Below, one piece after another: positions 1 to 64,000 of a stretch of 64,000 nt of DNA. Position 1 is the stretch's first letter. Every line of letters starts with the position of its first letter. The notes beneath the pieces were generated by a model. It saw nothing but the letters and a program-made list of their open reading frames with translations, searched no databases and was not told the origin of the DNA. The position numbers and the translations under genes were made by a program. This DNA is from Formosa sp. Hel1_31_208. Its GTDB lineage: Bacteria; Bacteroidota; Bacteroidia; Flavobacteriales; Flavobacteriaceae. Location of the stretch: assembly GCF_900104785.1 (NCBI RefSeq), contig NZ_LT629733.1, positions 590,501 to 654,500 on the forward strand, given 5' to 3'.

Positions 1-2
1 AA

Positions 3-1991
3 TCACTCAATTTTATTGAGCACATTATAGAAGAAGATTTAAACAACGGTTTATCCAAAGATAAACTACGTTTTCGGTTTCCACCAGAGCCAAATGGGTA
101 CTTACACATTGGGCATACCAAAGCGATAGGTATTAGTTTTGGTTTAGGCGAAAAATATAATGCGCCAGTAAACCTGCGTTTTGACGACACCAACCCAGCA
201 AAAGAAGAACAGGAATATGTGGACGCAATAAAGCGTGATATTGCTTGGTTAGGATACAAATGGGCTAATGAGTTATATTCTTCAGATTATTTTCACACAT
301 TATATGATTGGGCTGTTCAATTAATAAAAGACGGAAAAGCATATGTTGATTCACAGTCTAGTGAAGCCATGGCGTCGCAAAAAGGAACACCAACACAACC
401 CGGTGTTGATGGTCCATATCGCAATAGAAGTGTAGAAGAAAATCTCGATCTGTTTGAACGCATGAAAAATGGCGAGTTTGAAGAAGGAGAACATGTTCTT
501 CGTGCTAAAATAGACATGCGACATCCAAATATGTTGATGCGTGATCCCATCATGTATCGTGTTTTAAAAAAACACCATCATAGAACAGGAGATGAGTGGT
601 GTATTTATCCAATGTATGATTGGACACATGGTGAAAGTGATTATATTGAACAAATTTCACACTCCTTGTGCTCACTTGAATTTAAGCCTCATAGAGAGCT
701 TTACGACTGGTTTAAGGAACACGTGCATGGTTATGCTTCACAAACGCTACCAATGCTTCCAAAACAGCGAGAATTTGCCCGCTTAAACTTAAGTTATACC
801 ATAATGAGTAAGCGAAAATTACTCAGGCTAGTAGAAGATGGCATAGTTTCAGGTTGGGATGATCCTCGAATGCCAACCATTTCCGGATTACGTAGGCGTG
901 GTTATACACCTAATTCCATTCGTAAGTTTATTGAAAAAGTAGGTGTAGCGAAACGAGAGAATGTAATTGATGTGTCACTTTTAGAGTTTTGTATTAGAGA
1001 AGATCTCAATCAGACAGCGCCAAGGGTGATGGCTGTTTTAGACCCTGTAAAACTCGTAATTACAAATTATCCAGAAGGCAAAGAAGAGTGGTTAGAGGCC
1101 GAAAATAATCCTGAAGATGAAACTGCAGGATCACGAAAAGTGCCTTTTTCTAGAGAACTATATATTGAACGTGCTGATTTTAAAGAAGAAGCAAGTCATA
1201 AATTTTTTAGATTAAAATTAGGAAGCGAAGTGCGACTTAAAAACGCATATATTATCAAAGGCGAAAGCGTGGTTAAAGATGCTCATGGTCACATCACTGA
1301 AATTCTTTGTACCTATTCTACAGATACAGAGAAGAGAGTCAAAGGAACTTTACATTGGGTATCTATCAAACATGCTATAAAAGCTGAGGTTAGAGAGTAT
1401 GATAGGTTATTTATGGATGAAGCACCAGATAGCCATCAGGATAAAGACTTTATGTCTTTTATTAACCCAAATTCATTAAAGGTTATTGAAGCTTTTGTTG
1501 AACCTAGCTTGTTAGACGCTAAAATAGGTGATCGTTTTCAATTTCAACGTATTGGATACTTTAATGTTGATAACGACACGACACCTGAACACTTGGTGTT
1601 TAATAAAACGGTTGGTTTGAGAGATTCTTGGGAAAAACAAAAACCTAAACCTCAGCAAAAACAAAACAATAAGCCTCAACAACAACAACAGCAACGCCCG
1701 GCAATAGAAGTGATTAAGCAGCTTGGTAAAAAGTATACGAATTTATCAGAAGCAAAGCAAGAAAAGTCTAAGGCTGAGATTTTAAAACTTGCTGAAGCTG
1801 TGAGTTATGATGAGCTACAACCCTTGTTTAACACAGCTGCAAAAAAAGTTGGAACGCGTATCGCAACCATGATTACTCTGAGCGTATTGCTGAAAAACGG
1901 ACAAAAACGTAACGAAGAAATAGAGGCTTTTATTACTAAAGCGTTAGAAGATAATAATCCCATATTAGTAGCCGAAGCAAAAGCGATTTAA
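3..1991 (+). CDS. glnS: Glutaminyl-tRNA synthetase (5' truncated)
   Basis: Class I aminoacyl-tRNA synthetase that charges tRNA-Gln with glutamine in the cytoplasm. The reading frame is open to the left edge, so the N-terminus is missing; the first whole codon is at base 3 and 662 residues are visible. The HIGH signature (PEPNGYLHIGHTKAI) lies about 35 residues in, and the KMSKS-equivalent MSKRK lies near visible residue 269, followed by the anticodon-binding beta-barrels. After the core comes a glutamine/proline/lysine-rich linker (about bases 1630-1700) and a helical tail of about 95 residues not found in the E. coli enzyme. An appended YqeY-like tail is known in some GlnRS proteins, but I infer that assignment only from position and helical character. 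The family call is secure. An intrinsic terminator follows. Confidence 0.97.
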   Translation, partial: SLNFIEHIIEEDLNNGLSKDKLRFRFPPEPNGYLHIGHTKAIGISFGLGEKYNAPVNLRFDDTNPAKEEQEYVDAIKRDIAWLGYKWANELYSSDYFHTLYDWAVQLIKDGKAYVDSQSSEAMASQKGTPTQPGVDGPYRNRSVEENLDLFERMKNGEFEEGEHVLRAKIDMRHPNMLMRDPIMYRVLKKHHHRTGDEWCIYPMYDWTHGESDYIEQISHSLCSLEFKPHRELYDWFKEHVHGYASQTLPMLPKQREFARLNLSYTIMSKRKLLRLVEDGIVSGWDDPRMPTISGLRRRGYTPNSIRKFIEKVGVAKRENVIDVSLLEFCIREDLNQTAPRVMAVLDPVKLVITNYPEGKEEWLEAENNPEDETAGSRKVPFSRELYIERADFKEEASHKFFRLKLGSEVRLKNAYIIKGESVVKDAHGHITEILCTYSTDTEKRVKGTLHWVSIKHAIKAEVREYDRLFMDEAPDSHQDKDFMSFINPNSLKVIEAFVEPSLLDAKIGDRFQFQRIGYFNVDNDTTPEHLVFNKTVGLRDSWEKQKPKPQQKQNNKPQQQQQQRPAIEVIKQLGKKYTNLSEAKQEKSKAEILKLAEAVSYDELQPLFNTAAKKVGTRIATMITLSVLLKNGQKRNEEIEAFITKALEDNNPILVAEAKAI

Positions 1992-2010
1992 AGTTTATTG
2001 AAATCTCTCA

Positions 2011-2045
2011 AAAAACCTCAAAGACAACCAAATTGAGGTTTTTTT
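2011..2045 (+). terminator. Intrinsic terminator after glnS
   Basis: The hairpin AAAACCTCAA / TTGAGGTTTT has a loop of about 10 bases and ends in a run of seven T residues. It starts about 20 bases after the glnS stop. Confidence 0.85.
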
Positions 2046-2082
2046 GTACATTTAACTAACTAACAATTAATCAAAATACATT

Positions 2083-2565
2083 ATGGACTTTAATTTTTTA
2101 GCCATTCTAGTGGCCGCAATTGTACCTATTATTTTAGGTTTTGTATGGTACAACCCAAAAGTGTTTGGAATAGCCTGGATGCGTGAGGCAGAAATGACAG
2201 AGGAAAAAATAAAAAAAGGCAATATGCCAGTCATTTTTATTGTTTCATTAATTCTGTCGTTTTTATTAGCCTTTTTTATTCAAGCGTTAACCAATCACCA
2301 AATGGGTGCTTATAGTTTAATGGGAGGTGATCCTGAACTGGCAAAACCGTCTTATGATGCTTTTATGGCAGACTACGGTGATGCTTTTCGAACCTTCAAA
2401 CACGGCGCGCTTCATGGCGCTATTGCTGGTGTATTTATGTTTATTCCGGTCATTGCGATTAATGGAATGTTTGAGCGTAAAAGCTGGAAATATATCATCA
2501 TAAATGGCTTGTATTGGACGGTGGCCCTAACCATTATGGGCGCTATCGTATGCGGGTGGCAATAA
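2083..2565 (+). CDS. DUF1761-family membrane protein
   Basis: A 160-residue inner-membrane protein of the DUF1761 family, function unknown. Four hydrophobic segments are visible, near residues 5-24, 50-67, 108-127 and 140-158. The N-terminal segment is followed by the family's GFxWYNPKVFG and WM motifs, and a GALHGAIAG stretch precedes the third helix. It is a single gene bounded by terminators on both sides, so it is probably transcribed alone. Family membership is recognised from the motif pattern; no substrate or role can be inferred. Confidence 0.85.
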   Translation: MDFNFLAILVAAIVPIILGFVWYNPKVFGIAWMREAEMTEEKIKKGNMPVIFIVSLILSFLLAFFIQALTNHQMGAYSLMGGDPELAKPSYDAFMADYGDAFRTFKHGALHGAIAGVFMFIPVIAINGMFERKSWKYIIINGLYWTVALTIMGAIVCGWQ

Positions 2566-2589
2566 GTTTTATAAAGTTTTAACATAGTT

Positions 2590-2620
2590 AAAGGCTGAGA
2601 ATTGTAATTTTCAGCCTTTC
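2590..2620 (+). terminator. Intrinsic terminator after DUF1761 gene
   Basis: The stem AAAGGCTGA / TCAGCCTTT has a 12-base loop. The trailing T-rich sequence is short (TTTCTT), so it is somewhat weaker than the glnS terminator. Confidence 0.7.
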
Positions 2621-2631
2621 TTAATATAGAA

Positions 2632-3789
2632 GTGATACACTTTAAACTATACAATTCGGTTACAGATTTACCTCAAACGTGGGACGAACTCTCTGTAGAT
2701 GATGTGTTTTTAAAAACACCATTTCTAAAAGCTCTTGAATTGTCAAGTCCAAGCAATATTTCAACGTATTATCTAGCTGTATTTTCTTCGGAATCTTTAG
2801 TTGGGATTGCTATAGTTCAGCGCGTAGAAATGTATTTAGAGGATGTATTTAGACGGACTTCTAATAAGTTTTTTAAACGAATAGGAAAGCGATTAATTTC
2901 CAAGATTGTAAAAGGGAATGCTTTAATCGTAGGAAACCTGATGCATACGGGACAACACGGATTGTATTATAATTCTGAAGACATATCACAAGAGGTGTTT
3001 TTAAATACACTTTCCGATGGTGTGAACCAGTTAGCAAGACAGATTAAACTAAACTATGGAAAAACAATCCGAATTATTGGGTTTAAAGATTATTTTTTAG
3101 ATGACCCTATTCATACTTGTGACAATTTTTTCCAAAAGGAGAACCTGTATAAAGCGCAGGTACAACCTAATATGATTTTCAGAGTTTCCGAAGCATGGAC
3201 GACTTCTGAGGATTATATCAAAGCCTTCAATAAAAAGTACCGAAGGCGCTATAAAACAGCACGGAAAAAAAGCGTAGACATTGAGTGTAAAGAATTGCAG
3301 CTAGAGACAATAGAATTGCTGTCGGATGAATTATTTCAACTGTATCTATATGTTTCTAATAAGGCAGGTGTTAATTCGTTTAAATTAAATAAACAACACT
3401 TTTATAACTTAAAATTTCAGCTCAAGGAAGACTTTAAAGTCTATGGCTATTTTTTAAATAATGAGCTGATAGGGTTTTATACATTTATTAACAATTACAA
3501 CCAGCTAGAAACGTATTTTTTGGGGTATAACCCAGAGCTTCAGCACCAACATCAGATGTATCTAAATATGCTATTTGATATGGCATCTTATGGCATTGAT
3601 CACAATTACAAACAGGTGGTTTTTGCTAGAACCGCTATGGAAATTAAGAGTTCTATTGGAGCGAAACCTCATCAAATGTATATCTATTTAAAACATACGA
3701 ATAGCGTTATAATTAATACAATCCTTCGGCTCGTTGTAAAGTATGCCAACCCAGTAAGGGAATGGGAAGAACGCCACCCGTTTCAATAA
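2632..3789 (+). CDS. GNAT/FemAB-like N-acyltransferase
   Basis: A 385-residue soluble protein with the general features of the Acetyltransf_6/FemAB-like group. The C-terminal half carries the motif FNKKYRRRYKTARKK (near residue 200), typical of this group, and then a GNAT-like segment with ELIGFYTFINN and LETYFLGYNPE. It probably transfers an acyl or aminoacyl group, but the substrate cannot be read from sequence. The start is GTG at 2632; no ATG or better start lies upstream in frame before the preceding terminator. It ends tail-to-tail with the SPFH gene. Confidence 0.7.
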   Translation: MIHFKLYNSVTDLPQTWDELSVDDVFLKTPFLKALELSSPSNISTYYLAVFSSESLVGIAIVQRVEMYLEDVFRRTSNKFFKRIGKRLISKIVKGNALIVGNLMHTGQHGLYYNSEDISQEVFLNTLSDGVNQLARQIKLNYGKTIRIIGFKDYFLDDPIHTCDNFFQKENLYKAQVQPNMIFRVSEAWTTSEDYIKAFNKKYRRRYKTARKKSVDIECKELQLETIELLSDELFQLYLYVSNKAGVNSFKLNKQHFYNLKFQLKEDFKVYGYFLNNELIGFYTFINNYNQLETYFLGYNPELQHQHQMYLNMLFDMASYGIDHNYKQVVFARTAMEIKSSIGAKPHQMYIYLKHTNSVIINTILRLVVKYANPVREWEERHPFQ

Positions 3790-3817
3790 AAAAGCCCTAA
3801 AGACAAACCTTAGAGCT
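3787..3817 (-). terminator. Intrinsic terminator of the SPFH gene
   Basis: On the minus strand a 10-bp stem (AGCTCTAAGG with CTTTAGGGCT, two G-U wobbles) has the loop TTTGT and is followed by six T residues. On the plus strand the same stem has two A-C mismatches, so it mainly serves the minus-strand gene. The T-run overlaps the last codons of the opposing acyltransferase gene. Confidence 0.75.
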
Positions 3818-3844
3818 AGATGTTTTTATGTGGAATAACAGTAG

Positions 3845-4771
3845 TTATTTCTCACCTTTAGATTTTGCGTTTTTCATGGCTTCTCCTATTTGATTACTAG
3901 CCGTAAAACTAGCGACCATATCATTAAGCATATTACTACCCGCTTGCGGTGAGTTTGGTAATAGAATAAGATTGCTATTTGTTTCCTGTCCTATAGACTG
4001 TAGCGTATCATAATGTTGGGTGACTACGATAAGCGCAGAGGCTTCCTGAGAATTGATACCAACTTTATTCAAAACTTCCACAGATTCTTCTAAACCACGA
4101 GCAATTTCCCGACGTTGATCTGCAATACCCTGTCCTTGTAAGCGTTTGCTTTCAGCTTCTGCTTTTGCCTTTTCTACGATTAAAATACGAGCAGCGTCTC
4201 CTTCAAATTGTGCTGCAGTTTTTTCTCTATCGGCAGCATTAATTCTATTCATTGCAGCTTTTACTTGAGCATCTGGATCGATGTCTGTGACTAAGGTTTT
4301 GATAATATCAAAACCATATTCTAGCATAGCGTCGTTTAACTCGGCTTTTACAGCTAAAGCAATATCATCTTTTTTAACAAAGACATCATCTAGTTTCATT
4401 TTTGGAACTTCAGCACGAACCACATCAAATACGTAAGATGTAATTTGATCATGAGGGTAGTCTAATTGATAAAACGCGTCATATACTTTTTCTCTAATAA
4501 CACGATATTGTACAGAGACTTTCAAACGCACAAAAACATCATCTAAGGTTTTGGTTTCTATAATAACATCCAATTGTTGAATTTTCAAACTTAATCTTCC
4601 TGCTATTTTATCAACCAACGGGATTTTTATTTTTAATCCAGATTGTCTAATGCTGTGAAATCTGCCAAAACGCTCAACAATAGCAGCTGTTTTTTGTTTA
4701 ACAGTGAAGAATGACGAAATCAATATGATTAAGCCGAAAAAAATAATTGGAATATAAATAAATTGACCCAT
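3845..4771 (-). CDS. SPFH/Band 7 (stomatin-like) membrane protein
   Basis: A 308-residue stomatin/QmcA-like scaffold. One N-terminal transmembrane segment (about residues 4-23) is followed by the Band 7 domain (VKQKTAAIVERFGRFH, then the GLKIKIPLVDKI motif) to about residue 190. A charged alanine/glutamate-rich coiled coil (about 190-235) carries AEAESKR and EGQGIADQRREI-like features of the family, and the hydrophilic tail is short. Such proteins oligomerise in membrane microdomains and often associate with NfeD or membrane proteases. No NfeD gene is adjacent here. The start ATG follows family length. Confidence 0.92.
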   Translation of the reverse strand: MGQFIYIPIIFFGLIILISSFFTVKQKTAAIVERFGRFHSIRQSGLKIKIPLVDKIAGRLSLKIQQLDVIIETKTLDDVFVRLKVSVQYRVIREKVYDAFYQLDYPHDQITSYVFDVVRAEVPKMKLDDVFVKKDDIALAVKAELNDAMLEYGFDIIKTLVTDIDPDAQVKAAMNRINAADREKTAAQFEGDAARILIVEKAKAEAESKRLQGQGIADQRREIARGLEESVEVLNKVGINSQEASALIVVTQHYDTLQSIGQETNSNLILLPNSPQAGSNMLNDMVASFTASNQIGEAMKNAKSKGEK

Positions 4772-4820
4772 GACAAGTTTTTTAAAGTGTTAGATAAAAT
4801 AATCAGTTACTAAATTAAGT

Positions 4821-4828
4821 TATATTTG
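4821..4828 (+). promoter_or_regulatory. Promoter -7 element (TATATTTG)
   Basis: Exact match to the Bacteroidota -7 element TAnnTTTG, 21 bases before the ATG at 4850. Its position argues that translation starts at 4850 and not at the in-frame TTG (4826) that overlaps the element. No clear -33 TTG was seen. Confidence 0.7.
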
Positions 4829-4849
4829 TTCAAATCACACATAATACAC

Positions 4850-5533
4850 ATGCAAAAGAAGCAGTTTTTATTATTAGTTGTTTGTTGTATCGGTTTTGTT
4901 ACAATTTCTGTTGCTCAACATAAAAGATATGCGATAAAAAACGGTATAGGAATCATGGGAGGTATCACTCAATTTGATATTGCAACTGATAATTTTACCA
5001 CAAAAAGCGGTAGTGGATTTGCTGGTGGAATGATAGCTACGGTTGATTTACCTCAAAAATGGTATACCGTAAGTTATGGTTTACAGTTTTCACAAAATGC
5101 TTTTGAAGTCACTGGACGTCAATCATTAACCTCATTCAATACGGAACAAATTGAATATCAACTTATGGTTGCCCAATTGGCTTTTATGCTTCATGCAAAG
5201 GTGTTAAGCGATAACTTAACCATAGATATTGGTCCTCAATTGCAATACAACAGTGAATTAGAGCTTGATGATGATTCTCAAAAGAACTATATCATTGATG
5301 GCTACAACGCTTTATTAGCTGAAGATTTGAGCAAAATTTCTCAATTTAATGTGAACGGTGTTTTAGGCGCGTCTTTAGGAATCGGTAGTTTTAAACTAAG
5401 GGCGATTTACAGCTATGGTTTCACGAATATATTGAATAAACTTAATGATCAAAATCTAACTACTACACCTGCTTCTAAAAAATTCAAGGGCAATCAGAAT
5501 ATGCTAACTTTTGCAGTGATGATTACGTTTTAG
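4850..5533 (+). CDS. PorT-like outer-membrane beta-barrel protein
   Basis: A 227-residue exported protein. Residues 1-23 are a clean signal peptide ending in SVAQ. The rest is rich in alternating hydrophobic and polar strands with glycine and aromatic residues (for example GGMIATVDLPQKWYTVSYGLQF), and the C-terminus ends in phenylalanine (MLTFAVMITF), typical of outer-membrane barrels. This fits the PorT/OMP_b-brl families widespread in Bacteroidota; the specific role is unknown. The start was moved to the ATG at 4850 because the upstream TTG lies inside the promoter element. The last four bases overlap the convergent gltX. Confidence 0.75.
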   Translation: MQKKQFLLLVVCCIGFVTISVAQHKRYAIKNGIGIMGGITQFDIATDNFTTKSGSGFAGGMIATVDLPQKWYTVSYGLQFSQNAFEVTGRQSLTSFNTEQIEYQLMVAQLAFMLHAKVLSDNLTIDIGPQLQYNSELELDDDSQKNYIIDGYNALLAEDLSKISQFNVNGVLGASLGIGSFKLRAIYSYGFTNILNKLNDQNLTTTPASKKFKGNQNMLTFAVMITF

Positions 5534-7041
5534 ATTGTTGAAACTAGAGCGTTAATACGCTTAATAGTTTCAGTTTTACCTATCATGTAAATAATATCAA
5601 ACACATCAGGACCTTGTAAGGCACCTACAAGAGCTAATCGCAATGGCATCATTACCTTTCCGAAGCCAATCTCATTGGATGTAATCCAGCCTTTTATTGT
5701 TTGTTGTAAGGTGTCAACTGAAAATTCTTCAATAGCAGTTATAAGCCTTTTAACTTCAGATAAAACACTTATGGTATCATCTTTAATTGCTTTTTTAAAC
5801 GCTTTTTCGTCATAGGATTCTGGTGCATTAAAAAAGAAATGACTCAGGCTCCAAAAATCACCTATAAAGGCAGCACGCTCTTTTACTAAACCAACAACCA
5901 TCTCGATGTATTGTGTATCAATTTCGACTAATTCTGTTTTTATCTGTTGAAATGCAACCGCTAGATTATAATTGTCTTGCTCCTGCATATAATGGTGGTT
6001 AAACCATTTAATTTTATCAGGATCAAAGCGCGCACCGGCTTTATTTACGCGTTCCAATTCAAACGCATTTACTAAGCCATCTAAACTAAAAATTTCTTGT
6101 TCTGTGCCTGGATTCCATCCCAAAAAAGCTAAAAAATTTACCATAGCATCTGCGAAATAACCATCTTCCTTATAGCCACGAGATAGATCTCCAGTTTTTG
6201 GATCTGTCCATTCAAGTGGAAACACAGGAAATCCTAATTTATCACCGTCTCGTTTGCTTAATTTGCCTTTTCCCGTTGGTTTTAAAATTAGAGGTAGGTG
6301 TGCAAATTCTGGTGCGCTCCAACCAAAAGCAGCATATAATTGATAATGTAACGCTAATGACGGCAGCCATTCTTCTCCACGAATAACGTGGGTAATTTCC
6401 ATTAAATGGTCATCTACAATATTAGCGAGGTGATAGGTAGGCATTCCATCGCTTTTAAATAAGACCTTATCGTCTAAAATATTAGTGTCAATTTTAATAT
6501 CTCCACGAATAATATCTTTTAAATGAAGTGTTTCATCTTGAGGGGATTTAAAACGAACCACATAATCTTCACCAGCATTTAGTTTTGCTTTGACTTCTTC
6601 TTCTGAAAGCGACAAGGAGTTGCTCAATTTTAACCGATTGTGCCAATTGTAAATAAACGTTTTCCCTTTTGATTCGTGGTCTTTTCTATGGAAATCTAAG
6701 ATTTCAGAACTGTCAAATGCATAGTAAGCATGACCCTTTACAATAAGTTCTTCAGCATATTGCTTGTACAAATGCTTACGCTCACTTTGTCTATAAGGCC
6801 CAAACCCACCATCTTTTCCTGGCCCTTCATCAAAAGGAATGTTACACCAATTCAAGGCTTTTATAATATAATCTTCAGCACCTTCAACATAACGATTTTG
6901 ATCAGTATCTTCAATTCTAAGCACAAAGGTGCCGTTATGTTTTTTGGCAAAAAGATAATTGAAAAGGGCTGTTCTAACGCCTCCAATATGTAAAGGTCCT
7001 GTTGGACTTGGTGCAAAACGCACACGAACGGGTGTTGTCAT
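5530..7041 (-). CDS. gltX: Glutamyl-tRNA synthetase
   Basis: Class I synthetase charging tRNA-Glu, 503 residues, the normal bacterial length. The HIGH-equivalent motif is in APSPTGPLHIGGVRTALF near the N-terminus and the KMSKS-equivalent is KLSKRDGD near residue 265, followed by the helical anticodon-binding domain. The in-frame TTG three codons upstream (7050) is less likely than the ATG at 7041, which gives the usual family N-terminus (TTPVRVRFAPSPTG). A TATCTTTG promoter element lies just upstream. GlnRS is encoded in the same window, so this GluRS is probably the discriminating type. Confidence 0.97.
   Translation of the reverse strand: MTTPVRVRFAPSPTGPLHIGGVRTALFNYLFAKKHNGTFVLRIEDTDQNRYVEGAEDYIIKALNWCNIPFDEGPGKDGGFGPYRQSERKHLYKQYAEELIVKGHAYYAFDSSEILDFHRKDHESKGKTFIYNWHNRLKLSNSLSLSEEEVKAKLNAGEDYVVRFKSPQDETLHLKDIIRGDIKIDTNILDDKVLFKSDGMPTYHLANIVDDHLMEITHVIRGEEWLPSLALHYQLYAAFGWSAPEFAHLPLILKPTGKGKLSKRDGDKLGFPVFPLEWTDPKTGDLSRGYKEDGYFADAMVNFLAFLGWNPGTEQEIFSLDGLVNAFELERVNKAGARFDPDKIKWFNHHYMQEQDNYNLAVAFQQIKTELVEIDTQYIEMVVGLVKERAAFIGDFWSLSHFFFNAPESYDEKAFKKAIKDDTISVLSEVKRLITAIEEFSVDTLQQTIKGWITSNEIGFGKVMMPLRLALVGALQGPDVFDIIYMIGKTETIKRINALVSTI
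5540..5571 (+). terminator. Possible terminator of the beta-barrel gene, inside the gltX 3' end
   Basis: The outer stem GAAACTA / TAGTTTC encloses an inner GCG/CGC pairing. It starts seven bases after the beta-barrel stop codon and is followed by AGTTTTA. It lies wholly within gltX codons, so the symmetry could be coincidental. Confidence 0.3.
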
Positions 7042-7060
7042 GGTGTTCAATTTGAAGTTG

Positions 7061-7068
7061 CAAAGATA
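7061..7068 (-). promoter_or_regulatory. Promoter -7 element for gltX (TATCTTTG)
   Basis: Minus-strand TATCTTTG matches TAnnTTTG and lies 20 bases upstream of the gltX ATG at 7041. Confidence 0.65.
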
Positions 7069-7093
7069 AAACGATAATTATGAAAAGAAATAG

Positions 7094-8137
7094 TTACTCT
7101 GAAATCATTTCGCGAGGAACCCTTTTATTCATGATTACAAACCACAAAGGAGGGATCATAGCTAAAACCATAGAGGTTGGATAGCCAAAAGGCATTTGAG
7201 GGCTCTTATCATGGCAATCTAAGATTTGATACTTTTTTGATGATTTGTAATGGTGATCGCTATGTCTTGTAAGCTCATAGAGTACGATTCTCCCAATAAC
7301 ATGATTTGAGTTCCAGGAGTGCATTTCTTTGACGCGCTCATAGCGACCTGTTTTTGTCTTTAATCTTAGTAACCCGTAGTGTTCGATATAGTTTACGGTT
7401 TCAAGCAATAAAAACCCAATTACCGCAGACACAATAGCGAATAATACTCCTAGTTTTCCGAAGAATAAAAAGATAACCAATAGATACCCTAATTGAAGCA
7501 TAGTATACCAAAACATATCATTTTTAAAGGAGAAAAAGGAGCGGTTTAAATTTCTTAACAGCTTCAGTTGAATGAGCCAAGCGCTTTCATACTGTCTAAA
7601 TATAGAGGTAAACCAAAAAGAATAAACGGTTTGATTATAGCGCGCTGTAGCTGGGTCTTCGGGAGTAGCGGCGTTTAAATGGTGACCATAATTATGTTCG
7701 ATATAAAAATGCATGTATTGCGATGGAAGGAGTAGTGCTTTTCCCAGAAAACGCTCATTGCTGGTTTGTCTGTGACCCAACTCGTGAGCCACATTGATAC
7801 CATTAACCCCTAAAACGATACCTACAGAAATCATTATTCCAATGAATTCATAAGTTGCCATTGGAGATGCCGTTACTTCAAACAGCCCAAAAATTACCAA
7901 CCCATAAACTACGGGAAGATTGAGATATAATAACCAATCATATACCTTGCGTTTGAGTTTACTGTCTGCCTCTTCAGGGGTTATATTCTCAGTGTCTACT
8001 GGAAAAACAAGCTCTAATAATGGAATTATTATAAAAGCATAAACCGGTGTTAAGTAAGCTAAAGAACCTTTGTAAAATAGTCCTATAAATGCAACAACAG
8101 GTAGTGTAAAAGCAGCAAGATATTTTAGATCTTTCAT
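7094..8137 (-). CDS. alkB: AlkB-type alkane 1-monooxygenase (integral membrane di-iron)
   Basis: A 347-residue membrane non-haem di-iron hydroxylase. All histidine boxes of the AlkB group are present in order: HELGHR, EHNYGHH, NYIEHYGL and HSDHHYKS (at about residues 138, 167, 268 and 310). Six or so hydrophobic segments surround them. AlkB enzymes hydroxylate the terminal carbon of medium-chain alkanes using rubredoxin electrons; no rubredoxin gene is adjacent. The start was set at the ATG at 8137, because the in-frame ATG at 8212 lies upstream of a strong -7 promoter element (8200-8207) and would add 25 residues outside the family pattern. Fatty-acid or other substrates are also possible. 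Confidence 0.88.
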   Translation of the reverse strand: MKDLKYLAAFTLPVVAFIGLFYKGSLAYLTPVYAFIIIPLLELVFPVDTENITPEEADSKLKRKVYDWLLYLNLPVVYGLVIFGLFEVTASPMATYEFIGIMISVGIVLGVNGINVAHELGHRQTSNERFLGKALLLPSQYMHFYIEHNYGHHLNAATPEDPATARYNQTVYSFWFTSIFRQYESAWLIQLKLLRNLNRSFFSFKNDMFWYTMLQLGYLLVIFLFFGKLGVLFAIVSAVIGFLLLETVNYIEHYGLLRLKTKTGRYERVKEMHSWNSNHVIGRIVLYELTRHSDHHYKSSKKYQILDCHDKSPQMPFGYPTSMVLAMIPPLWFVIMNKRVPREMISE

Positions 8138-8199
8138 GTTATAATGTTTAGAGATGGTCTTGTTTTTAATACAACTCCTCGAAATTAACAGAATCTTAC

Positions 8200-8207
8200 C
8201 AAATTTA
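8200..8207 (-). promoter_or_regulatory. Promoter -7 element for alkB (TAAATTTG)
   Basis: Minus-strand TAAATTTG matches TAnnTTTG. Transcription would begin near 8193, downstream of the alternative ATG at 8212, which supports translation from 8137 with a leader of about 55 bases. Confidence 0.65.
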
Positions 8208-8257
8208 GGCATTTACGCTTTAAAATAAAATTGTAGATTAGTAAGTTAAATAGGCAA

Positions 8258-11200
8258 ATGGCGAATACATTTAATCAAATACAAGGTAAGTTAGAGCAAT
8301 TCATTAAACGATATTATACCAATGAATTACTCAAAGGTGTAATTTTGTTTTTTGCAATTGGCCTACTTTATCTCATTGCTACATTGCTGATTGAATATGT
8401 TTTTTGGTTAAACCCAACCGCTAGAACTATTTTATTTTGGGCTTTTGTAGCCGTTGAAACTGCATTATTCGTGAAGTTTATCGCATTTCCATTAGCAAAA
8501 CTTTTCAAATTGCAAAAAGGAATTGACTATGAAGAAGCGTCGAAAATTATAGGCAGTCATTTCCCAGAGGTCAACGATAAACTACTCAATGTTCTTCAAC
8601 TGAATCAAGACACACATCAATCAGAACTTTTAGAGGCTAGCATCGAACAGAAATCTGCAGAGTTAAGCCCAATTCCCTTTAAGCTGGCTGTTAATTTCAA
8701 GAAAAACATCAAATATTTAAAATATGCAGCCATTCCTATTATCATTTTGATGTTGTCATTTATAACAGGGAAGATCAATTGGTTTAGTGATAGTTATGAG
8801 CGTGTTGTGAATTATAATACAGCGTATGAACCACCAGCACCATTTGAGTTTTTTGTGGTGAACGATGAATTGAAAGCGATTGAAAACAAAGATTTTAGAA
8901 TAGTTGTAAATACCGCTGGCGAATTGGTTCCCGAAAACGCTCAGATTCATTTTAATAACCAATCTTTCTTTATGCAACAGCTAGTTCCTGGCCAATTTGA
9001 ATTTGTGTTTGCACAACCCAAAGAGGCTGTTTTGTTTAGTTTGTCGGCAAATGATGTGGTTTCAAAGGACTACACTTTAGAGATTATTAAGGTGCCAACA
9101 TTGGTGAATTTTGAAATGACTCTTGATTATCCGTCTTATACCAAGAAGCAAGATGAAGTGCTAAAGAGCACAGGAAGCGGTACCATTCCGGAGGGCACAA
9201 AGGTAACATGGAGCGTGAACACTAAATCTACAGACAAGGTAACGCTATATGCAAAAGACACCTTAGACTTTCAATCTAAGACCGAAGGGCAATTTGAAGT
9301 TTCTAAACGCATTTTTAATAATACCGATTATAGCATAAGCACAAGCAACGCACAATTAAAAGATTATGAGAATTTAGCCTTTTCGATAAATGTTATCAAG
9401 GACAGTTATCCTGAAATGAATGTAAAAATGGAAATGGATTCTTTAGATAATCAATCCCTTTATTTTTATGGACAAGTAAGCGATGACTATGGCTTGAGTA
9501 AGTTACAAATGGTATATTACCCAAGTAATGAACCAAAACAAAAATCTTATGAGATCATGACGGTCTCGAAATCAAATTTTGATGAATTTGTTAATGCTTT
9601 TCCAAATCAATTGAATTTAAAAGAAGGTATTAATTATGAACTTTATTTTCAGGTGTTTGATAATGATGTCTTACATAGTTATAAAAGTGTAAAGAGTGCG
9701 GTTTTCAGTTACAGGAAATTAACCGAAGATGAAGCCCAACAAAAGCAACTTGAAGAGCAAAATGAAACCATAAAGGATATTAGCAAAACCTTTGATAAAC
9801 TTAAAGAGCAGGATAAAGAACTCAAGGAATTATCTAAAACCCAAAAAGAAAAAAAGGAACTTAATTTTAATGATAAAAAGAAATTTGAAAATTTTTTAAA
9901 GCGTCAAAAAGAGCAGGAGCAGCTCATGAAAAACTTTAATAAAAAGCTAAAGGAAAATATTGAAGAATTTCAGAATGAAGATAAGGAGAAAGATCAATTC
10001 AAAGAGGATCTTCAAAAACGCCTAGAAGAGAATGAAGAACAACTCAAAAAGGATGAAAAACTTTTGGAGGAGTTAGAGAAAATGAAAGATAAAATCAACA
10101 AAGAAGAATTTACTCAAAAATTAGAAGAGTTAGCAAAACAAAACAAGAATAAAGAGAAAAGTTTACAACAACTATTGGAGCTAACAAAACGCTTTTATGT
10201 CGCTAAGAAAATAGAGAAATTAATGAAGGAATTAGACCAGTTGGCTGATGAACAAGAAAAGCTGTCTGAAGAGTCTAAAGAGAACAATTCAAAGGAAGCC
10301 CAAGAAGCACTCAATAAAAAATTTGAGGAATTCCAAAAACAAATGGAGGATCTTGAAAAAGAAAATAAATCATTGAAAAAACCAATGGAGTTACCTCAGG
10401 ATAAACCAACTGAAGCGTCTATAAAAGAGGACCAAAAAGAAGCGACTGAGGCATTAGAAGAGCAAGAAAAACAGGATCAAAAGGAAGGTCAAGAGCCCGG
10501 TAATGAAGAGGAAAAGGAAGAGCCTCAGGACGCACAAACAGCCCCAAGCCCACAATCTGGTCAGCAAAAAGCACAGAAAAAACAGAAACAAGCGGCCAAA
10601 AAGATGAAAGAGATGAGTCAGCAAATGGCACAATCTATGTCAATGGGCGGAGGAGAACAGATGCAAGAAGATATTGATGTATTGCGCCAGATATTAGACA
10701 ATCTAGTCTTATTTTCTTTTGATCAAGAGAATTTGATGAAGCAATTTAAAAGCATAGAAATAAATCACAATGAATACGGAAAGTTCTTGCGTAAACAGAG
10801 TAATTTGCGAGAACACTTTGAGCATATTGATGACAGTTTATTTGCTTTATCATTGAGGCAACCGGCGCTTTCAGAGCGTGTAAATTCACAGATTATAGAA
10901 GTGTTTTTTAATATGGACAAAGCACTAGGGCAATTATCGGAGAATCAAATATATCAGGGCGCAGCATCTCAACAATATACGATAACCTCCACAAACGAAC
11001 TAGCGAGTTTTTTAAGTGATGTCTTAGACAATATGAACATGCAAATGAACCCATCTATGGGTCAAGGACAAGGTCAAGGTGAGCAGTTACCAGATATCAT
11101 TATGAGTCAGGAAGAGCTCAATAAGAAAATGGAGGAGGGTATGAAAAAAGGTGAAAAAGGAAAGAAACCTAAAGATGGTGAGAATGGTGAATCTGGAGAA

Positions 11201-11746
11201 GGTCAAAAGCAACAGGATGGAGAGAATGGTGAACCAAAAGACGGAAAAGACGGTAAGGAAGGAAGGAGTGGTAAAGAGGGAAATAAAAAAGGCAACCTAG
11301 AAGGCGAGGGAGAAGGAGAAGGAAATAATGAAGAAATAAATGGAGAGCTTTATGAGATATACCAACGTCAGCAACAGTTAAGACAAGCTTTAGAAAACAG
11401 ATTAGGAAAAGAAGGAAAGAAAGGTCTTGGTGGAGAACTATTGAGAAAAATGGAAGAGATAGAATTGGATTTGATTAATAAAGGTTTTACAAATCAAACC
11501 CTTCAAAAAATGATGGAATTGCAACATCAGTTATTGAAGTTAGAGAATGCCACATTCATGCAAGGTCAGGATAATAAAAGACAATCAGAAACCAATAATA
11601 AATCATACGAAAATACCTTACCAAATCAAATTCCTAAGGCGAAAGAATATTTCAATACTACGGAAATTTTAAATCGTCAAGCATTACCTTTGCAGCAGAT
11701 ATATAAAAAGAAAGTACAGGAGTATTTTAAAAAAGGCAATGATTAG
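8258..11746 (+). CDS. DUF4175-family large coiled-coil membrane protein
   Basis: A 1162-residue protein matching the Bacteroidota DUF4175 family. Two transmembrane helices lie near residues 27-45 and 57-75, and a third hydrophobic segment near 155-170 (IIILMLSFI) precedes an extracytoplasmic beta-rich region to about residue 490. Then comes a very long lysine/glutamate/glutamine coiled coil (about 490-800). The C-terminal part has low-complexity tracts rich in Gly, Glu, Gln and Lys (about 935-1030). The function is unknown; the architecture suggests a surface- or envelope-spanning scaffold. It overlaps ybeY by eight bases, so the two are almost certainly co-translated. Confidence 0.85.
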   Translation: MANTFNQIQGKLEQFIKRYYTNELLKGVILFFAIGLLYLIATLLIEYVFWLNPTARTILFWAFVAVETALFVKFIAFPLAKLFKLQKGIDYEEASKIIGSHFPEVNDKLLNVLQLNQDTHQSELLEASIEQKSAELSPIPFKLAVNFKKNIKYLKYAAIPIIILMLSFITGKINWFSDSYERVVNYNTAYEPPAPFEFFVVNDELKAIENKDFRIVVNTAGELVPENAQIHFNNQSFFMQQLVPGQFEFVFAQPKEAVLFSLSANDVVSKDYTLEIIKVPTLVNFEMTLDYPSYTKKQDEVLKSTGSGTIPEGTKVTWSVNTKSTDKVTLYAKDTLDFQSKTEGQFEVSKRIFNNTDYSISTSNAQLKDYENLAFSINVIKDSYPEMNVKMEMDSLDNQSLYFYGQVSDDYGLSKLQMVYYPSNEPKQKSYEIMTVSKSNFDEFVNAFPNQLNLKEGINYELYFQVFDNDVLHSYKSVKSAVFSYRKLTEDEAQQKQLEEQNETIKDISKTFDKLKEQDKELKELSKTQKEKKELNFNDKKKFENFLKRQKEQEQLMKNFNKKLKENIEEFQNEDKEKDQFKEDLQKRLEENEEQLKKDEKLLEELEKMKDKINKEEFTQKLEELAKQNKNKEKSLQQLLELTKRFYVAKKIEKLMKELDQLADEQEKLSEESKENNSKEAQEALNKKFEEFQKQMEDLEKENKSLKKPMELPQDKPTEASIKEDQKEATEALEEQEKQDQKEGQEPGNEEEKEEPQDAQTAPSPQSGQQKAQKKQKQAAKKMKEMSQQMAQSMSMGGGEQMQEDIDVLRQILDNLVLFSFDQENLMKQFKSIEINHNEYGKFLRKQSNLREHFEHIDDSLFALSLRQPALSERVNSQIIEVFFNMDKALGQLSENQIYQGAASQQYTITSTNELASFLSDVLDNMNMQMNPSMGQGQGQGEQLPDIIMSQEELNKKMEEGMKKGEKGKKPKDGENGESGEGQKQQDGENGEPKDGKDGKEGRSGKEGNKKGNLEGEGEGEGNNEEINGELYEIYQRQQQLRQALENRLGKEGKKGLGGELLRKMEEIELDLINKGFTNQTLQKMMELQHQLLKLENATFMQGQDNKRQSETNNKSYENTLPNQIPKAKEYFNTTEILNRQALPLQQIYKKKVQEYFKKGND

Positions 11747-12146
11747 TTTTAATTACGAAGGAGATTTTAAATTAGAAAATGAGCAAGCCGTTTCACAATG
11801 GGTTTCTGCGACAATTTTAAATGAAGGCTACAACGAAGGTGAAATCAATTATATATTTTGTGATGATGATTATTTACATAAGATAAATGTAAAATATTTA
11901 GATCATGACACCTTAACTGACATCATTAGTTTCGATTATAGTGTCGGAAAAGAGCTACACGGGGATATTTATATTTCGACAGAACGTGTTACAGAAAACG
12001 CTAAGGATTTTAGAGTAGAATTTTCAGAAGAATTGCATCGGGTGATCATACATGGCATACTGCATTATTGTGGTTATAAAGATAAAACAGACCAAGAGTC
12101 TAAGGAAATGAGATCTTTGGAAAATCACTACCTGACGAAGCGCTAA
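11739..12146 (+). CDS. ybeY: Endoribonuclease YbeY (rRNA maturation factor)
   Basis: A 135-residue metalloprotein acting in 16S rRNA 3'-end maturation and ribosome quality control. The family core is clear: NVKYLDHDTLTDIISFDY, GDIYIS, then the zinc site HGILHYCGYKDK. In the canonical motif (HGxLHxxGYDH) a third histidine completes the site; here that position reads KDK. The two remaining histidines are intact. This appears to be a Bacteroidota-type variation rather than damage. It starts inside the end of the DUF4175 gene and is followed by the mnmG promoter. Confidence 0.93.
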   Translation: MISFNYEGDFKLENEQAVSQWVSATILNEGYNEGEINYIFCDDDYLHKINVKYLDHDTLTDIISFDYSVGKELHGDIYISTERVTENAKDFRVEFSEELHRVIIHGILHYCGYKDKTDQESKEMRSLENHYLTKR

Positions 12147-12167
12147 GTTTATATCTAGAATTCGCCG

Positions 12168-12175
12168 TATATTTG
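12168..12175 (+). promoter_or_regulatory. Promoter -7 element for mnmG (TATATTTG)
   Basis: Exact TAnnTTTG match 53 bases before the mnmG ATG. It places the parS site at 12201 within the 5' leader. Confidence 0.7.
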
Positions 12176-12200
12176 CAAACTGAAAATTTGAAGTCACTTA

Positions 12201-12216
12201 TGTTCCACGTGGAACA
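12201..12216. other. parS centromere site (ParB binding), perfect palindrome
   Basis: TGTTCCACGTGGAACA is a perfect 16-bp inverted repeat matching the broadly conserved bacterial parS consensus (TGTTNCACGTGNAACA). Such sites load ParB and usually cluster around the replication origin. This copy lies between the mnmG promoter and start codon. A second copy follows mnmG. Confidence 0.9.
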
Positions 12217-12228
12217 ATACAAGAAATT

Positions 12229-14100
12229 ATGTTCAACGAAGTTTATGATGTTATAGTGGTAGGAGCTGGCCATGCTGGTAGTGAGGCTGCTGCCGCTGCT
12301 GCCAATATTGGTAGTAAGACGCTATTGATTACAATGAATTTGCAAAATATTGCACAGATGTCATGTAATCCAGCAATGGGTGGAATTGCGAAAGGACAAA
12401 TTGTTCGTGAGATTGATGCACTTGGTGGTTATAGTGGTATAGTAAGCGATACCTCAGCCATTCAATTTAAAATGTTGAACAAATCAAAAGGTCCTGCAAT
12501 GTGGAGTCCTCGAGTACAGAGTGACCGTATGCGATTTGCAGAAGATTGGAGATTATTATTAGAACAGACCAAGAATTTAGATTTTTATCAGGAAATGGTA
12601 TCTAGTTTATTGGTAGAAAACCACAAAGTAGTAGGAGTTAAAACGTCTCTAGGTTTAGAGATAAAAGCTAAAACGGTGGTATTGACAAATGGGACGTTTT
12701 TAAATGGATTAATACATATAGGTGATAAAAATTTCGGAGGAGGTAGAGCAGGTGAAAGAGCAGCAACGGGAATTACAGAGCAACTTATAGACTTAGGTTT
12801 TGATTCCGGGAGAATGAAAACAGGAACGCCACCCAGAGTAGATGGTCGTTCTTTAGATTATTCAAAAATGATAGAACAACCTGGTGACGAACAGCCTGAA
12901 AAATTCTCTTATTTAGAACACATAAAGCCACTGACTGAACAACGGTCTTGTCATATGACCTATACGAGCCCGGAAGTTCATGATTTATTGCGTGAAGGCT
13001 TTGATCGATCGCCAATGTTCAACGGCAGAATTCAAAGTACTGGACCAAGATATTGTCCATCAATAGAAGATAAGATTAATCGTTTTTCAGATAAAGATAG
13101 GCACCAACTGTTTGTAGAACCAGAAGGATGGAACACCGTTGAAGTTTATGTTAACGGATTTTCGACATCGTTACCAGAAGACGTGCAATTCAATGCCTTA
13201 AAATCGGTAGCAGGATTTGAAAAGGTAAAATTCTTCAGACCTGGTTATGCTATAGAATATGACTATTTTCCACCTACACAATTAAAGCACACGCTCGAGA
13301 CGAAATTAGTAGATGGTTTGTTTTTTGCAGGACAAATAAACGGGACAACAGGTTATGAGGAAGCAGCATCTCAAGGTTTAATGGCAGGTATTAATGCCGC
13401 ATTAAAGGTGCAAGAAAAAGATAAATTTATACTAAAGCGGAATGAAGCTTATATTGGAGTTTTAGTAGATGACCTCATTACAAAGGGCACTGAAGAGCCA
13501 TATAGAATGTTTACATCACGTGCTGAATATAGAACCTTATTACGTCAAGATAATGCTGATTTTAGATTAACTCCCAAAGGATATGATCTAGGTTTGGCGA
13601 GTGAACAGCGCTTAAGGCGGATGGAAGAAAAGCAAAAACTATCGGATAATTTTGTAAAGTTCTTTAAACAAACAAGTGTAAAACCAGAGCAGGCAAACCC
13701 AGTACTGGTTGAAAAAAACTCATCACCAGTAAAACAATCTGATAAAATGTTTAAGTTGTTTTCAAGACCAAATATCACAACTGAGGATATGCGTCAATTT
13801 GAAGAAGTTGAGACTTACATACAAGAACACAATTTGGATCGAGAAGTTATAGAGCAAACCGAAATACAAGTAAAGTATGCCGGGTATATTGAAAAGGAAA
13901 AGAACAACGCAGATAAACTGAATAGATTGGAAGATGTAAAGATTCCTTCTAATTTTGATTATACGAAATTGAAGTCAATGAGTACAGAAGCTATTCAAAA
14001 ATTGACAAAAATTCAGCCAGTAACAATTTCTCAAGCGTCTAGAATTTCAGGTGTATCTCCTGCAGATGTTTCGGTGTTATTGGTGTACTTAGGGAGATAG
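12229..14100 (+). CDS. mnmG: tRNA uridine-5-carboxymethylaminomethyl modification enzyme MnmG
   Basis: FAD-dependent partner of MnmE that installs the cmnm5 group on wobble uridine 34 of several tRNAs; formerly GidA. At 623 residues it is of normal length. The N-terminal dinucleotide-binding motif is VVGAGHAGSEAA (about residues 11-22). Family signatures include CNPAMGGIAKGQIVREIDALGG, GTPPRVDGRSLDYSKM and FAGQINGTTGYEEAA, and the C-terminal helical domain is complete to GVSPADVSVLLVYLGR. It is flanked on both sides by parS sites. mnmG is often origin-proximal in bacteria, which fits the parS pair. Confidence 0.97.
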   Translation: MFNEVYDVIVVGAGHAGSEAAAAAANIGSKTLLITMNLQNIAQMSCNPAMGGIAKGQIVREIDALGGYSGIVSDTSAIQFKMLNKSKGPAMWSPRVQSDRMRFAEDWRLLLEQTKNLDFYQEMVSSLLVENHKVVGVKTSLGLEIKAKTVVLTNGTFLNGLIHIGDKNFGGGRAGERAATGITEQLIDLGFDSGRMKTGTPPRVDGRSLDYSKMIEQPGDEQPEKFSYLEHIKPLTEQRSCHMTYTSPEVHDLLREGFDRSPMFNGRIQSTGPRYCPSIEDKINRFSDKDRHQLFVEPEGWNTVEVYVNGFSTSLPEDVQFNALKSVAGFEKVKFFRPGYAIEYDYFPPTQLKHTLETKLVDGLFFAGQINGTTGYEEAASQGLMAGINAALKVQEKDKFILKRNEAYIGVLVDDLITKGTEEPYRMFTSRAEYRTLLRQDNADFRLTPKGYDLGLASEQRLRRMEEKQKLSDNFVKFFKQTSVKPEQANPVLVEKNSSPVKQSDKMFKLFSRPNITTEDMRQFEEVETYIQEHNLDREVIEQTEIQVKYAGYIEKEKNNADKLNRLEDVKIPSNFDYTKLKSMSTEAIQKLTKIQPVTISQASRISGVSPADVSVLLVYLGR

Positions 14101-14120
14101 ATACACAAATATTTGAATTA

Positions 14121-14136
14121 TGTTTCACGTGGAACA
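14121..14136. other. parS centromere site (ParB binding), near-perfect
   Basis: TGTTTCACGTGGAACA fully satisfies TGTTNCACGTGNAACA and departs from perfect symmetry at one position. It lies 21 bases after the mnmG stop and just upstream of the promoter for the methyltransferase gene, 1.9 kb from the first site. Confidence 0.88.
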
Positions 14137-14152
14137 TTTTAAGTAGGATAAA

Positions 14153-14160
14153 TACTTTTG
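14153..14160 (+). promoter_or_regulatory. Promoter -7 element for the methyltransferase gene (TACTTTTG)
   Basis: TACTTTTG matches TAnnTTTG. It ends only eight bases before the TTG start at 14169, so the transcript would be almost leaderless. The parS site sits at the -33 region. Confidence 0.5.
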
Positions 14161-14168
14161 TATACGTT

Positions 14169-15029
14169 TTGGAAGATAACTTAAAGAAAAAGACATATTT
14201 AGAACTGAAAGACCATTCGGTCTCTGGAGAAGATTTTACATTATTATATAATGAGGAATTGGATATGTTAGAGACTTTTCCGCAGCCATCCGAAACGTCT
14301 TTGCCTCGTTACTATAACAGCGAAGATTATATTTCTCATACCGACTCAAAACGAAATTGGTTTGAGAAGTTGTATCATTTTGTAAAATCCATTGCGTTAA
14401 AACGAAAGCTTAAGCTTATTAATTCATTTCAAGTGTCAGATAAAAAATTACTTGATGTCGGATGTGGGACGGGAGATTTTTTAAAAGTTGCCAAAGATTA
14501 TGGATGGAGTGTTTCAGGTATTGAACCGAATGACAGCGCCCGCATAATTGCAAATAGCAAAACAAATGAAGCTGTTTTTAATAGTGATCATTTACTACAA
14601 TTTAAACCCAATAGTTTTGATGTTATTACACTTTGGCATGTTCTAGAGCATTTGCCACAATTAGAAAATCATCTTTCAATATTTGAATCACTTTTAAAAT
14701 TAGATGGTCGACTCGTAATTGCGGTTCCTAATTTTAAAAGTCATGATGCAAAGTATTACAAAAATTTTTGGGCAGCTTACGATGTTCCTAGACATTTATG
14801 GCACTTTTCTAAAACGGCTATTTCGAAATTAGCACAACGACAAAATATGGTTCTCGTAAAAACCGTTCCAATGTCATTTGACGCGTATTATGTGTCTTTG
14901 CTTTCAGAAAAATATAAAAGCGGTTTGATGAATCCTATAAAAGCATTTTGGACTGGATGTCGCTCAAATATGAAAGCAAACCGATCTGGAGAGTTCTCTT
15001 CATTAATTTATGTCATCAAAAAGAGTTAA
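14169..15029 (+). CDS. Class I SAM-dependent methyltransferase
   Basis: A 286-residue UbiG/Methyltransf_11-12-like enzyme. The SAM-binding glycine-rich motif is KKLLDVGCGTGDFL (about residues 94-107), followed by the acidic motif in SGIEPND and the post-motif FDVITLWHVLEHLPQ. The conserved LPRYYNSEDYISH region near the N-terminus suggests the same subfamily as other flavobacterial methyltransferases next to mnmG. The substrate is unknown. The start is TTG at 14169; the first internal Met lies after conserved residues, so a non-ATG start is preferred. Confidence 0.85.
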   Translation: MEDNLKKKTYLELKDHSVSGEDFTLLYNEELDMLETFPQPSETSLPRYYNSEDYISHTDSKRNWFEKLYHFVKSIALKRKLKLINSFQVSDKKLLDVGCGTGDFLKVAKDYGWSVSGIEPNDSARIIANSKTNEAVFNSDHLLQFKPNSFDVITLWHVLEHLPQLENHLSIFESLLKLDGRLVIAVPNFKSHDAKYYKNFWAAYDVPRHLWHFSKTAISKLAQRQNMVLVKTVPMSFDAYYVSLLSEKYKSGLMNPIKAFWTGCRSNMKANRSGEFSSLIYVIKKS

Positions 15030-15213
15030 ATCGCATTTTAAGGCATTTTAAGCGCAGATTTAAAATCATACCACACCGAACGTTTCTGAATCAAATTCAG
15101 TTAAAGAAATTGAGTTTATGTGGGTCTTTTCGGATAGATTTAAGAAATGCATATTAATATTTCTATAAAAATTATTAATGGCTACCTATTGTATATAAAA
15201 TCATTCACTTTTA

Positions 15214-15221
15214 TACATTTG
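15214..15221 (+). promoter_or_regulatory. Promoter -7 element for the OmpH-like gene (TACATTTG)
   Basis: Exact TAnnTTTG match 23 bases before the ATG at 15245. A TTG at 15189-15191 (22 bases upstream) could be the -33 element. The rest of the 215-base gap before the gene shows no convincing feature. Confidence 0.7.
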
Positions 15222-15244
15222 CAAAAAATAAAGAACATATAAAA

Positions 15245-15766
15245 ATGAAAAAAGTAGTAATGGCATTTTTAGTAATGCTAATAATTGCATCTTGTCAGGA
15301 GCAGAAAAAAATAGCTTTCGTGAATAGAACAGAAGTAATCAATAAATATCAAGAGAAAATTGATATTGAAGATAAGTTTAAAGCACGTGAGGAGCGTTTC
15401 AATAAAAAATCCGATAGTATAGGAAAAGCCTTTCAACTAGAGTACCAACAATTTCAAGTTAGTGCAACGAAAATGTCTGCTCAAAAACAGCAGGAAGAAG
15501 GACAAGCATTTAACCAAAGAGGACAAATATTACAACAGCAGCTACAATTTGAACAACAACAATTGCAACAGGCGTATACTATTGAAATGGATTCTGTTAT
15601 TATGCACATGAAACATTTTGTAGAAGATTATGGAAAGAAAAATGGCTATGATTATATTTTTGGCACTAGCGAAGCGACTAATAATGTAATGTACGGTGGG
15701 GAGGCAAATGATATTTCAAATGATATTTTACAAGGCTTGAATGAAGCCTACAAATCGAAAGAGTAG
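15245..15766 (+). CDS. OmpH/Skp-family periplasmic chaperone-like lipoprotein
   Basis: A 173-residue exported protein. Residues 1-17 form a lipoprotein signal with lipobox IASC (Cys17), unlike classical Skp, which is soluble. The mature part starts KKIAFVNRTEVINKYQ, the typical OmpH first strand, and is followed by a long Gln/Lys-rich coiled coil (about residues 35-125, the tentacle helices) and the closing FVEDYGKKNGYDYIFGTSE segment. Skp-like proteins hold unfolded outer-membrane proteins in the periplasm. The lipid anchor suggests a membrane-tethered variant. Confidence 0.87.
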   Translation: MKKVVMAFLVMLIIASCQEQKKIAFVNRTEVINKYQEKIDIEDKFKAREERFNKKSDSIGKAFQLEYQQFQVSATKMSAQKQQEEGQAFNQRGQILQQQLQFEQQQLQQAYTIEMDSVIMHMKHFVEDYGKKNGYDYIFGTSEATNNVMYGGEANDISNDILQGLNEAYKSKE

Positions 15767-15794
15767 TAATTAGATCTACGAGATTTATAAATTA

Positions 15795-15825
15795 AAAACC
15801 GATTGTTTATCAATCGGTTTTTTTG
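15795..15825. terminator. Bidirectional intrinsic terminator (OmpH-like gene / holB)
   Basis: The 11-bp stem AAAACCGATTG / CAATCGGTTTT with loop TTTAT has T-runs on both strands. It overlaps the last codons of holB on the minus strand. Confidence 0.85.
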
Positions 15826-16961
15826 TGCAATAACCTTGTAAGTTTTATTGATAAATCAGTAAGGATAATTTTTGAGTTCCCATTACGCTCTATATGATAT
15901 ATGGCATCTTGAAGCTCATTAGATATGTCTAAAATGTTATTCCCGTGAACAAATGGAGCAAATTTCTCCAATTTGAAGCCTGTTTTAGGTTCCATAAACA
16001 CCAATTCTTCGGCATTGTAATTCATTAATAAGGCTTGTCTGAAAAAATCCAGACAAAAGTTCAGGAATTGTTTCTGCGTTTCACGCCCCGTTTTAGCAAT
16101 GGTTTCACTCCACGAAATCAGATCATGAATAGCGCTTTTATTTCCTTTTGCCTTAAAAGCTGAGCGTATCCAAAAGACAAACCACTCCTCAAACTGAGTA
16201 TCTTCACTATCGCTATATACTAAATCACATGCTTTATTATAGTTACCATTAGCTTGATGTGCAATTTTTACAGCATCAGCAATAGGAATTTGATAATTTT
16301 TAATCAAAGCGTCTTTTATAGTTTCCTCGGCCAATGGAGGAAAATGGAGGATTTGGCATCGCGATTTAATGGTATTGATAATTTGTTCTTCATCTTCTGC
16401 AATTAAAATGAAGACAGTTTGATTAGGTGGTTCTTCAATAAGCTTTAAAAGCTTGTTGGCCGCTGAGGTATTCATTTTTTCAGCCATCCAAATCAGCATC
16501 ACTTTGTAGCCACCTTCATAAGATTTCAAAGATAAGGCCTTAACGATATCTTGAGCCTCATCAACACCAATTTGGCCTTGTTTGTTATCGATACCTAAAA
16601 TGCGGTACCAGTCAAATAAGTTTCCATAGGGCTGTTTTTCAATGAGTTGTCGCCACTCTTCCATAAAATGATTAGAGACTGGATGATTTTTAATCTTGTC
16701 ATTTGTAGCCACAGGGAATACAAAATGTAAATCGGGATGGGAGAGATTCTTGAATTTCAAATTACAGGCTTCATTGCCTTCAAGATTCTCTGCATTTTGG
16801 TTTTTACAAAGCAAATATTGGGCATAAGCAATAGCCATGGGTAGTGTTCCAGCACCTTCAGGGCCTACGAACAATTGTGCATGAGGAACACGTCCAAAAT
16901 CAGCACTTTTAGTAAGATGATTTTTAATGTGTTCTTGTCCTAATATTTCCGAGAATAGCAT
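15810..16961 (-). CDS. holB: DNA polymerase III subunit delta' (clamp loader)
   Basis: A 383-residue AAA+-fold protein of the clamp loader that opens the sliding clamp. It starts with the family pattern MLFSEILGQEHIKNHL and then a degenerate P-loop (GPEGAGTLPM, no lysine), as expected for delta', which does not hydrolyse ATP. The remaining signatures are the LLKLIEEPP motif and the SRC motif in NTIKSRCQIL. The cysteine-containing insert before LSHPDLHFVFP is in the zinc-module position but retains few cysteines. The start ATG lies only a few bases below a possible promoter element. Confidence 0.93.
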   Translation of the reverse strand: MLFSEILGQEHIKNHLTKSADFGRVPHAQLFVGPEGAGTLPMAIAYAQYLLCKNQNAENLEGNEACNLKFKNLSHPDLHFVFPVATNDKIKNHPVSNHFMEEWRQLIEKQPYGNLFDWYRILGIDNKQGQIGVDEAQDIVKALSLKSYEGGYKVMLIWMAEKMNTSAANKLLKLIEEPPNQTVFILIAEDEEQIINTIKSRCQILHFPPLAEETIKDALIKNYQIPIADAVKIAHQANGNYNKACDLVYSDSEDTQFEEWFVFWIRSAFKAKGNKSAIHDLISWSETIAKTGRETQKQFLNFCLDFFRQALLMNYNAEELVFMEPKTGFKLEKFAPFVHGNNILDISNELQDAIYHIERNGNSKIILTDLSIKLTRLLHKKTD

Positions 16962-16965
16962 GAAG

Positions 16966-16973
16966 CAAACCTA
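16966..16973 (-). promoter_or_regulatory. Possible -7 element for holB (TAGGTTTG)
   Basis: Minus-strand TAGGTTTG matches TAnnTTTG but ends four bases before the holB ATG, which would give a leaderless message. The match is weak evidence on its own. Confidence 0.35.
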
Positions 16974-17056
16974 CATATTTTTTTTAAAAGTTTATCTATA
17001 TATTCTATGCAATCGTTTTCGTAAAAAAACAACTTTTATCCATTAGTTTTATTGGT

Positions 17057-17064
17057 TACATTTG
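17057..17064 (+). promoter_or_regulatory. Promoter -7 element for pgk (TACATTTG)
   Basis: Exact TAnnTTTG match 27 bases before the pgk ATG. Confidence 0.7.
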
Positions 17065-17091
17065 TGATTCAATTTCCTAAACTATACAAAA

Positions 17092-18279
17092 ATGAAAACG
17101 ATAAATGACTTCAATTTTAATAATAAGAAAGCACTTATTCGAGTGGATTTTAACGTGCCATTAAATGATAATTTTGAAGTTACAGATGCCACGCGTATCG
17201 TATCTGCGAAACCAACCATAATTAAGATCTTAGAGGATGGTGGCAGTTGCATTTTGATGTCACATCTAGGACGACCAAAGGGTGTTCAAGAAGAGTTTTC
17301 ATTGCAACATATCGTAAATAAAGTTGAAGATATTTTAGGTGTTGAAGTTAAATTTGTCACCAATTGTGTTGGCCCAGAAGCTGAAGAGGCATCGGCAAAC
17401 TTAAAACCTGGAGAGATTTTATTATTGGAAAATTTACGTTTTCATGAGGAAGAAAAACAAGGAGATAAAGGCTTTGCAGAAGCACTTTCAAAATTAGGTG
17501 ATATTTATGTGAATGATGCTTTTGGTACTGCACATAGGGCGCACGCATCTACAACTATTATAGCGCAATTTTTTCCTGAAGCAAAGTGCTTTGGAAATTT
17601 ACTAGCACAAGAGATTGAGAGTATTAAGAAAGTAATGGAAACAGGTGAGAAACCTGTTTTAGCAGTATTGGGAGGCGCCAAGGTCTCTTCTAAAATTACC
17701 ATTATTGAGAACATACTAGATAAAGTAGACCACTTGATTATAGGTGGCGGAATGACATTTACTTTTATAAAAGCTCAAGGAGGACGTATAGGTGATTCTA
17801 TCTGTGAGGATGATAAAATTGAGCTAGCGCTAAAAATTTTGAAGCAAGCTGCAGAAAAAAATGTGCACATTCACTTACCTGTTGATGTGATTGCTGCCGA
17901 TGCGTTTAGTAATGATGCAGATACACAAATTATGGACGTGACTAAAATCCCTAATGGTTGGCAAGGTTTAGATGCAGGACCAAAATCTATAGCGAATTTT
18001 CATGAGGTGGTGATGCAGAGTAAAACTATTTTATGGAATGGACCACTAGGTGTTTTTGAGATGGAAAGCTTCGCCCATGGGACTATTGCTCTAGGGGATT
18101 CTATTGCTGAAGCCACAAAGAATGGTGCGTTTTCATTAGTTGGCGGTGGAGATTCGGTAGCCGCTGTGAAACAATTTGGTTTTGAACATAAAGTAAGTTA
18201 TGTAAGTACTGGAGGAGGAGCTATGTTGGAAAGCTTAGAAGGTAAGGTTTTGCCAGGTATAGCAGCCATTTTAGAATAG
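17092..18279 (+). CDS. pgk: Phosphoglycerate kinase
   Basis: Glycolytic and gluconeogenic enzyme interconverting 1,3-bisphosphoglycerate plus ADP and 3-phosphoglycerate plus ATP. At 395 residues it is the normal monomeric length. Visible signatures are [13 protein letters not shown] at the start, SHLGRPKG, the [10 protein letters not shown] substrate-binding segment, [12 protein letters not shown], and the nucleotide-binding C-terminal [10 protein letters not shown] followed by STGGGAMLE. It has its own promoter and stands alone between holB and the lytic transglycosylase gene. Confidence 0.98.
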
Positions 18280-18417
18280 TTTCGGAAATATCACCTTTTT
18301 GTCAACCCCGGAAGAATCTTACAAGGTATTTTAAATTGTCTTGTTATGTTTTCATTTTAGCTAAAAAAACACGATTTTAGCTCACCTTATCGTTATGATA
18401 ATTAAAATAGTCGACCA

Positions 18418-20019
18418 ATGAAGCTCAAGCTTATATATTTTACTATTGGCATCCTATTATGTAGTTTATTCAGTTTTGGTCAGGATTCTATTCCAAAAAC
18501 ATCCCAAACTAAACGACTCACAGAATCCGACTTTGTCGACGGTGAAACTTATGTTGTTGATACCATTATAGACGGAAAGACTTATTTCCGAAAACCAATT
18601 AACATAAAACCAGCTGTCGACTCGACGGCAATCAACAAGTTAGAAGATTATAAACTTGCTTCAGAGATTGATGAAAAGTGGCTTGAAGAACTTTATAGTA
18701 ATAATTTATATGATACCATATACAAATCGGTTTCAGAATTAAAATACGACCCAGTTGATTTTCCTGAATTAACTACAGATACACTCAAAGCAAGACTTGC
18801 GAGACTGAATGCTAGAACCCCTTTTAATATTGAGTACAATCCGTCTCTTGAGAGTGTTATCAAGTCGTATTTAAAAAATCGACGAACCTCTATGTCGCGC
18901 TTAATGGCATTAAGTGATTATTATTTTCCATTATTTGAAGAATCATTAGACAACTACAATATTCCTTTAGAAGTAAAATATTTAGCCATTGTAGAATCGG
19001 CTTTAAAACCACGAGCAAAATCAAGAGTAGGCGCAACAGGTTTATGGCAGTTTATGTTTGGTACCGGAAAAGAATATGGTCTTAATGTGAGTAGCTATGT
19101 TGATGAACGTAGCGACCCAATTAAGTCTACAGAAGCAGCAAGCAAATATTTAGCCAGACTCTATAAGATTTTTGGGGATTGGGATTTAGCTTTAGCAGCA
19201 TATAATTCTGGCCCAGGTAATGTAACCAAGGCGATTCGTCGATCAGGAGGTTATGAGAATTACTGGAATATTAGACCACATCTTCCACGTGAAACGGCTG
19301 GCTATTTACCAGCGTTTTTAGCAACCATGTATATTTTTGAATATGCTGAAGAGCATGGTTTTAAGAAAGATAGGCCAAAATATCATTATGTGGAAACAGA
19401 TACCATACATGTAAAAAAAATGATCACATTAGATCAAGTTTCTGAGCTGGTTGATGTGCCTATTGAAGAATTACAGTTTTTGAATCCATCTTATAAATTG
19501 GATATCATTCCATTTGTCAAAGGAGAAAATTATACGCTGAGATTACCACGGGAAGCTATAGGAAAGTTTGTGACTAACGAGGAACAGATTTATGCCTTTG
19601 TTGAAGCCGAATTGAAGAAACGAGAGAAACCCCTTCCACAGTTTTTTGATTCAGACAGTAAAATTAGATATCGTGTTAAATCTGGAGATTATTTAGGGAA
19701 GATAGCGAGACGCTATGGGGTTAGAGTAAGCCAAATAAAGCGTTGGAATGGATTGAGAAGTAATAACCTGAGAATAGGACAACGCTTAACGATTTATCCC
19801 AGAAAACCGGTAACATCTGGATCAAAAAAAGGGACTGTTAATCAGCCTAAAAAAGTCATTAATGCAGATGGCAAATCAACATATAAAGTACAAAAAGGGG
19901 ATTCACTTTGGAGTATCTCTCAAAAATTTCCAGGTGTTTCTGTTCAAAACATCAAAGAATGGAACGATATTAGTAGTAACAATCTAAAAATAGGAATGAC
20001 GCTTATTGTATCTAAATAA
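18418..20019 (+). CDS. MltD-type lytic transglycosylase with two LysM domains
   Basis: A 533-residue exported murein hydrolase. The signal peptide spans residues 1-21 (ends SFGQ). The SLT domain (about 175-300) carries the catalytic glutamate in AIVESALKP (Glu193), GLWQFMFGTGKEYG, AYNSGPGNV and the LPRETAGYLP motif typical of MltD. Two LysM peptidoglycan-binding repeats follow, near residues 419-463 and 486-531. It cleaves glycan strands to 1,6-anhydro-muropeptides. The next gene follows after 22 bases, so the two may be co-transcribed. No promoter match was found in the 138 bases upstream. Confidence 0.94.
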   Translation: MKLKLIYFTIGILLCSLFSFGQDSIPKTSQTKRLTESDFVDGETYVVDTIIDGKTYFRKPINIKPAVDSTAINKLEDYKLASEIDEKWLEELYSNNLYDTIYKSVSELKYDPVDFPELTTDTLKARLARLNARTPFNIEYNPSLESVIKSYLKNRRTSMSRLMALSDYYFPLFEESLDNYNIPLEVKYLAIVESALKPRAKSRVGATGLWQFMFGTGKEYGLNVSSYVDERSDPIKSTEAASKYLARLYKIFGDWDLALAAYNSGPGNVTKAIRRSGGYENYWNIRPHLPRETAGYLPAFLATMYIFEYAEEHGFKKDRPKYHYVETDTIHVKKMITLDQVSELVDVPIEELQFLNPSYKLDIIPFVKGENYTLRLPREAIGKFVTNEEQIYAFVEAELKKREKPLPQFFDSDSKIRYRVKSGDYLGKIARRYGVRVSQIKRWNGLRSNNLRIGQRLTIYPRKPVTSGSKKGTVNQPKKVINADGKSTYKVQKGDSLWSISQKFPGVSVQNIKEWNDISSNNLKIGMTLIVSK

Positions 20020-20041
20020 GTATAAATAATTTACATAAAAA

Positions 20042-21013
20042 ATGAAAAACGTATTAAGCATATTACTCTTTATTTCACTATTTTATTCTTGTGACAATAA
20101 AGACCAACAGCGCTATGTGTCAAAATCTTCAGGAAATATTAATAACCTAGTTGTTGTTGCTGAAAATCAGTTATGGGAAGATAGTGTTGGCGAGGCTATT
20201 CGGGATGTTCTAGCGGCTCCTGTTGAGGGCTTATCCAAAGAAGAACCTCAATTTTCTATGAATCAAATGCCTCCATCAGTATTTTCAGGATTTGCTAAAA
20301 AGAACAGAATAGTCCTAAAAATTGAAAAAGGTAAAGATGCAAGCACAAAAATTGCTACCGATGCTTTTGCAAGACCGCAAACTATGGTTGTGGTTTCAGG
20401 GCAAACAAATGAGGACATAATTGAACAGATTACTAGCAATGCGCCAAAAATCATAGACGCCTTTAATAAAGAAGAAGTAAAAGAAAAGCAACGACGTATT
20501 TCAAAATCATTATTTAATGATGAACCAATTCGAAAACAACTGGGATTGTCCATGCGTTTTCCAACAGCTTATCGAATTGCAAAACAAGAAGGTGATTTTT
20601 TCTGGTTGAGAAGAGACATTGAAACAGGAACTGTTGACATTATGCTTTATGAGGTGCCAATGTCATTTATAAAGGATAATAACAGTGCGGTTGTAGATGT
20701 GGTTCGCGTAAGAGATTCTGTGGGTAAAATTCATATTGAAGGCCCTATTGAAGGCTCGTATATGGGAACCGAAGACGCGTTCTCACCATTCATTTCAAAA
20801 ACAATAATTGACAATAAACCAGCATTTGTAACTAAGGGACTATGGGATGTCAAAAATGCCTTTATGTCTGGGCCGTTTATTAATTATGCTATTGAAGACA
20901 AAGTAAATAATCGGTATATCATAGCTGAAGGTTATGTCTTTGCACCATCTGTAACGAAACGAAATTATGTTTTTGAATTAGAATCCATAATAAAATCACT
21001 AGCAATTAAATAA
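20042..21013 (+). CDS. DUF4837-family lipoprotein
   Basis: A 323-residue lipoprotein with signal peptide and lipobox FYSC (Cys17). It matches the DUF4837 family of Bacteroidota, recognised from the SGNINNLVVVAENQLWE opening and the MRFPTAYRIAKQEGDFFWLRRD segment. The function is unknown. It probably forms an operon with the upstream transglycosylase (22-base gap), which hints at an envelope role. A strong terminator follows immediately. Confidence 0.85.
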   Translation: MKNVLSILLFISLFYSCDNKDQQRYVSKSSGNINNLVVVAENQLWEDSVGEAIRDVLAAPVEGLSKEEPQFSMNQMPPSVFSGFAKKNRIVLKIEKGKDASTKIATDAFARPQTMVVVSGQTNEDIIEQITSNAPKIIDAFNKEEVKEKQRRISKSLFNDEPIRKQLGLSMRFPTAYRIAKQEGDFFWLRRDIETGTVDIMLYEVPMSFIKDNNSAVVDVVRVRDSVGKIHIEGPIEGSYMGTEDAFSPFISKTIIDNKPAFVTKGLWDVKNAFMSGPFINYAIEDKVNNRYIIAEGYVFAPSVTKRNYVFELESIIKSLAIK

Positions 21014-21048
21014 CAAAAAAGCCAACGTTTATCGTTGGCTTTTTTGTT
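21012..21048. terminator. Strong bidirectional terminator
   Basis: The 16-bp perfect stem (AACAAAAAAGCCAACG and its complement) has loop TTTAT and U-tracts in both directions. It separates the DUF4837 gene from the convergent tatA. Confidence 0.92.
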
Positions 21049-21064
21049 AAAAATATAACTAGAA

Positions 21065-21247
21065 TTATTCTTTTTTCTCTGTAGTAGTATCATCTTCTTT
21101 ACTGGCATCTTTAAATTCTTTGATACCACTCCCTAAGCCTCTCATAAGTTCAGGAATTTTCTTTCCTCCAAACAATAATAAAACCACAACGACAATTAAA
21201 ATAATTTGCCAGGCTCCAAAAGCTAAAAATATGCTTGTTGCTATCAT
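21065..21247 (-). CDS. tatA: Twin-arginine translocase subunit TatA/TatE
   Basis: A 60-residue protein with the TatA layout: a short N-terminal segment, one transmembrane helix (about residues 10-26), the [21 protein letters not shown] hinge and amphipathic helix, and an acidic/lysine tail. TatA multimers form the pore for folded twin-arginine substrates. TatB and TatC are not nearby, which is usual in Bacteroidota. It has its own promoter element. Confidence 0.95.
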
Positions 21248-21266
21248 AACGTATAATTTTGAACTG

Positions 21267-21274
21267 CAAATTTA
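21267..21274 (-). promoter_or_regulatory. Promoter -7 element for tatA (TAAATTTG)
   Basis: Minus-strand exact match to TAnnTTTG, 20 bases upstream of the tatA ATG. Confidence 0.68.
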
Positions 21275-21347
21275 ATAATTAAACTTCAAATTAAACGTTT
21301 AATCACAAACTTTAAGAGTCACTCATTAAACTTGGGCTTATTTTATT

Positions 21348-21355
21348 TAATTTTG
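21348..21355 (+). promoter_or_regulatory. Promoter -7 element for the M23 peptidase gene (TAATTTTG)
   Basis: TAATTTTG matches TAnnTTTG and ends eight bases before the ATG at 21363, so the leader would be very short. Confidence 0.5.
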
Positions 21356-21362
21356 TGAGACA

Positions 21363-22229
21363 ATGACAAAAAAGGAAAAGGAAAAAAAATTTAGAAAAAA
21401 ACTACTTCACAAGTACCGTTTAGTTGTGCTTAACGAAGATACTTTTGAAGAACGTTTTGCGATTAAGTTGACCCGGTTAAACGTGTTTGTCATGGTGTCA
21501 CTAGGTACAATTTTACTCGTGGTGGGCACTATATTGTTAATAGCTTTTACTTCGTTAAAGGAGTATATTCCCGGCTATTCTTCAATGGCATTAAAAAAAC
21601 AAGCAACGGTTTTAAACTACAAAACAGATTCGCTTCAAAATGTCATGGAACTTAATGAAAAATACTATGCATCCATCAAAAAGGTTCTTACTGGAGATGT
21701 CAGTTCAGTTGAGTTCAATAGAGACTCTATTATTGATGCAGCGGCAATTGATGCAAGTAAATTAGATTTAAAACCAACAAAAGAGGACTCTTTGTTGAGA
21801 GATCTTGTAGACAAAGAAGATAAATACAACGTATTTGAATCAGCGCTATCGTCTTCAAATTTCGTTTTATTTCCACCAGTGAATGGAACTATTTCTGACG
21901 CTTATAATATCAAAGAGAAACATTTTGCGGTAGATGTCGTAGTTGCAAAAAACACCCCAATAAAAGCGACAGCAGACGGTACTGTTATTTTTGCCGAATG
22001 GACAACAGAAACAGGCTATGTAGTTATTATTGAACACAGTTATGATCTAATTTCCGTTTATAAGCATAATGCCTCATTAACTAAACAGCAAGGAGATTTG
22101 GTAAAATCTGGAGAAGTTATCGCTATGGCGGGAAACACAGGTGAATTAACCACGGGACCTCATTTGCATTTTGAACTTTGGAGCAGAGGCTACCCTGTCA
22201 ATCCAACAAACTTTATAGATTTCAATTAA
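21363..22229 (+). CDS. M23-family (LytM-type) metallopeptidase
   Basis: A 288-residue protein with a cytoplasmic basic N-terminus, one transmembrane anchor (about residues 41-63), a short coiled linker and a C-terminal M23 domain (about 175-285). The zinc ligands are seen in HFAVDVV (His and Asp) and in the GPHLHFELW motif, with a further His in SVYKHN. The domain should act in the periplasm on peptide cross-links or as a regulator of cell-wall amidases. Its stop overlaps the start of the GH3 gene (TAATG), so the pair is translationally coupled. Confidence 0.93.
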   Translation: MTKKEKEKKFRKKLLHKYRLVVLNEDTFEERFAIKLTRLNVFVMVSLGTILLVVGTILLIAFTSLKEYIPGYSSMALKKQATVLNYKTDSLQNVMELNEKYYASIKKVLTGDVSSVEFNRDSIIDAAAIDASKLDLKPTKEDSLLRDLVDKEDKYNVFESALSSSNFVLFPPVNGTISDAYNIKEKHFAVDVVVAKNTPIKATADGTVIFAEWTTETGYVVIIEHSYDLISVYKHNASLTKQQGDLVKSGEVIAMAGNTGELTTGPHLHFELWSRGYPVNPTNFIDFN

Positions 22230-23731
22230 TGCTATCCATAAAATCTACACTCGCCAAATTATTTGCTAAAAACGTTAGAAAGTCTATATTAAAATGGTCT
22301 AAGGCTCCTATAGAAACACAGGACAAGGTTTTTCAAAAACTAATTAATGATGCTGGGGAAACTGTTTTTGGAAAAGACCATGATTTTAAATCCATTAAAA
22401 CACACTCAGATTTTATTAAACGAGTACCCATACGAGACTACGAAGCATTAAAACCGTATGTGGATAGGGTAGTAAATGGTGAAGAAGACATTCTCTGGAA
22501 AGGCAAGCCTATTTATTTTGCAAAAACCTCTGGAACGACCTCTGGCGCAAAATATATTCCATTAACAAAGGAAAGTATGCCAACGCATGTGGAAGCTGCA
22601 CGAAATGCTATCTTGATGTATATTGCCGAAACCGGTAACAGTAAGTTTGTAGATGGAAAAATGATATTTTTGCAAGGAAGTCCAATTCTAGAGGAAAAAA
22701 ACGGGATACAATTAGGGCGTCTCTCTGGAATTGTAGCACATTATGTGCCTAAATATCTTCAAAAGAACAGAATGCCATCGTGGCAAACCAACTGTATCGA
22801 TGACTGGGAAACTAAAGTAGAAGCGATTGTCGAGGAAACCTTATCAGAAAATATGACAGTTATATCTGGGATTCCTTCTTGGGTACAAATGTATTTTGAG
22901 AAAATTCAGAATAAAACAGGAAAGAAGGTGGGTGATGTTTTCCAAAATTTTAATCTCTTCATTTTTGGAGGCGTAAATTATGAACCCTATCGCGCCAAAT
23001 TTGAAAATCTCATAGGTCGAAAAGTAGATAGCATTGAGCTGTATCCGGCGAGTGAGGGATTTTTCGCGTTTCAGGATAAACAGAATGAAAAAGGCATGTT
23101 GTTGCAACTCAACTCCGGGATTTTTTATGAATTTATTAAAGCAGACACATTTTTTGACGATAATAGAGAACGGCTTATCCTAGAACATGTTGAGTTAGGG
23201 GTTAATTATGTGATGATTATTTCAACTAACGCAGGGTTATGGGCTTATAATATTGGAGATACTGTTGAATTTACATCTTTAAGCCCTTTCAGGGTTATTG
23301 TTTCTGGACGAATTAAACATTTTATTTCAGCTTTTGGTGAACATGTTATAGGTAAAGAAGTTGAACAAGCACTTCAAGAAGCTGTTGCTGATTCATCGCT
23401 TGGAATTTCAGAGTTTACAGTGGCTCCACAGATTGACCCAGATGATGGATTGCCTTATCACGAATGGTTTATAGAGTTTGAAGATGAACCTCAAAATTTG
23501 GCATTATTCGCCCAAAAGATTGAGGCATCATTACAAAATCAAAACAGCTATTATTATGATTTGGTATATGGAAAGGTTTTGCAACCTTTAAAAATCACTT
23601 TAGTAAAGAAGAATGGATTTCAGGATTATATGAAATCAATTGGCAAATTAGGAGGTCAAAACAAGATACCAAGACTGTCAAATGACCGAAAAATTGCCGA
23701 CGCATTATACGCACAAGAATTAACTAAATAA
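22229..23731 (+). CDS. GH3-family acyl-adenylating enzyme
   Basis: A 500-residue protein of the GH3 family, named for plant auxin-conjugating amido synthetases. The ATP/AMP-binding motif is AKTSGTTSGAKYIPLT (near residue 100); FGGVNYEPYRAKFE and ELYPASEGFFAFQ (adenine-pocket region) and the ISAFGEHVIGKEVEQAL hinge are also present. Bacterial members are uncharacterised; the fold implies activation of a carboxylate and transfer to an amine or thiol. The ATG at 22229, overlapping the preceding stop, is preferred over an ATG 51 bases upstream that lies inside the M23 gene. Confidence 0.9.
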   Translation: MLSIKSTLAKLFAKNVRKSILKWSKAPIETQDKVFQKLINDAGETVFGKDHDFKSIKTHSDFIKRVPIRDYEALKPYVDRVVNGEEDILWKGKPIYFAKTSGTTSGAKYIPLTKESMPTHVEAARNAILMYIAETGNSKFVDGKMIFLQGSPILEEKNGIQLGRLSGIVAHYVPKYLQKNRMPSWQTNCIDDWETKVEAIVEETLSENMTVISGIPSWVQMYFEKIQNKTGKKVGDVFQNFNLFIFGGVNYEPYRAKFENLIGRKVDSIELYPASEGFFAFQDKQNEKGMLLQLNSGIFYEFIKADTFFDDNRERLILEHVELGVNYVMIISTNAGLWAYNIGDTVEFTSLSPFRVIVSGRIKHFISAFGEHVIGKEVEQALQEAVADSSLGISEFTVAPQIDPDDGLPYHEWFIEFEDEPQNLALFAQKIEASLQNQNSYYYDLVYGKVLQPLKITLVKKNGFQDYMKSIGKLGGQNKIPRLSNDRKIADALYAQELTK

Positions 23732-23734
23732 TGC

Positions 23735-23742
23735 TATATTTG
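23735..23742 (+). promoter_or_regulatory. Promoter -7 element for the DUF6909 gene (TATATTTG)
   Basis: Exact TAnnTTTG match, 12 bases before the ATG at 23754 and 18 before the second in-frame ATG at 23760. Confidence 0.65.
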
Positions 23743-23753
23743 TCCGCAACCTA

Positions 23754-25451
23754 ATGCCAATGAGGAAAACAAAACATCATGAAAGAACGAGAGCTCAAGA
23801 GAGCTCAAATGCTATTGAAAAAATGTATATCACGATGCGACATTTGTTCAATCGTGGGTTTTATAAACCAATGGGAGTTTCTGGAGAAACATTACGGGAA
23901 TCTCTCTTACTTTTAAGACCAGAAATTTATGGGTCAATTGCAGAGCAAAAGGCTGAATTAGAAGGATTGCTTTATGTGATTGATAGACTTCCCGAAGGTA
24001 TTGAAGAATGCACCTTCATTAATCTTACAAGTGATGAAGGATATGGAAGCTCTCACTTTGAACCAATAATACCCCCTAAGAGACGACGTAATTGTTATCG
24101 TATTGATAATGAACAAATGAACATTGAAATTACACGAGGGCGTTCTGAGATTTATGATATATTAACTCATTTAACATTCTTGTTTGTTGAATCTCACAAA
24201 ATAAGTAAGCGCGTATTAATTGATGATAAAGGCGCTACAATTAGAGATTGGATTAAGCTTGAAAAGGCGGTACTGTCTAAAAAGAAATTGACACAGCAAG
24301 AACGAGAAATTGCCATTACACATACGGCAAATATACTGGGAAGAACTTTCGAGGAATTAACAAATGCACATGCTGAATTTTCCACTAAAATAAAACCAGA
24401 ACGATTATTGCATATTATTTATTGGTTAGGGAAGTTAGCTATAGAAGAGGTTATTAATAATAATAAACGCACGGTTACCTTTAGTCCCGTCCTTAGAGAA
24501 CGATTAGGACATCATATCCACGGCGAAATATGGGCAGACAATATTAAAGCCGTTTTGTTTGAAAAAAAATTGTTACATCGACCAATTCATGTCATTAGCG
24601 CCAATATGCATAGTGTCATGAATTCAATTTTTGCGCCAATAGCATTAAAAACAATGACTTCTAAAAAAGATATTTTTGAAGTTTATGAAGCGATTAGTCA
24701 AAATGAAAATGAGGCTTTACGCAATAAAATCACTAAAGCAGCGTTGCAGAGTGGAATGACTTATATTAAGGATGCCTCTGGGACCAATATAGATGTTCAA
24801 ATTTTTGACACAGGAAAGATTGATTTTTCAAAAACAGATATTGAGGTTAATCAAAAGTTTATGGAGTCTGAAAAGCCTGTAATATTTGTGATGGACTATG
24901 CTTTTGGAGAGCAAGCTTATGAAACAATTGACGAATTGTTAAAACCAATTAAAGTGAATGGCGAAAAAATTCATCTCAATATTGAATCTGTATCCATCAT
25001 GGGTAAAGCAGGAATTCTTGAAGGCGGTAAAGGAGATATAATGATTCCTTCTGCACATATTTTTGAAGGAACCGCAGATAACTATCCTTTTAAGAACGAA
25101 CTTTGTAAAAAAGATTTTGATGGTCATGATGTTTCTATTTATGAAGGCTCTATGATAACGGTATTAGGAACTTCGCTACAAAATAAAGAAATATTAAAAT
25201 TTTTCTTTAACTCCACATGGAATGTCATAGGTCTTGAAATGGAGGGTGCTCACTATCAAAAAGCGATTCAAGCTGCGTCTAAAGTGAGGGGAAGCATTAA
25301 TCCTGATGTTAAAGTAAGGTATGCTTATTATGCGAGTGACAACCCCTTAGAAACAGGAAGTACTTTGGCTTCGGGAGGTTTGGGCACTTCAGGAGTTAAA
25401 CCAACATACTTGATAACTAGAAAAATATTACAACAGATATTTAACACATAA
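23754..25451 (+). CDS. DUF6909-family protein (nucleosidase-like C-terminal half)
   Basis: A 565-residue soluble protein conserved in Bacteroidota (DUF6909). The N-terminal half (about 1-290) is helical. The C-terminal half (about 340-560) has elements reminiscent of nucleoside phosphorylase/nucleosidase folds: VSIMGKAGILEGGKGDIMIP, a conserved VIGLEMEGAHYQKAI resembling the ribose-contacting MEG motif, and a final SDNPLETGS. This resemblance is my inference from motifs. No enzymatic function is established. The start could also be the ATG two codons later. Confidence 0.75.
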   Translation: MPMRKTKHHERTRAQESSNAIEKMYITMRHLFNRGFYKPMGVSGETLRESLLLLRPEIYGSIAEQKAELEGLLYVIDRLPEGIEECTFINLTSDEGYGSSHFEPIIPPKRRRNCYRIDNEQMNIEITRGRSEIYDILTHLTFLFVESHKISKRVLIDDKGATIRDWIKLEKAVLSKKKLTQQEREIAITHTANILGRTFEELTNAHAEFSTKIKPERLLHIIYWLGKLAIEEVINNNKRTVTFSPVLRERLGHHIHGEIWADNIKAVLFEKKLLHRPIHVISANMHSVMNSIFAPIALKTMTSKKDIFEVYEAISQNENEALRNKITKAALQSGMTYIKDASGTNIDVQIFDTGKIDFSKTDIEVNQKFMESEKPVIFVMDYAFGEQAYETIDELLKPIKVNGEKIHLNIESVSIMGKAGILEGGKGDIMIPSAHIFEGTADNYPFKNELCKKDFDGHDVSIYEGSMITVLGTSLQNKEILKFFFNSTWNVIGLEMEGAHYQKAIQAASKVRGSINPDVKVRYAYYASDNPLETGSTLASGGLGTSGVKPTYLITRKILQQIFNT

Positions 25452-25460
25452 TTTAAAGAC

Positions 25461-26516
25461 ATGAGTGAAAATTTACCTAAAGATAAAAATGAAGAGGTTG
25501 ATTTAGGAGCTTTATTTAGCGCCATCGGTAAATTCTTCGATAAAGTTTATGGGTTTATAGCCAATATTCTCAAAGGAGTTTTTTCTTCAATTATTTTCTT
25601 AATAAGAGCCGTAATTGATAATTATAAAGTGATAACTATAGTTGTTTTAACAGCTATGTTATTTGGTTATGGTTTGCAAAAAATGAAAGAACCCGTTTAT
25701 TATTCGGAAATGCTAGTCAAACCTTATTTTGAATCAAAATATCAACTAGTAACAAATATTGACTACTACAATTCATTATTAGATAGTGAAAACTACGAAA
25801 CACTTTCAAGTGTATTTACTATTAATGATAAAGAAGCAAAAACGATAAAAAGCTTTGAAATTGAAATTGGACCGGAGACAGAAAATGATCTTGTTGTACA
25901 ATATGACAAGTATGTGAAGTCCATTGACAGTATTAGGGCTCAGGATATTAGTTTTGAAGATTTTGTTGATAACCGAGATCTTTACTCCAGTGACTTGTTC
26001 ACTATTAGAGTTGAATCTACAAAGCGTGACATTTTCAAAAAACTATCCAATGGTTTTGAATTAACCATAAGTAACAATGAATACTCTAAAAAGAAAATGC
26101 GTATTAGAGATTCTACTTTAGCGATCAAAAGGCAGGCCTATATGAGAGATTTAAGAAAAATAGATACCTTACAAATGGTATACTTAAAAATCTTAAGTAA
26201 CGAGTCTGAAAAAGGCGCAGTTAGTGTAGGAATGGAAGGTATGTTTCCTTTAACTCAAGAGAGAACTCAAACACGAGAATTTGAATTATTTCAAAATGAA
26301 CTTCGACTAAGGGATTCCATTAGTGTTCTGGATCAGTTGAAAGTTGAAGAAAACGTGTATTATGATGTCCTTTCTGATTTTTCTGAAATAGGAGTCAAGT
26401 CAAATGATTGGACGAAAAAATATATATTAATTCTTCCGGCCTTGGCTATTCTTGTTATGTTGCTTACATTTTTTGCATCTAACGCGATACGATTTGTTAA
26501 AAATTATGAAGCATAA
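25461..26516 (+). CDS. Wzz-like chain-length/polysaccharide co-polymerase protein
   Basis: A 351-residue protein with Wzz-type topology: an amphipathic N-terminus, a transmembrane segment near residues 56-73, a mostly helical periplasmic domain with coiled-coil stretches, and a second transmembrane segment near 322-343 followed by a short cytoplasmic tail. It lacks any tyrosine-kinase domain. It is the first gene of the polysaccharide locus and overlaps rfbB by 11 bases. Chain-length control is inferred from topology and context; sequence similarity to classical Wzz is low by eye. Confidence 0.6.
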   Translation: MSENLPKDKNEEVDLGALFSAIGKFFDKVYGFIANILKGVFSSIIFLIRAVIDNYKVITIVVLTAMLFGYGLQKMKEPVYYSEMLVKPYFESKYQLVTNIDYYNSLLDSENYETLSSVFTINDKEAKTIKSFEIEIGPETENDLVVQYDKYVKSIDSIRAQDISFEDFVDNRDLYSSDLFTIRVESTKRDIFKKLSNGFELTISNNEYSKKKMRIRDSTLAIKRQAYMRDLRKIDTLQMVYLKILSNESEKGAVSVGMEGMFPLTQERTQTREFELFQNELRLRDSISVLDQLKVEENVYYDVLSDFSEIGVKSNDWTKKYILILPALAILVMLLTFFASNAIRFVKNYEA

Positions 26517-27525
26517 AACATTACTAATAACAGGAGGAGCTGGCTTTATAGGGTCTAATTTTATTCCTTATGTTTTAGAAGAATATAAAAACACGAAACT
26601 TGTTAATTTAGATAAGCTCACATATGCAGGTGAGCTTTCTAATTTAGAATCAGTGGCTTCAAACAAGAACTATACCTTTATCAAGGGAGACATTTGTAAT
26701 AGGGCTCTAATTGAAAACCTATTTAACGAGTACAATTTTGATGCCGTCATACATTTTGCGGCAGAATCTCACGTAGATAACTCGATTGAATACCCAGACG
26801 AGTTTATGAAAACTAATATTCTAGGCACCTTCAATCTAATAGATGTGGCCAAGCAACATTGGATGAATGCACCATTTTTATTTAAAAATGGTTTTAAATT
26901 TAACCGTTTTCACCACATATCTACAGATGAGGTTTATGGGACCCTAGGACAAAAAGGTTTATTTAGAGAAGACACGCCTTATGCGCCTAATAGTCCGTAC
27001 AGCGCTTCTAAAGCGTCTTCAGATTTTATTGTTAGGAGTTATTTTCATACTTATGGTATGAATGTCGTTACAACTAATTGTTCAAATAACTATGGCCCAA
27101 AGCAACATGATGAAAAATTAATTCCAACAATCATTAGAAAAGCTATAGCGGGAGAACAAATACCAATCTATGGTGATGGAAAAAACATTAGAGATTGGTT
27201 ATATGTATTAGACCACTGTAAAGGAGTAGACATAGTATTTCAGCATGGTAAAGCTGGTGAGACATATAATATTGGAGGACGTAATGAACGAGATAATTTA
27301 TACATTGCTAACACCATCTGTGAAGAATTGGATAAATTGATTCCAAAATCAGAATCATATAAAAAGCAAATAACATTTGTTAAGGACAGACCAGGTCACG
27401 ATTTTAGATATGCGATTGACGCAACAAAACTTGAGACAGAACTTGGATGGAAAGCAGATGAAAATTTTGAGACTGGAATTCAAAAAACAATAAGCTGGTA
27501 TTTAGATAAATATAATAAGTCATGA
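26506..27525 (+). CDS. rfbB: dTDP-glucose 4,6-dehydratase
   Basis: Second step of dTDP-L-rhamnose synthesis, a 339-residue SDR enzyme. The NAD-binding motif is [12 protein letters not shown], followed by [11 protein letters not shown], the catalytic HISTDEVYG and YSASKASSD (Tyr-x-x-x-Lys). The ATG at 26506 gives the normal N-terminus and overlaps the end of the Wzz-like gene; an in-frame start 54 bases upstream is unlikely. The rfbA start overlaps its stop (ATGA). Confidence 0.97.
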
Positions 27526-28376
27526 AAGGTATAATTTTAGCAGGCGGATCAGGCACTAGACTACACCCCTTAACCAAGGTTATAAGTAAGCAATTAATGC
27601 CTATTTATGATAAACCCATGATTTATTATCCGTTAACAACGCTAATGTCTGCTGGGATTAGAGAGATTTTGATTATTTCAACATCAAAAGACACACCTCG
27701 ATTTAAAGACCTGCTAGGCAACGGAGATGATTATGGGTGTCATTTTGAGTATGCTGTTCAAGAACAGCCGAACGGATTGGCCGAAGCTTTTATTATTGGA
27801 GCCTCATTTATTGGAAATGATTCTGTGGCTTTAATTTTAGGTGATAATATTTTTTACGGATCTGGATTGGAACAAAAACTGAAGGCTCACGCTAATGTTA
27901 GTGGAGGTGTTATTTTTGCCTATCATGTCCAAGATCCACAGCGCTATGGTGTTGTAGAATTTGATGAGGATAACAAAGTATTATCTATAGAGGAAAAACC
28001 AACTCAACCTAAGTCAAATTATGCCGTTCCAGGAATCTATTTTTATGATAATTCGGTAATAGATATCGCTACGCATATACAACCGAGCCACAGAGGTGAA
28101 TTAGAAATTACTGATATAAATAAAACCTATCTTAGTCAAGGGAAATTGAATGTGCAAATTTTAGACAAAGGCACCGCATGGTTAGATACAGGAACGTTTA
28201 ATTCTCTAATGCAGGCGTCTCAATTTGTTCAGGTTATTGAAGAGCGGCAAGGTTTAAAAATAGGATGTATTGAAGAAACAGCTTTTAAAATGGGTTTTAT
28301 CAACAGAACTCAACTTCATAAATTAGCAGAACCACTCCTTAAAAGCGGATATGGAAATTATTTAAAACACCTATAG
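27522..28376 (+). CDS. rfbA: Glucose-1-phosphate thymidylyltransferase
   Basis: First step of dTDP-L-rhamnose synthesis, 284 residues. The nucleotidyltransferase signature [13 protein letters not shown] starts at residue 6, followed by [25 protein letters not shown] (metal-binding Asp) and [17 protein letters not shown]. The length is normal for RmlA. It overlaps rfbB by four bases and precedes rfbC by four, so the genes form a tight operon. Confidence 0.97.
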
Positions 28377-28380
28377 GTTT

Positions 28381-28932
28381 ATGATAGCTCAAGAAACAAA
28401 GTTAAAGGACTGTTATATTCTTACTCCAAAAATAATTGAAGATGAACGCGGTTATTTTTTTGAAAGTTTTAATAAAAAAAATTTTCAACAACTTACAGAT
28501 TTAGATATTGATTGGGTTCAAGACAATCAATCAAAATCTCAAAAAGGCGTGCTAAGAGGGTTACATTTTCAAATTGGAGCGTTTGAACAAGCTAAGCTTA
28601 TTCGGGCTGTGAAAGGATCGGTTTTGGATATATGTGTAGATTTAAGAGTGAAGTCCGAAACCTTTGGAGAATATGTGGCCATAGAATTAAGTGAAACAAA
28701 TAACAAACAAGTGTTTCTGCCTAGAGGCTTTGCTCATGGCTTTCTAGTTTTAGAGGATGACACAATTATAAATTATAAATGTGATAACTATTATAATAAA
28801 AACTCTGAAAGAGGGATTCAATTCAACGATAAACAAATAGATATTGATTGGAATTTTCCGCAGAAAGATGTCGTTCTCTCGGAAAAAGATAAAGCATTAC
28901 CAACACTTTCTGAATATTTAAATGGCGTATAA
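28381..28932 (+). CDS. rfbC: dTDP-4-dehydrorhamnose 3,5-epimerase
   Basis: Third step of the pathway, a 183-residue cupin-fold epimerase. Signatures include DERGYFFESFN, QDNQSKSQKGVLRGLHFQ with the catalytic His, DLRVKSETFG and PRGFAHGFLVL. The length is typical. It overlaps rfbD by 11 bases. Confidence 0.96.
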   Translation: MIAQETKLKDCYILTPKIIEDERGYFFESFNKKNFQQLTDLDIDWVQDNQSKSQKGVLRGLHFQIGAFEQAKLIRAVKGSVLDICVDLRVKSETFGEYVAIELSETNNKQVFLPRGFAHGFLVLEDDTIINYKCDNYYNKNSERGIQFNDKQIDIDWNFPQKDVVLSEKDKALPTLSEYLNGV

Positions 28933-29785
28933 AGTTTTAGTTACTGGAGCAAACGGTCAATTAGGAAGCACAATTAAAGCACTCTCTTCTCAATTTGAAG
29001 ATGCTATCCAATTTGTGTTTACCGATAAAACCAATTTGGATATAACCAATACAGATGCTATTGATGCGGTTTTTCGTAATGGACATTTTAATTATTGTGT
29101 TAATTGTGCTGCATTTACTAATGTAGATCTCGCAGAAACAGAAACTGAAAAAGCGACCGCAATTAATGCCATAGCCGTAAAAGACCTAGCTAAAACTTGC
29201 AAGAAATACAACGTTAAACTTATTCATATTTCTACCGACTATGTTTTTGATGGTGCTAAAACTTCCGCTTACACGGAAACAGATCTCGCATCACCAATAA
29301 ATACTTATGGACAAACGAAGTTATTGGGGGAAAATCATATCAAGCAAATATTAAACGATTATTTTATTATAAGAACCTCTTGGCTTTATTCAAAATTCAA
29401 TCAGAATTTTGTAAAAACCGTCTATCAAAAGCTTCTGAATGGGGAGCAATTGAAAATTATAGACTCGCAACAAGGAACACCAACCAGTTGTTGGGATTTA
29501 GCAGAGTTTATTATATTTTTAGTTTTAAATGAAGTTGAAGCATTTGGAACCTATCACTTTTCAGCTGAAGGACAGACTACTTGGTATGATTTGGGATTAC
29601 ACATATCAAAACACATTCCTAAAGCGTCGAATATAATTCCGATTAAGACGTTTGAATCAAAAGCAAAGCGACCCAGAAATAGTGTTTTAAATACAGAAAA
29701 AGTACGTATGCTTATGAAGAAAAATTTACCTACTTGGCAAAACAGTGTAGACAAGGTAATTCTTGATTTGTCAAGGGAGTTGTAG
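28922..29785 (+). CDS. rfbD: dTDP-4-dehydrorhamnose reductase
   Basis: Last step, giving dTDP-L-rhamnose; a 287-residue SDR enzyme. The cofactor motif VTGANGQLGS is at the N-terminus, then NCAAFTNVDLAE, HISTDYVFDG, and YGQTKLLGE with the catalytic Tyr and Lys. With rfbB, A and C it completes the rhamnose set. The 112 bases after it hold a promoter element for the next gene. Confidence 0.96.
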   Translation: MAYKVLVTGANGQLGSTIKALSSQFEDAIQFVFTDKTNLDITNTDAIDAVFRNGHFNYCVNCAAFTNVDLAETETEKATAINAIAVKDLAKTCKKYNVKLIHISTDYVFDGAKTSAYTETDLASPINTYGQTKLLGENHIKQILNDYFIIRTSWLYSKFNQNFVKTVYQKLLNGEQLKIIDSQQGTPTSCWDLAEFIIFLVLNEVEAFGTYHFSAEGQTTWYDLGLHISKHIPKASNIIPIKTFESKAKRPRNSVLNTEKVRMLMKKNLPTWQNSVDKVILDLSREL

Positions 29786-29822
29786 CTTAAAAATTAAGAT
29801 TTAATTATATTAACAAAAACCA

Positions 29823-29830
29823 TACATTTG
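29823..29830 (+). promoter_or_regulatory. Internal promoter -7 element before gmd (TACATTTG)
   Basis: Exact TAnnTTTG match, 67 bases before the gmd ATG. It suggests that gmd onward can be transcribed separately from the rhamnose genes. Confidence 0.65.
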
Positions 29831-29897
29831 CAGACTATGAGATCTATTTCTAATTGAGTACGATCGTTATGTTTTAAATGTTTCAAAATTGATTAAA

Positions 29898-31016
29898 ATG
29901 CAAAAAAAGGTAGCCTTAATTACGGGAGTAACAGGACAAGATGGAGCCTATTTGAGTGAATTCCTATTAAAAAAAGGATATATAGTTCATGGCGTTAAGA
30001 GACGATCGTCACTTTTTAATACCGACAGAATAGATCATCTCTATCAAGACCCACATGAAGAGGATCAGAGCTTCTTTTTACACTATGGCGACTTAACAGA
30101 CAGTACAAACCTTATTAGAATAATTCGGGATGTTAAACCCGATGAGATTTATAATTTAGCTGCAATGAGTCATGTTCATGTGTCTTTTGAAACTCCTGAA
30201 TACACAGCGAATGCTGATGGCGTAGGAACCTTAAGACTTTTAGAAGCCATTAGAATTTTAGGCTTAGAAAAAAGCACTAAAATATATCAAGCCTCCACGT
30301 CTGAACTTTATGGTAAAGTGCAAGAAGTTCCACAAACCGAAACCACTCCATTTTACCCAAGAAGCCCGTATGCAGTAGCAAAAATATATGCATATTGGAT
30401 TACAGTAAATTATAGAGAGGCTTATGGCATGTATGCTTGTAACGGGATATTGTTTAACCATGAATCACCAATTCGAGGAGAAACTTTTGTAACCAGAAAA
30501 ATAACGCGTGCCACTTCTAAAATAGCCTTAGGCCTTCAAGATAAGGTGTATTTAGGCAACCTTGATGCACAAAGAGATTGGGGACATGCTAAAGATTATA
30601 TAAGGATGATGTGGATGATTCTACAAGCTGAGGAGCCAGAAGATTGGGTCATTGCTACAGGTAAAACAACGACAGTTCGTGATTTTGTTAGAATGTGTTT
30701 TAAACATGTTGGCGTGGAGTTAGAATTTCGTGGGGAAGGCTCAAATGAAAAAGGCTATATAAAATCGTGTCATAATCCAGAATACCAATTGGAAATAGGA
30801 AAAGAAGTTGTTTCTGTAGATGAAAAGTATTTCAGACCAACCGAAGTTGAACTACTTATTGGTGATGCCACTAAAGCTAAAGAAAAATTAGGATGGATAC
30901 CAGAATATGATCTGCCAGCACTCGTTGAAGATATGATGTCTAGTGATTTAAAACTGATGCAAAAACAACAATACCTTCAAGATGGAGGATATAGAATTAA
31001 AAACTACTTCGAGTAA
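29898..31016 (+). CDS. gmd: GDP-mannose 4,6-dehydratase
   Basis: First step from GDP-mannose to GDP-L-fucose (or other GDP-6-deoxysugars), 372 residues. Signatures are [39 protein letters not shown] and [10 protein letters not shown] (catalytic Tyr, Lys), then [14 protein letters not shown]. The ATG at 29898 gives the usual N-terminus; a TTG nine bases upstream is less likely. The fcl gene follows after eight bases. Confidence 0.97.
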
Positions 31017-31024
31017 ATCGGTAT

Positions 31025-32071
31025 ATGAATAAGGCGTCCAAAATATATGTAGCGGGTCACAGAGGACTTGTTGGTAGTGCATTATTAGAAAATCTTAAGC
31101 AAAAAGGGTATCAAAACATAGTGACTCGAACCCATAAAGAGTTAGACCTTACTCATCAAAACGACGTAGCCTCTTTTTTTAAAACTGAACAACCAGAATA
31201 TGTGTTTTTAGCTGCTGCAAAAGTTGGAGGAATTGTTGCAAATAATGTGTATCGTGCCGATTTTATTTATGCTAATATGATGATTCAAAATAATGTGATT
31301 CATCAAAGTTATTTAAATGGAGTAAAGAAGTTATTGTTTTTAGGAAGCACCTGTATTTATCCTAAGAATTCTCCACAACCGATGAAGGAAGAATATTTGC
31401 TTACAGATACGTTAGAATACACCAATGAGCCTTATGCAATTGCTAAAATAGCTGGAATTAAGATGTGTGAAAGCTATAACCTTCAGTATGGCACCAATTA
31501 CATATCTGTAATGCCAACTAATCTATACGGACCAAACGATAACTTTGACCTAGAAAAATCACATGTGCTTCCAGCTCTAATTCGTAAGATTCATTTGGCG
31601 AAATTATTGAATGAAAATCAAATAGAGAAGGTATTAGCAGATACAGGGTTTTCGAATATTGAGGAGGCAAAAACATATTTAGCGTCCTTTGGGGTGACTG
31701 AAAAAACAGTTGAAATTTGGGGTTCAGGAAAGCCGAAACGTGAGTTTTTGTGGTCAATAGACATGGCAGATGCCTGTGTGTTTATTATGGAAAACAGAGA
31801 CTTTAAGGATACGTTTTCCGAAGCTATAAAGGAAATTAGAAATACACATATCAATATTGGTACAGGAGAAGATATATCCATTAAAGAATTGGCAGAAACG
31901 ATAAAAGAAGTTGTTGGTTTCAAAGGAGGATTAGTTTATAATACTAATAAACCAGATGGAACTATGAGGAAATTAACCGACGTGTCGAAGCTGAATGCAT
32001 TAGGATGGAAGTATCAAATGAAGTTAGAAAACGGAATAAAAGAGATGTATGACTGGTATAGAACTAAATAA
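31025..32071 (+). CDS. fcl: GDP-L-fucose synthase
   Basis: Epimerase/reductase that completes GDP-L-fucose, 348 residues. It has VAGHRGLVGSAL at the N-terminus, then LFLGSTCIYPK, EPYAIAKIAGIKMCE with the catalytic Tyr and Lys, and MPTNLYGPNDNFD. An insertion of about 35 residues (about 196-230) makes it longer than the E. coli enzyme, as in many Bacteroidota. Its end overlaps cysQ by 23 bases, which links the sugar and sulfation genes translationally. Confidence 0.96.
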   Translation: MNKASKIYVAGHRGLVGSALLENLKQKGYQNIVTRTHKELDLTHQNDVASFFKTEQPEYVFLAAAKVGGIVANNVYRADFIYANMMIQNNVIHQSYLNGVKKLLFLGSTCIYPKNSPQPMKEEYLLTDTLEYTNEPYAIAKIAGIKMCESYNLQYGTNYISVMPTNLYGPNDNFDLEKSHVLPALIRKIHLAKLLNENQIEKVLADTGFSNIEEAKTYLASFGVTEKTVEIWGSGKPKREFLWSIDMADACVFIMENRDFKDTFSEAIKEIRNTHINIGTGEDISIKELAETIKEVVGFKGGLVYNTNKPDGTMRKLTDVSKLNALGWKYQMKLENGIKEMYDWYRTK

Positions 32072-32858
32072 AAACTTAGTAATTGCAATTGAAGCCTCCT
32101 TAAAAGCAGGAGAAGTCATTATGCAAGTGTATGATACTGCTTTTGATGTGGAACATAAAGATGATAAATCACCTTTAACAGAAGCCGACAAAAGAGCGAA
32201 TGATGTTATTAATTCATTTCTGCGAGAAACGCCTACACCTATTATTAGTGAAGAGAATAAGCAAATTGATTATTCAATTCGCAAAGATTGGGACACCTGT
32301 TGGATAGTAGACCCTGTTGATGGAACAAAAGAATTTATCAAGCGAAATGGTGAGTTCACGGTTAATATTGCTTTAGTACAAAACGGTGTGCCACAATTAG
32401 GGGTTATCTATGTTCCAGCGACGACCACACTATATTTTTCGGATACACTAAAAAAACAAGCGTTTAAATCGGTATTATCAGCTCATAACACCTCAATAGA
32501 AGACGTGTTAAAATTGGCGAGTCCGCTTCAAACAAAAACAACCTCTAATGTTGTAGAAGTTGTTGGCAGTCGGTCTCATATGAGTCAGGAAACATTGAAC
32601 TTTGTAGACCATTTAAAATCGTCTGGAAAAGAGGTAACGATAGTGTCTAAAGGGAGCTCCCTTAAATTTTGTTTAGTTGCTGAAGGAAATGCAGATATAT
32701 ATCCACGATTTGCACCGACCATGGAATGGGATACAGCAGCTGGTCAAGCTATTTGCAGTGCTGTTGGTGTTGAGGTCATTTCTGAAGACACAAAACAACC
32801 GCTGTTATATAATAAAGAAAACCTGCTAAACCCTTGGTTTGTGGTTGCAAAGCACTAA
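32049..32858 (+). CDS. cysQ: 3'(2'),5'-bisphosphate nucleotidase (PAP phosphatase)
   Basis: A 269-residue inositol-monophosphatase-fold enzyme that hydrolyses PAP, the by-product of sulfotransferases, to AMP. Metal-binding motifs are DKSPLTEADKRAN, IISEEN, WIVDPVDGTKEFIKRNGEF and the C-terminal MEWDTAAGQAI. Within this locus it should relieve PAP inhibition of the sulfotransferase encoded at 45853. The ATG at 32049 lies inside fcl. Confidence 0.95.
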   Translation: MTGIELNKNLVIAIEASLKAGEVIMQVYDTAFDVEHKDDKSPLTEADKRANDVINSFLRETPTPIISEENKQIDYSIRKDWDTCWIVDPVDGTKEFIKRNGEFTVNIALVQNGVPQLGVIYVPATTTLYFSDTLKKQAFKSVLSAHNTSIEDVLKLASPLQTKTTSNVVEVVGSRSHMSQETLNFVDHLKSSGKEVTIVSKGSSLKFCLVAEGNADIYPRFAPTMEWDTAAGQAICSAVGVEVISEDTKQPLLYNKENLLNPWFVVAKH

Positions 32859-32864
32859 AAGACC

Positions 32865-33320
32865 ATGACTACTTATAAAACTGAGTCACATCTTAGAAGC
32901 CTTATTAAAGGTATATCATGGCGTGTTGTCGCAACTTCAGACACGATACTTGTGGTACTACTCGTTACTTGTTTGAGTGGTCATTGTAGTTTAGAGAATG
33001 CGATTAAAATTGGATCTATTGAGTTTGTTTTTAAATTTTTTGTTTACTATGTTCATGAAAGAGTGTGGCAGCTTATTTTAGTTAATAAGGCTGTTACGCA
33101 AAAACAAACGCTTCAAAAGACAACATCCTGGCGACTCATTGCAACGACTATGACATTCCTAATTTCGGGTTCAGTATTAAATGCTTTTGACGAAATAGCA
33201 TTATATATTGCACTTACAGAATTATTTACGAAATTCGCATTATATTACTTACACGAGAGACTTTGGTTAAAACTTCCACTAGGTAGAATTAGGCAATTTT
33301 TTTTCGGTAAAAAAAGATAA
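32865..33320 (+). CDS. DUF2061 tandem-repeat membrane protein
   Basis: A 151-residue inner-membrane protein made of two DUF2061 units. Each starts with a SWRxxATxxT motif (GISWRVVATSDT, TTSWRLIATTMT) and ends with YYVHERVW or YYLHERLW. Four transmembrane helices are expected. The family often sits in sulfate-activation clusters of marine Bacteroidota, and here it is between cysQ and cysC with gaps of six bases and one base. A role in sulfur or nucleotide handling at the membrane is inferred from context only. Confidence 0.88.
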   Translation: MTTYKTESHLRSLIKGISWRVVATSDTILVVLLVTCLSGHCSLENAIKIGSIEFVFKFFVYYVHERVWQLILVNKAVTQKQTLQKTTSWRLIATTMTFLISGSVLNAFDEIALYIALTELFTKFALYYLHERLWLKLPLGRIRQFFFGKKR

Positions 33321-33321
33321 C

Positions 33322-33924
33322 ATGTCCAAACATATTATACCCCATAACTATCACGTTTCTAAGTCAGATAGAATAACTGCTAATAATCATAATTCATTTT
33401 TAATTTGGTTTACAGGACTTTCTGGATCAGGGAAATCTACAATTGCTAATCTTGTAGAACGCGCATTATTTGAAAAAGGCATAAAAACCTATTCTTTAGA
33501 TGGGGATAACATAAGAAAGGGAATTAATAAAGACCTTTCATTTGCTCCTGAGGATAGAACTGAAAACATAAGGCGCATCGCTGAGGTTTCAAATTTGATG
33601 ATTGATGCTGGTATAGTTGTATTGGCCGCATTTGTATCACCTTATAAAAAAGATAGAGAGAACATTAGAACTATCGTTAAAGATGTTAACTTTGTTGAAA
33701 TTTATATTAATACGAGCATTGAAGAATGCGAACGTCGAGATGTAAAAGGCTTATATAAGAAGGCAAGAGCTGGTGAAATCAAAAATATGACTGGTATTTC
33801 TGCTCCTTATGAAGCCCCTGAACGTTCAGATATTGAGATAAAAACAGAAAACGAAACAATTGACGATTCCGTAAAAAGAATTGTAGATTATATAACACCA
33901 AAATTAAAACTCAACAATGAGTAA
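33322..33924 (+). CDS. cysC: Adenylylsulfate kinase (APS kinase)
   Basis: Makes PAPS from APS and ATP, 200 residues. The P-loop is in WFTGLSGSGKSTIAN, followed by SLDGDNIRKGINKDLSFAPEDRTENIRR and the lid region VKGLYKKARAGEIKNMTGISAPYE. The motifs are intact and the length normal. It overlaps cysD by eight bases. Confidence 0.97.
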   Translation: MSKHIIPHNYHVSKSDRITANNHNSFLIWFTGLSGSGKSTIANLVERALFEKGIKTYSLDGDNIRKGINKDLSFAPEDRTENIRRIAEVSNLMIDAGIVVLAAFVSPYKKDRENIRTIVKDVNFVEIYINTSIEECERRDVKGLYKKARAGEIKNMTGISAPYEAPERSDIEIKTENETIDDSVKRIVDYITPKLKLNNE

Positions 33925-34822
33925 GTATTATTTAAATTATTTAGACGAATTAGAGAGTGAAGCCATTTTTATCTTGCGTGAAGTCTGGGCACAATTTGAT
34001 AATCCTGTCATTTTGTTTTCAGGAGGTAAAGACTCAATACTCGTTACACATTTAGCTAAAAAAGCATTTTACCCAGCAACAATACCGTTTCCGTTAATGC
34101 ATGTGGACACAGGTCATAACTTTCCAGAGACCATCAAGTTTAGAGATGATATCATCAAAGAATTGGGCGTAGAACTCATTGTAGGCTCTGTTCAAGAGTC
34201 TATTGATGACGGGCGTGTCTCCGAAGAGAAAGGAAAAAATGCAACAAGAAACGCACTACAAATTACGACCTTGTTAGATGCCATTGAATCAAATAAAATT
34301 GATTGTGCCATTGGAGGAGGAAGACGAGACGAGGAAAAAGCAAGAGCTAAGGAACGCTTCTTTTCGCATCGCGATGATTTTGGACAATGGGATCCAAAAA
34401 ACCAACGGCCTGAACTTTGGAATATTTTCAATGGTAAACATTTTGAAGGCGAACACTTTAGAGCTTTTCCTATAAGTAACTGGACCGAAATGGATGTTTG
34501 GAATTATATTAAAAGAGAGAATATCGCTATTCCATCATTATACTTTGCTCATGAACGAGACGTCGTGTGGAGACAGGATAGCTGGATACCAAATTCTGAG
34601 TTTTTGGTGCTTGAAGAGCATGAAGAAATAGTAACTAAAATGATTCGCTTCCGAACACTAGGCGATATCACTATAACAGGAGGTATTGAATCTGATGCAG
34701 ATACTTTAGAAAAAATTGCTGACGAGGTATCTGGAATGAGGCAAACCGAAAGAGGAAACAGAAGTGATGACAAACGTTCTGAGTCAGCAATGGAAGACAG
34801 AAAACGTCAAGGATATTTTTAA
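33917..34822 (+). CDS. cysD: Sulfate adenylyltransferase subunit 2
   Basis: Catalytic subunit of ATP sulfurylase, forming APS and pyrophosphate, 301 residues. The PP-loop is ILFSGGKDSILVTHLAKKAF, followed by PLMHVDTGHNFPETI, GGGRRDEEKARAKER and the C-terminal KRQGYF. It works with CysN in the cytoplasm. It overlaps cysC, and cysN follows after 14 bases. Confidence 0.97.
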   Translation: MSKYYLNYLDELESEAIFILREVWAQFDNPVILFSGGKDSILVTHLAKKAFYPATIPFPLMHVDTGHNFPETIKFRDDIIKELGVELIVGSVQESIDDGRVSEEKGKNATRNALQITTLLDAIESNKIDCAIGGGRRDEEKARAKERFFSHRDDFGQWDPKNQRPELWNIFNGKHFEGEHFRAFPISNWTEMDVWNYIKRENIAIPSLYFAHERDVVWRQDSWIPNSEFLVLEEHEEIVTKMIRFRTLGDITITGGIESDADTLEKIADEVSGMRQTERGNRSDDKRSESAMEDRKRQGYF

Positions 34823-34836
34823 AAGACACATAGTTA

Positions 34837-36090
34837 ATGTTAGATAATAATCAATTATTACGATTTACAACTGCTGGTAGTGTAGACGACGGAAAAAGCA
34901 CCTTAATTGGTCGCTTATTGTATGATTCTAAATCTATTTTTGAGGATCAACTATTGGCAATAGAAAACACGAGTAAAAAGAAAGGCCATGATGGTGTGGA
35001 TTTAGCTCTTTTTACTGATGGTTTAAGAGACGAAAGAGAACAAGGCATCACAATTGATGTTGCTTACAGGTATTTTACAACACCTAAGCGTAAATTCATT
35101 ATTGCAGATACTCCAGGGCATATTCAATATACAAGAAATATGGTCACAGGAGCTTCAACAGCAAATGCTGCTATCATATTAGTAGATGCTAGACATGGTG
35201 TTATTGAACAAACAAAAAGACATTCTTTTATAGCGTCATTATTACAAATTCCTCATGTTATTGTCTGTATCAATAAAATGGATTTAGTAGAATATTCAGA
35301 AGTAGCCTATAATAAAGTTATTGATCAATTTGAGGAGTTTGCCTCAAAATTATTAGTTCATGACATACGTTTTATTCCTATTAGTGCCCTTAATGGAGAC
35401 AACGTAGTGAACCGTTCAGAAAACATGAATTGGTACCAAGGTGCTCCGCTATTGCACACTTTAGAAACCATGCATATAAGTAGTGATATCAACAAGGTTG
35501 ATGCTAGATTCCCAGTGCAAACGGTTTTGAGACCACAAAATGACAGTCATAGAGACTATAGAGGTTATGCAGGAAGAGTTGCAAGTGGTATTTTTAGAGT
35601 TGGTGATGATGTTACTGTAATGCCATCTGGATTCACGTCAAAAATAAAAACCATAGACACTTTAGATGCATCTTTAGAAGAAGCATATGCTCCAATGTCG
35701 GTTTCCTTAACCCTGGAAGATGACATTGATGTTAGTAGAGGAGATATGATTGTAAGGTCTAATAATAAGCCAGAACCAGTACAAGATATAGAAGTGATGT
35801 TATGCTGGCTTCATAATAACTCAGCAAAACCTAGAGCAAAGTATAGTATACGTCACACGAGTAATGAACAAAAGGCCATGATAAAAGAAGTGGTTTATAA
35901 AATAAATATTGAGACTTTAGATCGTAATACTATCGATAAAGATTTGTGTATGAATGATATTTCTAAAGTCAAAATAAGAACTACAAAACCACTAATGGTT
36001 GACTCTTACAGAGAGAACAGAACAACAGGAAGTATTATTCTTGTAGATGATGCAACCAATGAAACCGTTGCCGCTGGGATGATTGTATAA
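34837..36090 (+). CDS. cysN: Sulfate adenylyltransferase subunit 1 (GTPase)
   Basis: GTPase that drives APS synthesis by CysD, 417 residues. G motifs are GSVDDGKSTLIGRL, RGITIDVAY-like EQGITIDVAYRYF, DTPGHIQYTRNM and NKMDLVEY, with domains II and III of the translation-GTPase fold after residue 225. It is a stand-alone CysN, not a CysNC fusion, consistent with the separate cysC. With no PAPS reductase gene in the window, the cassette looks dedicated to sulfation. Confidence 0.97.
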   Translation: MLDNNQLLRFTTAGSVDDGKSTLIGRLLYDSKSIFEDQLLAIENTSKKKGHDGVDLALFTDGLRDEREQGITIDVAYRYFTTPKRKFIIADTPGHIQYTRNMVTGASTANAAIILVDARHGVIEQTKRHSFIASLLQIPHVIVCINKMDLVEYSEVAYNKVIDQFEEFASKLLVHDIRFIPISALNGDNVVNRSENMNWYQGAPLLHTLETMHISSDINKVDARFPVQTVLRPQNDSHRDYRGYAGRVASGIFRVGDDVTVMPSGFTSKIKTIDTLDASLEEAYAPMSVSLTLEDDIDVSRGDMIVRSNNKPEPVQDIEVMLCWLHNNSAKPRAKYSIRHTSNEQKAMIKEVVYKINIETLDRNTIDKDLCMNDISKVKIRTTKPLMVDSYRENRTTGSIILVDDATNETVAAGMIV

Positions 36091-36104
36091 TAATTATAAT
36101 AAAA

Positions 36105-36641
36105 ATGAAAAAAGCACTATGTATTATTTTAGTTGTTATTGCTTTTGCATGCAAGGACGACGCTAAGGTAGATGAACAAAAAAACCAGACATCAGTATCA
36201 GTTGCAGAAAAAGCCATTAAGGAATTAGAGGTTATTGTAAGTTTTAAAACTAATAAATCTGATGAGTTCAAATTAATGCTCAATAATGTTCCTGTAGATG
36301 AATTTCAAAGAAAGAACATACATGTTATAGAAAAGACAGAACCTACGACATCATTTGAACAAATTACTGCAAAATTTGGTAATAACAACTTATCAAATAA
36401 TTTTAATATTAACTTCGGAACTAAGGAATTAAAAGAAGTAGAAATTGTTTCAATCCAGATGACTTACGGCAAAAATTCGGTAAGTATTAAAGGCACAGAT
36501 TTGGAATCATATTTCAATATTAATAATTATATAAATTATGACGCTACCACAGGGGTATTAAAGACTCAAAAAGTTGGCGGTAAGCATTATCCAGCTATTA
36601 GTGCTAAAAGAATCGCAATAAACATTCTAAAAAAGGAATAG
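36105..36641 (+). CDS. Lipoprotein of unknown function (paralogue of the 43984 gene product)
   Basis: A 178-residue lipoprotein; the signal peptide has lipobox AFAC (Cys16). The mature part has a short linker and a predicted all-beta domain. Its order of features (LEVIVSF..., a strand containing NFNINFGTKELKEVEIVSI, then SVSIKGTDLESYFNINNY) runs parallel to the protein encoded at 43984 (LQVFFDA..., FYLRFDAANTINLEKIVLN, RIIIKDSAFFEYFKYN). I judge the two to be diverged paralogues. They bracket the phosphate module. No known family was recognised. Confidence 0.7.
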   Translation: MKKALCIILVVIAFACKDDAKVDEQKNQTSVSVAEKAIKELEVIVSFKTNKSDEFKLMLNNVPVDEFQRKNIHVIEKTEPTTSFEQITAKFGNNNLSNNFNINFGTKELKEVEIVSIQMTYGKNSVSIKGTDLESYFNINNYINYDATTGVLKTQKVGGKHYPAISAKRIAINILKKE

Positions 36642-36656
36642 TTCATTTAAGTGCAT

Positions 36657-37253
36657 ATGAGAACTAAAAGGTTTTTATTATTTTTAAATCTGTTGTTTAT
36701 TTTATCATGTAACTCAAATGTAGATTACTATCATTTACCAACATTTTCATCAAATAAACAGATAAATGCAATAGTAGAAATCCCTGCGGGAACAAATAAG
36801 AAATTTGAATATAATAAAACAACTCATACATTTGAAATAGACCAAAAAAACGGATTAGATCGAATAGTTCAGTTTTTGCCGTATATAGGGAACTATGGTT
36901 ATATACCCTCAACATATTCAGATCCTAAAAAAGGCGGTGATGGAGATGCATTAGATGTTTTAGTTTTATCAGAGAGTCTGCCAACAGGTTCTGTTGTTGA
37001 AATCATACCCATTGCGATGTTAAAATTAATTGATGACGGAGAATTGGATTATAAAATTATTGCAGTCCCTTTTAATAAAGCAGATCAAGTAATTAAGGCA
37101 ACTAATTACAAGCAGTTTGATGAAAAGCACCCTCAAATTAAAAAGATTATAGAGTTGTGGTTTTTAAATTATAACAAGGATGATGAAGCAAGAATTGATG
37201 GTTGGGCAAATGAGAAAGAGGCTATAAAGGAGATTAATTCTAATTTATTATGA
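36657..37253 (+). CDS. Family I inorganic pyrophosphatase with lipoprotein signal
   Basis: A 198-residue protein. The enzyme domain matches soluble family I PPases: VEIPAGTNKKFEYN, PYIGNYGYIPST and the metal-binding GGDGDALDVLVL with all three aspartates, then LKLIDDGELDYKIIAV. In contrast to ordinary PPases it begins with a signal peptide and lipobox ILSC (Cys16), so it is probably lipid-anchored outside the cytoplasm. The ATG at 36657 was chosen over a GTG two codons upstream because it gives a better signal peptide. ATP-sulfurylase pyrophosphate is cytoplasmic, so the exported location points to another substrate source. Confidence 0.88.
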   Translation: MRTKRFLLFLNLLFILSCNSNVDYYHLPTFSSNKQINAIVEIPAGTNKKFEYNKTTHTFEIDQKNGLDRIVQFLPYIGNYGYIPSTYSDPKKGGDGDALDVLVLSESLPTGSVVEIIPIAMLKLIDDGELDYKIIAVPFNKADQVIKATNYKQFDEKHPQIKKIIELWFLNYNKDDEARIDGWANEKEAIKEINSNLL

Positions 37254-38116
37254 AGTTAAGAATACTAGTAATAGCATTTGTTTGCTTGTTTGGTTGCTCT
37301 AAAACGGAAGGCGTTAAACATTCTTTTTTTGTTGCAGGACATACTTATGGAGATCCAAATAATAAAGGTAAGGACAAAGGGTTGTATCAGCCGTTCAAAG
37401 ATAAATTTGGATTTATAAATGAGCAAAAGAAAATTAAGTTTGGCGTACTGCTTGGAGATGTCGTTTGGAAACCTAATGCTTGGCCGGAAGCTCAAGAAGA
37501 CATATCGAAATTAAAAATGCCTATTTATATTGCTAGAGGGAATCATGATGGACCTTTAAAAGCGTTTGAATCAAAATTTGGAAAATCATACCAGAGTTTT
37601 ATACAAAATGACGCACTTTTTATTATTCTAGATCCGAATATTGATCAATGGAACATATCCAATGAACAATTAATTTTCTTAAAAAATAAGCTTCGAATAG
37701 AAGGTAAGAAAGTTAAAAATATATTTATTTTTACCCATCAAGTTCTGTGGTGGTCTAAAGAAAAATTTGCTAAGCCAAAACCAAACTCTATTCAAAATAG
37801 AGCGTCTAAAACAAATTTTTGGACGAAAATTGAACCACTATTAAGCAGCACAAATAAGCCTGTGTTTCTCTTTGCAGGAGATGTTGGTGCGTTTTCAAAA
37901 GAACATAGAAAAAAAGATCATATCACTGAGTATTCGTATTTTACAGAAGGAAACATAACATATATAACTTCTGGAATGGGAGGTGGAATAAGAGATAATT
38001 TTGTTATTGTTGATATACACAATAACGGTGAAGTTACTTTTAGACTAATACATTTAAACGGAGAAGATAAGTTTGGTTTAGGAAATCTTGAAGATTATAA
38101 TAACCCAAATAAATAA
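37250..38116 (+). CDS. Calcineurin-like metallophosphoesterase, lipoprotein
   Basis: A 288-residue lipoprotein (lipobox LFGC, Cys16). The metallophosphoesterase fold is indicated by LLGDVV, the invariant GNHD in YIARGNHDGP, FTHQVLWW and a late FAGDVGAFS. The first motif reads AGHTYGD, so the usual Asp of the DxH motif appears as Ala, and the last GHxH motif reads GDVG; this may be a variant metal site. It overlaps the pyrophosphatase gene by four bases. An exported phosphatase acting on the same phosphate pool is a reasonable inference. Confidence 0.82.
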   Translation: MKLRILVIAFVCLFGCSKTEGVKHSFFVAGHTYGDPNNKGKDKGLYQPFKDKFGFINEQKKIKFGVLLGDVVWKPNAWPEAQEDISKLKMPIYIARGNHDGPLKAFESKFGKSYQSFIQNDALFIILDPNIDQWNISNEQLIFLKNKLRIEGKKVKNIFIFTHQVLWWSKEKFAKPKPNSIQNRASKTNFWTKIEPLLSSTNKPVFLFAGDVGAFSKEHRKKDHITEYSYFTEGNITYITSGMGGGIRDNFVIVDIHNNGEVTFRLIHLNGEDKFGLGNLEDYNNPNK

Positions 38117-38129
38117 TACAACACTAACC

Positions 38130-40691
38130 ATGATGCTTAAGAGTTTAATAAAAAACCATTTATTAAAAGTTGTAATTTTAGTTCCATTATTACTATTAGT
38201 TGTGGCTTTTTTATTGAAATCGGATTTCCAATCTGAAGCAAAAGAGGCGAATAAATATTATAAAACACTGCCTTCAAAATACGTGGATGTAATCACAGAC
38301 ACTTCGAAAAATGATCCTATTTTCTTTTGTTCGATTAGAAAGGATAAAGGTTTGAGAGAATTAGTTATAATGAAGACATTTCCAACTAAATTCCAAGAAA
38401 AGGTTGATTTCTCAATACAATTATTTCCTAAAGACAAAAAATTAGCACCAAAAGATAAAGGGTTTATCACTCAACTGCTCGTTAATGATGCCACATTGTA
38501 CAATTATAATGGAAAAACTTATGGTGTTTTTAGAACAGCATTACCGTTAATCAATGTTGATAAAATAGTCATAAAAGAAAAAGGAGTAAACAAGAAACAG
38601 AAAACTTGGGAAAAGACCATAAAACAACCGTTTGAGATACCTACTGACATAGATTTAAAGACATGGATAGTAAATGGAAATCAAAGCAAGCAACCTACTA
38701 ACCCTTACAGTGACGTCTTTACTAAAGTTCTTGAATCTAATGATATTTCCACATTACCAAATACCTTTTCAATAGTAAATGATTCCCTCTATAAAGATAA
38801 GGTTGATTTAAATGAGTATGCCAAAAGCAAAAATCTAACAATTGGGATTATAAAGGATCCGAATGGTTTTTGGAATCATATAAATTCAAAAGACAAAGAA
38901 TTAATTAGTGATATTCAACTTATTGGAGACGATCAAAATGAAGCAAAACTATTATTATCGCGCTTTATTGATGGAGAAGAAAATCTAGATGGCCTATTTG
39001 CACTGGATAAATTATCTAAATTTTTAGCACTAGAACAACTTTTTTCTCAAAGATGCAGTCAAGATTTCCACGTAAAATATAACAAAGACACTAATTTATT
39101 AGAGCCTTTTTATGTGGAGTTTAAATGTTTGGGTTCAATGTCAAAATATGTAAGTAAGCCTAAAATAAAAGATTTTGGTTTTCTAGCGACCTATATTGAA
39201 GCCCTCAGAGAGATAAGTGAGTTAGATCTTTCAGAATACATTAAAACGATACGTCCAGAAATGGATGATTATTTAATAGTACATAATAGCTTTTACCCTC
39301 AAAGTATTTTTGATATTGATATATTAGAGATTAATCAAAGAATAATTAGAAAAAGCTTAAATCAAAATTCTTTAATTAAATCTGAACTCCTCAGTTTTAA
39401 AAAAGATGAATTGGTTGTTACCATCGAGAATTTAAGCAACTATCCTATCTTTATTAAAGAATTGAGTCATAATACAAAGAAAAACATAACAGCTATAGAT
39501 GGTCCCAAGCAACTACTTGGTGGCTCTAAAGACACACTTAAAATACGACTGCCAAGAAGTTTTGAAAATTTATTTGTGAGTAAGAAAAAAAAGATAGCCG
39601 AATTTATACTTTATAAACATATTAATGAACTTTTTCTAGGGTATTCTATTATTGGAATGAATGACATAGCATATACTAATATAATTCCTTATCAAGAGAA
39701 AGAAGTGGTTGCGGAAGATTTGTTTAGAAAAGAAGTAATGTTAGAGAATGATAAAAATATTAAGGTCGATAAACAAAAAAATATTATTTCATTTTCAAAA
39801 AAGAAAGTAACTATTGATTACCCCTTAATCATACCTTCTGGGTATATATTTAAGCCTCAACCAGGCACTCAAATAGATGTTGTTAGAGGAGGTAAAATGA
39901 TATCGTATTCACCGCTAATGTTTTTAGGAAACAAAAAAGAAGATATCAAAGTTTTTTCATCTGATAAAAAAGGACAGGGACTGATCGTGTTTAGCGATGG
40001 GACAGAGTCTCAATTAACATATGTTAAGTTTTTAGATTTAACCAACCCGAAACACGGAAATTGGAACGTCACAGGAGCCGTGACTTTTTACGAATCTCCA
40101 GTGGAAATGAATAATGTTATCATTGAAAATAATAGGTGTGAAGATGCGCTTAATATTGTAAGAACAACCTTTAGAATGCGATATTGTAGAATTTCAAACA
40201 CCCAATCAGATGCATTTGATGGCGATTTTGTAAAAGGAAATATAGTTGATTGTAATTTTGATAATTTAGGAAACGATGCTATTGATGTATCTGGCTCAGA
40301 TTTAAAAATTATTCGTGTTAATATAGAAAAGGCAGGGGACAAGGGTTTGAGTGCGGGTGAGGATAGTAAAATGATGGTGGAAAATGTACAGATATCAAAC
40401 AGTGAAATCGCAATAGCTGGTAAAGACCTTTCTACTGTTACGATTAAGAATTTAAAAGTTACTGATACTAAACTAGGATTTACAGCTTTTCAAAAGAAGC
40501 CAGAATTTGGTCCCTCCAATATTACGGCTAATGAAATTGTGATGAATGGCGTAGAAACAAAATATCTTATCGAAAGCTCATCATCTCTTATAGTTGATGG
40601 TAAGAAAATAGAAACAGCGCAAAACGTTAAAGACAGAATGTACGGTGTTGAGTTTGGTAGAAGCAGCGCAGAAACGAGAAACAGTCAATAA
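38130..40691 (+). CDS. Membrane-anchored protein with degenerate CotH-like domain and C-terminal beta-helix
   Basis: An 853-residue protein with a transmembrane anchor near residues 10-30 (LKVVILVPLLLLVVAFLL) and a large exported part. Residues about 269-338 resemble the CotH kinase encoded at 42158: a LLLSRFIDGEENLDGLFALDK-like segment, FLALEQLFS and LLEPFYVEF line up with LSKNLLEDLRKGRTTIDKVF, LALQNAILNLFG and KLEPIAFDG. The putative catalytic Asp position is Glu and the following Asn is Lys. Residues about 545-815 form repeated short strands (VIIENN, CRISNT, VDCNFDNLG, VQISNSE) typical of a right-handed parallel beta-helix. The start was set at 38130; earlier in-frame codons lie within the previous gene. 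Confidence 0.7.
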   Translation: MMLKSLIKNHLLKVVILVPLLLLVVAFLLKSDFQSEAKEANKYYKTLPSKYVDVITDTSKNDPIFFCSIRKDKGLRELVIMKTFPTKFQEKVDFSIQLFPKDKKLAPKDKGFITQLLVNDATLYNYNGKTYGVFRTALPLINVDKIVIKEKGVNKKQKTWEKTIKQPFEIPTDIDLKTWIVNGNQSKQPTNPYSDVFTKVLESNDISTLPNTFSIVNDSLYKDKVDLNEYAKSKNLTIGIIKDPNGFWNHINSKDKELISDIQLIGDDQNEAKLLLSRFIDGEENLDGLFALDKLSKFLALEQLFSQRCSQDFHVKYNKDTNLLEPFYVEFKCLGSMSKYVSKPKIKDFGFLATYIEALREISELDLSEYIKTIRPEMDDYLIVHNSFYPQSIFDIDILEINQRIIRKSLNQNSLIKSELLSFKKDELVVTIENLSNYPIFIKELSHNTKKNITAIDGPKQLLGGSKDTLKIRLPRSFENLFVSKKKKIAEFILYKHINELFLGYSIIGMNDIAYTNIIPYQEKEVVAEDLFRKEVMLENDKNIKVDKQKNIISFSKKKVTIDYPLIIPSGYIFKPQPGTQIDVVRGGKMISYSPLMFLGNKKEDIKVFSSDKKGQGLIVFSDGTESQLTYVKFLDLTNPKHGNWNVTGAVTFYESPVEMNNVIIENNRCEDALNIVRTTFRMRYCRISNTQSDAFDGDFVKGNIVDCNFDNLGNDAIDVSGSDLKIIRVNIEKAGDKGLSAGEDSKMMVENVQISNSEIAIAGKDLSTVTIKNLKVTDTKLGFTAFQKKPEFGPSNITANEIVMNGVETKYLIESSSSLIVDGKKIETAQNVKDRMYGVEFGRSSAETRNSQ

Positions 40692-40696
40692 AAACC

Positions 40697-41452
40697 ATGA
40701 AACAATCTTCCATTACTGACAGAGAAAGTCTTGCAGAGCAAGAAGGGTTATATTTGATTGATAAAAAGCATAATTATCGATTTGAAAGAAAGTTTACTGT
40801 TCCCAAAGACTTCAAATTAGATCATATTGAACGGTTCGTCAAAAATAATTCATTTTTGTTTCGAGAGGTTTTTCATGAACGACAGGTAAATAATATTTAT
40901 TTTGATACTGCTGCATATAACGATTATTTTGATAATGTATTAGGTGTTTCAGATAGAAAGAAAATAAGAATTCGATGGTATGGAAATACCTTTGGAGAAA
41001 TTAAAAAACCAGTTCTTGAAGTTAAAATTAAGAAAGGTTTAGTTGGCGACAAATGGTCTTATAAATTAAATCCATTTGTTTTAGACAATCAATTTACCAA
41101 TAGAACAATTCAAGCTGTATTTAAGCAATCTAATTTGCCATTACCAATATTAGAATCAACAAAAATGGTGTCTCCAACACTATTAAACTCTTACTCTAGA
41201 AAGTATTATCTATCTGCTGATAATAGATTTAGAATTACAATTGATTTTAATTTACTATATCATAAAATAGATAAACAGTTTAATAATTTTAATTTTGTAC
41301 CTAAAGACGACGACAATAAAATAATAGAATTAAAGTATGCTTTAAAAGACGACAACGACGCAAATAAAGTGTCTGCACAGTTTCCTTTTAGACTAAATAA
41401 GAACTCAAAATATGTAAATGGTGTGAATACCATAAAACAGTTTCCTCAGTAA
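40697..41452 (+). CDS. VTC-domain (polyphosphate polymerase-type) protein
   Basis: A 251-residue soluble protein with the triphosphate-tunnel fold of the yeast VTC4 catalytic domain. Basic and acidic tunnel motifs are in order: RFERKF (28-33), NNIYFDT (65-71), RKKIRIRWY (87-95), LEVKIKKG (107-114), SYSRKYY (165-171), RITIDFN (179-185) and IIELKYA (209-215). VTC proteins polymerise ATP gamma-phosphate into polyphosphate. There is no membrane segment, so it should act in the cytoplasm, probably with the adjacent DUF4956 membrane protein. The triad VTC-DUF4956-CotH occurs together in other bacteria. Confidence 0.9.
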   Translation: MKQSSITDRESLAEQEGLYLIDKKHNYRFERKFTVPKDFKLDHIERFVKNNSFLFREVFHERQVNNIYFDTAAYNDYFDNVLGVSDRKKIRIRWYGNTFGEIKKPVLEVKIKKGLVGDKWSYKLNPFVLDNQFTNRTIQAVFKQSNLPLPILESTKMVSPTLLNSYSRKYYLSADNRFRITIDFNLLYHKIDKQFNNFNFVPKDDDNKIIELKYALKDDNDANKVSAQFPFRLNKNSKYVNGVNTIKQFPQ

Positions 41453-41474
41453 TAATTTAATAGAATAAAACACA

Positions 41475-42152
41475 ATGCAAGAACAATCATTTTTAAACGA
41501 TATTGCCAATCAATTTGGTTCTGGAGAATCATCTATCATTGATTTTTTAATAAACATTTTCATTACCATAGTACTTTCATATATAATTGGTTTGATCTAT
41601 TCAAAATATGGAAACTCTTTATCTAATCGAAAAAAGTTAATTCAAACATTTGTACTTATAGCTGTAACCGTAATGCTTGTGATTTCGATTGTGAAATCAT
41701 CCTTAGCGCTATCATTAGGTTTAGTGGGTGCGTTGTCAATTGTAAGGTTTAGAACAGCGATTAAAGAACCAGAAGAGTTAGTATACTTTTTTGTTGCTAT
41801 TGCATTAGGACTTGGTATGGGGGCAAACCAACGTGTAGTCACTTTGGTTGGTGCGTTAGTTATTATTCTTTATATAATAATTCAAAATTATAACTCTGTG
41901 AAGAGCGCTGTACAGCAAAATTTAATTGTAACACTTTCTAATACATCTGAGCAAGCACTAGATGAAAACAAGATTCTTGAATTGTTACAAAAACACTGTT
42001 CAAGAATTGACCTAAGGCGTTTAGATGATGTAAACAACACGACAGAACTTTCTCTTAACGTTGAATTTAAAGACTTCAACAGTATTATAAATGCCAAAAA
42101 TGATCTTAAAGCAATAGGAGATATCCAGTTTAGTTTTATAGAAAACTACTAA
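41475..42152 (+). CDS. DUF4956-family membrane protein
   Basis: A 225-residue protein with about five hydrophobic segments (near residues 20-46, 54-73, 77-91, 102-116 and 120-137) and a cytoplasmic C-terminal alpha/beta domain (about 150-225). The conserved core is LGLVGALSIVRFRTAIKEPEELVYFF. The arrangement of membrane part plus small ACT-like domain is reminiscent of MgtC/YhiD-type proteins. It lies between the VTC and CotH genes (gaps of 22 and 5 bases). Its partnership with a polyphosphate polymerase suggests a transport or scaffold role, which is inference. Confidence 0.88.
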   Translation: MQEQSFLNDIANQFGSGESSIIDFLINIFITIVLSYIIGLIYSKYGNSLSNRKKLIQTFVLIAVTVMLVISIVKSSLALSLGLVGALSIVRFRTAIKEPEELVYFFVAIALGLGMGANQRVVTLVGALVIILYIIIQNYNSVKSAVQQNLIVTLSNTSEQALDENKILELLQKHCSRIDLRRLDDVNNTTELSLNVEFKDFNSIINAKNDLKAIGDIQFSFIENY

Positions 42153-42157
42153 AATAC

Positions 42158-43975
42158 ATGAGGCTCAAATCTTCAAATAAAAGAGGTTTTATTTTTCTAA
42201 CTAGTTTATTAGTAATGGTGGTCATTTTATTATCACTCAAACAACGCTATACTAAAAAACCAAGTAAATATGCATTAACCCCAGATTTTGAGCAAACAAC
42301 TACTTTAGATTTTATTCAAATAACGTTAAATGAAAAGTCGTTTAAAAAATTAAAGAAAAAAAGAGATAAAGCTTTAAGTGTTGGGGTATTAGAAACTAGC
42401 GATTCAGATTATGTCCCAGCAACAATAGCGTTCAACGGAAATGATTATAGAGCCGAAATAAGACTTAAAGGTGATTGGACAGATCATTTAGAAGGTGATA
42501 AATGGTCATTTAGAATAAAACTCAAAGATGATAAAACAATTCTTGGGATGCGAAAATTTTCAATACACCATCCAAGAACTCGAGGAAACATCAATGAGTG
42601 GTTATATCATAATGCCATTAAATCTGAGAATCTTATCGGATTAAGATATAACTTTATAGAAGGCTCCATTCATATAAAACTTGATAATGCTTCAGGCTAC
42701 GATAGTAAACTATTAGGGGTATATGCTATTGAAGAAACATTTGACAAAAGAACCATTGAAAGTAATCAGAGAAAAGAAAGTGTTATTTTAAAATTTTCTG
42801 AAAACTTTTGGTGGGATGAAGTTAAGAAATCTATTCAAGTAGCTGAACCTTCAGGCGCTAGGTGGAATAGGTTTATGAATCCTCAAAAAAACCTTTTAGA
42901 CAAACTTCAAATCGCTCCATTTTCTGAAGAAAAGGTTTTAATGGATTCAACAATGAATGGCTATTTTAAATTGAGTAAAAATCTGCTTGAAGATCTAAGA
43001 AAAGGAAGAACTACTATTGATAAGGTTTTCGATGTTAAAAAACTAGCACTGCAAAATGCAATCTTAAACTTGTTTGGTGCAACTCATGGTATTTATAGTA
43101 TCAATTTGCGTTTCTATTACAATCCAATTACCTCCAAATTAGAACCTATAGCGTTTGATGGAAATTCAGGAATCAAACTCCAGAAATACGCACATTTCCT
43201 CTTTCTTGATCAAGAAAAAGATTCTGTTTATTTAAAAGAATTAATAAAGGCCCTGCATAAAGTTTCCCAACCTAGTTATCTGGATGATTTAATTCAGGTC
43301 AATAAGGAAGACTTGAACTATTTTGATAAGGAATTAAAAAGAGAATTAAAAGGAAGATTGTATAGTATTGACAATTATAAATACAATCAAAACGTTATGC
43401 GTAATGAACTTATGAGGCTAGTAAAAAAATATAACCTGGATGCTAATCTCGTCATAGAACAAGACGATTCTAAAAAAACTGAATTAAGTATTCCTGAATT
43501 TAGCCGCTGGCAAAACAAATCGCTAGTATTGAATAGAAATAAAGCTATTTATGAGATCACAAGAAAGGATAATATAAATGCATCATATTTAAAAATTAAC
43601 AATCTTAATATTGATTTTGGAAAAGAATATACCGTTTCAATTGTGGCTAAAAAGGGAAACTCAGGAAGCCTACTTGGGTTAAGATTACAAGGTGTTTATC
43701 CTAATAGAGTGGATGCCGTATTTGATTTAAATAAAGGAGAAGTAGTAGGCTCAAAGAAACAAGGAACTTTCGAAAATGAAAAGGTGTCAATTACACCTAT
43801 TGGAAGCGGATGGTTTAAATGCACCCTTACAGCTAAAGTTAATGTAGATCAGCTTAACATCATTTTAGGGCCAACAGACAACTCTAAAGGAGCTTCAAAT
43901 TGGGAAGGACAAACCGCGACAATTCCAAGTATATATTTAGATTCTGATAAGATTTTAATCGAAGAGAGAAAATAG
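42158..43975 (+). CDS. CotH-family kinase with C-terminal beta-sandwich domain
   Basis: A 605-residue protein anchored by an N-terminal transmembrane segment (about residues 10-26). The CotH domain (about 50-430) shows RLKGDWTDHL, WSFRIKLKDDKTILGMRKFSIH, the KLLGVYAIEETFDK strand-loop, LALQNAILNLFGATHG and LEPIAFDGNSG with the putative metal-binding Asp334; the usual second Asp is Asn336. Spore-coat CotH proteins are atypical protein kinases. A C-terminal jelly-roll-like domain (about 470-605; YTVSIVAKKGNSGSLLGLRL, GSGWFKCTLTAKV) probably binds glycan or protein. The kinase domain probably lies outside the cytoplasm. Confidence 0.88.
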   Translation: MRLKSSNKRGFIFLTSLLVMVVILLSLKQRYTKKPSKYALTPDFEQTTTLDFIQITLNEKSFKKLKKKRDKALSVGVLETSDSDYVPATIAFNGNDYRAEIRLKGDWTDHLEGDKWSFRIKLKDDKTILGMRKFSIHHPRTRGNINEWLYHNAIKSENLIGLRYNFIEGSIHIKLDNASGYDSKLLGVYAIEETFDKRTIESNQRKESVILKFSENFWWDEVKKSIQVAEPSGARWNRFMNPQKNLLDKLQIAPFSEEKVLMDSTMNGYFKLSKNLLEDLRKGRTTIDKVFDVKKLALQNAILNLFGATHGIYSINLRFYYNPITSKLEPIAFDGNSGIKLQKYAHFLFLDQEKDSVYLKELIKALHKVSQPSYLDDLIQVNKEDLNYFDKELKRELKGRLYSIDNYKYNQNVMRNELMRLVKKYNLDANLVIEQDDSKKTELSIPEFSRWQNKSLVLNRNKAIYEITRKDNINASYLKINNLNIDFGKEYTVSIVAKKGNSGSLLGLRLQGVYPNRVDAVFDLNKGEVVGSKKQGTFENEKVSITPIGSGWFKCTLTAKVNVDQLNIILGPTDNSKGASNWEGQTATIPSIYLDSDKILIEERK

Positions 43976-43983
43976 TATTTATT

Positions 43984-44514
43984 ATGAAGAGGATAATTCG
44001 AATTTGTGTCGTAATAATTTCAATAGCGTATTCATGTAAAGAGGGAAAGCCTCTAAATGACGCGAAAGAAAACAATACGATAGTAACTGAAACGAATATA
44101 GAAAGCCAAAAGGATAAGTTGCAGGTGTTTTTTGACGCAATCATTAAAAATGACGCTCAAATTACTTTATATTATCAAGATGGAGAGGTACTTAAAACCA
44201 TTGCTGGTAATGCTGTAAAAGGAAAACCGTCAAAGACACAAAGAGTGAGTTTTGTTTTCCCCCAAAAAATAATTCCTAATGGATTTTATTTGCGATTTGA
44301 CGCCGCAAATACAATCAACTTAGAAAAAATAGTATTAAATATGAATGATGACAGAATTATTATAAAAGATTCTGCATTTTTTGAATATTTTAAATACAAT
44401 AAAACAACACTCAAAGTTTCTGAAAATCTTCTAACTCTAACTCAACCGGATACATTAAAAACTTCTGAAAGTTTAGTTAGTAGAATTACTAATAGATACT
44501 CAAAATATATGTAG
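43984..44514 (+). CDS. Lipoprotein of unknown function (paralogue of the 36105 gene product)
   Basis: A 176-residue lipoprotein with lipobox AYSC (Cys18). After a linker of about 30 residues comes a compact beta-rich domain (about 47-150) with alternating hydrophobic strands. Order and spacing of features match the lipoprotein encoded at 36105, so the pair flank the phosphate module. A short hairpin follows its stop. No database family was recognised; glycan or partner binding at the membrane is possible. Confidence 0.68.
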   Translation: MKRIIRICVVIISIAYSCKEGKPLNDAKENNTIVTETNIESQKDKLQVFFDAIIKNDAQITLYYQDGEVLKTIAGNAVKGKPSKTQRVSFVFPQKIIPNGFYLRFDAANTINLEKIVLNMNDDRIIIKDSAFFEYFKYNKTTLKVSENLLTLTQPDTLKTSESLVSRITNRYSKYM

Positions 44515-44540
44515 CTTCTTAAGCTATTAGTTGATCTACT

Positions 44541-45842
44541 ATGTTAGAAAAAATAAGTAAAATTTTCCACGATAAAGATTATAGAGAAATACTATTTAAA
44601 AGCAGTCATTTTCTTGTTTTTCGATTGCTTGGGTTTTTAATTGCTTACGGTTTTTCATTTTTTGTTATCAAGAAGTACGGTGAAGAAGTGTATGGATATG
44701 TTGCTCTCGGCCTTACTCTTTTTTCTATTCTCGTTGTATTTGGTAAAATGGGTTTTGATATTCATTTAACTAAAAAGTTCTCAGCTCATAAAAATAAAGA
44801 CATTGGCTTTTCTTTTTATTACTTAAGTATTGCTTTGGCCTTTATTTTTTCGATTGCAATATCAGGGTTGATTTACTTTTTTGCTGAAGACATTTCTGTC
44901 AAATTTTTTAATAAGCCTGAATTTACTAAGTATTTACAGTGGACAGTGTTATCGGTACCTTTTTGGACGATTATTCTTATTAATTCAGGTGTTTTGAGAG
45001 GAGTGAGAAAAAACGGCCTCTTTTCTTTTATTAATTTCTTTTCGCGGTTTTTCGTGACACTCATTGTCATATTTTTCCTCGCTAGCCTTAGTCAAAAAGG
45101 TGGGTCATTAATAATGGAGAGCCATTTTTATGCGATTCTAATCATTTTTATGTTTTCTTGTCTAGTGATATTCAAACTTAAAAATCACAACTCGATTATA
45201 AAGACGGCTAAGAATGCCAAACAGTATGTTTTAGAGACTATTCCATTAATGTCATCCACATATTTTTATGTACTTCTTCTTTGGTCTGATAAAATTATTT
45301 TAGGTGTGTTTGAAACCGAAGTAAATATTGGGGTATATGATATTGTTACTAAAATTGCGGTTGTAATTACATTTACTTACGAGGCTATAAATTCGATTCT
45401 TGCACCTAAAATTTCTAATGCATTTTCTGCGAATGACATGGCTTTGCTGCAAAAAAATGTACGATTCTCTGTAAGAATGACGTTTTTTACTGGATTAATC
45501 ATTTTTATAGGCATCCTAATATTTCATGGTTTCGTTTTAGAATTTTTAGGTGAAGTTTATCTCTCAGGAGTTTACGCATTAATGGTTTTATGTGTAGGAA
45601 AAGTTTTAATTAGCTTATTTGGACCTGTAAGCGATATTTTACAAATGACAGGTCATCAAAAAGTATATAGTAGGATTATGTTTTTAACACTAATTATAAA
45701 TTTAGTTTTAAATTACATCCTTATTAGGACTATGGGTATTAATGGAGCAGCTATTGCAACTAGTTTAGCTTTTTTACTTATGTTTTTGTTGTCTTATATA
45801 TATATTAGAAGAGAATTAAAAATTAATTCATTTATTACATAA
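44541..45842 (+). CDS. wzx: Wzx-type oligosaccharide flippase
   Basis: A 433-residue polytopic protein of the MATE/polysaccharide-transporter superfamily with about 12 transmembrane helices. The N-terminal LVFRLLGFLIAYGFSFFVIKKYGEEVYGYVAL region is typical of the RfbX/Wzx family, as is the late MTGHQKVYSRIM segment before the last helices. It should flip undecaprenyl-linked repeat units to the periplasm. It is the first of the assembly genes after the phosphate module. Confidence 0.9.
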   Translation: MLEKISKIFHDKDYREILFKSSHFLVFRLLGFLIAYGFSFFVIKKYGEEVYGYVALGLTLFSILVVFGKMGFDIHLTKKFSAHKNKDIGFSFYYLSIALAFIFSIAISGLIYFFAEDISVKFFNKPEFTKYLQWTVLSVPFWTIILINSGVLRGVRKNGLFSFINFFSRFFVTLIVIFFLASLSQKGGSLIMESHFYAILIIFMFSCLVIFKLKNHNSIIKTAKNAKQYVLETIPLMSSTYFYVLLLWSDKIILGVFETEVNIGVYDIVTKIAVVITFTYEAINSILAPKISNAFSANDMALLQKNVRFSVRMTFFTGLIIFIGILIFHGFVLEFLGEVYLSGVYALMVLCVGKVLISLFGPVSDILQMTGHQKVYSRIMFLTLIINLVLNYILIRTMGINGAAIATSLAFLLMFLLSYIYIRRELKINSFIT

Positions 45843-45852
45843 AAGTTTTAGT

Positions 45853-46674
45853 ATGATTAAAATGATAAAAGGAAAGCTCGAACAAGCCACAAGGCTCTTA
45901 TTTGTTAATAGCTTGACTTTTTTAAATAAATCGATAGTTATAGTTGAATATCCAAAATCGGGAGGGTCTTGGTTAGGGCAATTGGTATCTAGTTATCTAG
46001 ATCTGCCGTTTCCAAGAAATAAGTTTCCTGTTTTGTCTAAATCTGTATTTCATAGCCATTATCAACCAAAGTATTTGATTCATAAGAATAAAAAGATTTT
46101 GTGGTTGGTAAGAGACGGTAGAGATGTGAGTGTCTCATTTTATTATCATCAATTAATTTGGAGCAACAAAAATAAATTAGACCCTAAAACAGTTACATAT
46201 ACAAGAAAGCAGCTTCCTTTTGAAGATTATGATGACATTTCTAGTAATTTACCTGAATATTTAGAGTATTCATTTACGCATATCCCTTCTAAAGCACATT
46301 ACTTTAATTTCCCTGGAAACTGGTCGAGTTATAATCAAAAGTGGTTAAAAGAATTTAATACGGATAATTCTAACATTTATATGCTTAGGTATGAAGATTT
46401 ACTCAGTAATACCGAAGAGACATTACGACGTTTACTTCAAGATTTTTTTGGTTTAGATGTCGATGAAGAAAAATTAAAAAAAGTAGTTCATAAATACTCG
46501 TTTGAAAATCAAACAAATAGGAGTAAAGGTGTCGAAGACACAAATAGTTTTTTACGTAAGGGCGTATCTGGAGATTGGAAAAATAAATTCAATGATAAGG
46601 CGAAACAAGTGTTTAAAACGCATGGAGGAGACATGCTAGTAAAACTTGGTTATGAAAAAGATTTAGACTGGTAA
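45853..46674 (+). CDS. PAPS-dependent sulfotransferase
   Basis: A 273-residue cytosolic-type sulfotransferase (Sulfotransfer_1 fold). The 5'-phosphosulfate loop is VEYPKSGGSWLGQL (about 31-44, compare YPKSGTTW). The 3'-phosphate site is VRDGRDVSVSFYYH (about 86-99), and the late KGVSGDWKNKF matches the RKGxxGDWK motif. It has no signal peptide, so it would sulfate a lipid-linked sugar or oligosaccharide on the cytoplasmic side before flipping. The PAPS supply genes lie 9 kb upstream in the same locus. The substrate sugar is unknown. Confidence 0.93.
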   Translation: MIKMIKGKLEQATRLLFVNSLTFLNKSIVIVEYPKSGGSWLGQLVSSYLDLPFPRNKFPVLSKSVFHSHYQPKYLIHKNKKILWLVRDGRDVSVSFYYHQLIWSNKNKLDPKTVTYTRKQLPFEDYDDISSNLPEYLEYSFTHIPSKAHYFNFPGNWSSYNQKWLKEFNTDNSNIYMLRYEDLLSNTEETLRRLLQDFFGLDVDEEKLKKVVHKYSFENQTNRSKGVEDTNSFLRKGVSGDWKNKFNDKAKQVFKTHGGDMLVKLGYEKDLDW

Positions 46675-46689
46675 CAAGGGAATTAAAGA

Positions 46690-47973
46690 ATGGATATGTA
46701 TACACTTATTGCGTTAGCTGTATTGATGCTTTTATTGACGGTATTGACAGCAAAATTATATAAGTACTTTTTATTAAGTCCAATACATATCTATTTAATT
46801 TTTAATTACTTAATAATCGTTTTAACAGTCTTATATTATTATTTTTATGAGGATAAGATTTCATTTTATAACGTCGATAAAGCCACCAATAGTGATTTTC
46901 TTAACATACTAAGATATTACATTGTAGCTAACATTTCTTTTCTTGCAGCAACGGTCATTTATTATGACTATTCAATAAAAAGCAACAAGCTAATTTTTAA
47001 TACTAAACTTGATTATACACTATTTAACAAATATGTATTACCCAAAAGGCTTTTAAACATTTCGATGCTTTTGGTACTAATTATATTTCTTTGTTATGCC
47101 TTTACTTATGGTAAAGGAATAATGTTTAGAGTAGATTATATTCCTGAATTTGAAAACAAATTCTTAATCTCCATAGCTAAAATACTTTCATTTCTAACAG
47201 TTATTTTATTGGGCCTCTTTTATTCGGATAATAAAACTAAAAGCTCTTTTGGTTTTGTAGTGGTTTTATTATTGAATATGAGCACCGGGTCTAGAGCTAC
47301 GTTTTTACTACTTTTAATTTATTTGTTAATTGTATTCCAAACATCTGGAAACACGAAAAAAAACAAAATTAGATTCTTTTTTCAGTTAGTTTTTGCTTTT
47401 ATATTCATGGCATATGTGTTGTCATTAAGAAAGTTAGCAGACCATGGTCTCATCCCATACATTGCCTCAATTTTTAGTGAGGATGAATCAGGAATAAGAG
47501 ATTCGATTGCTTTCAATACGTACTATACTTTTATTTTTGGTTTTTTTGCTACGATTAGGACTGTTAATGAAGCAGCCCGTGATTGGTATATTATTTTTGT
47601 TAGTTTAAACCCTTTACCTGGAAGTATGGTTGGTTGGTATAATTATGCGCCACTTTTAAGATTAAATGTATTTGCTCCATATACATTACATGGACAAGTA
47701 TTTAACATGGGTATGACGTTTACCTGTGCGTTTTTCTTTATCCTTGGTTTGATTTTTAGTTACTTCGAAAAAATTGTCAGAGCCCTTTTAATTAATAATA
47801 AAAGAGGGATGGCTTTAGTACTAGTATTGTTATTATCTTTGTTCCTGTTTTACAGCTATGAATATTATTTGAGATCTGCTTTTAGATATATATACTACGC
47901 ATATTTTGTTTTATTAATCTACCAAGCTAGTAGTTACTTTTTTAAACGTAAAAAAAATCAAGTTAAGAGCTAA
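46690..47973 (+). CDS. wzy: Wzy-like oligosaccharide repeat-unit polymerase
   Basis: A 427-residue polytopic membrane protein with about 11-12 predicted helices and a large periplasmic loop near residues 250-320. The helix pattern, the STGSRATFLLLLIYLL segment and the position between the flippase and glycosyltransferase genes fit an O-antigen polymerase (oligosaccharide repeat unit polymerase family). Wzy proteins have low sequence conservation, so the call rests on topology and context. Confidence 0.72.
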   Translation: MDMYTLIALAVLMLLLTVLTAKLYKYFLLSPIHIYLIFNYLIIVLTVLYYYFYEDKISFYNVDKATNSDFLNILRYYIVANISFLAATVIYYDYSIKSNKLIFNTKLDYTLFNKYVLPKRLLNISMLLVLIIFLCYAFTYGKGIMFRVDYIPEFENKFLISIAKILSFLTVILLGLFYSDNKTKSSFGFVVVLLLNMSTGSRATFLLLLIYLLIVFQTSGNTKKNKIRFFFQLVFAFIFMAYVLSLRKLADHGLIPYIASIFSEDESGIRDSIAFNTYYTFIFGFFATIRTVNEAARDWYIIFVSLNPLPGSMVGWYNYAPLLRLNVFAPYTLHGQVFNMGMTFTCAFFFILGLIFSYFEKIVRALLINNKRGMALVLVLLLSLFLFYSYEYYLRSAFRYIYYAYFVLLIYQASSYFFKRKKNQVKS

Positions 47974-47976
47974 CAT

Positions 47977-49065
47977 ATGCAAAAAAGACTTTTAATAATA
48001 GGCCCATTTCCTGACCCAATTACAGGAAACAGCTTATCAAATAAAGTAGTTTATGAAGGGTTTAGCCAAAGAGCACATTTTGCAGTAGATAAAATAAATA
48101 CCTCTTTGACTTTTTTTGACGAACAGGTAGGTTCATTTTCAATTCGGAAGCTTTTACAGGGAATAAAATATAACCTGAAGTTTTATAAAGTGCTTTTTTC
48201 AGATTTGATTTACATTACTCCTGGACAAACTTTTTTTGGCATTTTAAAATATGGGATTTTTATTTTTACGGCCAAGTTATTCAAAAAAAAAGTTGTGCTA
48301 CACATTCACGGTAATCACCTGAAAGATACGTACCGAGATTCTAGTCCTTTAAAAAAAAGGATGATGAAAACCATAATTAGTAAGTGTGATAATGGTATAG
48401 TTCTTTCAGAAAGCTTGGTAGCAAATCTAACGCCTTTTCTACCTGAAAAAAAAATACATGTCGTCTATAATTTCGTTGAAGATTTTTTAGTTGAAAATAT
48501 TGAAGCTAAAGTAAAAACTAAAAATTTGAAGTCAATTAAATTAGTTTATTTGAGCAATTTAATGGAAGAAAAGGGAATATTAGATCTATTAGAAGCTCTG
48601 AAAATAATGGAATCTAAGGGGATTCCTTATCACGCTAAAATTGCAGGTAACATTGACCATAAATCAAAATCGAAGATTGAAGATTATTTATCATTATTAA
48701 AACATACTGAATATTTAGGAGTTGTTAAAGGTGAAGACAAGAAAAACTTTTTACTTTGGGGTAATATATTTGTATTTCCGTCTTATTATGCTATGGAAGG
48801 ACAGCCCATTTCAATTATTGAAGCAATGTCAACAGGGAATATTATTTTAACAACCAATCATGCAGGGATCTCCGATATCTTTGATGATCAAATTAACGGA
48901 TTGTACCTACAAAAAAAAGATCCTAATGATATTATTACAAAACTCAACCAAGTAAGTAATGACTCTCAACACTATGAGAGTTTCTTATACAAAAACCACT
49001 GTTTTGGGAGAGAAAACTTTTCGACCAAAGCATTCATTAGAAATTTAGAAACCATCTTTAGTTAA
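47977..49065 (+). CDS. Glycosyltransferase family 4
   Basis: A 362-residue GT-B enzyme. The N-terminal IIGPFPDPITGNSLSNK loop and the C-terminal donor-binding region with LVYLSNLMEEKGILDLLEAL, then FVFPSYYAMEGQPISIIEAMSTG (the E-x7-E motif of GT4 retaining enzymes), are clear. Donor and acceptor cannot be read. It starts four bases after the polymerase gene. Confidence 0.9.
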   Translation: MQKRLLIIGPFPDPITGNSLSNKVVYEGFSQRAHFAVDKINTSLTFFDEQVGSFSIRKLLQGIKYNLKFYKVLFSDLIYITPGQTFFGILKYGIFIFTAKLFKKKVVLHIHGNHLKDTYRDSSPLKKRMMKTIISKCDNGIVLSESLVANLTPFLPEKKIHVVYNFVEDFLVENIEAKVKTKNLKSIKLVYLSNLMEEKGILDLLEALKIMESKGIPYHAKIAGNIDHKSKSKIEDYLSLLKHTEYLGVVKGEDKKNFLLWGNIFVFPSYYAMEGQPISIIEAMSTGNIILTTNHAGISDIFDDQINGLYLQKKDPNDIITKLNQVSNDSQHYESFLYKNHCFGRENFSTKAFIRNLETIFS

Positions 49066-49070
49066 TTGTA

Positions 49071-50285
49071 TTGAAAAAAAAGATAACACTAATAGGAATT
49101 AATTACAATCCAGAAGATAGCGCAATTGGGTTATATTCAACGCAAAAAGCCGAATACTTAACAAGTAAAGGCTTTGAGGTGTCGGTAATAGCAGGGTTTC
49201 CTTATTATCCACAATGGAGTATACGTCCAGATTATAAGGAAAAATCGAGGTGGACCAAAGAAACGATTAATAATGTTAAGGTGTTCAGGTATAAGCAATA
49301 TGTGCCATCAAACCCATCTTTTTCTAAACGAATACGACACTTATTAAGCTATACTTTTGGCAGTACTGTTAACCTTTTCAAGGTATCAAAACCAGATTAT
49401 GTAATCTGTATAGTCCCGTTTACATCGACAATAGTTTTAGGATGGCTGCTAAAATTGCGATATGGAAGCAAGCTTTGGGTTCATATCCAGGATTTTGAGT
49501 TTGATGCAGCTATAGATTCAGGACTATTAAGTAACGATAAATCAGTTTTTATCAAATTGCTACTCTATATTGAAAAATCATTACTTAATAAAGCAGATAT
49601 CGTAAGCACTATAAGTAATGGTATGCTCAGTAAACTAAATAACAAAGTTAAAGATAAACAATCCTATTACTTAACAAACTGGTTAGATACAGACGCATTC
49701 AATATAACAGTCAAAACAAAACATAGGTATTTAACGTCTAACAAGTTTAAAATACTTTATTCTGGAAATATTGGAGCTAAACAAGATTGGGAATTTTTCT
49801 TCAAATTTTTAGAAGCAATAAAGCCCTTAGAGAATCTAGAAGTAGTTGTAGTTGGAGAAGGCGCAGAAGAGACAAAAGTAAAAAAAGAATTAGATAATTA
49901 TGAATTCACAAAACATTATAATTTAGTAGATTTTGAAGAGTTACCAAACCTCCTGAATAGCGCAGATTTGCATGTACTGTTTCAAAAGAACGAAGTTATT
50001 GATACAGTAATGCCATCAAAAATATTAGGTATGATGGGAAGTGGAAAACCCTCTCTAATTACAGGAAACGACAAGTCGGAGGTGAAAATGATAATTGAAT
50101 CTTCCAAGGGCGGTTTTTATTTTGGAAATGATAATACTGATGAGATTGTTGAAACGATTATTGAACTTCAGAAAAATCTAGAATATGCTCATGAAATCGG
50201 GGTAAATGCAAAAAATTATATCGTTAAAAATTATTCTAAAACTAATGTTTTGGATCAGTTTATTAAAAAAATTAATACAATATAG
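49071..50285 (+). CDS. WcaI-like glycosyltransferase (GT4)
   Basis: A 404-residue GT-B enzyme resembling the WcaI family of colanic acid synthesis: IGINYNPEDSAIGLYSTQKAEYL at the start, VIAGFPYYPQW, WVHIQDFEFDAAIDSGLL, then ILYSGNIGAKQDWEFF and the MPSKILGMMGSGKPSL donor-site region. WcaI is often a fucosyltransferase, which would fit the GDP-fucose genes, but this is inference. The start is TTG at 49071, five bases after the preceding stop; no ATG is better placed. Confidence 0.88.
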   Translation: MKKKITLIGINYNPEDSAIGLYSTQKAEYLTSKGFEVSVIAGFPYYPQWSIRPDYKEKSRWTKETINNVKVFRYKQYVPSNPSFSKRIRHLLSYTFGSTVNLFKVSKPDYVICIVPFTSTIVLGWLLKLRYGSKLWVHIQDFEFDAAIDSGLLSNDKSVFIKLLLYIEKSLLNKADIVSTISNGMLSKLNNKVKDKQSYYLTNWLDTDAFNITVKTKHRYLTSNKFKILYSGNIGAKQDWEFFFKFLEAIKPLENLEVVVVGEGAEETKVKKELDNYEFTKHYNLVDFEELPNLLNSADLHVLFQKNEVIDTVMPSKILGMMGSGKPSLITGNDKSEVKMIIESSKGGFYFGNDNTDEIVETIIELQKNLEYAHEIGVNAKNYIVKNYSKTNVLDQFIKKINTI

Positions 50286-51548
50286 ATGAGATCTTGGCTG
50301 CAAAAATTATCTGTATTCTCCATTGTCTTTTTTGGCGTTTTTTGCCTTTTTCCAATAGAGAGAAGAAGTCTCTTATTCATTTTATTAGGAGCGGCCTCAC
50401 TCTTATCACTAATAGAATTTAAAAATCTCAAATTCCATAAATTAGTTTTTATTAACTCAATTCTCTTTTTGAGCTATCTGGTTGCGTTAACTTACACATC
50501 TGATATTCCCGCTGCTCTTAAGCGTTTTGAAACAGGAGCTTCACTGTTAATCGCTCCTCTTGTATTTTCACTGTTTTATTTCAATCAAAAAGGAGTGTTT
50601 TCAGAAAAAGTAAAATTACTTTTTTTTAAGGTACTACATTGGTCAAATGTGGTCTTTATGTTCATCATTGGGGTTTTCTATATCAAAATAAAATATGTTG
50701 ATTTACAAGAAGATTATGGCTATTTTTTATCTCATTTAGAACGTCGACTCCCATTTTTAAATGATCATCCCATATACATATCCATTATATTTAGTGTGTC
50801 TATTCTTTTCTCACTCCATTATATTTTATCTAAAAAAACCACTGTAAAATTTAATTGGACATATGGAGTGTCCTCGATTCTTTTACTATTAATGATTCTG
50901 TTTTTATCAAGAAGAGGTGTGATAATGGGATTAATTATTAGCGTATTATCGATAATAGTATTCTCTTATAAGAACAATGCAAAGCAAATAGTTACTACAA
51001 CTATTGGTGTTTTAGCAGTGATTTGTGTGCTCTTGTTTTTGTTGCCTCAAACAAATAAGAGAATAGGTGAAATGCTTAATAAGACAACTTACACCGCTAA
51101 AAATGAAACGAACTCAACAAACAATAGACTACAAATTTATAAATGTGCAATTGATCTTATTAAAGAAAAGCCCCTTTTTGGATATGGGATTGAAGATGAC
51201 CGAACTGAATTGTACCAGTGTTATAAAGAAAATTTGTATTATTTATTTGAGCTTAAATTTAACACCCATAATCAATATCTGAGCATTTTGATGAAAGTTG
51301 GAATTATAGGATTATTACTGTTTTTGTGGTTTTTGTATTATAATTTGAATTTGGCCATTCAAACTGAAGATTGGCTATTTGTAGGCGTTATCATATTTTT
51401 CTCAATAGTAATGTTATTTGAGAACATATTAGAGCGTCAAAATGGAGTGATGCTATTCACATTTTTAATAAATTATTTCGCATTCAAAAATTATTTAGTA
51501 GTGCACGAATCGAATGATTTTGAGCATATTAATGTCCATTCTAAATAA
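50286..51548 (+). CDS. O-antigen ligase/polymerase family (Wzy_C) protein
   Basis: A 420-residue polytopic protein with about 10-12 helices. It carries the Wzy_C hallmark: a periplasmic loop with PLFGYGIEDDRTEL and FNTHNQYLSILMKVG (His of the HNxYL motif). Such proteins act as WaaL-type ligases or polymerases. A second polymerase-like gene is at 46690, so one may polymerise and the other may ligate the chain to a carrier. It abuts the glycosyltransferase gene with no gap. Confidence 0.88.
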   Translation: MRSWLQKLSVFSIVFFGVFCLFPIERRSLLFILLGAASLLSLIEFKNLKFHKLVFINSILFLSYLVALTYTSDIPAALKRFETGASLLIAPLVFSLFYFNQKGVFSEKVKLLFFKVLHWSNVVFMFIIGVFYIKIKYVDLQEDYGYFLSHLERRLPFLNDHPIYISIIFSVSILFSLHYILSKKTTVKFNWTYGVSSILLLLMILFLSRRGVIMGLIISVLSIIVFSYKNNAKQIVTTTIGVLAVICVLLFLLPQTNKRIGEMLNKTTYTAKNETNSTNNRLQIYKCAIDLIKEKPLFGYGIEDDRTELYQCYKENLYYLFELKFNTHNQYLSILMKVGIIGLLLFLWFLYYNLNLAIQTEDWLFVGVIIFFSIVMLFENILERQNGVMLFTFLINYFAFKNYLVVHESNDFEHINVHSK

Positions 51549-51549
51549 T

Positions 51550-51568
51550 TATCTTCTTAAGATATTTT
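51550..51568 (+). terminator. Weak hairpin after the ligase gene
   Basis: The stem TATCTT / AAGATA with a three-base loop is followed by TTTT. It is a weak candidate terminator or attenuator just before the ugd promoter element. Confidence 0.3.
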
Positions 51569-51585
51569 GAACCTTCCTAAATTTA

Positions 51586-51593
51586 TATATTTG
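51586..51593 (+). promoter_or_regulatory. Internal promoter -7 element before ugd (TATATTTG)
   Basis: Exact TAnnTTTG match, 18 bases before the ugd ATG. A TTG at 51567-51569 could be the -33 element with a 16-base spacer. Confidence 0.68.
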
Positions 51594-51610
51594 CTTTAAA
51601 ATCTAGGGTA

Positions 51611-52921
51611 ATGAAAATATCGGTAATAGGAACAGGCTATGTTGGTTTAGTAACAGGGACTTGTCTTGCTGAAACTGGAAATGAAGTACTTTGTATAGAT
51701 ATTGATCAACGCAAAATCGAAGAAATGCAAAAAGGTGTCGTTCCAATATATGAACCACATTTAGACCTTTTATTTGAGCGAAATATAAAAGCCGACAGAT
51801 TACAGTTTTCGAACTCTCTGGAAGAAGCCTTAAACCATGGTGACATTATTTTTTTAGCACTTCCTACACCCGAAGATGAAGATGGATCTGCAGACTTATC
51901 TTATGTACTTGGTGTTGCAAAAGAAATTGGAAAGCTTATTAAAGATTACAAGGTCATTGTAGATAAAAGTACAGTTCCTGTGGGAACTTCAGATAAAGTA
52001 AAAGAAGCAATTTCTAAGGAAACTAAAGTCGAATTTGATGTGGTTTCTAATCCAGAATTTTTAAGAGAAGGGTTTGCTGTAGATGACTTTTTAAAACCAG
52101 AACGAATAGTAATTGGCTCAAGTTCTCAACGAGCAACCAAACTTATGGAGAAACTATACAAGCCTTTTGTGCGTTCAGGGAATCCAATAATAATAATGGA
52201 TGAACGGTCTGCTGAACTAACAAAATATGCAGCTAATGCTTTTTTAGCGACAAAAATCACATTCATGAATGAGATTGCCAATTTCTGTGAAAAGGTTGGG
52301 GCAGATGTCGATAAAGTACGCGTAGGTATGGGAACCGATTCGCGCATTGGGAAACGCTTTTTATTTCCAGGAATTGGTTATGGAGGGTCTTGCTTTCCAA
52401 AAGACGTAAAAGCACTTTATAAATCTGGTATGGATAATGGATATGAATTTAAGGTATTAAATTCTGTGCTAAAGGTTAATGATGTTCAGAAGACGATTCT
52501 TATTCCTAAAATCCAATCCTATTATAATACCAGTTTGGAAGGAAAAACTTTTGGTATTTGGGGTTTAGCTTTTAAGCCAGAAACAGATGATATCAGAGAA
52601 GCTCCTGCACTATACATGATTGACGAATTACTCAATCAAGGGGCATCAATAAAAGTATTCGATCCTGAAGCCATGGCTAATGTGAAAAAAAAGTATCAAG
52701 ATAAGCTCTATTATGCCTCTAATATGTATGACGCATTATCAAATGTAGATGCCTTGATTATCTGTACAGAATGGAGTATATTTAGAACACCAGATTTTAA
52801 TAAATTAAAATCTAAAATGAAAGCACCGGTGATTTTTGATGGTCGTAATTTATATGATGTAAATGACCTTAAAAGTGAAGGAGTTTTATACACATCAATT
52901 GGTAGACATAATTCGATTTAA
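51611..52921 (+). CDS. ugd: UDP-glucose 6-dehydrogenase
   Basis: Oxidises UDP-glucose to UDP-glucuronate with two NAD+, 436 residues. Signatures are the N-terminal [31 protein letters not shown], the [20 protein letters not shown] segment and the catalytic cysteine in [16 protein letters not shown] (Cys near 261), then [17 protein letters not shown]. Its stop overlaps the start of the decarboxylase gene (TAATG), matching the sequential reactions. Confidence 0.97.
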
Positions 52922-53907
52922 TGAAAAACATTCTTATCACAGGCGCAGCAGGTTTTTTAGGATCTCATTTATGTGATCGTTTCATAAAAGAAGGTTTTTA
53001 TGTAATAGGGATGGATAATTTTATTACTGGTGATAAACGTAATTTACAACACCTTGAATCAAATTCAAAATTTGAATTTATTGAACATGACGTCACAGAA
53101 TTCATAGAAATAGACAAACCCCTAGATTATATACTTCATTTTGCATCTCCTGCCAGTCCAATTGATTATTTAAAAATCCCAATTCAAACACTTAAAGTTG
53201 GGGCGTTGGGAACCCATAATTTATTGGGTTTAGCAAAAGCCAAAAAAGCTAGAATATTGATTGCTTCAACTTCTGAAGTATACGGTGACCCATTAGTTCA
53301 CCCTCAAACTGAAGACTATTATGGCAATGTAAATACTATTGGTCCAAGAGGTGTATATGACGAGGCTAAACGCTTTCAAGAATCGATTACCATGGCCTAC
53401 CATAGGTTTCATGGAATAGAAACTAGAATTGTACGTATTTTTAATACCTACGGCCCAAGAATGCGATTGAACGATGGAAGGGTGATTCCTGCATTTATGG
53501 GACAAGCACTTCGAGGAGAAGACTTAACTGTTTTTGGAGATGGTTCTCAAACCAGATCATTTTGCTATATTGACGACCAAGTAGAAGGGATTTATAGGTT
53601 ATTGTTTAGCGATTATGTGTATCCAGTGAATATTGGTAACCCAAATGAGATTTCTATTCGCGATTTTGCCGAAGAAATTATTAGGCTTACCAATACAACT
53701 CAAAAAGTAATTTATAAAGATTTGCCTGTTGATGATCCAATGCAAAGACAGCCAGATATCACCTTAGCTAAAACACTTTTAAATTGGGAACCTAAAGTGA
53801 ATAGAACAGAAGGAATGAAAAAAACTTTTGAATATTTTAAAACATTGTCTCAGGAAGAATTGTTTAAAAGAGAACACAGAGACTTTTCTAAACATATAAA
53901 AACATAA
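52921..53907 (+). CDS. UDP-glucuronate decarboxylase (UDP-xylose synthase type)
   Basis: A 328-residue SDR enzyme of the UXS group. It has [36 protein letters not shown] (characteristic of UXS), [26 protein letters not shown] with the catalytic Tyr and Lys, and [10 protein letters not shown]. It converts UDP-glucuronate from Ugd to UDP-xylose. Translational coupling to ugd supports channelling; some glucuronate may still be used directly. Confidence 0.94.
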
Positions 53908-53908
53908 A

Positions 53909-55267
53909 TTGAGTTTATTTAAACACGGAAGATATTCAGGGTATTTAAGACCTATTTCATATTTGATTGATTTAAGTATTATCAATGGCTTTGCTATATT
54001 TTATTTTTTCAAAAATATTGATCCTATTATTTTTATTACGTTCACTACCATTTCATGGATAACATTATCTGTATATTCTAAGTTTTACGAAGTTTACCGC
54101 TATACTAGAGAGGTTAAGATTTTTTCTTTGACATTTAGACAAATGGTGATCTTTACCTTAATTATTTTTTCGTTTTCAGGATATTATTACAACTTAAACA
54201 TATACCCAAATACCATCTTTAAGTACATTATTGCCGTATTTTTATCCATTACCTTTGTAAAGTTTGCCATTTATTACTTATTGCAAAAATATCGAGTTTC
54301 ATTTGGGGGTAATTTTAGAAAAACGGTCATTTTCGGAGCTAATAAAAAAACACATGCACTAGAAAATTTTTTTAATAAGAATCCCGAATACGGTTACGTG
54401 CATTCAAAAACCTTTAGCCTTGAACAGAAGAAAGATATAGACCTAGAACCTTATTTTCAATATATTATAGACGAATATGTTGATGAGATTTATTGTTCAA
54501 TATCAGAACTCTCCAACAAACAAATTGATGAGATCTCCGATTTTGCCGATAACAATCTAAAAATTCTGAAATTCTTACCTGATAACAAGGAAATCTATTC
54601 TAAGAAACTGAAATACGAGTATTACGATTACATACCCATTATATCTTTAAGAAACATTCCTTTAGAAGATTCTTTTAATATGGTGGTAAAACGTATGTTC
54701 GATATCTTATTTTCTAGTTTGGTCATCATATTTATTTTGTCTTGGTTAACTCCTATTATTGCCATATTGATAAAGTTAGAATCTAAAGGTCCTGTATTTT
54801 TCAAGCAATCTCGAAATGGATTTAACTACAAAGAGTTTGACTGTTATAAGTTTAGATCAATGACGCCTAATAAAGATGCACATTTGTATCAAGCAACTCG
54901 TGGTGATCAGCGTATTACTAAGATTGGAAAGTTGATTAGAAAAACCAGTATAGACGAATTACCTCAGTTTTTCAATGTGCTTTTTGGGGATATGTCTGTT
55001 GTTGGTCCAAGACCGCATATGGTAAGTCATACTAATATGTATGCAAAGAGAGTTGATAAATTTATGGTGCGTCACTTTGTTAAACCTGGGATCACAGGTT
55101 TAGCTCAGGTAAGCGGTTTTCGCGGAGAAATTGAAACGGATAAAGACATTATTGGCCGTGTGAAATACGATATATTTTATATCGAAAACTGGTCATTATT
55201 ATTAGATCTTAAAATCATCACCCAAACCTTTGTTAATGCCGTTAAAGGGGAAGATAAAGCCTACTAA
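53909..55267 (+). CDS. Initiating polyprenyl-phosphate hexose-1-phosphate transferase (PHPT)
   Basis: A 452-residue WbaP/WcaJ-type enzyme that loads the first sugar phosphate on undecaprenyl phosphate. There are about four N-terminal helices (residues 15-130), a Rossmann-like middle (near 140-250), and the catalytic bacterial sugar transferase domain from residue 263: KRMFDILFSS, PVFFKQSRNGFNYKEFDCYKFRSM, RKTSIDELPQFFNVLFGDMSVVGPRPH and KPGITGLAQVSGFRGE. The start is TTG at 53909. It is the last plus-strand gene of the locus and overlaps the opposing gene by four bases. Confidence 0.94.
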   Translation: MSLFKHGRYSGYLRPISYLIDLSIINGFAIFYFFKNIDPIIFITFTTISWITLSVYSKFYEVYRYTREVKIFSLTFRQMVIFTLIIFSFSGYYYNLNIYPNTIFKYIIAVFLSITFVKFAIYYLLQKYRVSFGGNFRKTVIFGANKKTHALENFFNKNPEYGYVHSKTFSLEQKKDIDLEPYFQYIIDEYVDEIYCSISELSNKQIDEISDFADNNLKILKFLPDNKEIYSKKLKYEYYDYIPIISLRNIPLEDSFNMVVKRMFDILFSSLVIIFILSWLTPIIAILIKLESKGPVFFKQSRNGFNYKEFDCYKFRSMTPNKDAHLYQATRGDQRITKIGKLIRKTSIDELPQFFNVLFGDMSVVGPRPHMVSHTNMYAKRVDKFMVRHFVKPGITGLAQVSGFRGEIETDKDIIGRVKYDIFYIENWSLLLDLKIITQTFVNAVKGEDKAY

Positions 55268-56427
55268 AGTAGTGCGATTAAATCGATCAATTGTTTGTTG
55301 AAATCAAATTGAACTAACGCAGTATTTTGTATCTTTTTTCGTCTTACTTCGGAAAGTTCAACACCATCAATAGTTGATAAAACATGATTTAAATCTTTGT
55401 AATCTCCAGCTTTTGCAACCCATCCCAAGTTTAATCTGTTTATAATTCCTTCTCCTTCGCCGCCTCCAAAATATACCATTGGCAACCCTAAACTCGCGTA
55501 TTCGAAAATTTTAGAAGGGACACTTCCATATATGCGATTTAGCAAAGGGATGATAGCAATATTATAATGCAACAACTGTGAATGCAATTCTTGTCTGCTA
55601 ACATGACCATGATAAAATATAGGTAATTCAGGATGCTCTTTGATAAACTGTTCAATTTTAATTTGTTCTGCACCAGAACCATATATGTGTAATTCTGTAT
55701 CTGGACAATCTAACTCTTGACATAGTTTATAAATACCTTGCGCAATTCCTAAAAGACCTGCATAAACAATTTTTAGTCTGCCCTCTGTAGCGTGTTTTGT
55801 GATAGTGGGAGCTATAAAATCAGGGAAATTTCGATATAAAAAGGTGGATTTATCAGAAAAAATGGACTTTACATGAGTTAATATTTCATCACTTTGTCCT
55901 AATACTAGATTAGCCCTTTTATAATTAAATCGTTCAATTTTTTCAAGAAGTTTATAACTAAAGTTTTTCTTAAAGGCACCCAATTCTAAACCGGCTATAG
56001 GCCAAAGATCACTGACGTTTAGAATAAGGTTCCTGCCTTTGCTTTTTATACATAGCATACATGTAAACGCTACAAGTAATGGAGGTGATTGTATGATTAC
56101 GGTTTTAGGTAATTTATGCCATATAAAAAACCATAATAGACTAAGGCTGTAGGATATCATGGCAAATAAGCGGAATAATTTATGTTTTGAATTGCTAGCA
56201 TAAATCCAAAGACGGTGTACGTTGATATTATTTTCTGTTGAACGTTGTTTAAATTTACCCCTATAGGCTTCAAAAATTTTACCCGTGGGATAATTGGGTA
56301 ATGGTGTCAAAACACTCACTTCAAAACCATGCTTTTGCAAACCATTGGCTAAATGAAATATTCTATTTGAGGCTGCACCTATTTCAGGAGGATAATAGCT
56401 CGTTATGATTAAAATATCTCTGTTCAT
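55264..56427 (-). CDS. Glycosyltransferase family 4 (WbuB-like)
   Basis: A 387-residue GT-B enzyme. It starts ILIITSYYPPEIGAASNRIFHLA, then VSVLTPLPNYPTGKIF, LNVSDLWPIAGLELGAF and, in the donor domain, GLLGIAQGIYKLC and the SVPSKIFEYASLGLPMVYF motif. These fit WbuB/WcaI-like fucosamine- or deoxyhexose-type transferases. It is on the opposite strand from the main locus and forms a pair with the CapK-like gene (one-base overlap). Confidence 0.88.
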   Translation of the reverse strand: MNRDILIITSYYPPEIGAASNRIFHLANGLQKHGFEVSVLTPLPNYPTGKIFEAYRGKFKQRSTENNINVHRLWIYASNSKHKLFRLFAMISYSLSLLWFFIWHKLPKTVIIQSPPLLVAFTCMLCIKSKGRNLILNVSDLWPIAGLELGAFKKNFSYKLLEKIERFNYKRANLVLGQSDEILTHVKSIFSDKSTFLYRNFPDFIAPTITKHATEGRLKIVYAGLLGIAQGIYKLCQELDCPDTELHIYGSGAEQIKIEQFIKEHPELPIFYHGHVSRQELHSQLLHYNIAIIPLLNRIYGSVPSKIFEYASLGLPMVYFGGGEGEGIINRLNLGWVAKAGDYKDLNHVLSTIDGVELSEVRRKKIQNTALVQFDFNKQLIDLIALL

Positions 56428-57749
56428 TATTCTTTTGTAACTAAAGAGGTAAATTGTTTTAGTTTCCCACTTTTAGACCGTTTTAATTCTTGTAGTCTTT
56501 CAAATGTAATGGTTAACCCGTCTTCAAGATAGTTGATCATTTCTTGTATAATAGTATTTATTTTTCCTTCGGAAAGGGCTTTGGTACTCACATATTTTAT
56601 TTTGAAATGCTCCTTTTTAAGCTGTTCAATAACAAATTCTTTTACATTGCCATCATCCTCGATGATGCTTTTAGTAATATAATAAAAAGTCAATCCAGCA
56701 GCTTTTTTTCCACTTGGTAATATGGCAATGTCATTGGTTCGACCAATTAATGTTTTTAAGATGGGTAGTCGCAAAGTGGAATGTTCTGAAATAACTCCGA
56801 GGTCACCAATATCATATCTTACAAAAGGATGCGCTTTATTATATAATGAAGTAATAACTATCCGACCTTCTTCGCCATGAGGTAATATGCGGTCATTAGA
56901 GTCTAAAATCTCAATATATAAGGTCTCGCTATTGAGTTGCCATTCGTTTTTTTGGTTTTGAAAGGCGATGAGGTCTAATTCTGAAGCACCATATTCATTT
57001 ATAACTGGAATTCCAAAGTAGGTTTCCATGAGCGTTTTGTCCTTATCGAATAACATTTCTGAGGTGACAATACATGCGCTTAATGAAGGACAAATCGTTT
57101 TCAATATGAGTTGTTTTCGCTCTAAGAACTTTGCGAATTGCACAATAGAACTCGTATAGCCGTTGATATAAACAAAAGCTGTTGATTCGAATTTTTTTAA
57201 ATGTTTTTCAAAAGCTGTATCACTTAAATCGAACACTGAAAAACGAAATCGGTTACTCAATACATCTTTAATACGTTCTTTGTAATAGCCTTTTTTATCC
57301 AAAGGGATACCGTAAAAACGCGCCTGCTTAGAGGTGTTAAAATCTAATCCATACCATCCAAATCTGTTTTGTATAATTGCCCAAGTCATGGCATGACAAA
57401 ACTTATCTTTTGCAAACACAAATGGATCTCCAGAAGAACCCGAGGTTTTGTTGACGTAAACTGTCTTTGTTGAGAAACTTTCCGATAATCGTTCTTCAAG
57501 TGGCAGCTGTAAATGTCTCTTCGTCATGACAGGTATAGAATTCCAGTCTTTTGTATCAATGGTGCCAATGAAGGATGCATAGAATGAGTTATGAGCCAAA
57601 TGATAAGATACAATATCACGCCGTTTTTGTATGATGTGGCGCTCAAAATCCTGACTGTTCTTACTTTGGATGCGCAATAGCTCGTCTTTAGCCTTATTTA
57701 AAGGAAAGCCATTTAACCGTAAAGAAAAATCAAAGACGTTCAAAAACAA
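56427..57749 (-). CDS. CapK/PaaK-like adenylate-forming enzyme
   Basis: A 440-residue protein of the phenylacetate-CoA ligase/CapK family found in capsule loci. The AMP-binding motif is YVNKTSGSSGDPFVFAKD (near residue 100), followed by a SEML segment, INEYGASELDLIAFQ and VRYDIGDLG. Capsule-associated CapK proteins are thought to activate an acid that decorates the glycan. The start is TTG at 57749; no earlier ATG is available. It is transcribed away from purD, and no TAnnTTTG match was found for it. Confidence 0.85.
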   Translation of the reverse strand: MFLNVFDFSLRLNGFPLNKAKDELLRIQSKNSQDFERHIIQKRRDIVSYHLAHNSFYASFIGTIDTKDWNSIPVMTKRHLQLPLEERLSESFSTKTVYVNKTSGSSGDPFVFAKDKFCHAMTWAIIQNRFGWYGLDFNTSKQARFYGIPLDKKGYYKERIKDVLSNRFRFSVFDLSDTAFEKHLKKFESTAFVYINGYTSSIVQFAKFLERKQLILKTICPSLSACIVTSEMLFDKDKTLMETYFGIPVINEYGASELDLIAFQNQKNEWQLNSETLYIEILDSNDRILPHGEEGRIVITSLYNKAHPFVRYDIGDLGVISEHSTLRLPILKTLIGRTNDIAILPSGKKAAGLTFYYITKSIIEDDGNVKEFVIEQLKKEHFKIKYVSTKALSEGKINTIIQEMINYLEDGLTITFERLQELKRSKSGKLKQFTSLVTKE

Positions 57750-57847
57750 AAAGTGTTAGTATTTCTGGTAAAGTAAAGAAAAAAAGTCTTGTCAGGAAAC
57801 TTCGTAAAAGCTAAAAACGATTATTTTTACACAAACAAATTGAAACG

Positions 57848-59119
57848 ATGACAATTTTAATTCTTGGTTCGGGAGGGAGAGAACATACTTTCGCTTGGAA
57901 AATAGCACAAAGCCCATTATGCGACAAACTTTTTGTTGCTCCCGGAAACTCTGGCACAGCTCAAATAGCGACTAACGTTAATTTAAAAGTAACAGACTTT
58001 GAAGCAATCAAAGTTTTGGTTATTCAGCATAACATTGAGATGGTTGTCGTTGGACCAGAAGACCCCTTAGTTCAAGGGATACATGATTTCTTTTTGGATG
58101 ATAACCTATTGAAAGGGGTTGCAGTTATTGGTCCTCAAAAAGCCGCAGCAGAATTAGAAGGTAGTAAGGAATTTGCTAAAGAGTTTTTATTTAGACACCA
58201 TATTCCTACCGCTGCATATAAAAGTTTTGACGCAACAAATGTAGAAGAAGGGTATCGTTTTTTAGAAACATTAAAACCACCATATGTATTAAAAGCTGAT
58301 GGTTTAGCTGCGGGAAAGGGCGTATTGATATTGAATAATCTCGACGAAGCTAAAGCCGAACTTAAAAATATGCTTGTTGAAGCTAAATTTGGAGTGGCAA
58401 GTTCTAAAGTGGTCATTGAGGAATTCTTAGATGGGATAGAATTGAGTTGCTTCGTTCTTACTGATGGGAAGAGTTATAAAATGCTACCAACAGCAAAAGA
58501 CTATAAGCGCATAGGAGAAGGCGATACAGGCTTGAATACTGGAGGAATGGGAGCTATATCACCTGTGCCTTTTGCCTCAGAAGAGTTTCTTCATAAAATT
58601 GAAGATCGTATCGTAAAACCAACCATTGAGGGTCTAAAAAAGGACAACTTACCGTATAAAGGGTTTGTCTTTATTGGGATTATTAAAGTAGGGAATGATC
58701 CTAAAGTGATTGAATACAATGTGCGAATGGGTGATCCTGAAACTGAAGTGGTATTGCCAAGATTGAAGACAGATATTGTTGAAATCTTTAAGGCAATTTC
58801 AGAAGAACGATTAAATGAGATTGAAATAGAAATAGATCAAAGAGCCGCAACAACAGTAATGTTAGTCTCTGGAGGTTATCCTGAGGCCTATGAAAAAGGA
58901 AAAGAAATAACAGGATTAGAACACATCGTAGATTCAATCCCATTTCACGCTGGAGCTATTGTAAAAGGAGATAAAATCGTAACATCTGGAGGACGCGTGA
59001 TGGCAATCACTTCATATGGTAATACATACCAAGAAGCCATAAAAAAATCTTATCAAAACATAGAAAAACTATATTTTGATAAGATGGATTATCGAAAAGA
59101 TATTGGTTTTGATTTATAA
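57848..59119 (+). CDS. purD: Phosphoribosylamine-glycine ligase (GARS)
   Basis: Second step of de novo purine synthesis, 423 residues, ATP-grasp fold. Signatures are ILGSGGREHTFAWKIAQS at the start, VVGPEDPLVQGI, LKADGLAAGKGVLI, the DYKRIGEGDTGLNTGGMGAISP active-site region and YNVRMGDPETEVVLPRL. It has its own transcript unit after the capsule locus and ends tail-to-tail with the DUF6341-type gene. Confidence 0.98.
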   Translation: MTILILGSGGREHTFAWKIAQSPLCDKLFVAPGNSGTAQIATNVNLKVTDFEAIKVLVIQHNIEMVVVGPEDPLVQGIHDFFLDDNLLKGVAVIGPQKAAAELEGSKEFAKEFLFRHHIPTAAYKSFDATNVEEGYRFLETLKPPYVLKADGLAAGKGVLILNNLDEAKAELKNMLVEAKFGVASSKVVIEEFLDGIELSCFVLTDGKSYKMLPTAKDYKRIGEGDTGLNTGGMGAISPVPFASEEFLHKIEDRIVKPTIEGLKKDNLPYKGFVFIGIIKVGNDPKVIEYNVRMGDPETEVVLPRLKTDIVEIFKAISEERLNEIEIEIDQRAATTVMLVSGGYPEAYEKGKEITGLEHIVDSIPFHAGAIVKGDKIVTSGGRVMAITSYGNTYQEAIKKSYQNIEKLYFDKMDYRKDIGFDL

Positions 59120-59120
59120 A

Positions 59121-59354
59121 TTATAGGTAAGAATGAGAAGTGATACTCTTGTCTTCTTCATTATTATCATTGAATTTTTTAAGTTGTAACATCCAATACA
59201 CCATGGCTAATATTCCAATGATGATAAAAAGCCATGAAAATATATTGGCTGTCCACCAATTTTCTAATTCTAGGGCTCTTAACCAATCATAGGGTGCAAA
59301 TAAAACATTAACAAATAAGTCTTCTATAGCGTAAAAAAAGTCTTTCATTTTCAA
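59121..59354 (-). CDS. Small membrane protein, DUF6341-like
   Basis: A 77-residue protein with one strong transmembrane helix (about residues 37-57) and an amphipathic N-terminus with FAPYDWLRALELENWWTANIFSW, followed by an acidic tail. It resembles the small flavobacterial DUF6341 proteins that sit next to DUF6427 and upp. The function is unknown. The start may be either of the two Met codons at residues 1 and 3. A TAATTTTG promoter lies upstream. Confidence 0.75.
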   Translation of the reverse strand: MKMKDFFYAIEDLFVNVLFAPYDWLRALELENWWTANIFSWLFIIIGILAMVYWMLQLKKFNDNNEEDKSITSHSYL

Positions 59355-59409
59355 GATGTTTTTTAGAAACTCTTCATGAGCTTCAAGGTATAATCATATA
59401 TTTACAATG

Positions 59410-59417
59410 CAAAATTA
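59410..59417 (-). promoter_or_regulatory. Promoter -7 element for the DUF6341-like gene (TAATTTTG)
   Basis: Minus-strand exact match to TAnnTTTG, 55 bases upstream of the ATG at 59354. Confidence 0.55.
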
Positions 59418-59445
59418 CATATTTTTTTCAATTTAAGACACATCA

Positions 59446-60369
59446 ATGATTTCAAATTTTTTTAGCAAATCAAAACCTATTCACTATATCGTGATAAGTA
59501 TGATGTTACTGGTCATTTACATTTGGAGTAAATTTATAAACAGTAATAACAGTTTTGATTTATTTTATTTTACCGAGCAGTTAGGTCTTTTTTTGATGGC
59601 CCTGCTATCCGTTTTCGTCTTTGATTTTTTCGTAACTAGAAATAGTTTAACAAAGAAAAACAGTTATAGCATCTTACTTTTTGTCTTATTTTTTGCCTTG
59701 ATGCCACAAACGTTGAGTAATACATCTGCATTGCTATCAAATTTATTCGTTTTATTGGCATTACGTCGGTTAATTAGTTTGAGATCACAAAAAGAGGTGA
59801 AGAAAAAATTGTTTGATTCTGCATTTTGGATAAGTATTGCGATATTGTTCTATACTTGGTCCGCTGTATTTCTTGTCCTTGTTTTTGCAGCATTATTAGT
59901 ATACCGAATAAGCGATTTAAAAAACTACATTATCCCTTGCATTGGTGTGGCCACCGTTGCGGTTTTAGTTATTTCATATTTGGTGGTTATAGATGTGGAC
60001 ATTCTCAATTACACAGTTGGTTTTTTTGACATCAGTTTTGATTTTAGTCCTTTAAATTCAAAACAAATTATCATTGGCGCGACATTGTTATTTTCGGTTG
60101 GGTTGTGGTCTTTGTTTTATTATATTCAGAATATAAAATCCCAAATGAAAAGTTATAGGCCGTCATTTTCTTTAATACTAATTGCAGTACTTTTAGGATT
60201 GCTAATAGTTGGATTTGCGCCCACTAAAAATGGAAGTGAATTTATTTTTCTCTTTGCCCCTTTAGCAATTATTATCACGAATTATCTTGAAGGAATTTCA
60301 GAAAAATGGTTTAAAGAGACCTTGCTTTGGGTTATGTTATTAACGCCTGTAGCTATTTTATTGTTGTAA
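59446..60369 (+). CDS. Polytopic membrane protein, DUF6427-like
   Basis: A 307-residue hydrophobic protein with about nine to ten transmembrane helices and no soluble domain. The opening MISNFFSKSKPIHYIVISMMLL and the adjacency to the DUF6341-like gene and upp fit the DUF6427 family of Flavobacteriia. The function is unknown. It overlaps the convergent upp gene by 12 bases. Confidence 0.75.
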   Translation: MISNFFSKSKPIHYIVISMMLLVIYIWSKFINSNNSFDLFYFTEQLGLFLMALLSVFVFDFFVTRNSLTKKNSYSILLFVLFFALMPQTLSNTSALLSNLFVLLALRRLISLRSQKEVKKKLFDSAFWISIAILFYTWSAVFLVLVFAALLVYRISDLKNYIIPCIGVATVAVLVISYLVVIDVDILNYTVGFFDISFDFSPLNSKQIIIGATLLFSVGLWSLFYYIQNIKSQMKSYRPSFSLILIAVLLGLLIVGFAPTKNGSEFIFLFAPLAIIITNYLEGISEKWFKETLLWVMLLTPVAILLL

Positions 60370-61017
60370 TTTTTTCCCGAACGATAGATCTCCAGCATCT
60401 CCTAACCCTGGGACTATATAGCCCTTATCACTCAGTGTACTATCAATTGCAGCAATCCACAAATGTGAGTTTTCTGAAAAGTGACTAGCAACTAAATCGA
60501 CACCGTCTTGAGCACCAATAACACTAATAAGGTGAATGTCTTTTGGAGTTCCAAATGGCTTCAAAGCCTCAAAAGTTGCCACCATTGATTGACCTGTTGC
60601 TAGCATAGGGTCTGCTAAAATAAGTGTTTTACCCTCTAAATTTGGGCAAGCCAAATATTCAACAACAATCTCAAACGATTCTGTATTGGATTTATGATAC
60701 CGATACGCCGAAATAAAAGCGTTGTCTGCGCCGTCAAAGTAATTCAAAAGACCATTGTGTAAGGGTAAACCAGCTCTTAAGATCGAACATAATACAATTT
60801 CATTACTGCATAATTTAGTGTGACTTTGACCCAGAGGAGTCGTTATCGTTTTTGATGCATACGCTAAGGTTTTACTCATTTCATAACATAGAACCTCCCC
60901 TATACGTTCAACGTTTCTTCTAAATCGCATACGGTCATTTTGTAGGTCTATATCACGTATTTCAGAAATAAAAGAATTTAAAATAGAATTATCTTCAGAA
61001 AGATTATGAATATGCAT
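60358..61017 (-). CDS. upp: Uracil phosphoribosyltransferase
   Basis: Pyrimidine salvage enzyme making UMP from uracil and PRPP, 219 residues. The PRPP-binding motif is LILADPMLATGQSMVATFEAL, preceded by CSILRAGLPLHNGLLNYF; the C-terminal uracil-binding loop is KGYIVPGLGDAGDLSFG. The length is slightly above that of E. coli Upp, as is common in Bacteroidota. No convincing promoter element was found on its strand in the 70-base divergent gap. Confidence 0.96.
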   Translation of the reverse strand: MHIHNLSEDNSILNSFISEIRDIDLQNDRMRFRRNVERIGEVLCYEMSKTLAYASKTITTPLGQSHTKLCSNEIVLCSILRAGLPLHNGLLNYFDGADNAFISAYRYHKSNTESFEIVVEYLACPNLEGKTLILADPMLATGQSMVATFEALKPFGTPKDIHLISVIGAQDGVDLVASHFSENSHLWIAAIDSTLSDKGYIVPGLGDAGDLSFGKKLQQ

Positions 61018-61061
61018 GTATTAGGCGCGTTATTTAGTCGGTTAAAGTTAATAATAACTTA

Positions 61062-61069
61062 TATATTTG
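61062..61069 (+). promoter_or_regulatory. Promoter -7 element for the DUF4254 gene (TATATTTG)
   Basis: Exact TAnnTTTG match, 19 bases before the ATG at 61089. Confidence 0.7.
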
Positions 61070-61088
61070 CACTTTAAATTCACACATT

Positions 61089-61697
61089 ATGTTTTCAGAA
61101 AACGCAAATAAATTATTTCAAGAGGTTATTGAAAAGTACCATATTATAAATTCGGTCGATCAACCGTTTTCTAATGTTTACAACAAAGATTCAAACCTAA
61201 TTGAACATTTATTATACCGAAAGTGTTGGATTGACACTGTCCAATGGCACTACGAAGATATTATTCGCGACCCACAAATAGATCCTGTAGCCGCTTTAAA
61301 ACTAAAACGTCAAATTGATGCTTCCAATCAAGATAGAACAGATATGGTCGAGTATATTGACAGTTATTTTCTAGAAAAGTATAAAACTGTAATCGCAAAA
61401 CCTGACGCTACGATTAATACCGAGAGTCCGGCATGGGGAATAGACAGATTATCAATTTTAGCACTTAAAATCTACCATATGAATGAAGAGGCTACACGAG
61501 AAAATGCTTCGACAAGCCATCGTGAGTCATGCCAAAAAAAGCTACAGATACTGCTAGAACAACGAGTAGATTTATCTACAGCAATTGATACTTTGTTAGA
61601 AGATATTAGTAAAGGTGACAAGTACATGAAAGTATATAAGCAAATGAAAATGTATAATGATGACGAACTTAACCCTGTGTTAAGAAGTCAAAAATAA
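61089..61697 (+). CDS. DUF4254-family protein
   Basis: A 202-residue soluble, largely helical protein of the DUF4254 family. Recognisable features are HLLYRKCWIDTVQWHYEDIIRDP and LKRQIDASNQDRTDMVEYID, followed by AWGIDRLSILALKIYHM. The function is unknown. It precedes a glycosyltransferase-9 gene in many Bacteroidota, so a link to lipopolysaccharide core assembly is possible from context. Confidence 0.85.
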   Translation: MFSENANKLFQEVIEKYHIINSVDQPFSNVYNKDSNLIEHLLYRKCWIDTVQWHYEDIIRDPQIDPVAALKLKRQIDASNQDRTDMVEYIDSYFLEKYKTVIAKPDATINTESPAWGIDRLSILALKIYHMNEEATRENASTSHRESCQKKLQILLEQRVDLSTAIDTLLEDISKGDKYMKVYKQMKMYNDDELNPVLRSQK

Positions 61698-61716
61698 TAC
61701 GGTCTTAAATTATGTC

Positions 61717-61733
61717 TTCCCTTTCTTAGGGAA
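61717..61733 (+). terminator. Possible weak terminator after the DUF4254 gene
   Basis: The stem TTCCCT / AGGGAA with loop TTCTT is followed by an interrupted T-rich stretch (AATTTCTTTT). The short stem makes it uncertain. Confidence 0.35.
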
Positions 61734-61776
61734 AATTTCTTTTGGGGTTTGAACCAAAAACTGGAAGGGTTAAAAG

Positions 61777-62796
61777 ATGCCAAAACCAAAACACATCCTA
61801 GTTATTCGTCTCTCTGCTATGGGCGACGTTGCAATGACCGTTCCTGTAATAAGTGCATTTAGAGAACAATACCCAGAGGTTAAACTTACGATATTAACAA
61901 AGCCTTTTTTTAAACCATTATTTAGAAACATACCCAATATTCAAGTTGTAGAGATAGAGATAAAAGGACGTCACAAAGGTGTATACGGGCTCTGGAAACT
62001 ATCAAGAGAACTCAGTCTTTTGCAATTTGATGCAATAGCAGATTTACATAATGTATTGCGCAGTACCATTTTGAAATTTTTTCTCTTTGGAAAAGAGGCG
62101 GTACAAATAAATAAGGGAAGACAGGAGAAAAAAGCTTTAGTTAGTGGGAAAAAATTTGAGCAATTAAAAAGCACCCATCAACGTTATGCCGATGTTTTTT
62201 TGCGTTTAGGCTATCCGATAGACATCACTTCAGTCCAGTTTCCTCAAAAAGAAAATCTATCATCGAAGTATCTAGAAGTTATTGGCGAAGAACCAAAAAA
62301 GTGGATTGGTGTTGCGCCTTTTGCGGCATACAAGGGGAAACAGTATCCTTTAGATTTAATGACTTCAGTAATCGAAACCTTATCAGAAGACTTTAAGGTA
62401 TTGTTGTTTGGTGCAGGAGATGAGGAATCTAAAAGACTTCAAGAAATCGCTACTCAATATGAAAACGTTATTAATTTAGCAGGTGTGTTTTCATTATCTG
62501 AAGAATTAGATATTATATCTAACCTTGATGTGATGCTCTCTATGGATTCTGGAAATGCGCATTTAGCAGCAATGCTTGGTATAAAGGTAATTTCAGTTTG
62601 GGGAATAACACATCCATATGCTGGCTTTTTACCGTTTAATCACACCATCGATTCTGCAATAATAGCCGATAAAAGCAGGTATCCTAAAATTCCGACTTCA
62701 GTTTATGGGAATAAGCATCCGGAGGGTTATGAAAAGGTCATGAACAGCATACCTCCGCAACAAATTGTATCTAAGGTTATTTCAGAACTCATTTGA
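61777..62796 (+). CDS. Glycosyltransferase family 9 (heptosyltransferase-like)
   Basis: A 339-residue GT-B enzyme related to ADP-heptose:LPS heptosyltransferases. The N-terminal ILVIRLSAMGDVAMTVPVI motif, DLHNVLRS, and the donor-site signature LSMDSGNAHLAAMLGIKVISVWG are intact. It probably adds a core sugar in lipopolysaccharide synthesis on the cytoplasmic face. No promoter match was seen; a 79-base gap separates it from the DUF4254 gene. Confidence 0.92.
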   Translation: MPKPKHILVIRLSAMGDVAMTVPVISAFREQYPEVKLTILTKPFFKPLFRNIPNIQVVEIEIKGRHKGVYGLWKLSRELSLLQFDAIADLHNVLRSTILKFFLFGKEAVQINKGRQEKKALVSGKKFEQLKSTHQRYADVFLRLGYPIDITSVQFPQKENLSSKYLEVIGEEPKKWIGVAPFAAYKGKQYPLDLMTSVIETLSEDFKVLLFGAGDEESKRLQEIATQYENVINLAGVFSLSEELDIISNLDVMLSMDSGNAHLAAMLGIKVISVWGITHPYAGFLPFNHTIDSAIIADKSRYPKIPTSVYGNKHPEGYEKVMNSIPPQQIVSKVISELI

Positions 62797-62824
62797 AAAA
62801 AGCCCCATTCCATAAGAATGAGGC
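62795..62824 (-). terminator. Intrinsic terminator of the ferredoxin reductase gene
   Basis: On the minus strand GCCTCATTC pairs with GAATGGGGC (one U-G wobble, loop TTATG), followed by six T residues. The remaining 155 bases between this hairpin and the reductase stop show no other feature. Confidence 0.75.
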
Positions 62825-62979
62825 ATGATTTAGTGTTTTTAGATAATTTCTGTGATTAAGCCCTAATCAGTAACCGATTTATTTTGATTGGGTTTGCACA
62901 TTAAGAATATGCTTGATTATCTTTTGTTTTCTCGATAAAAACACAAGTAACAGGTTTTTGTTTTCAGAGGCTTATTAAT

Positions 62980-64000
62980 TTAAACATCATCATAATCTAC
63001 AAATAAGGTAGGTGTTGTAGGATGAGCTTGGCATGTTAAGATTAATCCCTCTTTAAGTTCGCCATCAGTAAGAATATTGTTTTGTCGCATTGTAGCTTCA
63101 CCTTCAGTAATTCTTGCAATACAACTGCTACAAATTCCACCTTGACACGAATAAGGTGCATCTAAGTCTTCCGCCAAAGCTGCCTCTAAAACTGTTTTGT
63201 TTTGATCCATCAGAAATGATGCTTCTTCATCGTCAATTAGAACGGTCACTTTGGTTTGACCATCTAAAACATCAGTATTGCTGGATGCTACTTCAGAAAC
63301 TGGAATCGTAAATAGTTCAAATAAAATAGTGTTTTTATCGATACCATTATCGAGCAATACATCTTGTACAGTATGTATCATTTGCTCTGGGCCACAAATA
63401 TAGAAAGCGTCTATGTTATGATCTTTGTATTTGTTTTTAAGTATGAAATTAACCGTGCTTTTCTCAATTCGTCCAAATAAAGCATCGTCTTCTTGAGACT
63501 GACTATAAACAAATTTCACATCAAATCTATCTGGGTATTCAGTATTAAGTTTTACAATATCGTCCAGAAAGAGGGTTTCCTTCGGAGTTCTATTTCCGTA
63601 GATTAAAATAAAACTACTTTTGGGCTCCTCTTCTAGCAAGTCTTTTGCGATACTCATAATAGGAGTGATTCCACTACCGGCAGCAAATGCGGCGATGGTA
63701 CGTTTTTTAGATGGGTCTGGTTCAAAAATAAAGCGACCATTAGGAGAAGCAACATCTATAACATCTCCTACTTTAATACTGCGATTGGCATATTTAGAAA
63801 AGGTACCATCTGTTACTTCTTTAATAGCCACGGTGAGCTCACCGCTTTTTGGAGCACTACAAATCGAGTAGTCTCTGCGTATTTCTTCACCATTAATATG
63901 AGTTCTTAGAGTAATATATTGACCAGCGATGAATCTGTATTCAGATTGTAAATTCTTTGGAATATCGAAACTTAACGTGACTGCATTTTCGGTTTCTTTT
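62980..64000 (-). CDS. PaaE-type ferredoxin/NAD(P)H reductase (5' truncated by window edge)
   Basis: The frame stays open to base 64000, so the N-terminus is outside the window; about 339 residues are visible, close to the usual 350. Domain order is: FAD-binding barrel (FIAGQYITLRT, then RRDYSICSAPKSG with the RxYS flavin motif), NAD(P)H domain (AAGSGITPIMSIAKDLL, ILIYGNRTPKETLF, CGPEQMIHTV) and a C-terminal plant-type [2Fe-2S] domain with CQGGICSSC plus the later CQAHP cysteine. PaaE passes electrons to the phenylacetyl-CoA epoxidase; other members serve other oxygenases. No paa genes are visible, so the partner is unknown. An internal GTG at 63831 is not the real start, because conserved residues precede it. 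Confidence 0.92.
   Translation of the reverse strand, partial: KETENAVTLSFDIPKNLQSEYRFIAGQYITLRTHINGEEIRRDYSICSAPKSGELTVAIKEVTDGTFSKYANRSIKVGDVIDVASPNGRFIFEPDPSKKRTIAAFAAGSGITPIMSIAKDLLEEEPKSSFILIYGNRTPKETLFLDDIVKLNTEYPDRFDVKFVYSQSQEDDALFGRIEKSTVNFILKNKYKDHNIDAFYICGPEQMIHTVQDVLLDNGIDKNTILFELFTIPVSEVASSNTDVLDGQTKVTVLIDDEEASFLMDQNKTVLEAALAEDLDAPYSCQGGICSSCIARITEGEATMRQNNILTDGELKEGLILTCQAHPTTPTLFVDYDDV

Follow-up and report, generated by a model that had tools for sequence, protein, structure and literature searches.

Organization of the locus

The window (the whole 64,000-nucleotide stretch analyzed here, from Formosa sp. Hel1_31_208, whose genome is a single contig of 3.10 Mb) contains eight plus-strand genes, A to H, set in a polysaccharide locus. 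These encode: a small lipoprotein of 178 aa with the lipobox ...IAFAC (A; 36105..36641); a family I inorganic pyrophosphatase (PPase) in lipoprotein form (...LLFILSC), with a possible alternative ATG start at 36657 (B; 36651..37253); an exported lipoprotein of the calcineurin-like metallophosphoesterase type (C; 37250..38116); a protein combining an N-terminal membrane helix, a degenerate half CotH domain and a C-terminal right-handed β-helix (D; 38133..40691); a 251 aa protein with the VTC-type (triphosphate tunnel) polyphosphate polymerase domain (E; 40697..41452); a DUF4956 membrane protein (F; 41475..42152); a membrane-anchored protein with a predicted CotH-kinase-fold domain and a CBM-like β-sandwich (G; 42158..43975); and another small lipoprotein (H; 43984..44514). 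By hydropathy, G and D have one N-terminal helix each, E has none and F has several.

Upstream, on the same strand, lies a sulfation block (32049..36090) of cysQ-like, DUF2061, cysC (APS kinase), cysD and cysN genes; it is a neighbor of the module described below and stands outside the module proper. Directly downstream of H are plus-strand capsule genes (44541..47973) for a Wzx-like flippase, a sulfotransferase and a Wzy-like polymerase. The 20 flanking proteins scanned for Pfam/profile identity also include a GDP-mannose dehydratase upstream of A-H and, further downstream, a glycosyltransferase, a UDP-sugar dehydrogenase and a sugar transferase, and none of the 20 gave a Pel-type match. With the sulfation block on one side and the flippase, sulfotransferase and Wzy-like genes on the other, the label 'sulfated-capsule locus', given to these surroundings in an earlier note on this DNA, is a fair one. 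The same genome also encodes PPK1, so that ordinary intracellular polyphosphate (polyP) need not depend on E.

A recurrent six-gene module in Flavobacteriaceae

VTC searches gave five matches in 23 genomes of the genus and 20 in 299 genomes of the family, in all 22 genomes besides the one under study. We compared the neighborhoods in 20 of the VTC-positive genomes (leaving out G024 and G285) and at five loci from named contigs; L047 and L048 repeat L027 and L029 and count as duplicates. The full modules come in two layouts. The split layout (eight loci: that of the window, L026-L031 and L046) comprises B, C or a divergent relative, D, E, F and G; in the fused layout (eight loci: L032-L039) the CotH and β-helix regions form a single gene. 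B is present in all eight split loci and in five of the eight fused ones, hence in 13 of the 16 full modules; of the other three fused loci, L036 and L037 are devoid of it and L039 stops at a contig edge. The C-type protein occurs in 8/8 split loci, the L031 copy being divergent and the L029 copy lying nearby on the opposite strand, and in two fused loci, L033 and L038, where the L038 protein gives no Pfam match; a divergent C-type protein is also found in L042 and in the groundwater contig L050. The cys block adjoins six of the eight split loci and one of the eight fused loci (7/16 full modules).

Just two of 65 long loci, L028 and L030, contain a homolog of A, placed as in the window between cysN and the PPase gene, and none contains a homolog of H; A is an accessory gene outside the recurring set. 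A single conserved set of all eight genes, A to H, is ruled out by these counts. The earlier note had held that the eight belong together, and had proposed a gene-neighborhood survey as a check: the joint recurrence of B-G favors a core, from which A and H are excluded. The six-gene set B-G is a real recurring module with a strong core partnership.

The VTC-DUF4956 pair

For the phylum we used a sample of 392 genomes, taking the VTC, DUF4956 and Pfam CotH searches as the same draw; they match in 62, 95 and 143 genomes, respectively. DUF4956 is present in 62/62 VTC genomes; of the 392 genomes, another 33 carry it with no VTC. A DUF4956 gene lies at most 5 kb from 68 of the 70 VTC matches in this sample, never on the opposite strand; of the two without one in that distance, the match in G339 is a fragment of 54 positions and the other is in G678. 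In the long loci, each of the 45 VTC rows (43 distinct, of which 20 come from the 61 other phylum genomes with VTC) has a same-strand DUF4956 within two ORFs: in 33 it is the next ORF, in 10 it is one ORF away and in two it is two away. Of 14 control genomes, the same three match both families. This pairing is what one would expect of a polymerase that works together with a membrane protein. Pfam CotH is found in 59/62 VTC genomes against 84/330 others (Fisher p 1.8e-26 with shared ancestry ignored), a figure for presence in the genome and not for adjacency to VTC; the genome under study, in which the proteins with this fold have diverged too far for Pfam to recognize, is among the three VTC genomes without a Pfam CotH. 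Pfam was uninformative for the proteins of 354-366 aa that neighbor VTC in L075, L085, L086 and L091.

E, the sole VTC copy found in its genome, matches PF09359 (3.8e-25 with the family profile) and is fully occupied by the tunnel domain, with no SPX match and no membrane helix. Twenty-two columns are invariant among 23 aligned VTC sequences. R28 and K213 of E are basic, and K32 aligns with Vtc4 K200. According to the available part of PMC4641920, the polymerases have basic residues that lead the chain away where the triphosphate tunnel (TTM) hydrolases have four Glu; the correspondence of E residues to these four glutamates is presumed from pattern. R91 and R93 align with yeast Vtc4 R264 and R266 (counted on the structure chain, with residue names as given in the accessible text of PMC9911596), and the tunnel residues, on whose retention the earlier note had made its case hinge, are kept. 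Glu30, however, stands where Vtc4 has Thr, so that the resemblance of E to Vtc4 does not extend to every site. The C-terminal half of E gave no alignment to Vtc4, and the C-terminal VTC profile, run against the PDB, reached a Vtc3 chain at E 0.6. PolyP made from ATP is the putative product of E.

F, likewise the only copy found in the genome, matches PF16316 (DUF4956; 8.2e-24). Its K74, R91 and R93 are invariant in 23 aligned sequences, and the yeast VTC channel is described as lined by basic residues (PMC9911596, accessible text). The structural model of F, of modest quality (pLDDT 69.2), predicts four to five helices and a ferredoxin/ACT-like C-terminal domain; a Foldseek search with it gave no significant match (best E 0.016), the MgtC profile is absent among F's family-profile matches, and the DUF4956 profile did not match the solved Vtc chains. 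DUF4956 is called MgtC/ACT-like in the part of PMC12345266 available to us, with which the model is consistent.

There is also a cytosolic reading: the module would buffer PPi or ATP during sulfation and sugar activation, PPi from CysDN priming VTC, with the MgtC-like DUF4956 protein regulating phosphate metabolism and not exporting. Priming of Vtc4 by PPi has been described (PMC9911596, accessible text), and cysCDN adjoins seven full modules. Yet no cysC, cysD or cysN match turned up in the stretches examined around the remaining VTC loci, B and C are exported and the CotH partners are extracytoplasmic; we regard this reading as very unlikely.

CotH-fold and β-helix proteins

In G the predicted CotH-kinase-fold domain (residues 49-422) is followed by the CBM-like β-sandwich (residues 434-605). 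PF08757 (CotH) has no match above cut-off in G or elsewhere in its genome. The catalytic aspartate (D228 of B. subtilis CotH) is not kept: G reads THGIY...AFD where B. cereus CotH reads NFDGF...PWD, and a histidine stands at or near the site. His310 lies opposite the aspartate in two alignments (one weak, E 0.00066; the other with L088) and two residues off it in two others (L074 and L044). The D228Q substitution inactivates B. subtilis CotH (PMC7821199, as far as its available portion goes). The histidine is kept in 18/18 rows of the His-type alignment, G included, from which the Asp-type L044, L074 and L088 were left out. Of the earlier assignment of G as a CotH kinase, the predicted fold stands, but the Pfam match and the catalytic aspartate are wanting.

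D, previously described as a membrane-anchored CotH-like/β-helix protein, answers to that description: behind its N-terminal helix it retains only the second half of the CotH fold, without the kinase center, and its β-helix carries the conserved motifs DAFDGDF, GNDAIDVSGS and DKGLSAGE. In the L046 copy of D the histidine is deleted, and a search of the PDB with the D profile found nothing.

Such features invite the view that polyP, made and exported by E and F, would serve the acidic sulfated capsule as a matrix polymer or by binding cations alongside it, with G and D as non-catalytic glycan-binding scaffolds and no glycan phosphorylation. The histidine at or near the catalytic position in G and its aligned relatives, the lost kinase center of D and the CBM-like domain of G all agree with it. 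Against this, G keeps Asn316 and Asp334 (the latter is lost in L041, L042 and L050), and a canonical Asp-type CotH lies next to or near VTC in L074, L080-L083 and L050, of which L050 carries both the Asp type and the His type; these two observations make catalysis plausible for the family. We consider the scaffold view doubtful, while giving it appreciable weight.

Exported hydrolases

B matches PF00719 (2.8e-35) and keeps the GDGDALD motif, whose residues presumably have catalytic roles, and the NYGYIP motif; the aligned copies begin with a signal-like segment ending in Cys. It was rightly called an exported pyrophosphatase. C, taken earlier for an exported metallophosphoesterase, is exported and of the calcineurin-like type, but keeps only GDVV, GNHD and TH of the two-metal motif set of PF00149 (DxH / GDxx / GNHD / H / GHxH). 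The DxH aspartate and GHxH are lost; since motif I has no Asp and motif V reads GDVG, metal site A looks mostly lost.

Counted at E < 1e-39, which leaves weaker, distinct PPase copies in six family genomes (E ~1e-27 to 1e-31) below threshold, a B-like PPase occurs in 23/299 family genomes: 9/12 with a full module versus 14/287 others (Fisher p 3.4e-9, shared ancestry ignored). In all nine module genomes that carry it, the gene lies inside the module. On a tree of 32 PPases (L065, a short copy, was omitted, as were the duplicates L047 and L048) copies from modules and lone ones are intermingled, with six label changes, and a single change is seen in 0/200 bootstrap trees; the well-supported branches of the tree force only one change and are compatible with one origin of the PPase-module join. 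The module label is nevertheless clustered more than in 499/500 shuffles, one shuffle being equally low. The enrichment, the location within modules and the clustered label together indicate that the PPase-module link is real.

Judged by ORF sizes, seven of the lone PPases (L056-L061 and L063) occupy a common site next to a large gene; in L056 that gene begins like topA. The L034 module sits at what looks like the same site. A role for the PPase as a sulfation helper was rejected: no cys match is found in the 14 lone-PPase stretches (L053-L066), and several modules with no cys genes in the stretch examined keep the PPase (L029, L033, L034, L035, L038 and L046).

B and C might still be phosphate-scavenging hitchhikers that share the locus and not the mechanism, the working unit being only VTC-DUF4956-CotH. 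This would accord with the lone copies, with their mixing on the tree and with the lack of a PPase match in any of the 20 VTC loci from the phylum sample. The strong enrichment, the location inside the module, the persistence in cys-less modules and the clustering of the label point the other way, and we hold this account to be possible but on the whole unlikely.

A proposed envelope-phosphate system

We favor, with a rough probability of 0.4, the explanation that B-G are a recurrent module for envelope phosphate, joined here to a sulfated-capsule locus. E, as a cytosolic polymerase, would build a phosphate chain from ATP; F, its constant partner, may form or gate a membrane passage through which the chain is exported, akin to the coupling of synthesis and translocation in yeast VTC; anchored G and the β-helix protein D, outside the membrane, would deliver the chain, or phosphoryl groups from it, to capsule glycan in the making, the putative acceptor, though a surface protein might also receive phosphate; and exported B, possibly with C, would hydrolyze pyrophosphate or short phosphate by-products. 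Reading function from sequence, we find this mechanism plausible as a whole.

The unfailing presence and near-constant proximity of DUF4956 and the frequency of CotH in VTC genomes speak for it, as do the kept tunnel residues of E, the invariant basic residues of F, the CotH fold and CBM-like domain of G, the enrichment of B in module genomes and the separate PPK1. In the same direction, loss of DUF4956 or CotH in S. intermedius lowers aggregation in artificial sputum medium by over half, with Pel up in the DUF4956 mutant and down in the CotH mutant (PMC12345266, available part). On the other side, for the polymerase (VTC) mutant no effect on aggregation or on Pel is reported there, some genomes have DUF4956 but no VTC, B is also found alone and its tree intermingles module and lone copies, Glu30 persists in E, and the F model is modest. 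The altered centers of G, D and C weaken a simple 'kinase plus trimming' story. The observation of the earlier note as a whole is partly confirmed, and its interpretation, of a phosphate chain made inside, moved across the membrane and transferred at the surface, partly supported.

We know of no established physiological role for bacterial VTC and, to our knowledge, extracytoplasmic CotH-fold proteins have no obvious phosphoryl donor. A bolder version, which we think rather improbable, is an ATP-free extracellular phosphotransfer: VTC and DUF4956 would push polyP across the inner membrane, the His-type CotH-fold enzyme would phosphorylate the capsule glycan with polyP as donor, perhaps via a phosphohistidine, and the exported PPase would pull the reaction by removing pyrophosphate. 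If true, it would explain the phosphoryl donor of extracytoplasmic CotH-type kinases. With VTC never found without DUF4956, CotH usually in the genome and here all in one operon, export-coupled polyP synthesis and polyP-driven glycan modification are directly testable.

Comparison with known systems

The closest parallel is the pel accessory trio: in Gram-positives, pel genes have as neighbors cotH and genes for DUF4956, DUF4832 and a poly-phosphate polymerase, so that the same three families are adjacent in a surface-polysaccharide locus with CotH outside the membrane (PMC7112168; PMC12345266; available parts of both). The module described here differs in belonging to a Wzx/Wzy-type sulfated-capsule locus of Bacteroidota, in its His-type CotH-like protein with a CBM-like domain, and in its additional β-helix, PPase and phosphoesterase genes. 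The trio's arrangement is reportedly not found outside the Pel locus (PMC12345266, available part); the locus in the window, with its Wzx/Wzy-type genes and no Pel-type match among the 20 flanking proteins scanned, bears on this printed claim and is a Bacteroidota counter-example to it.

With the yeast VTC complex (Vtc1/3/4) the module shares the cytosolic tunnel polymerase domain, paired here with a small membrane protein with conserved basic residues; E, however, consists of the tunnel domain alone and lacks an SPX match, and the DUF4956 profile does not match the solved Vtc chains. G differs from the CotH spore-coat kinases in falling below Pfam detection, in the histidine at or near the catalytic aspartate, in its membrane anchor and in its CBM-like domain. 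NELoc-2 of C. perfringens likewise combines a glycosyltransferase gene with genes for VTC and CotH, but with two VTC copies beside proteins annotated as tubulin/FtsZ, and its description, in the available part of PMC2879425, does not name the extra Flavobacteriaceae genes. A literature search covering few subscription papers returned no paper on the Flavobacteriaceae arrangement or the His-type CotH. The trio of VTC, DUF4956 and CotH has been described in print before; what looks new is the altered kinase center and the additional exported enzymes.

Chromosomal site of the lone pyrophosphatases

The lone exported pyrophosphatases, B-like proteins in genomes of the family that lack the module of genes B-G, share a recurring chromosomal site in the neighbourhoods L056-L061 and L063, as matched by ORF sizes. 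The site is adjoined by a large gene that we take to be topA-like, from the way its L056 copy begins. By the same measure of ORF sizes, a VTC-CotH-DUF4956 cassette (8841-16758 of L034, genome G226) occupies what looks like this site, which suggests insertion or loss at a single site.

Associated domains and variant partners

In L036 (6458-9499), the fused CotH/beta-helix protein has an ILEI domain at its N-terminus (Pfam match at 2.4e-6). Within the sulfation block, a DUF2061 membrane protein is encoded at 32865-33320 (+) of the window; each of the six distinct related cys blocks examined has this gene too, the L027 copy being divergent. At the far end of the block in L026 (1300-2220) lies a lipoprotein combining DUF4296, detected by Pfam in this copy, with a CBM-like domain, the same as the C-terminal one of G; L027 has a similar gene at 1755.

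In several distant loci the gene next to VTC encodes a protein of 354-366 aa whose N-terminus is hydrophobic (L075 10176-11240; L085 8324-9400; L086 10072-11148; L091 9825-10925), and a Pfam scan of these four gave nothing above cut-off.

Of the 392 genomes in the phylum sample, 33 encode DUF4956 but no recognised VTC, and many of these belong to one family (f24) and have CotH as well; a divergent partner may have been overlooked in such genomes.

Comparison with a clostridial locus

NELoc-2 of C. perfringens encodes two ‘tubulin/FtsZ’ proteins of 222-226 aa, each with a VTC gene beside it (PMC2879425). They match DUF4956 in size and place, and may be misannotated DUF4956 proteins.
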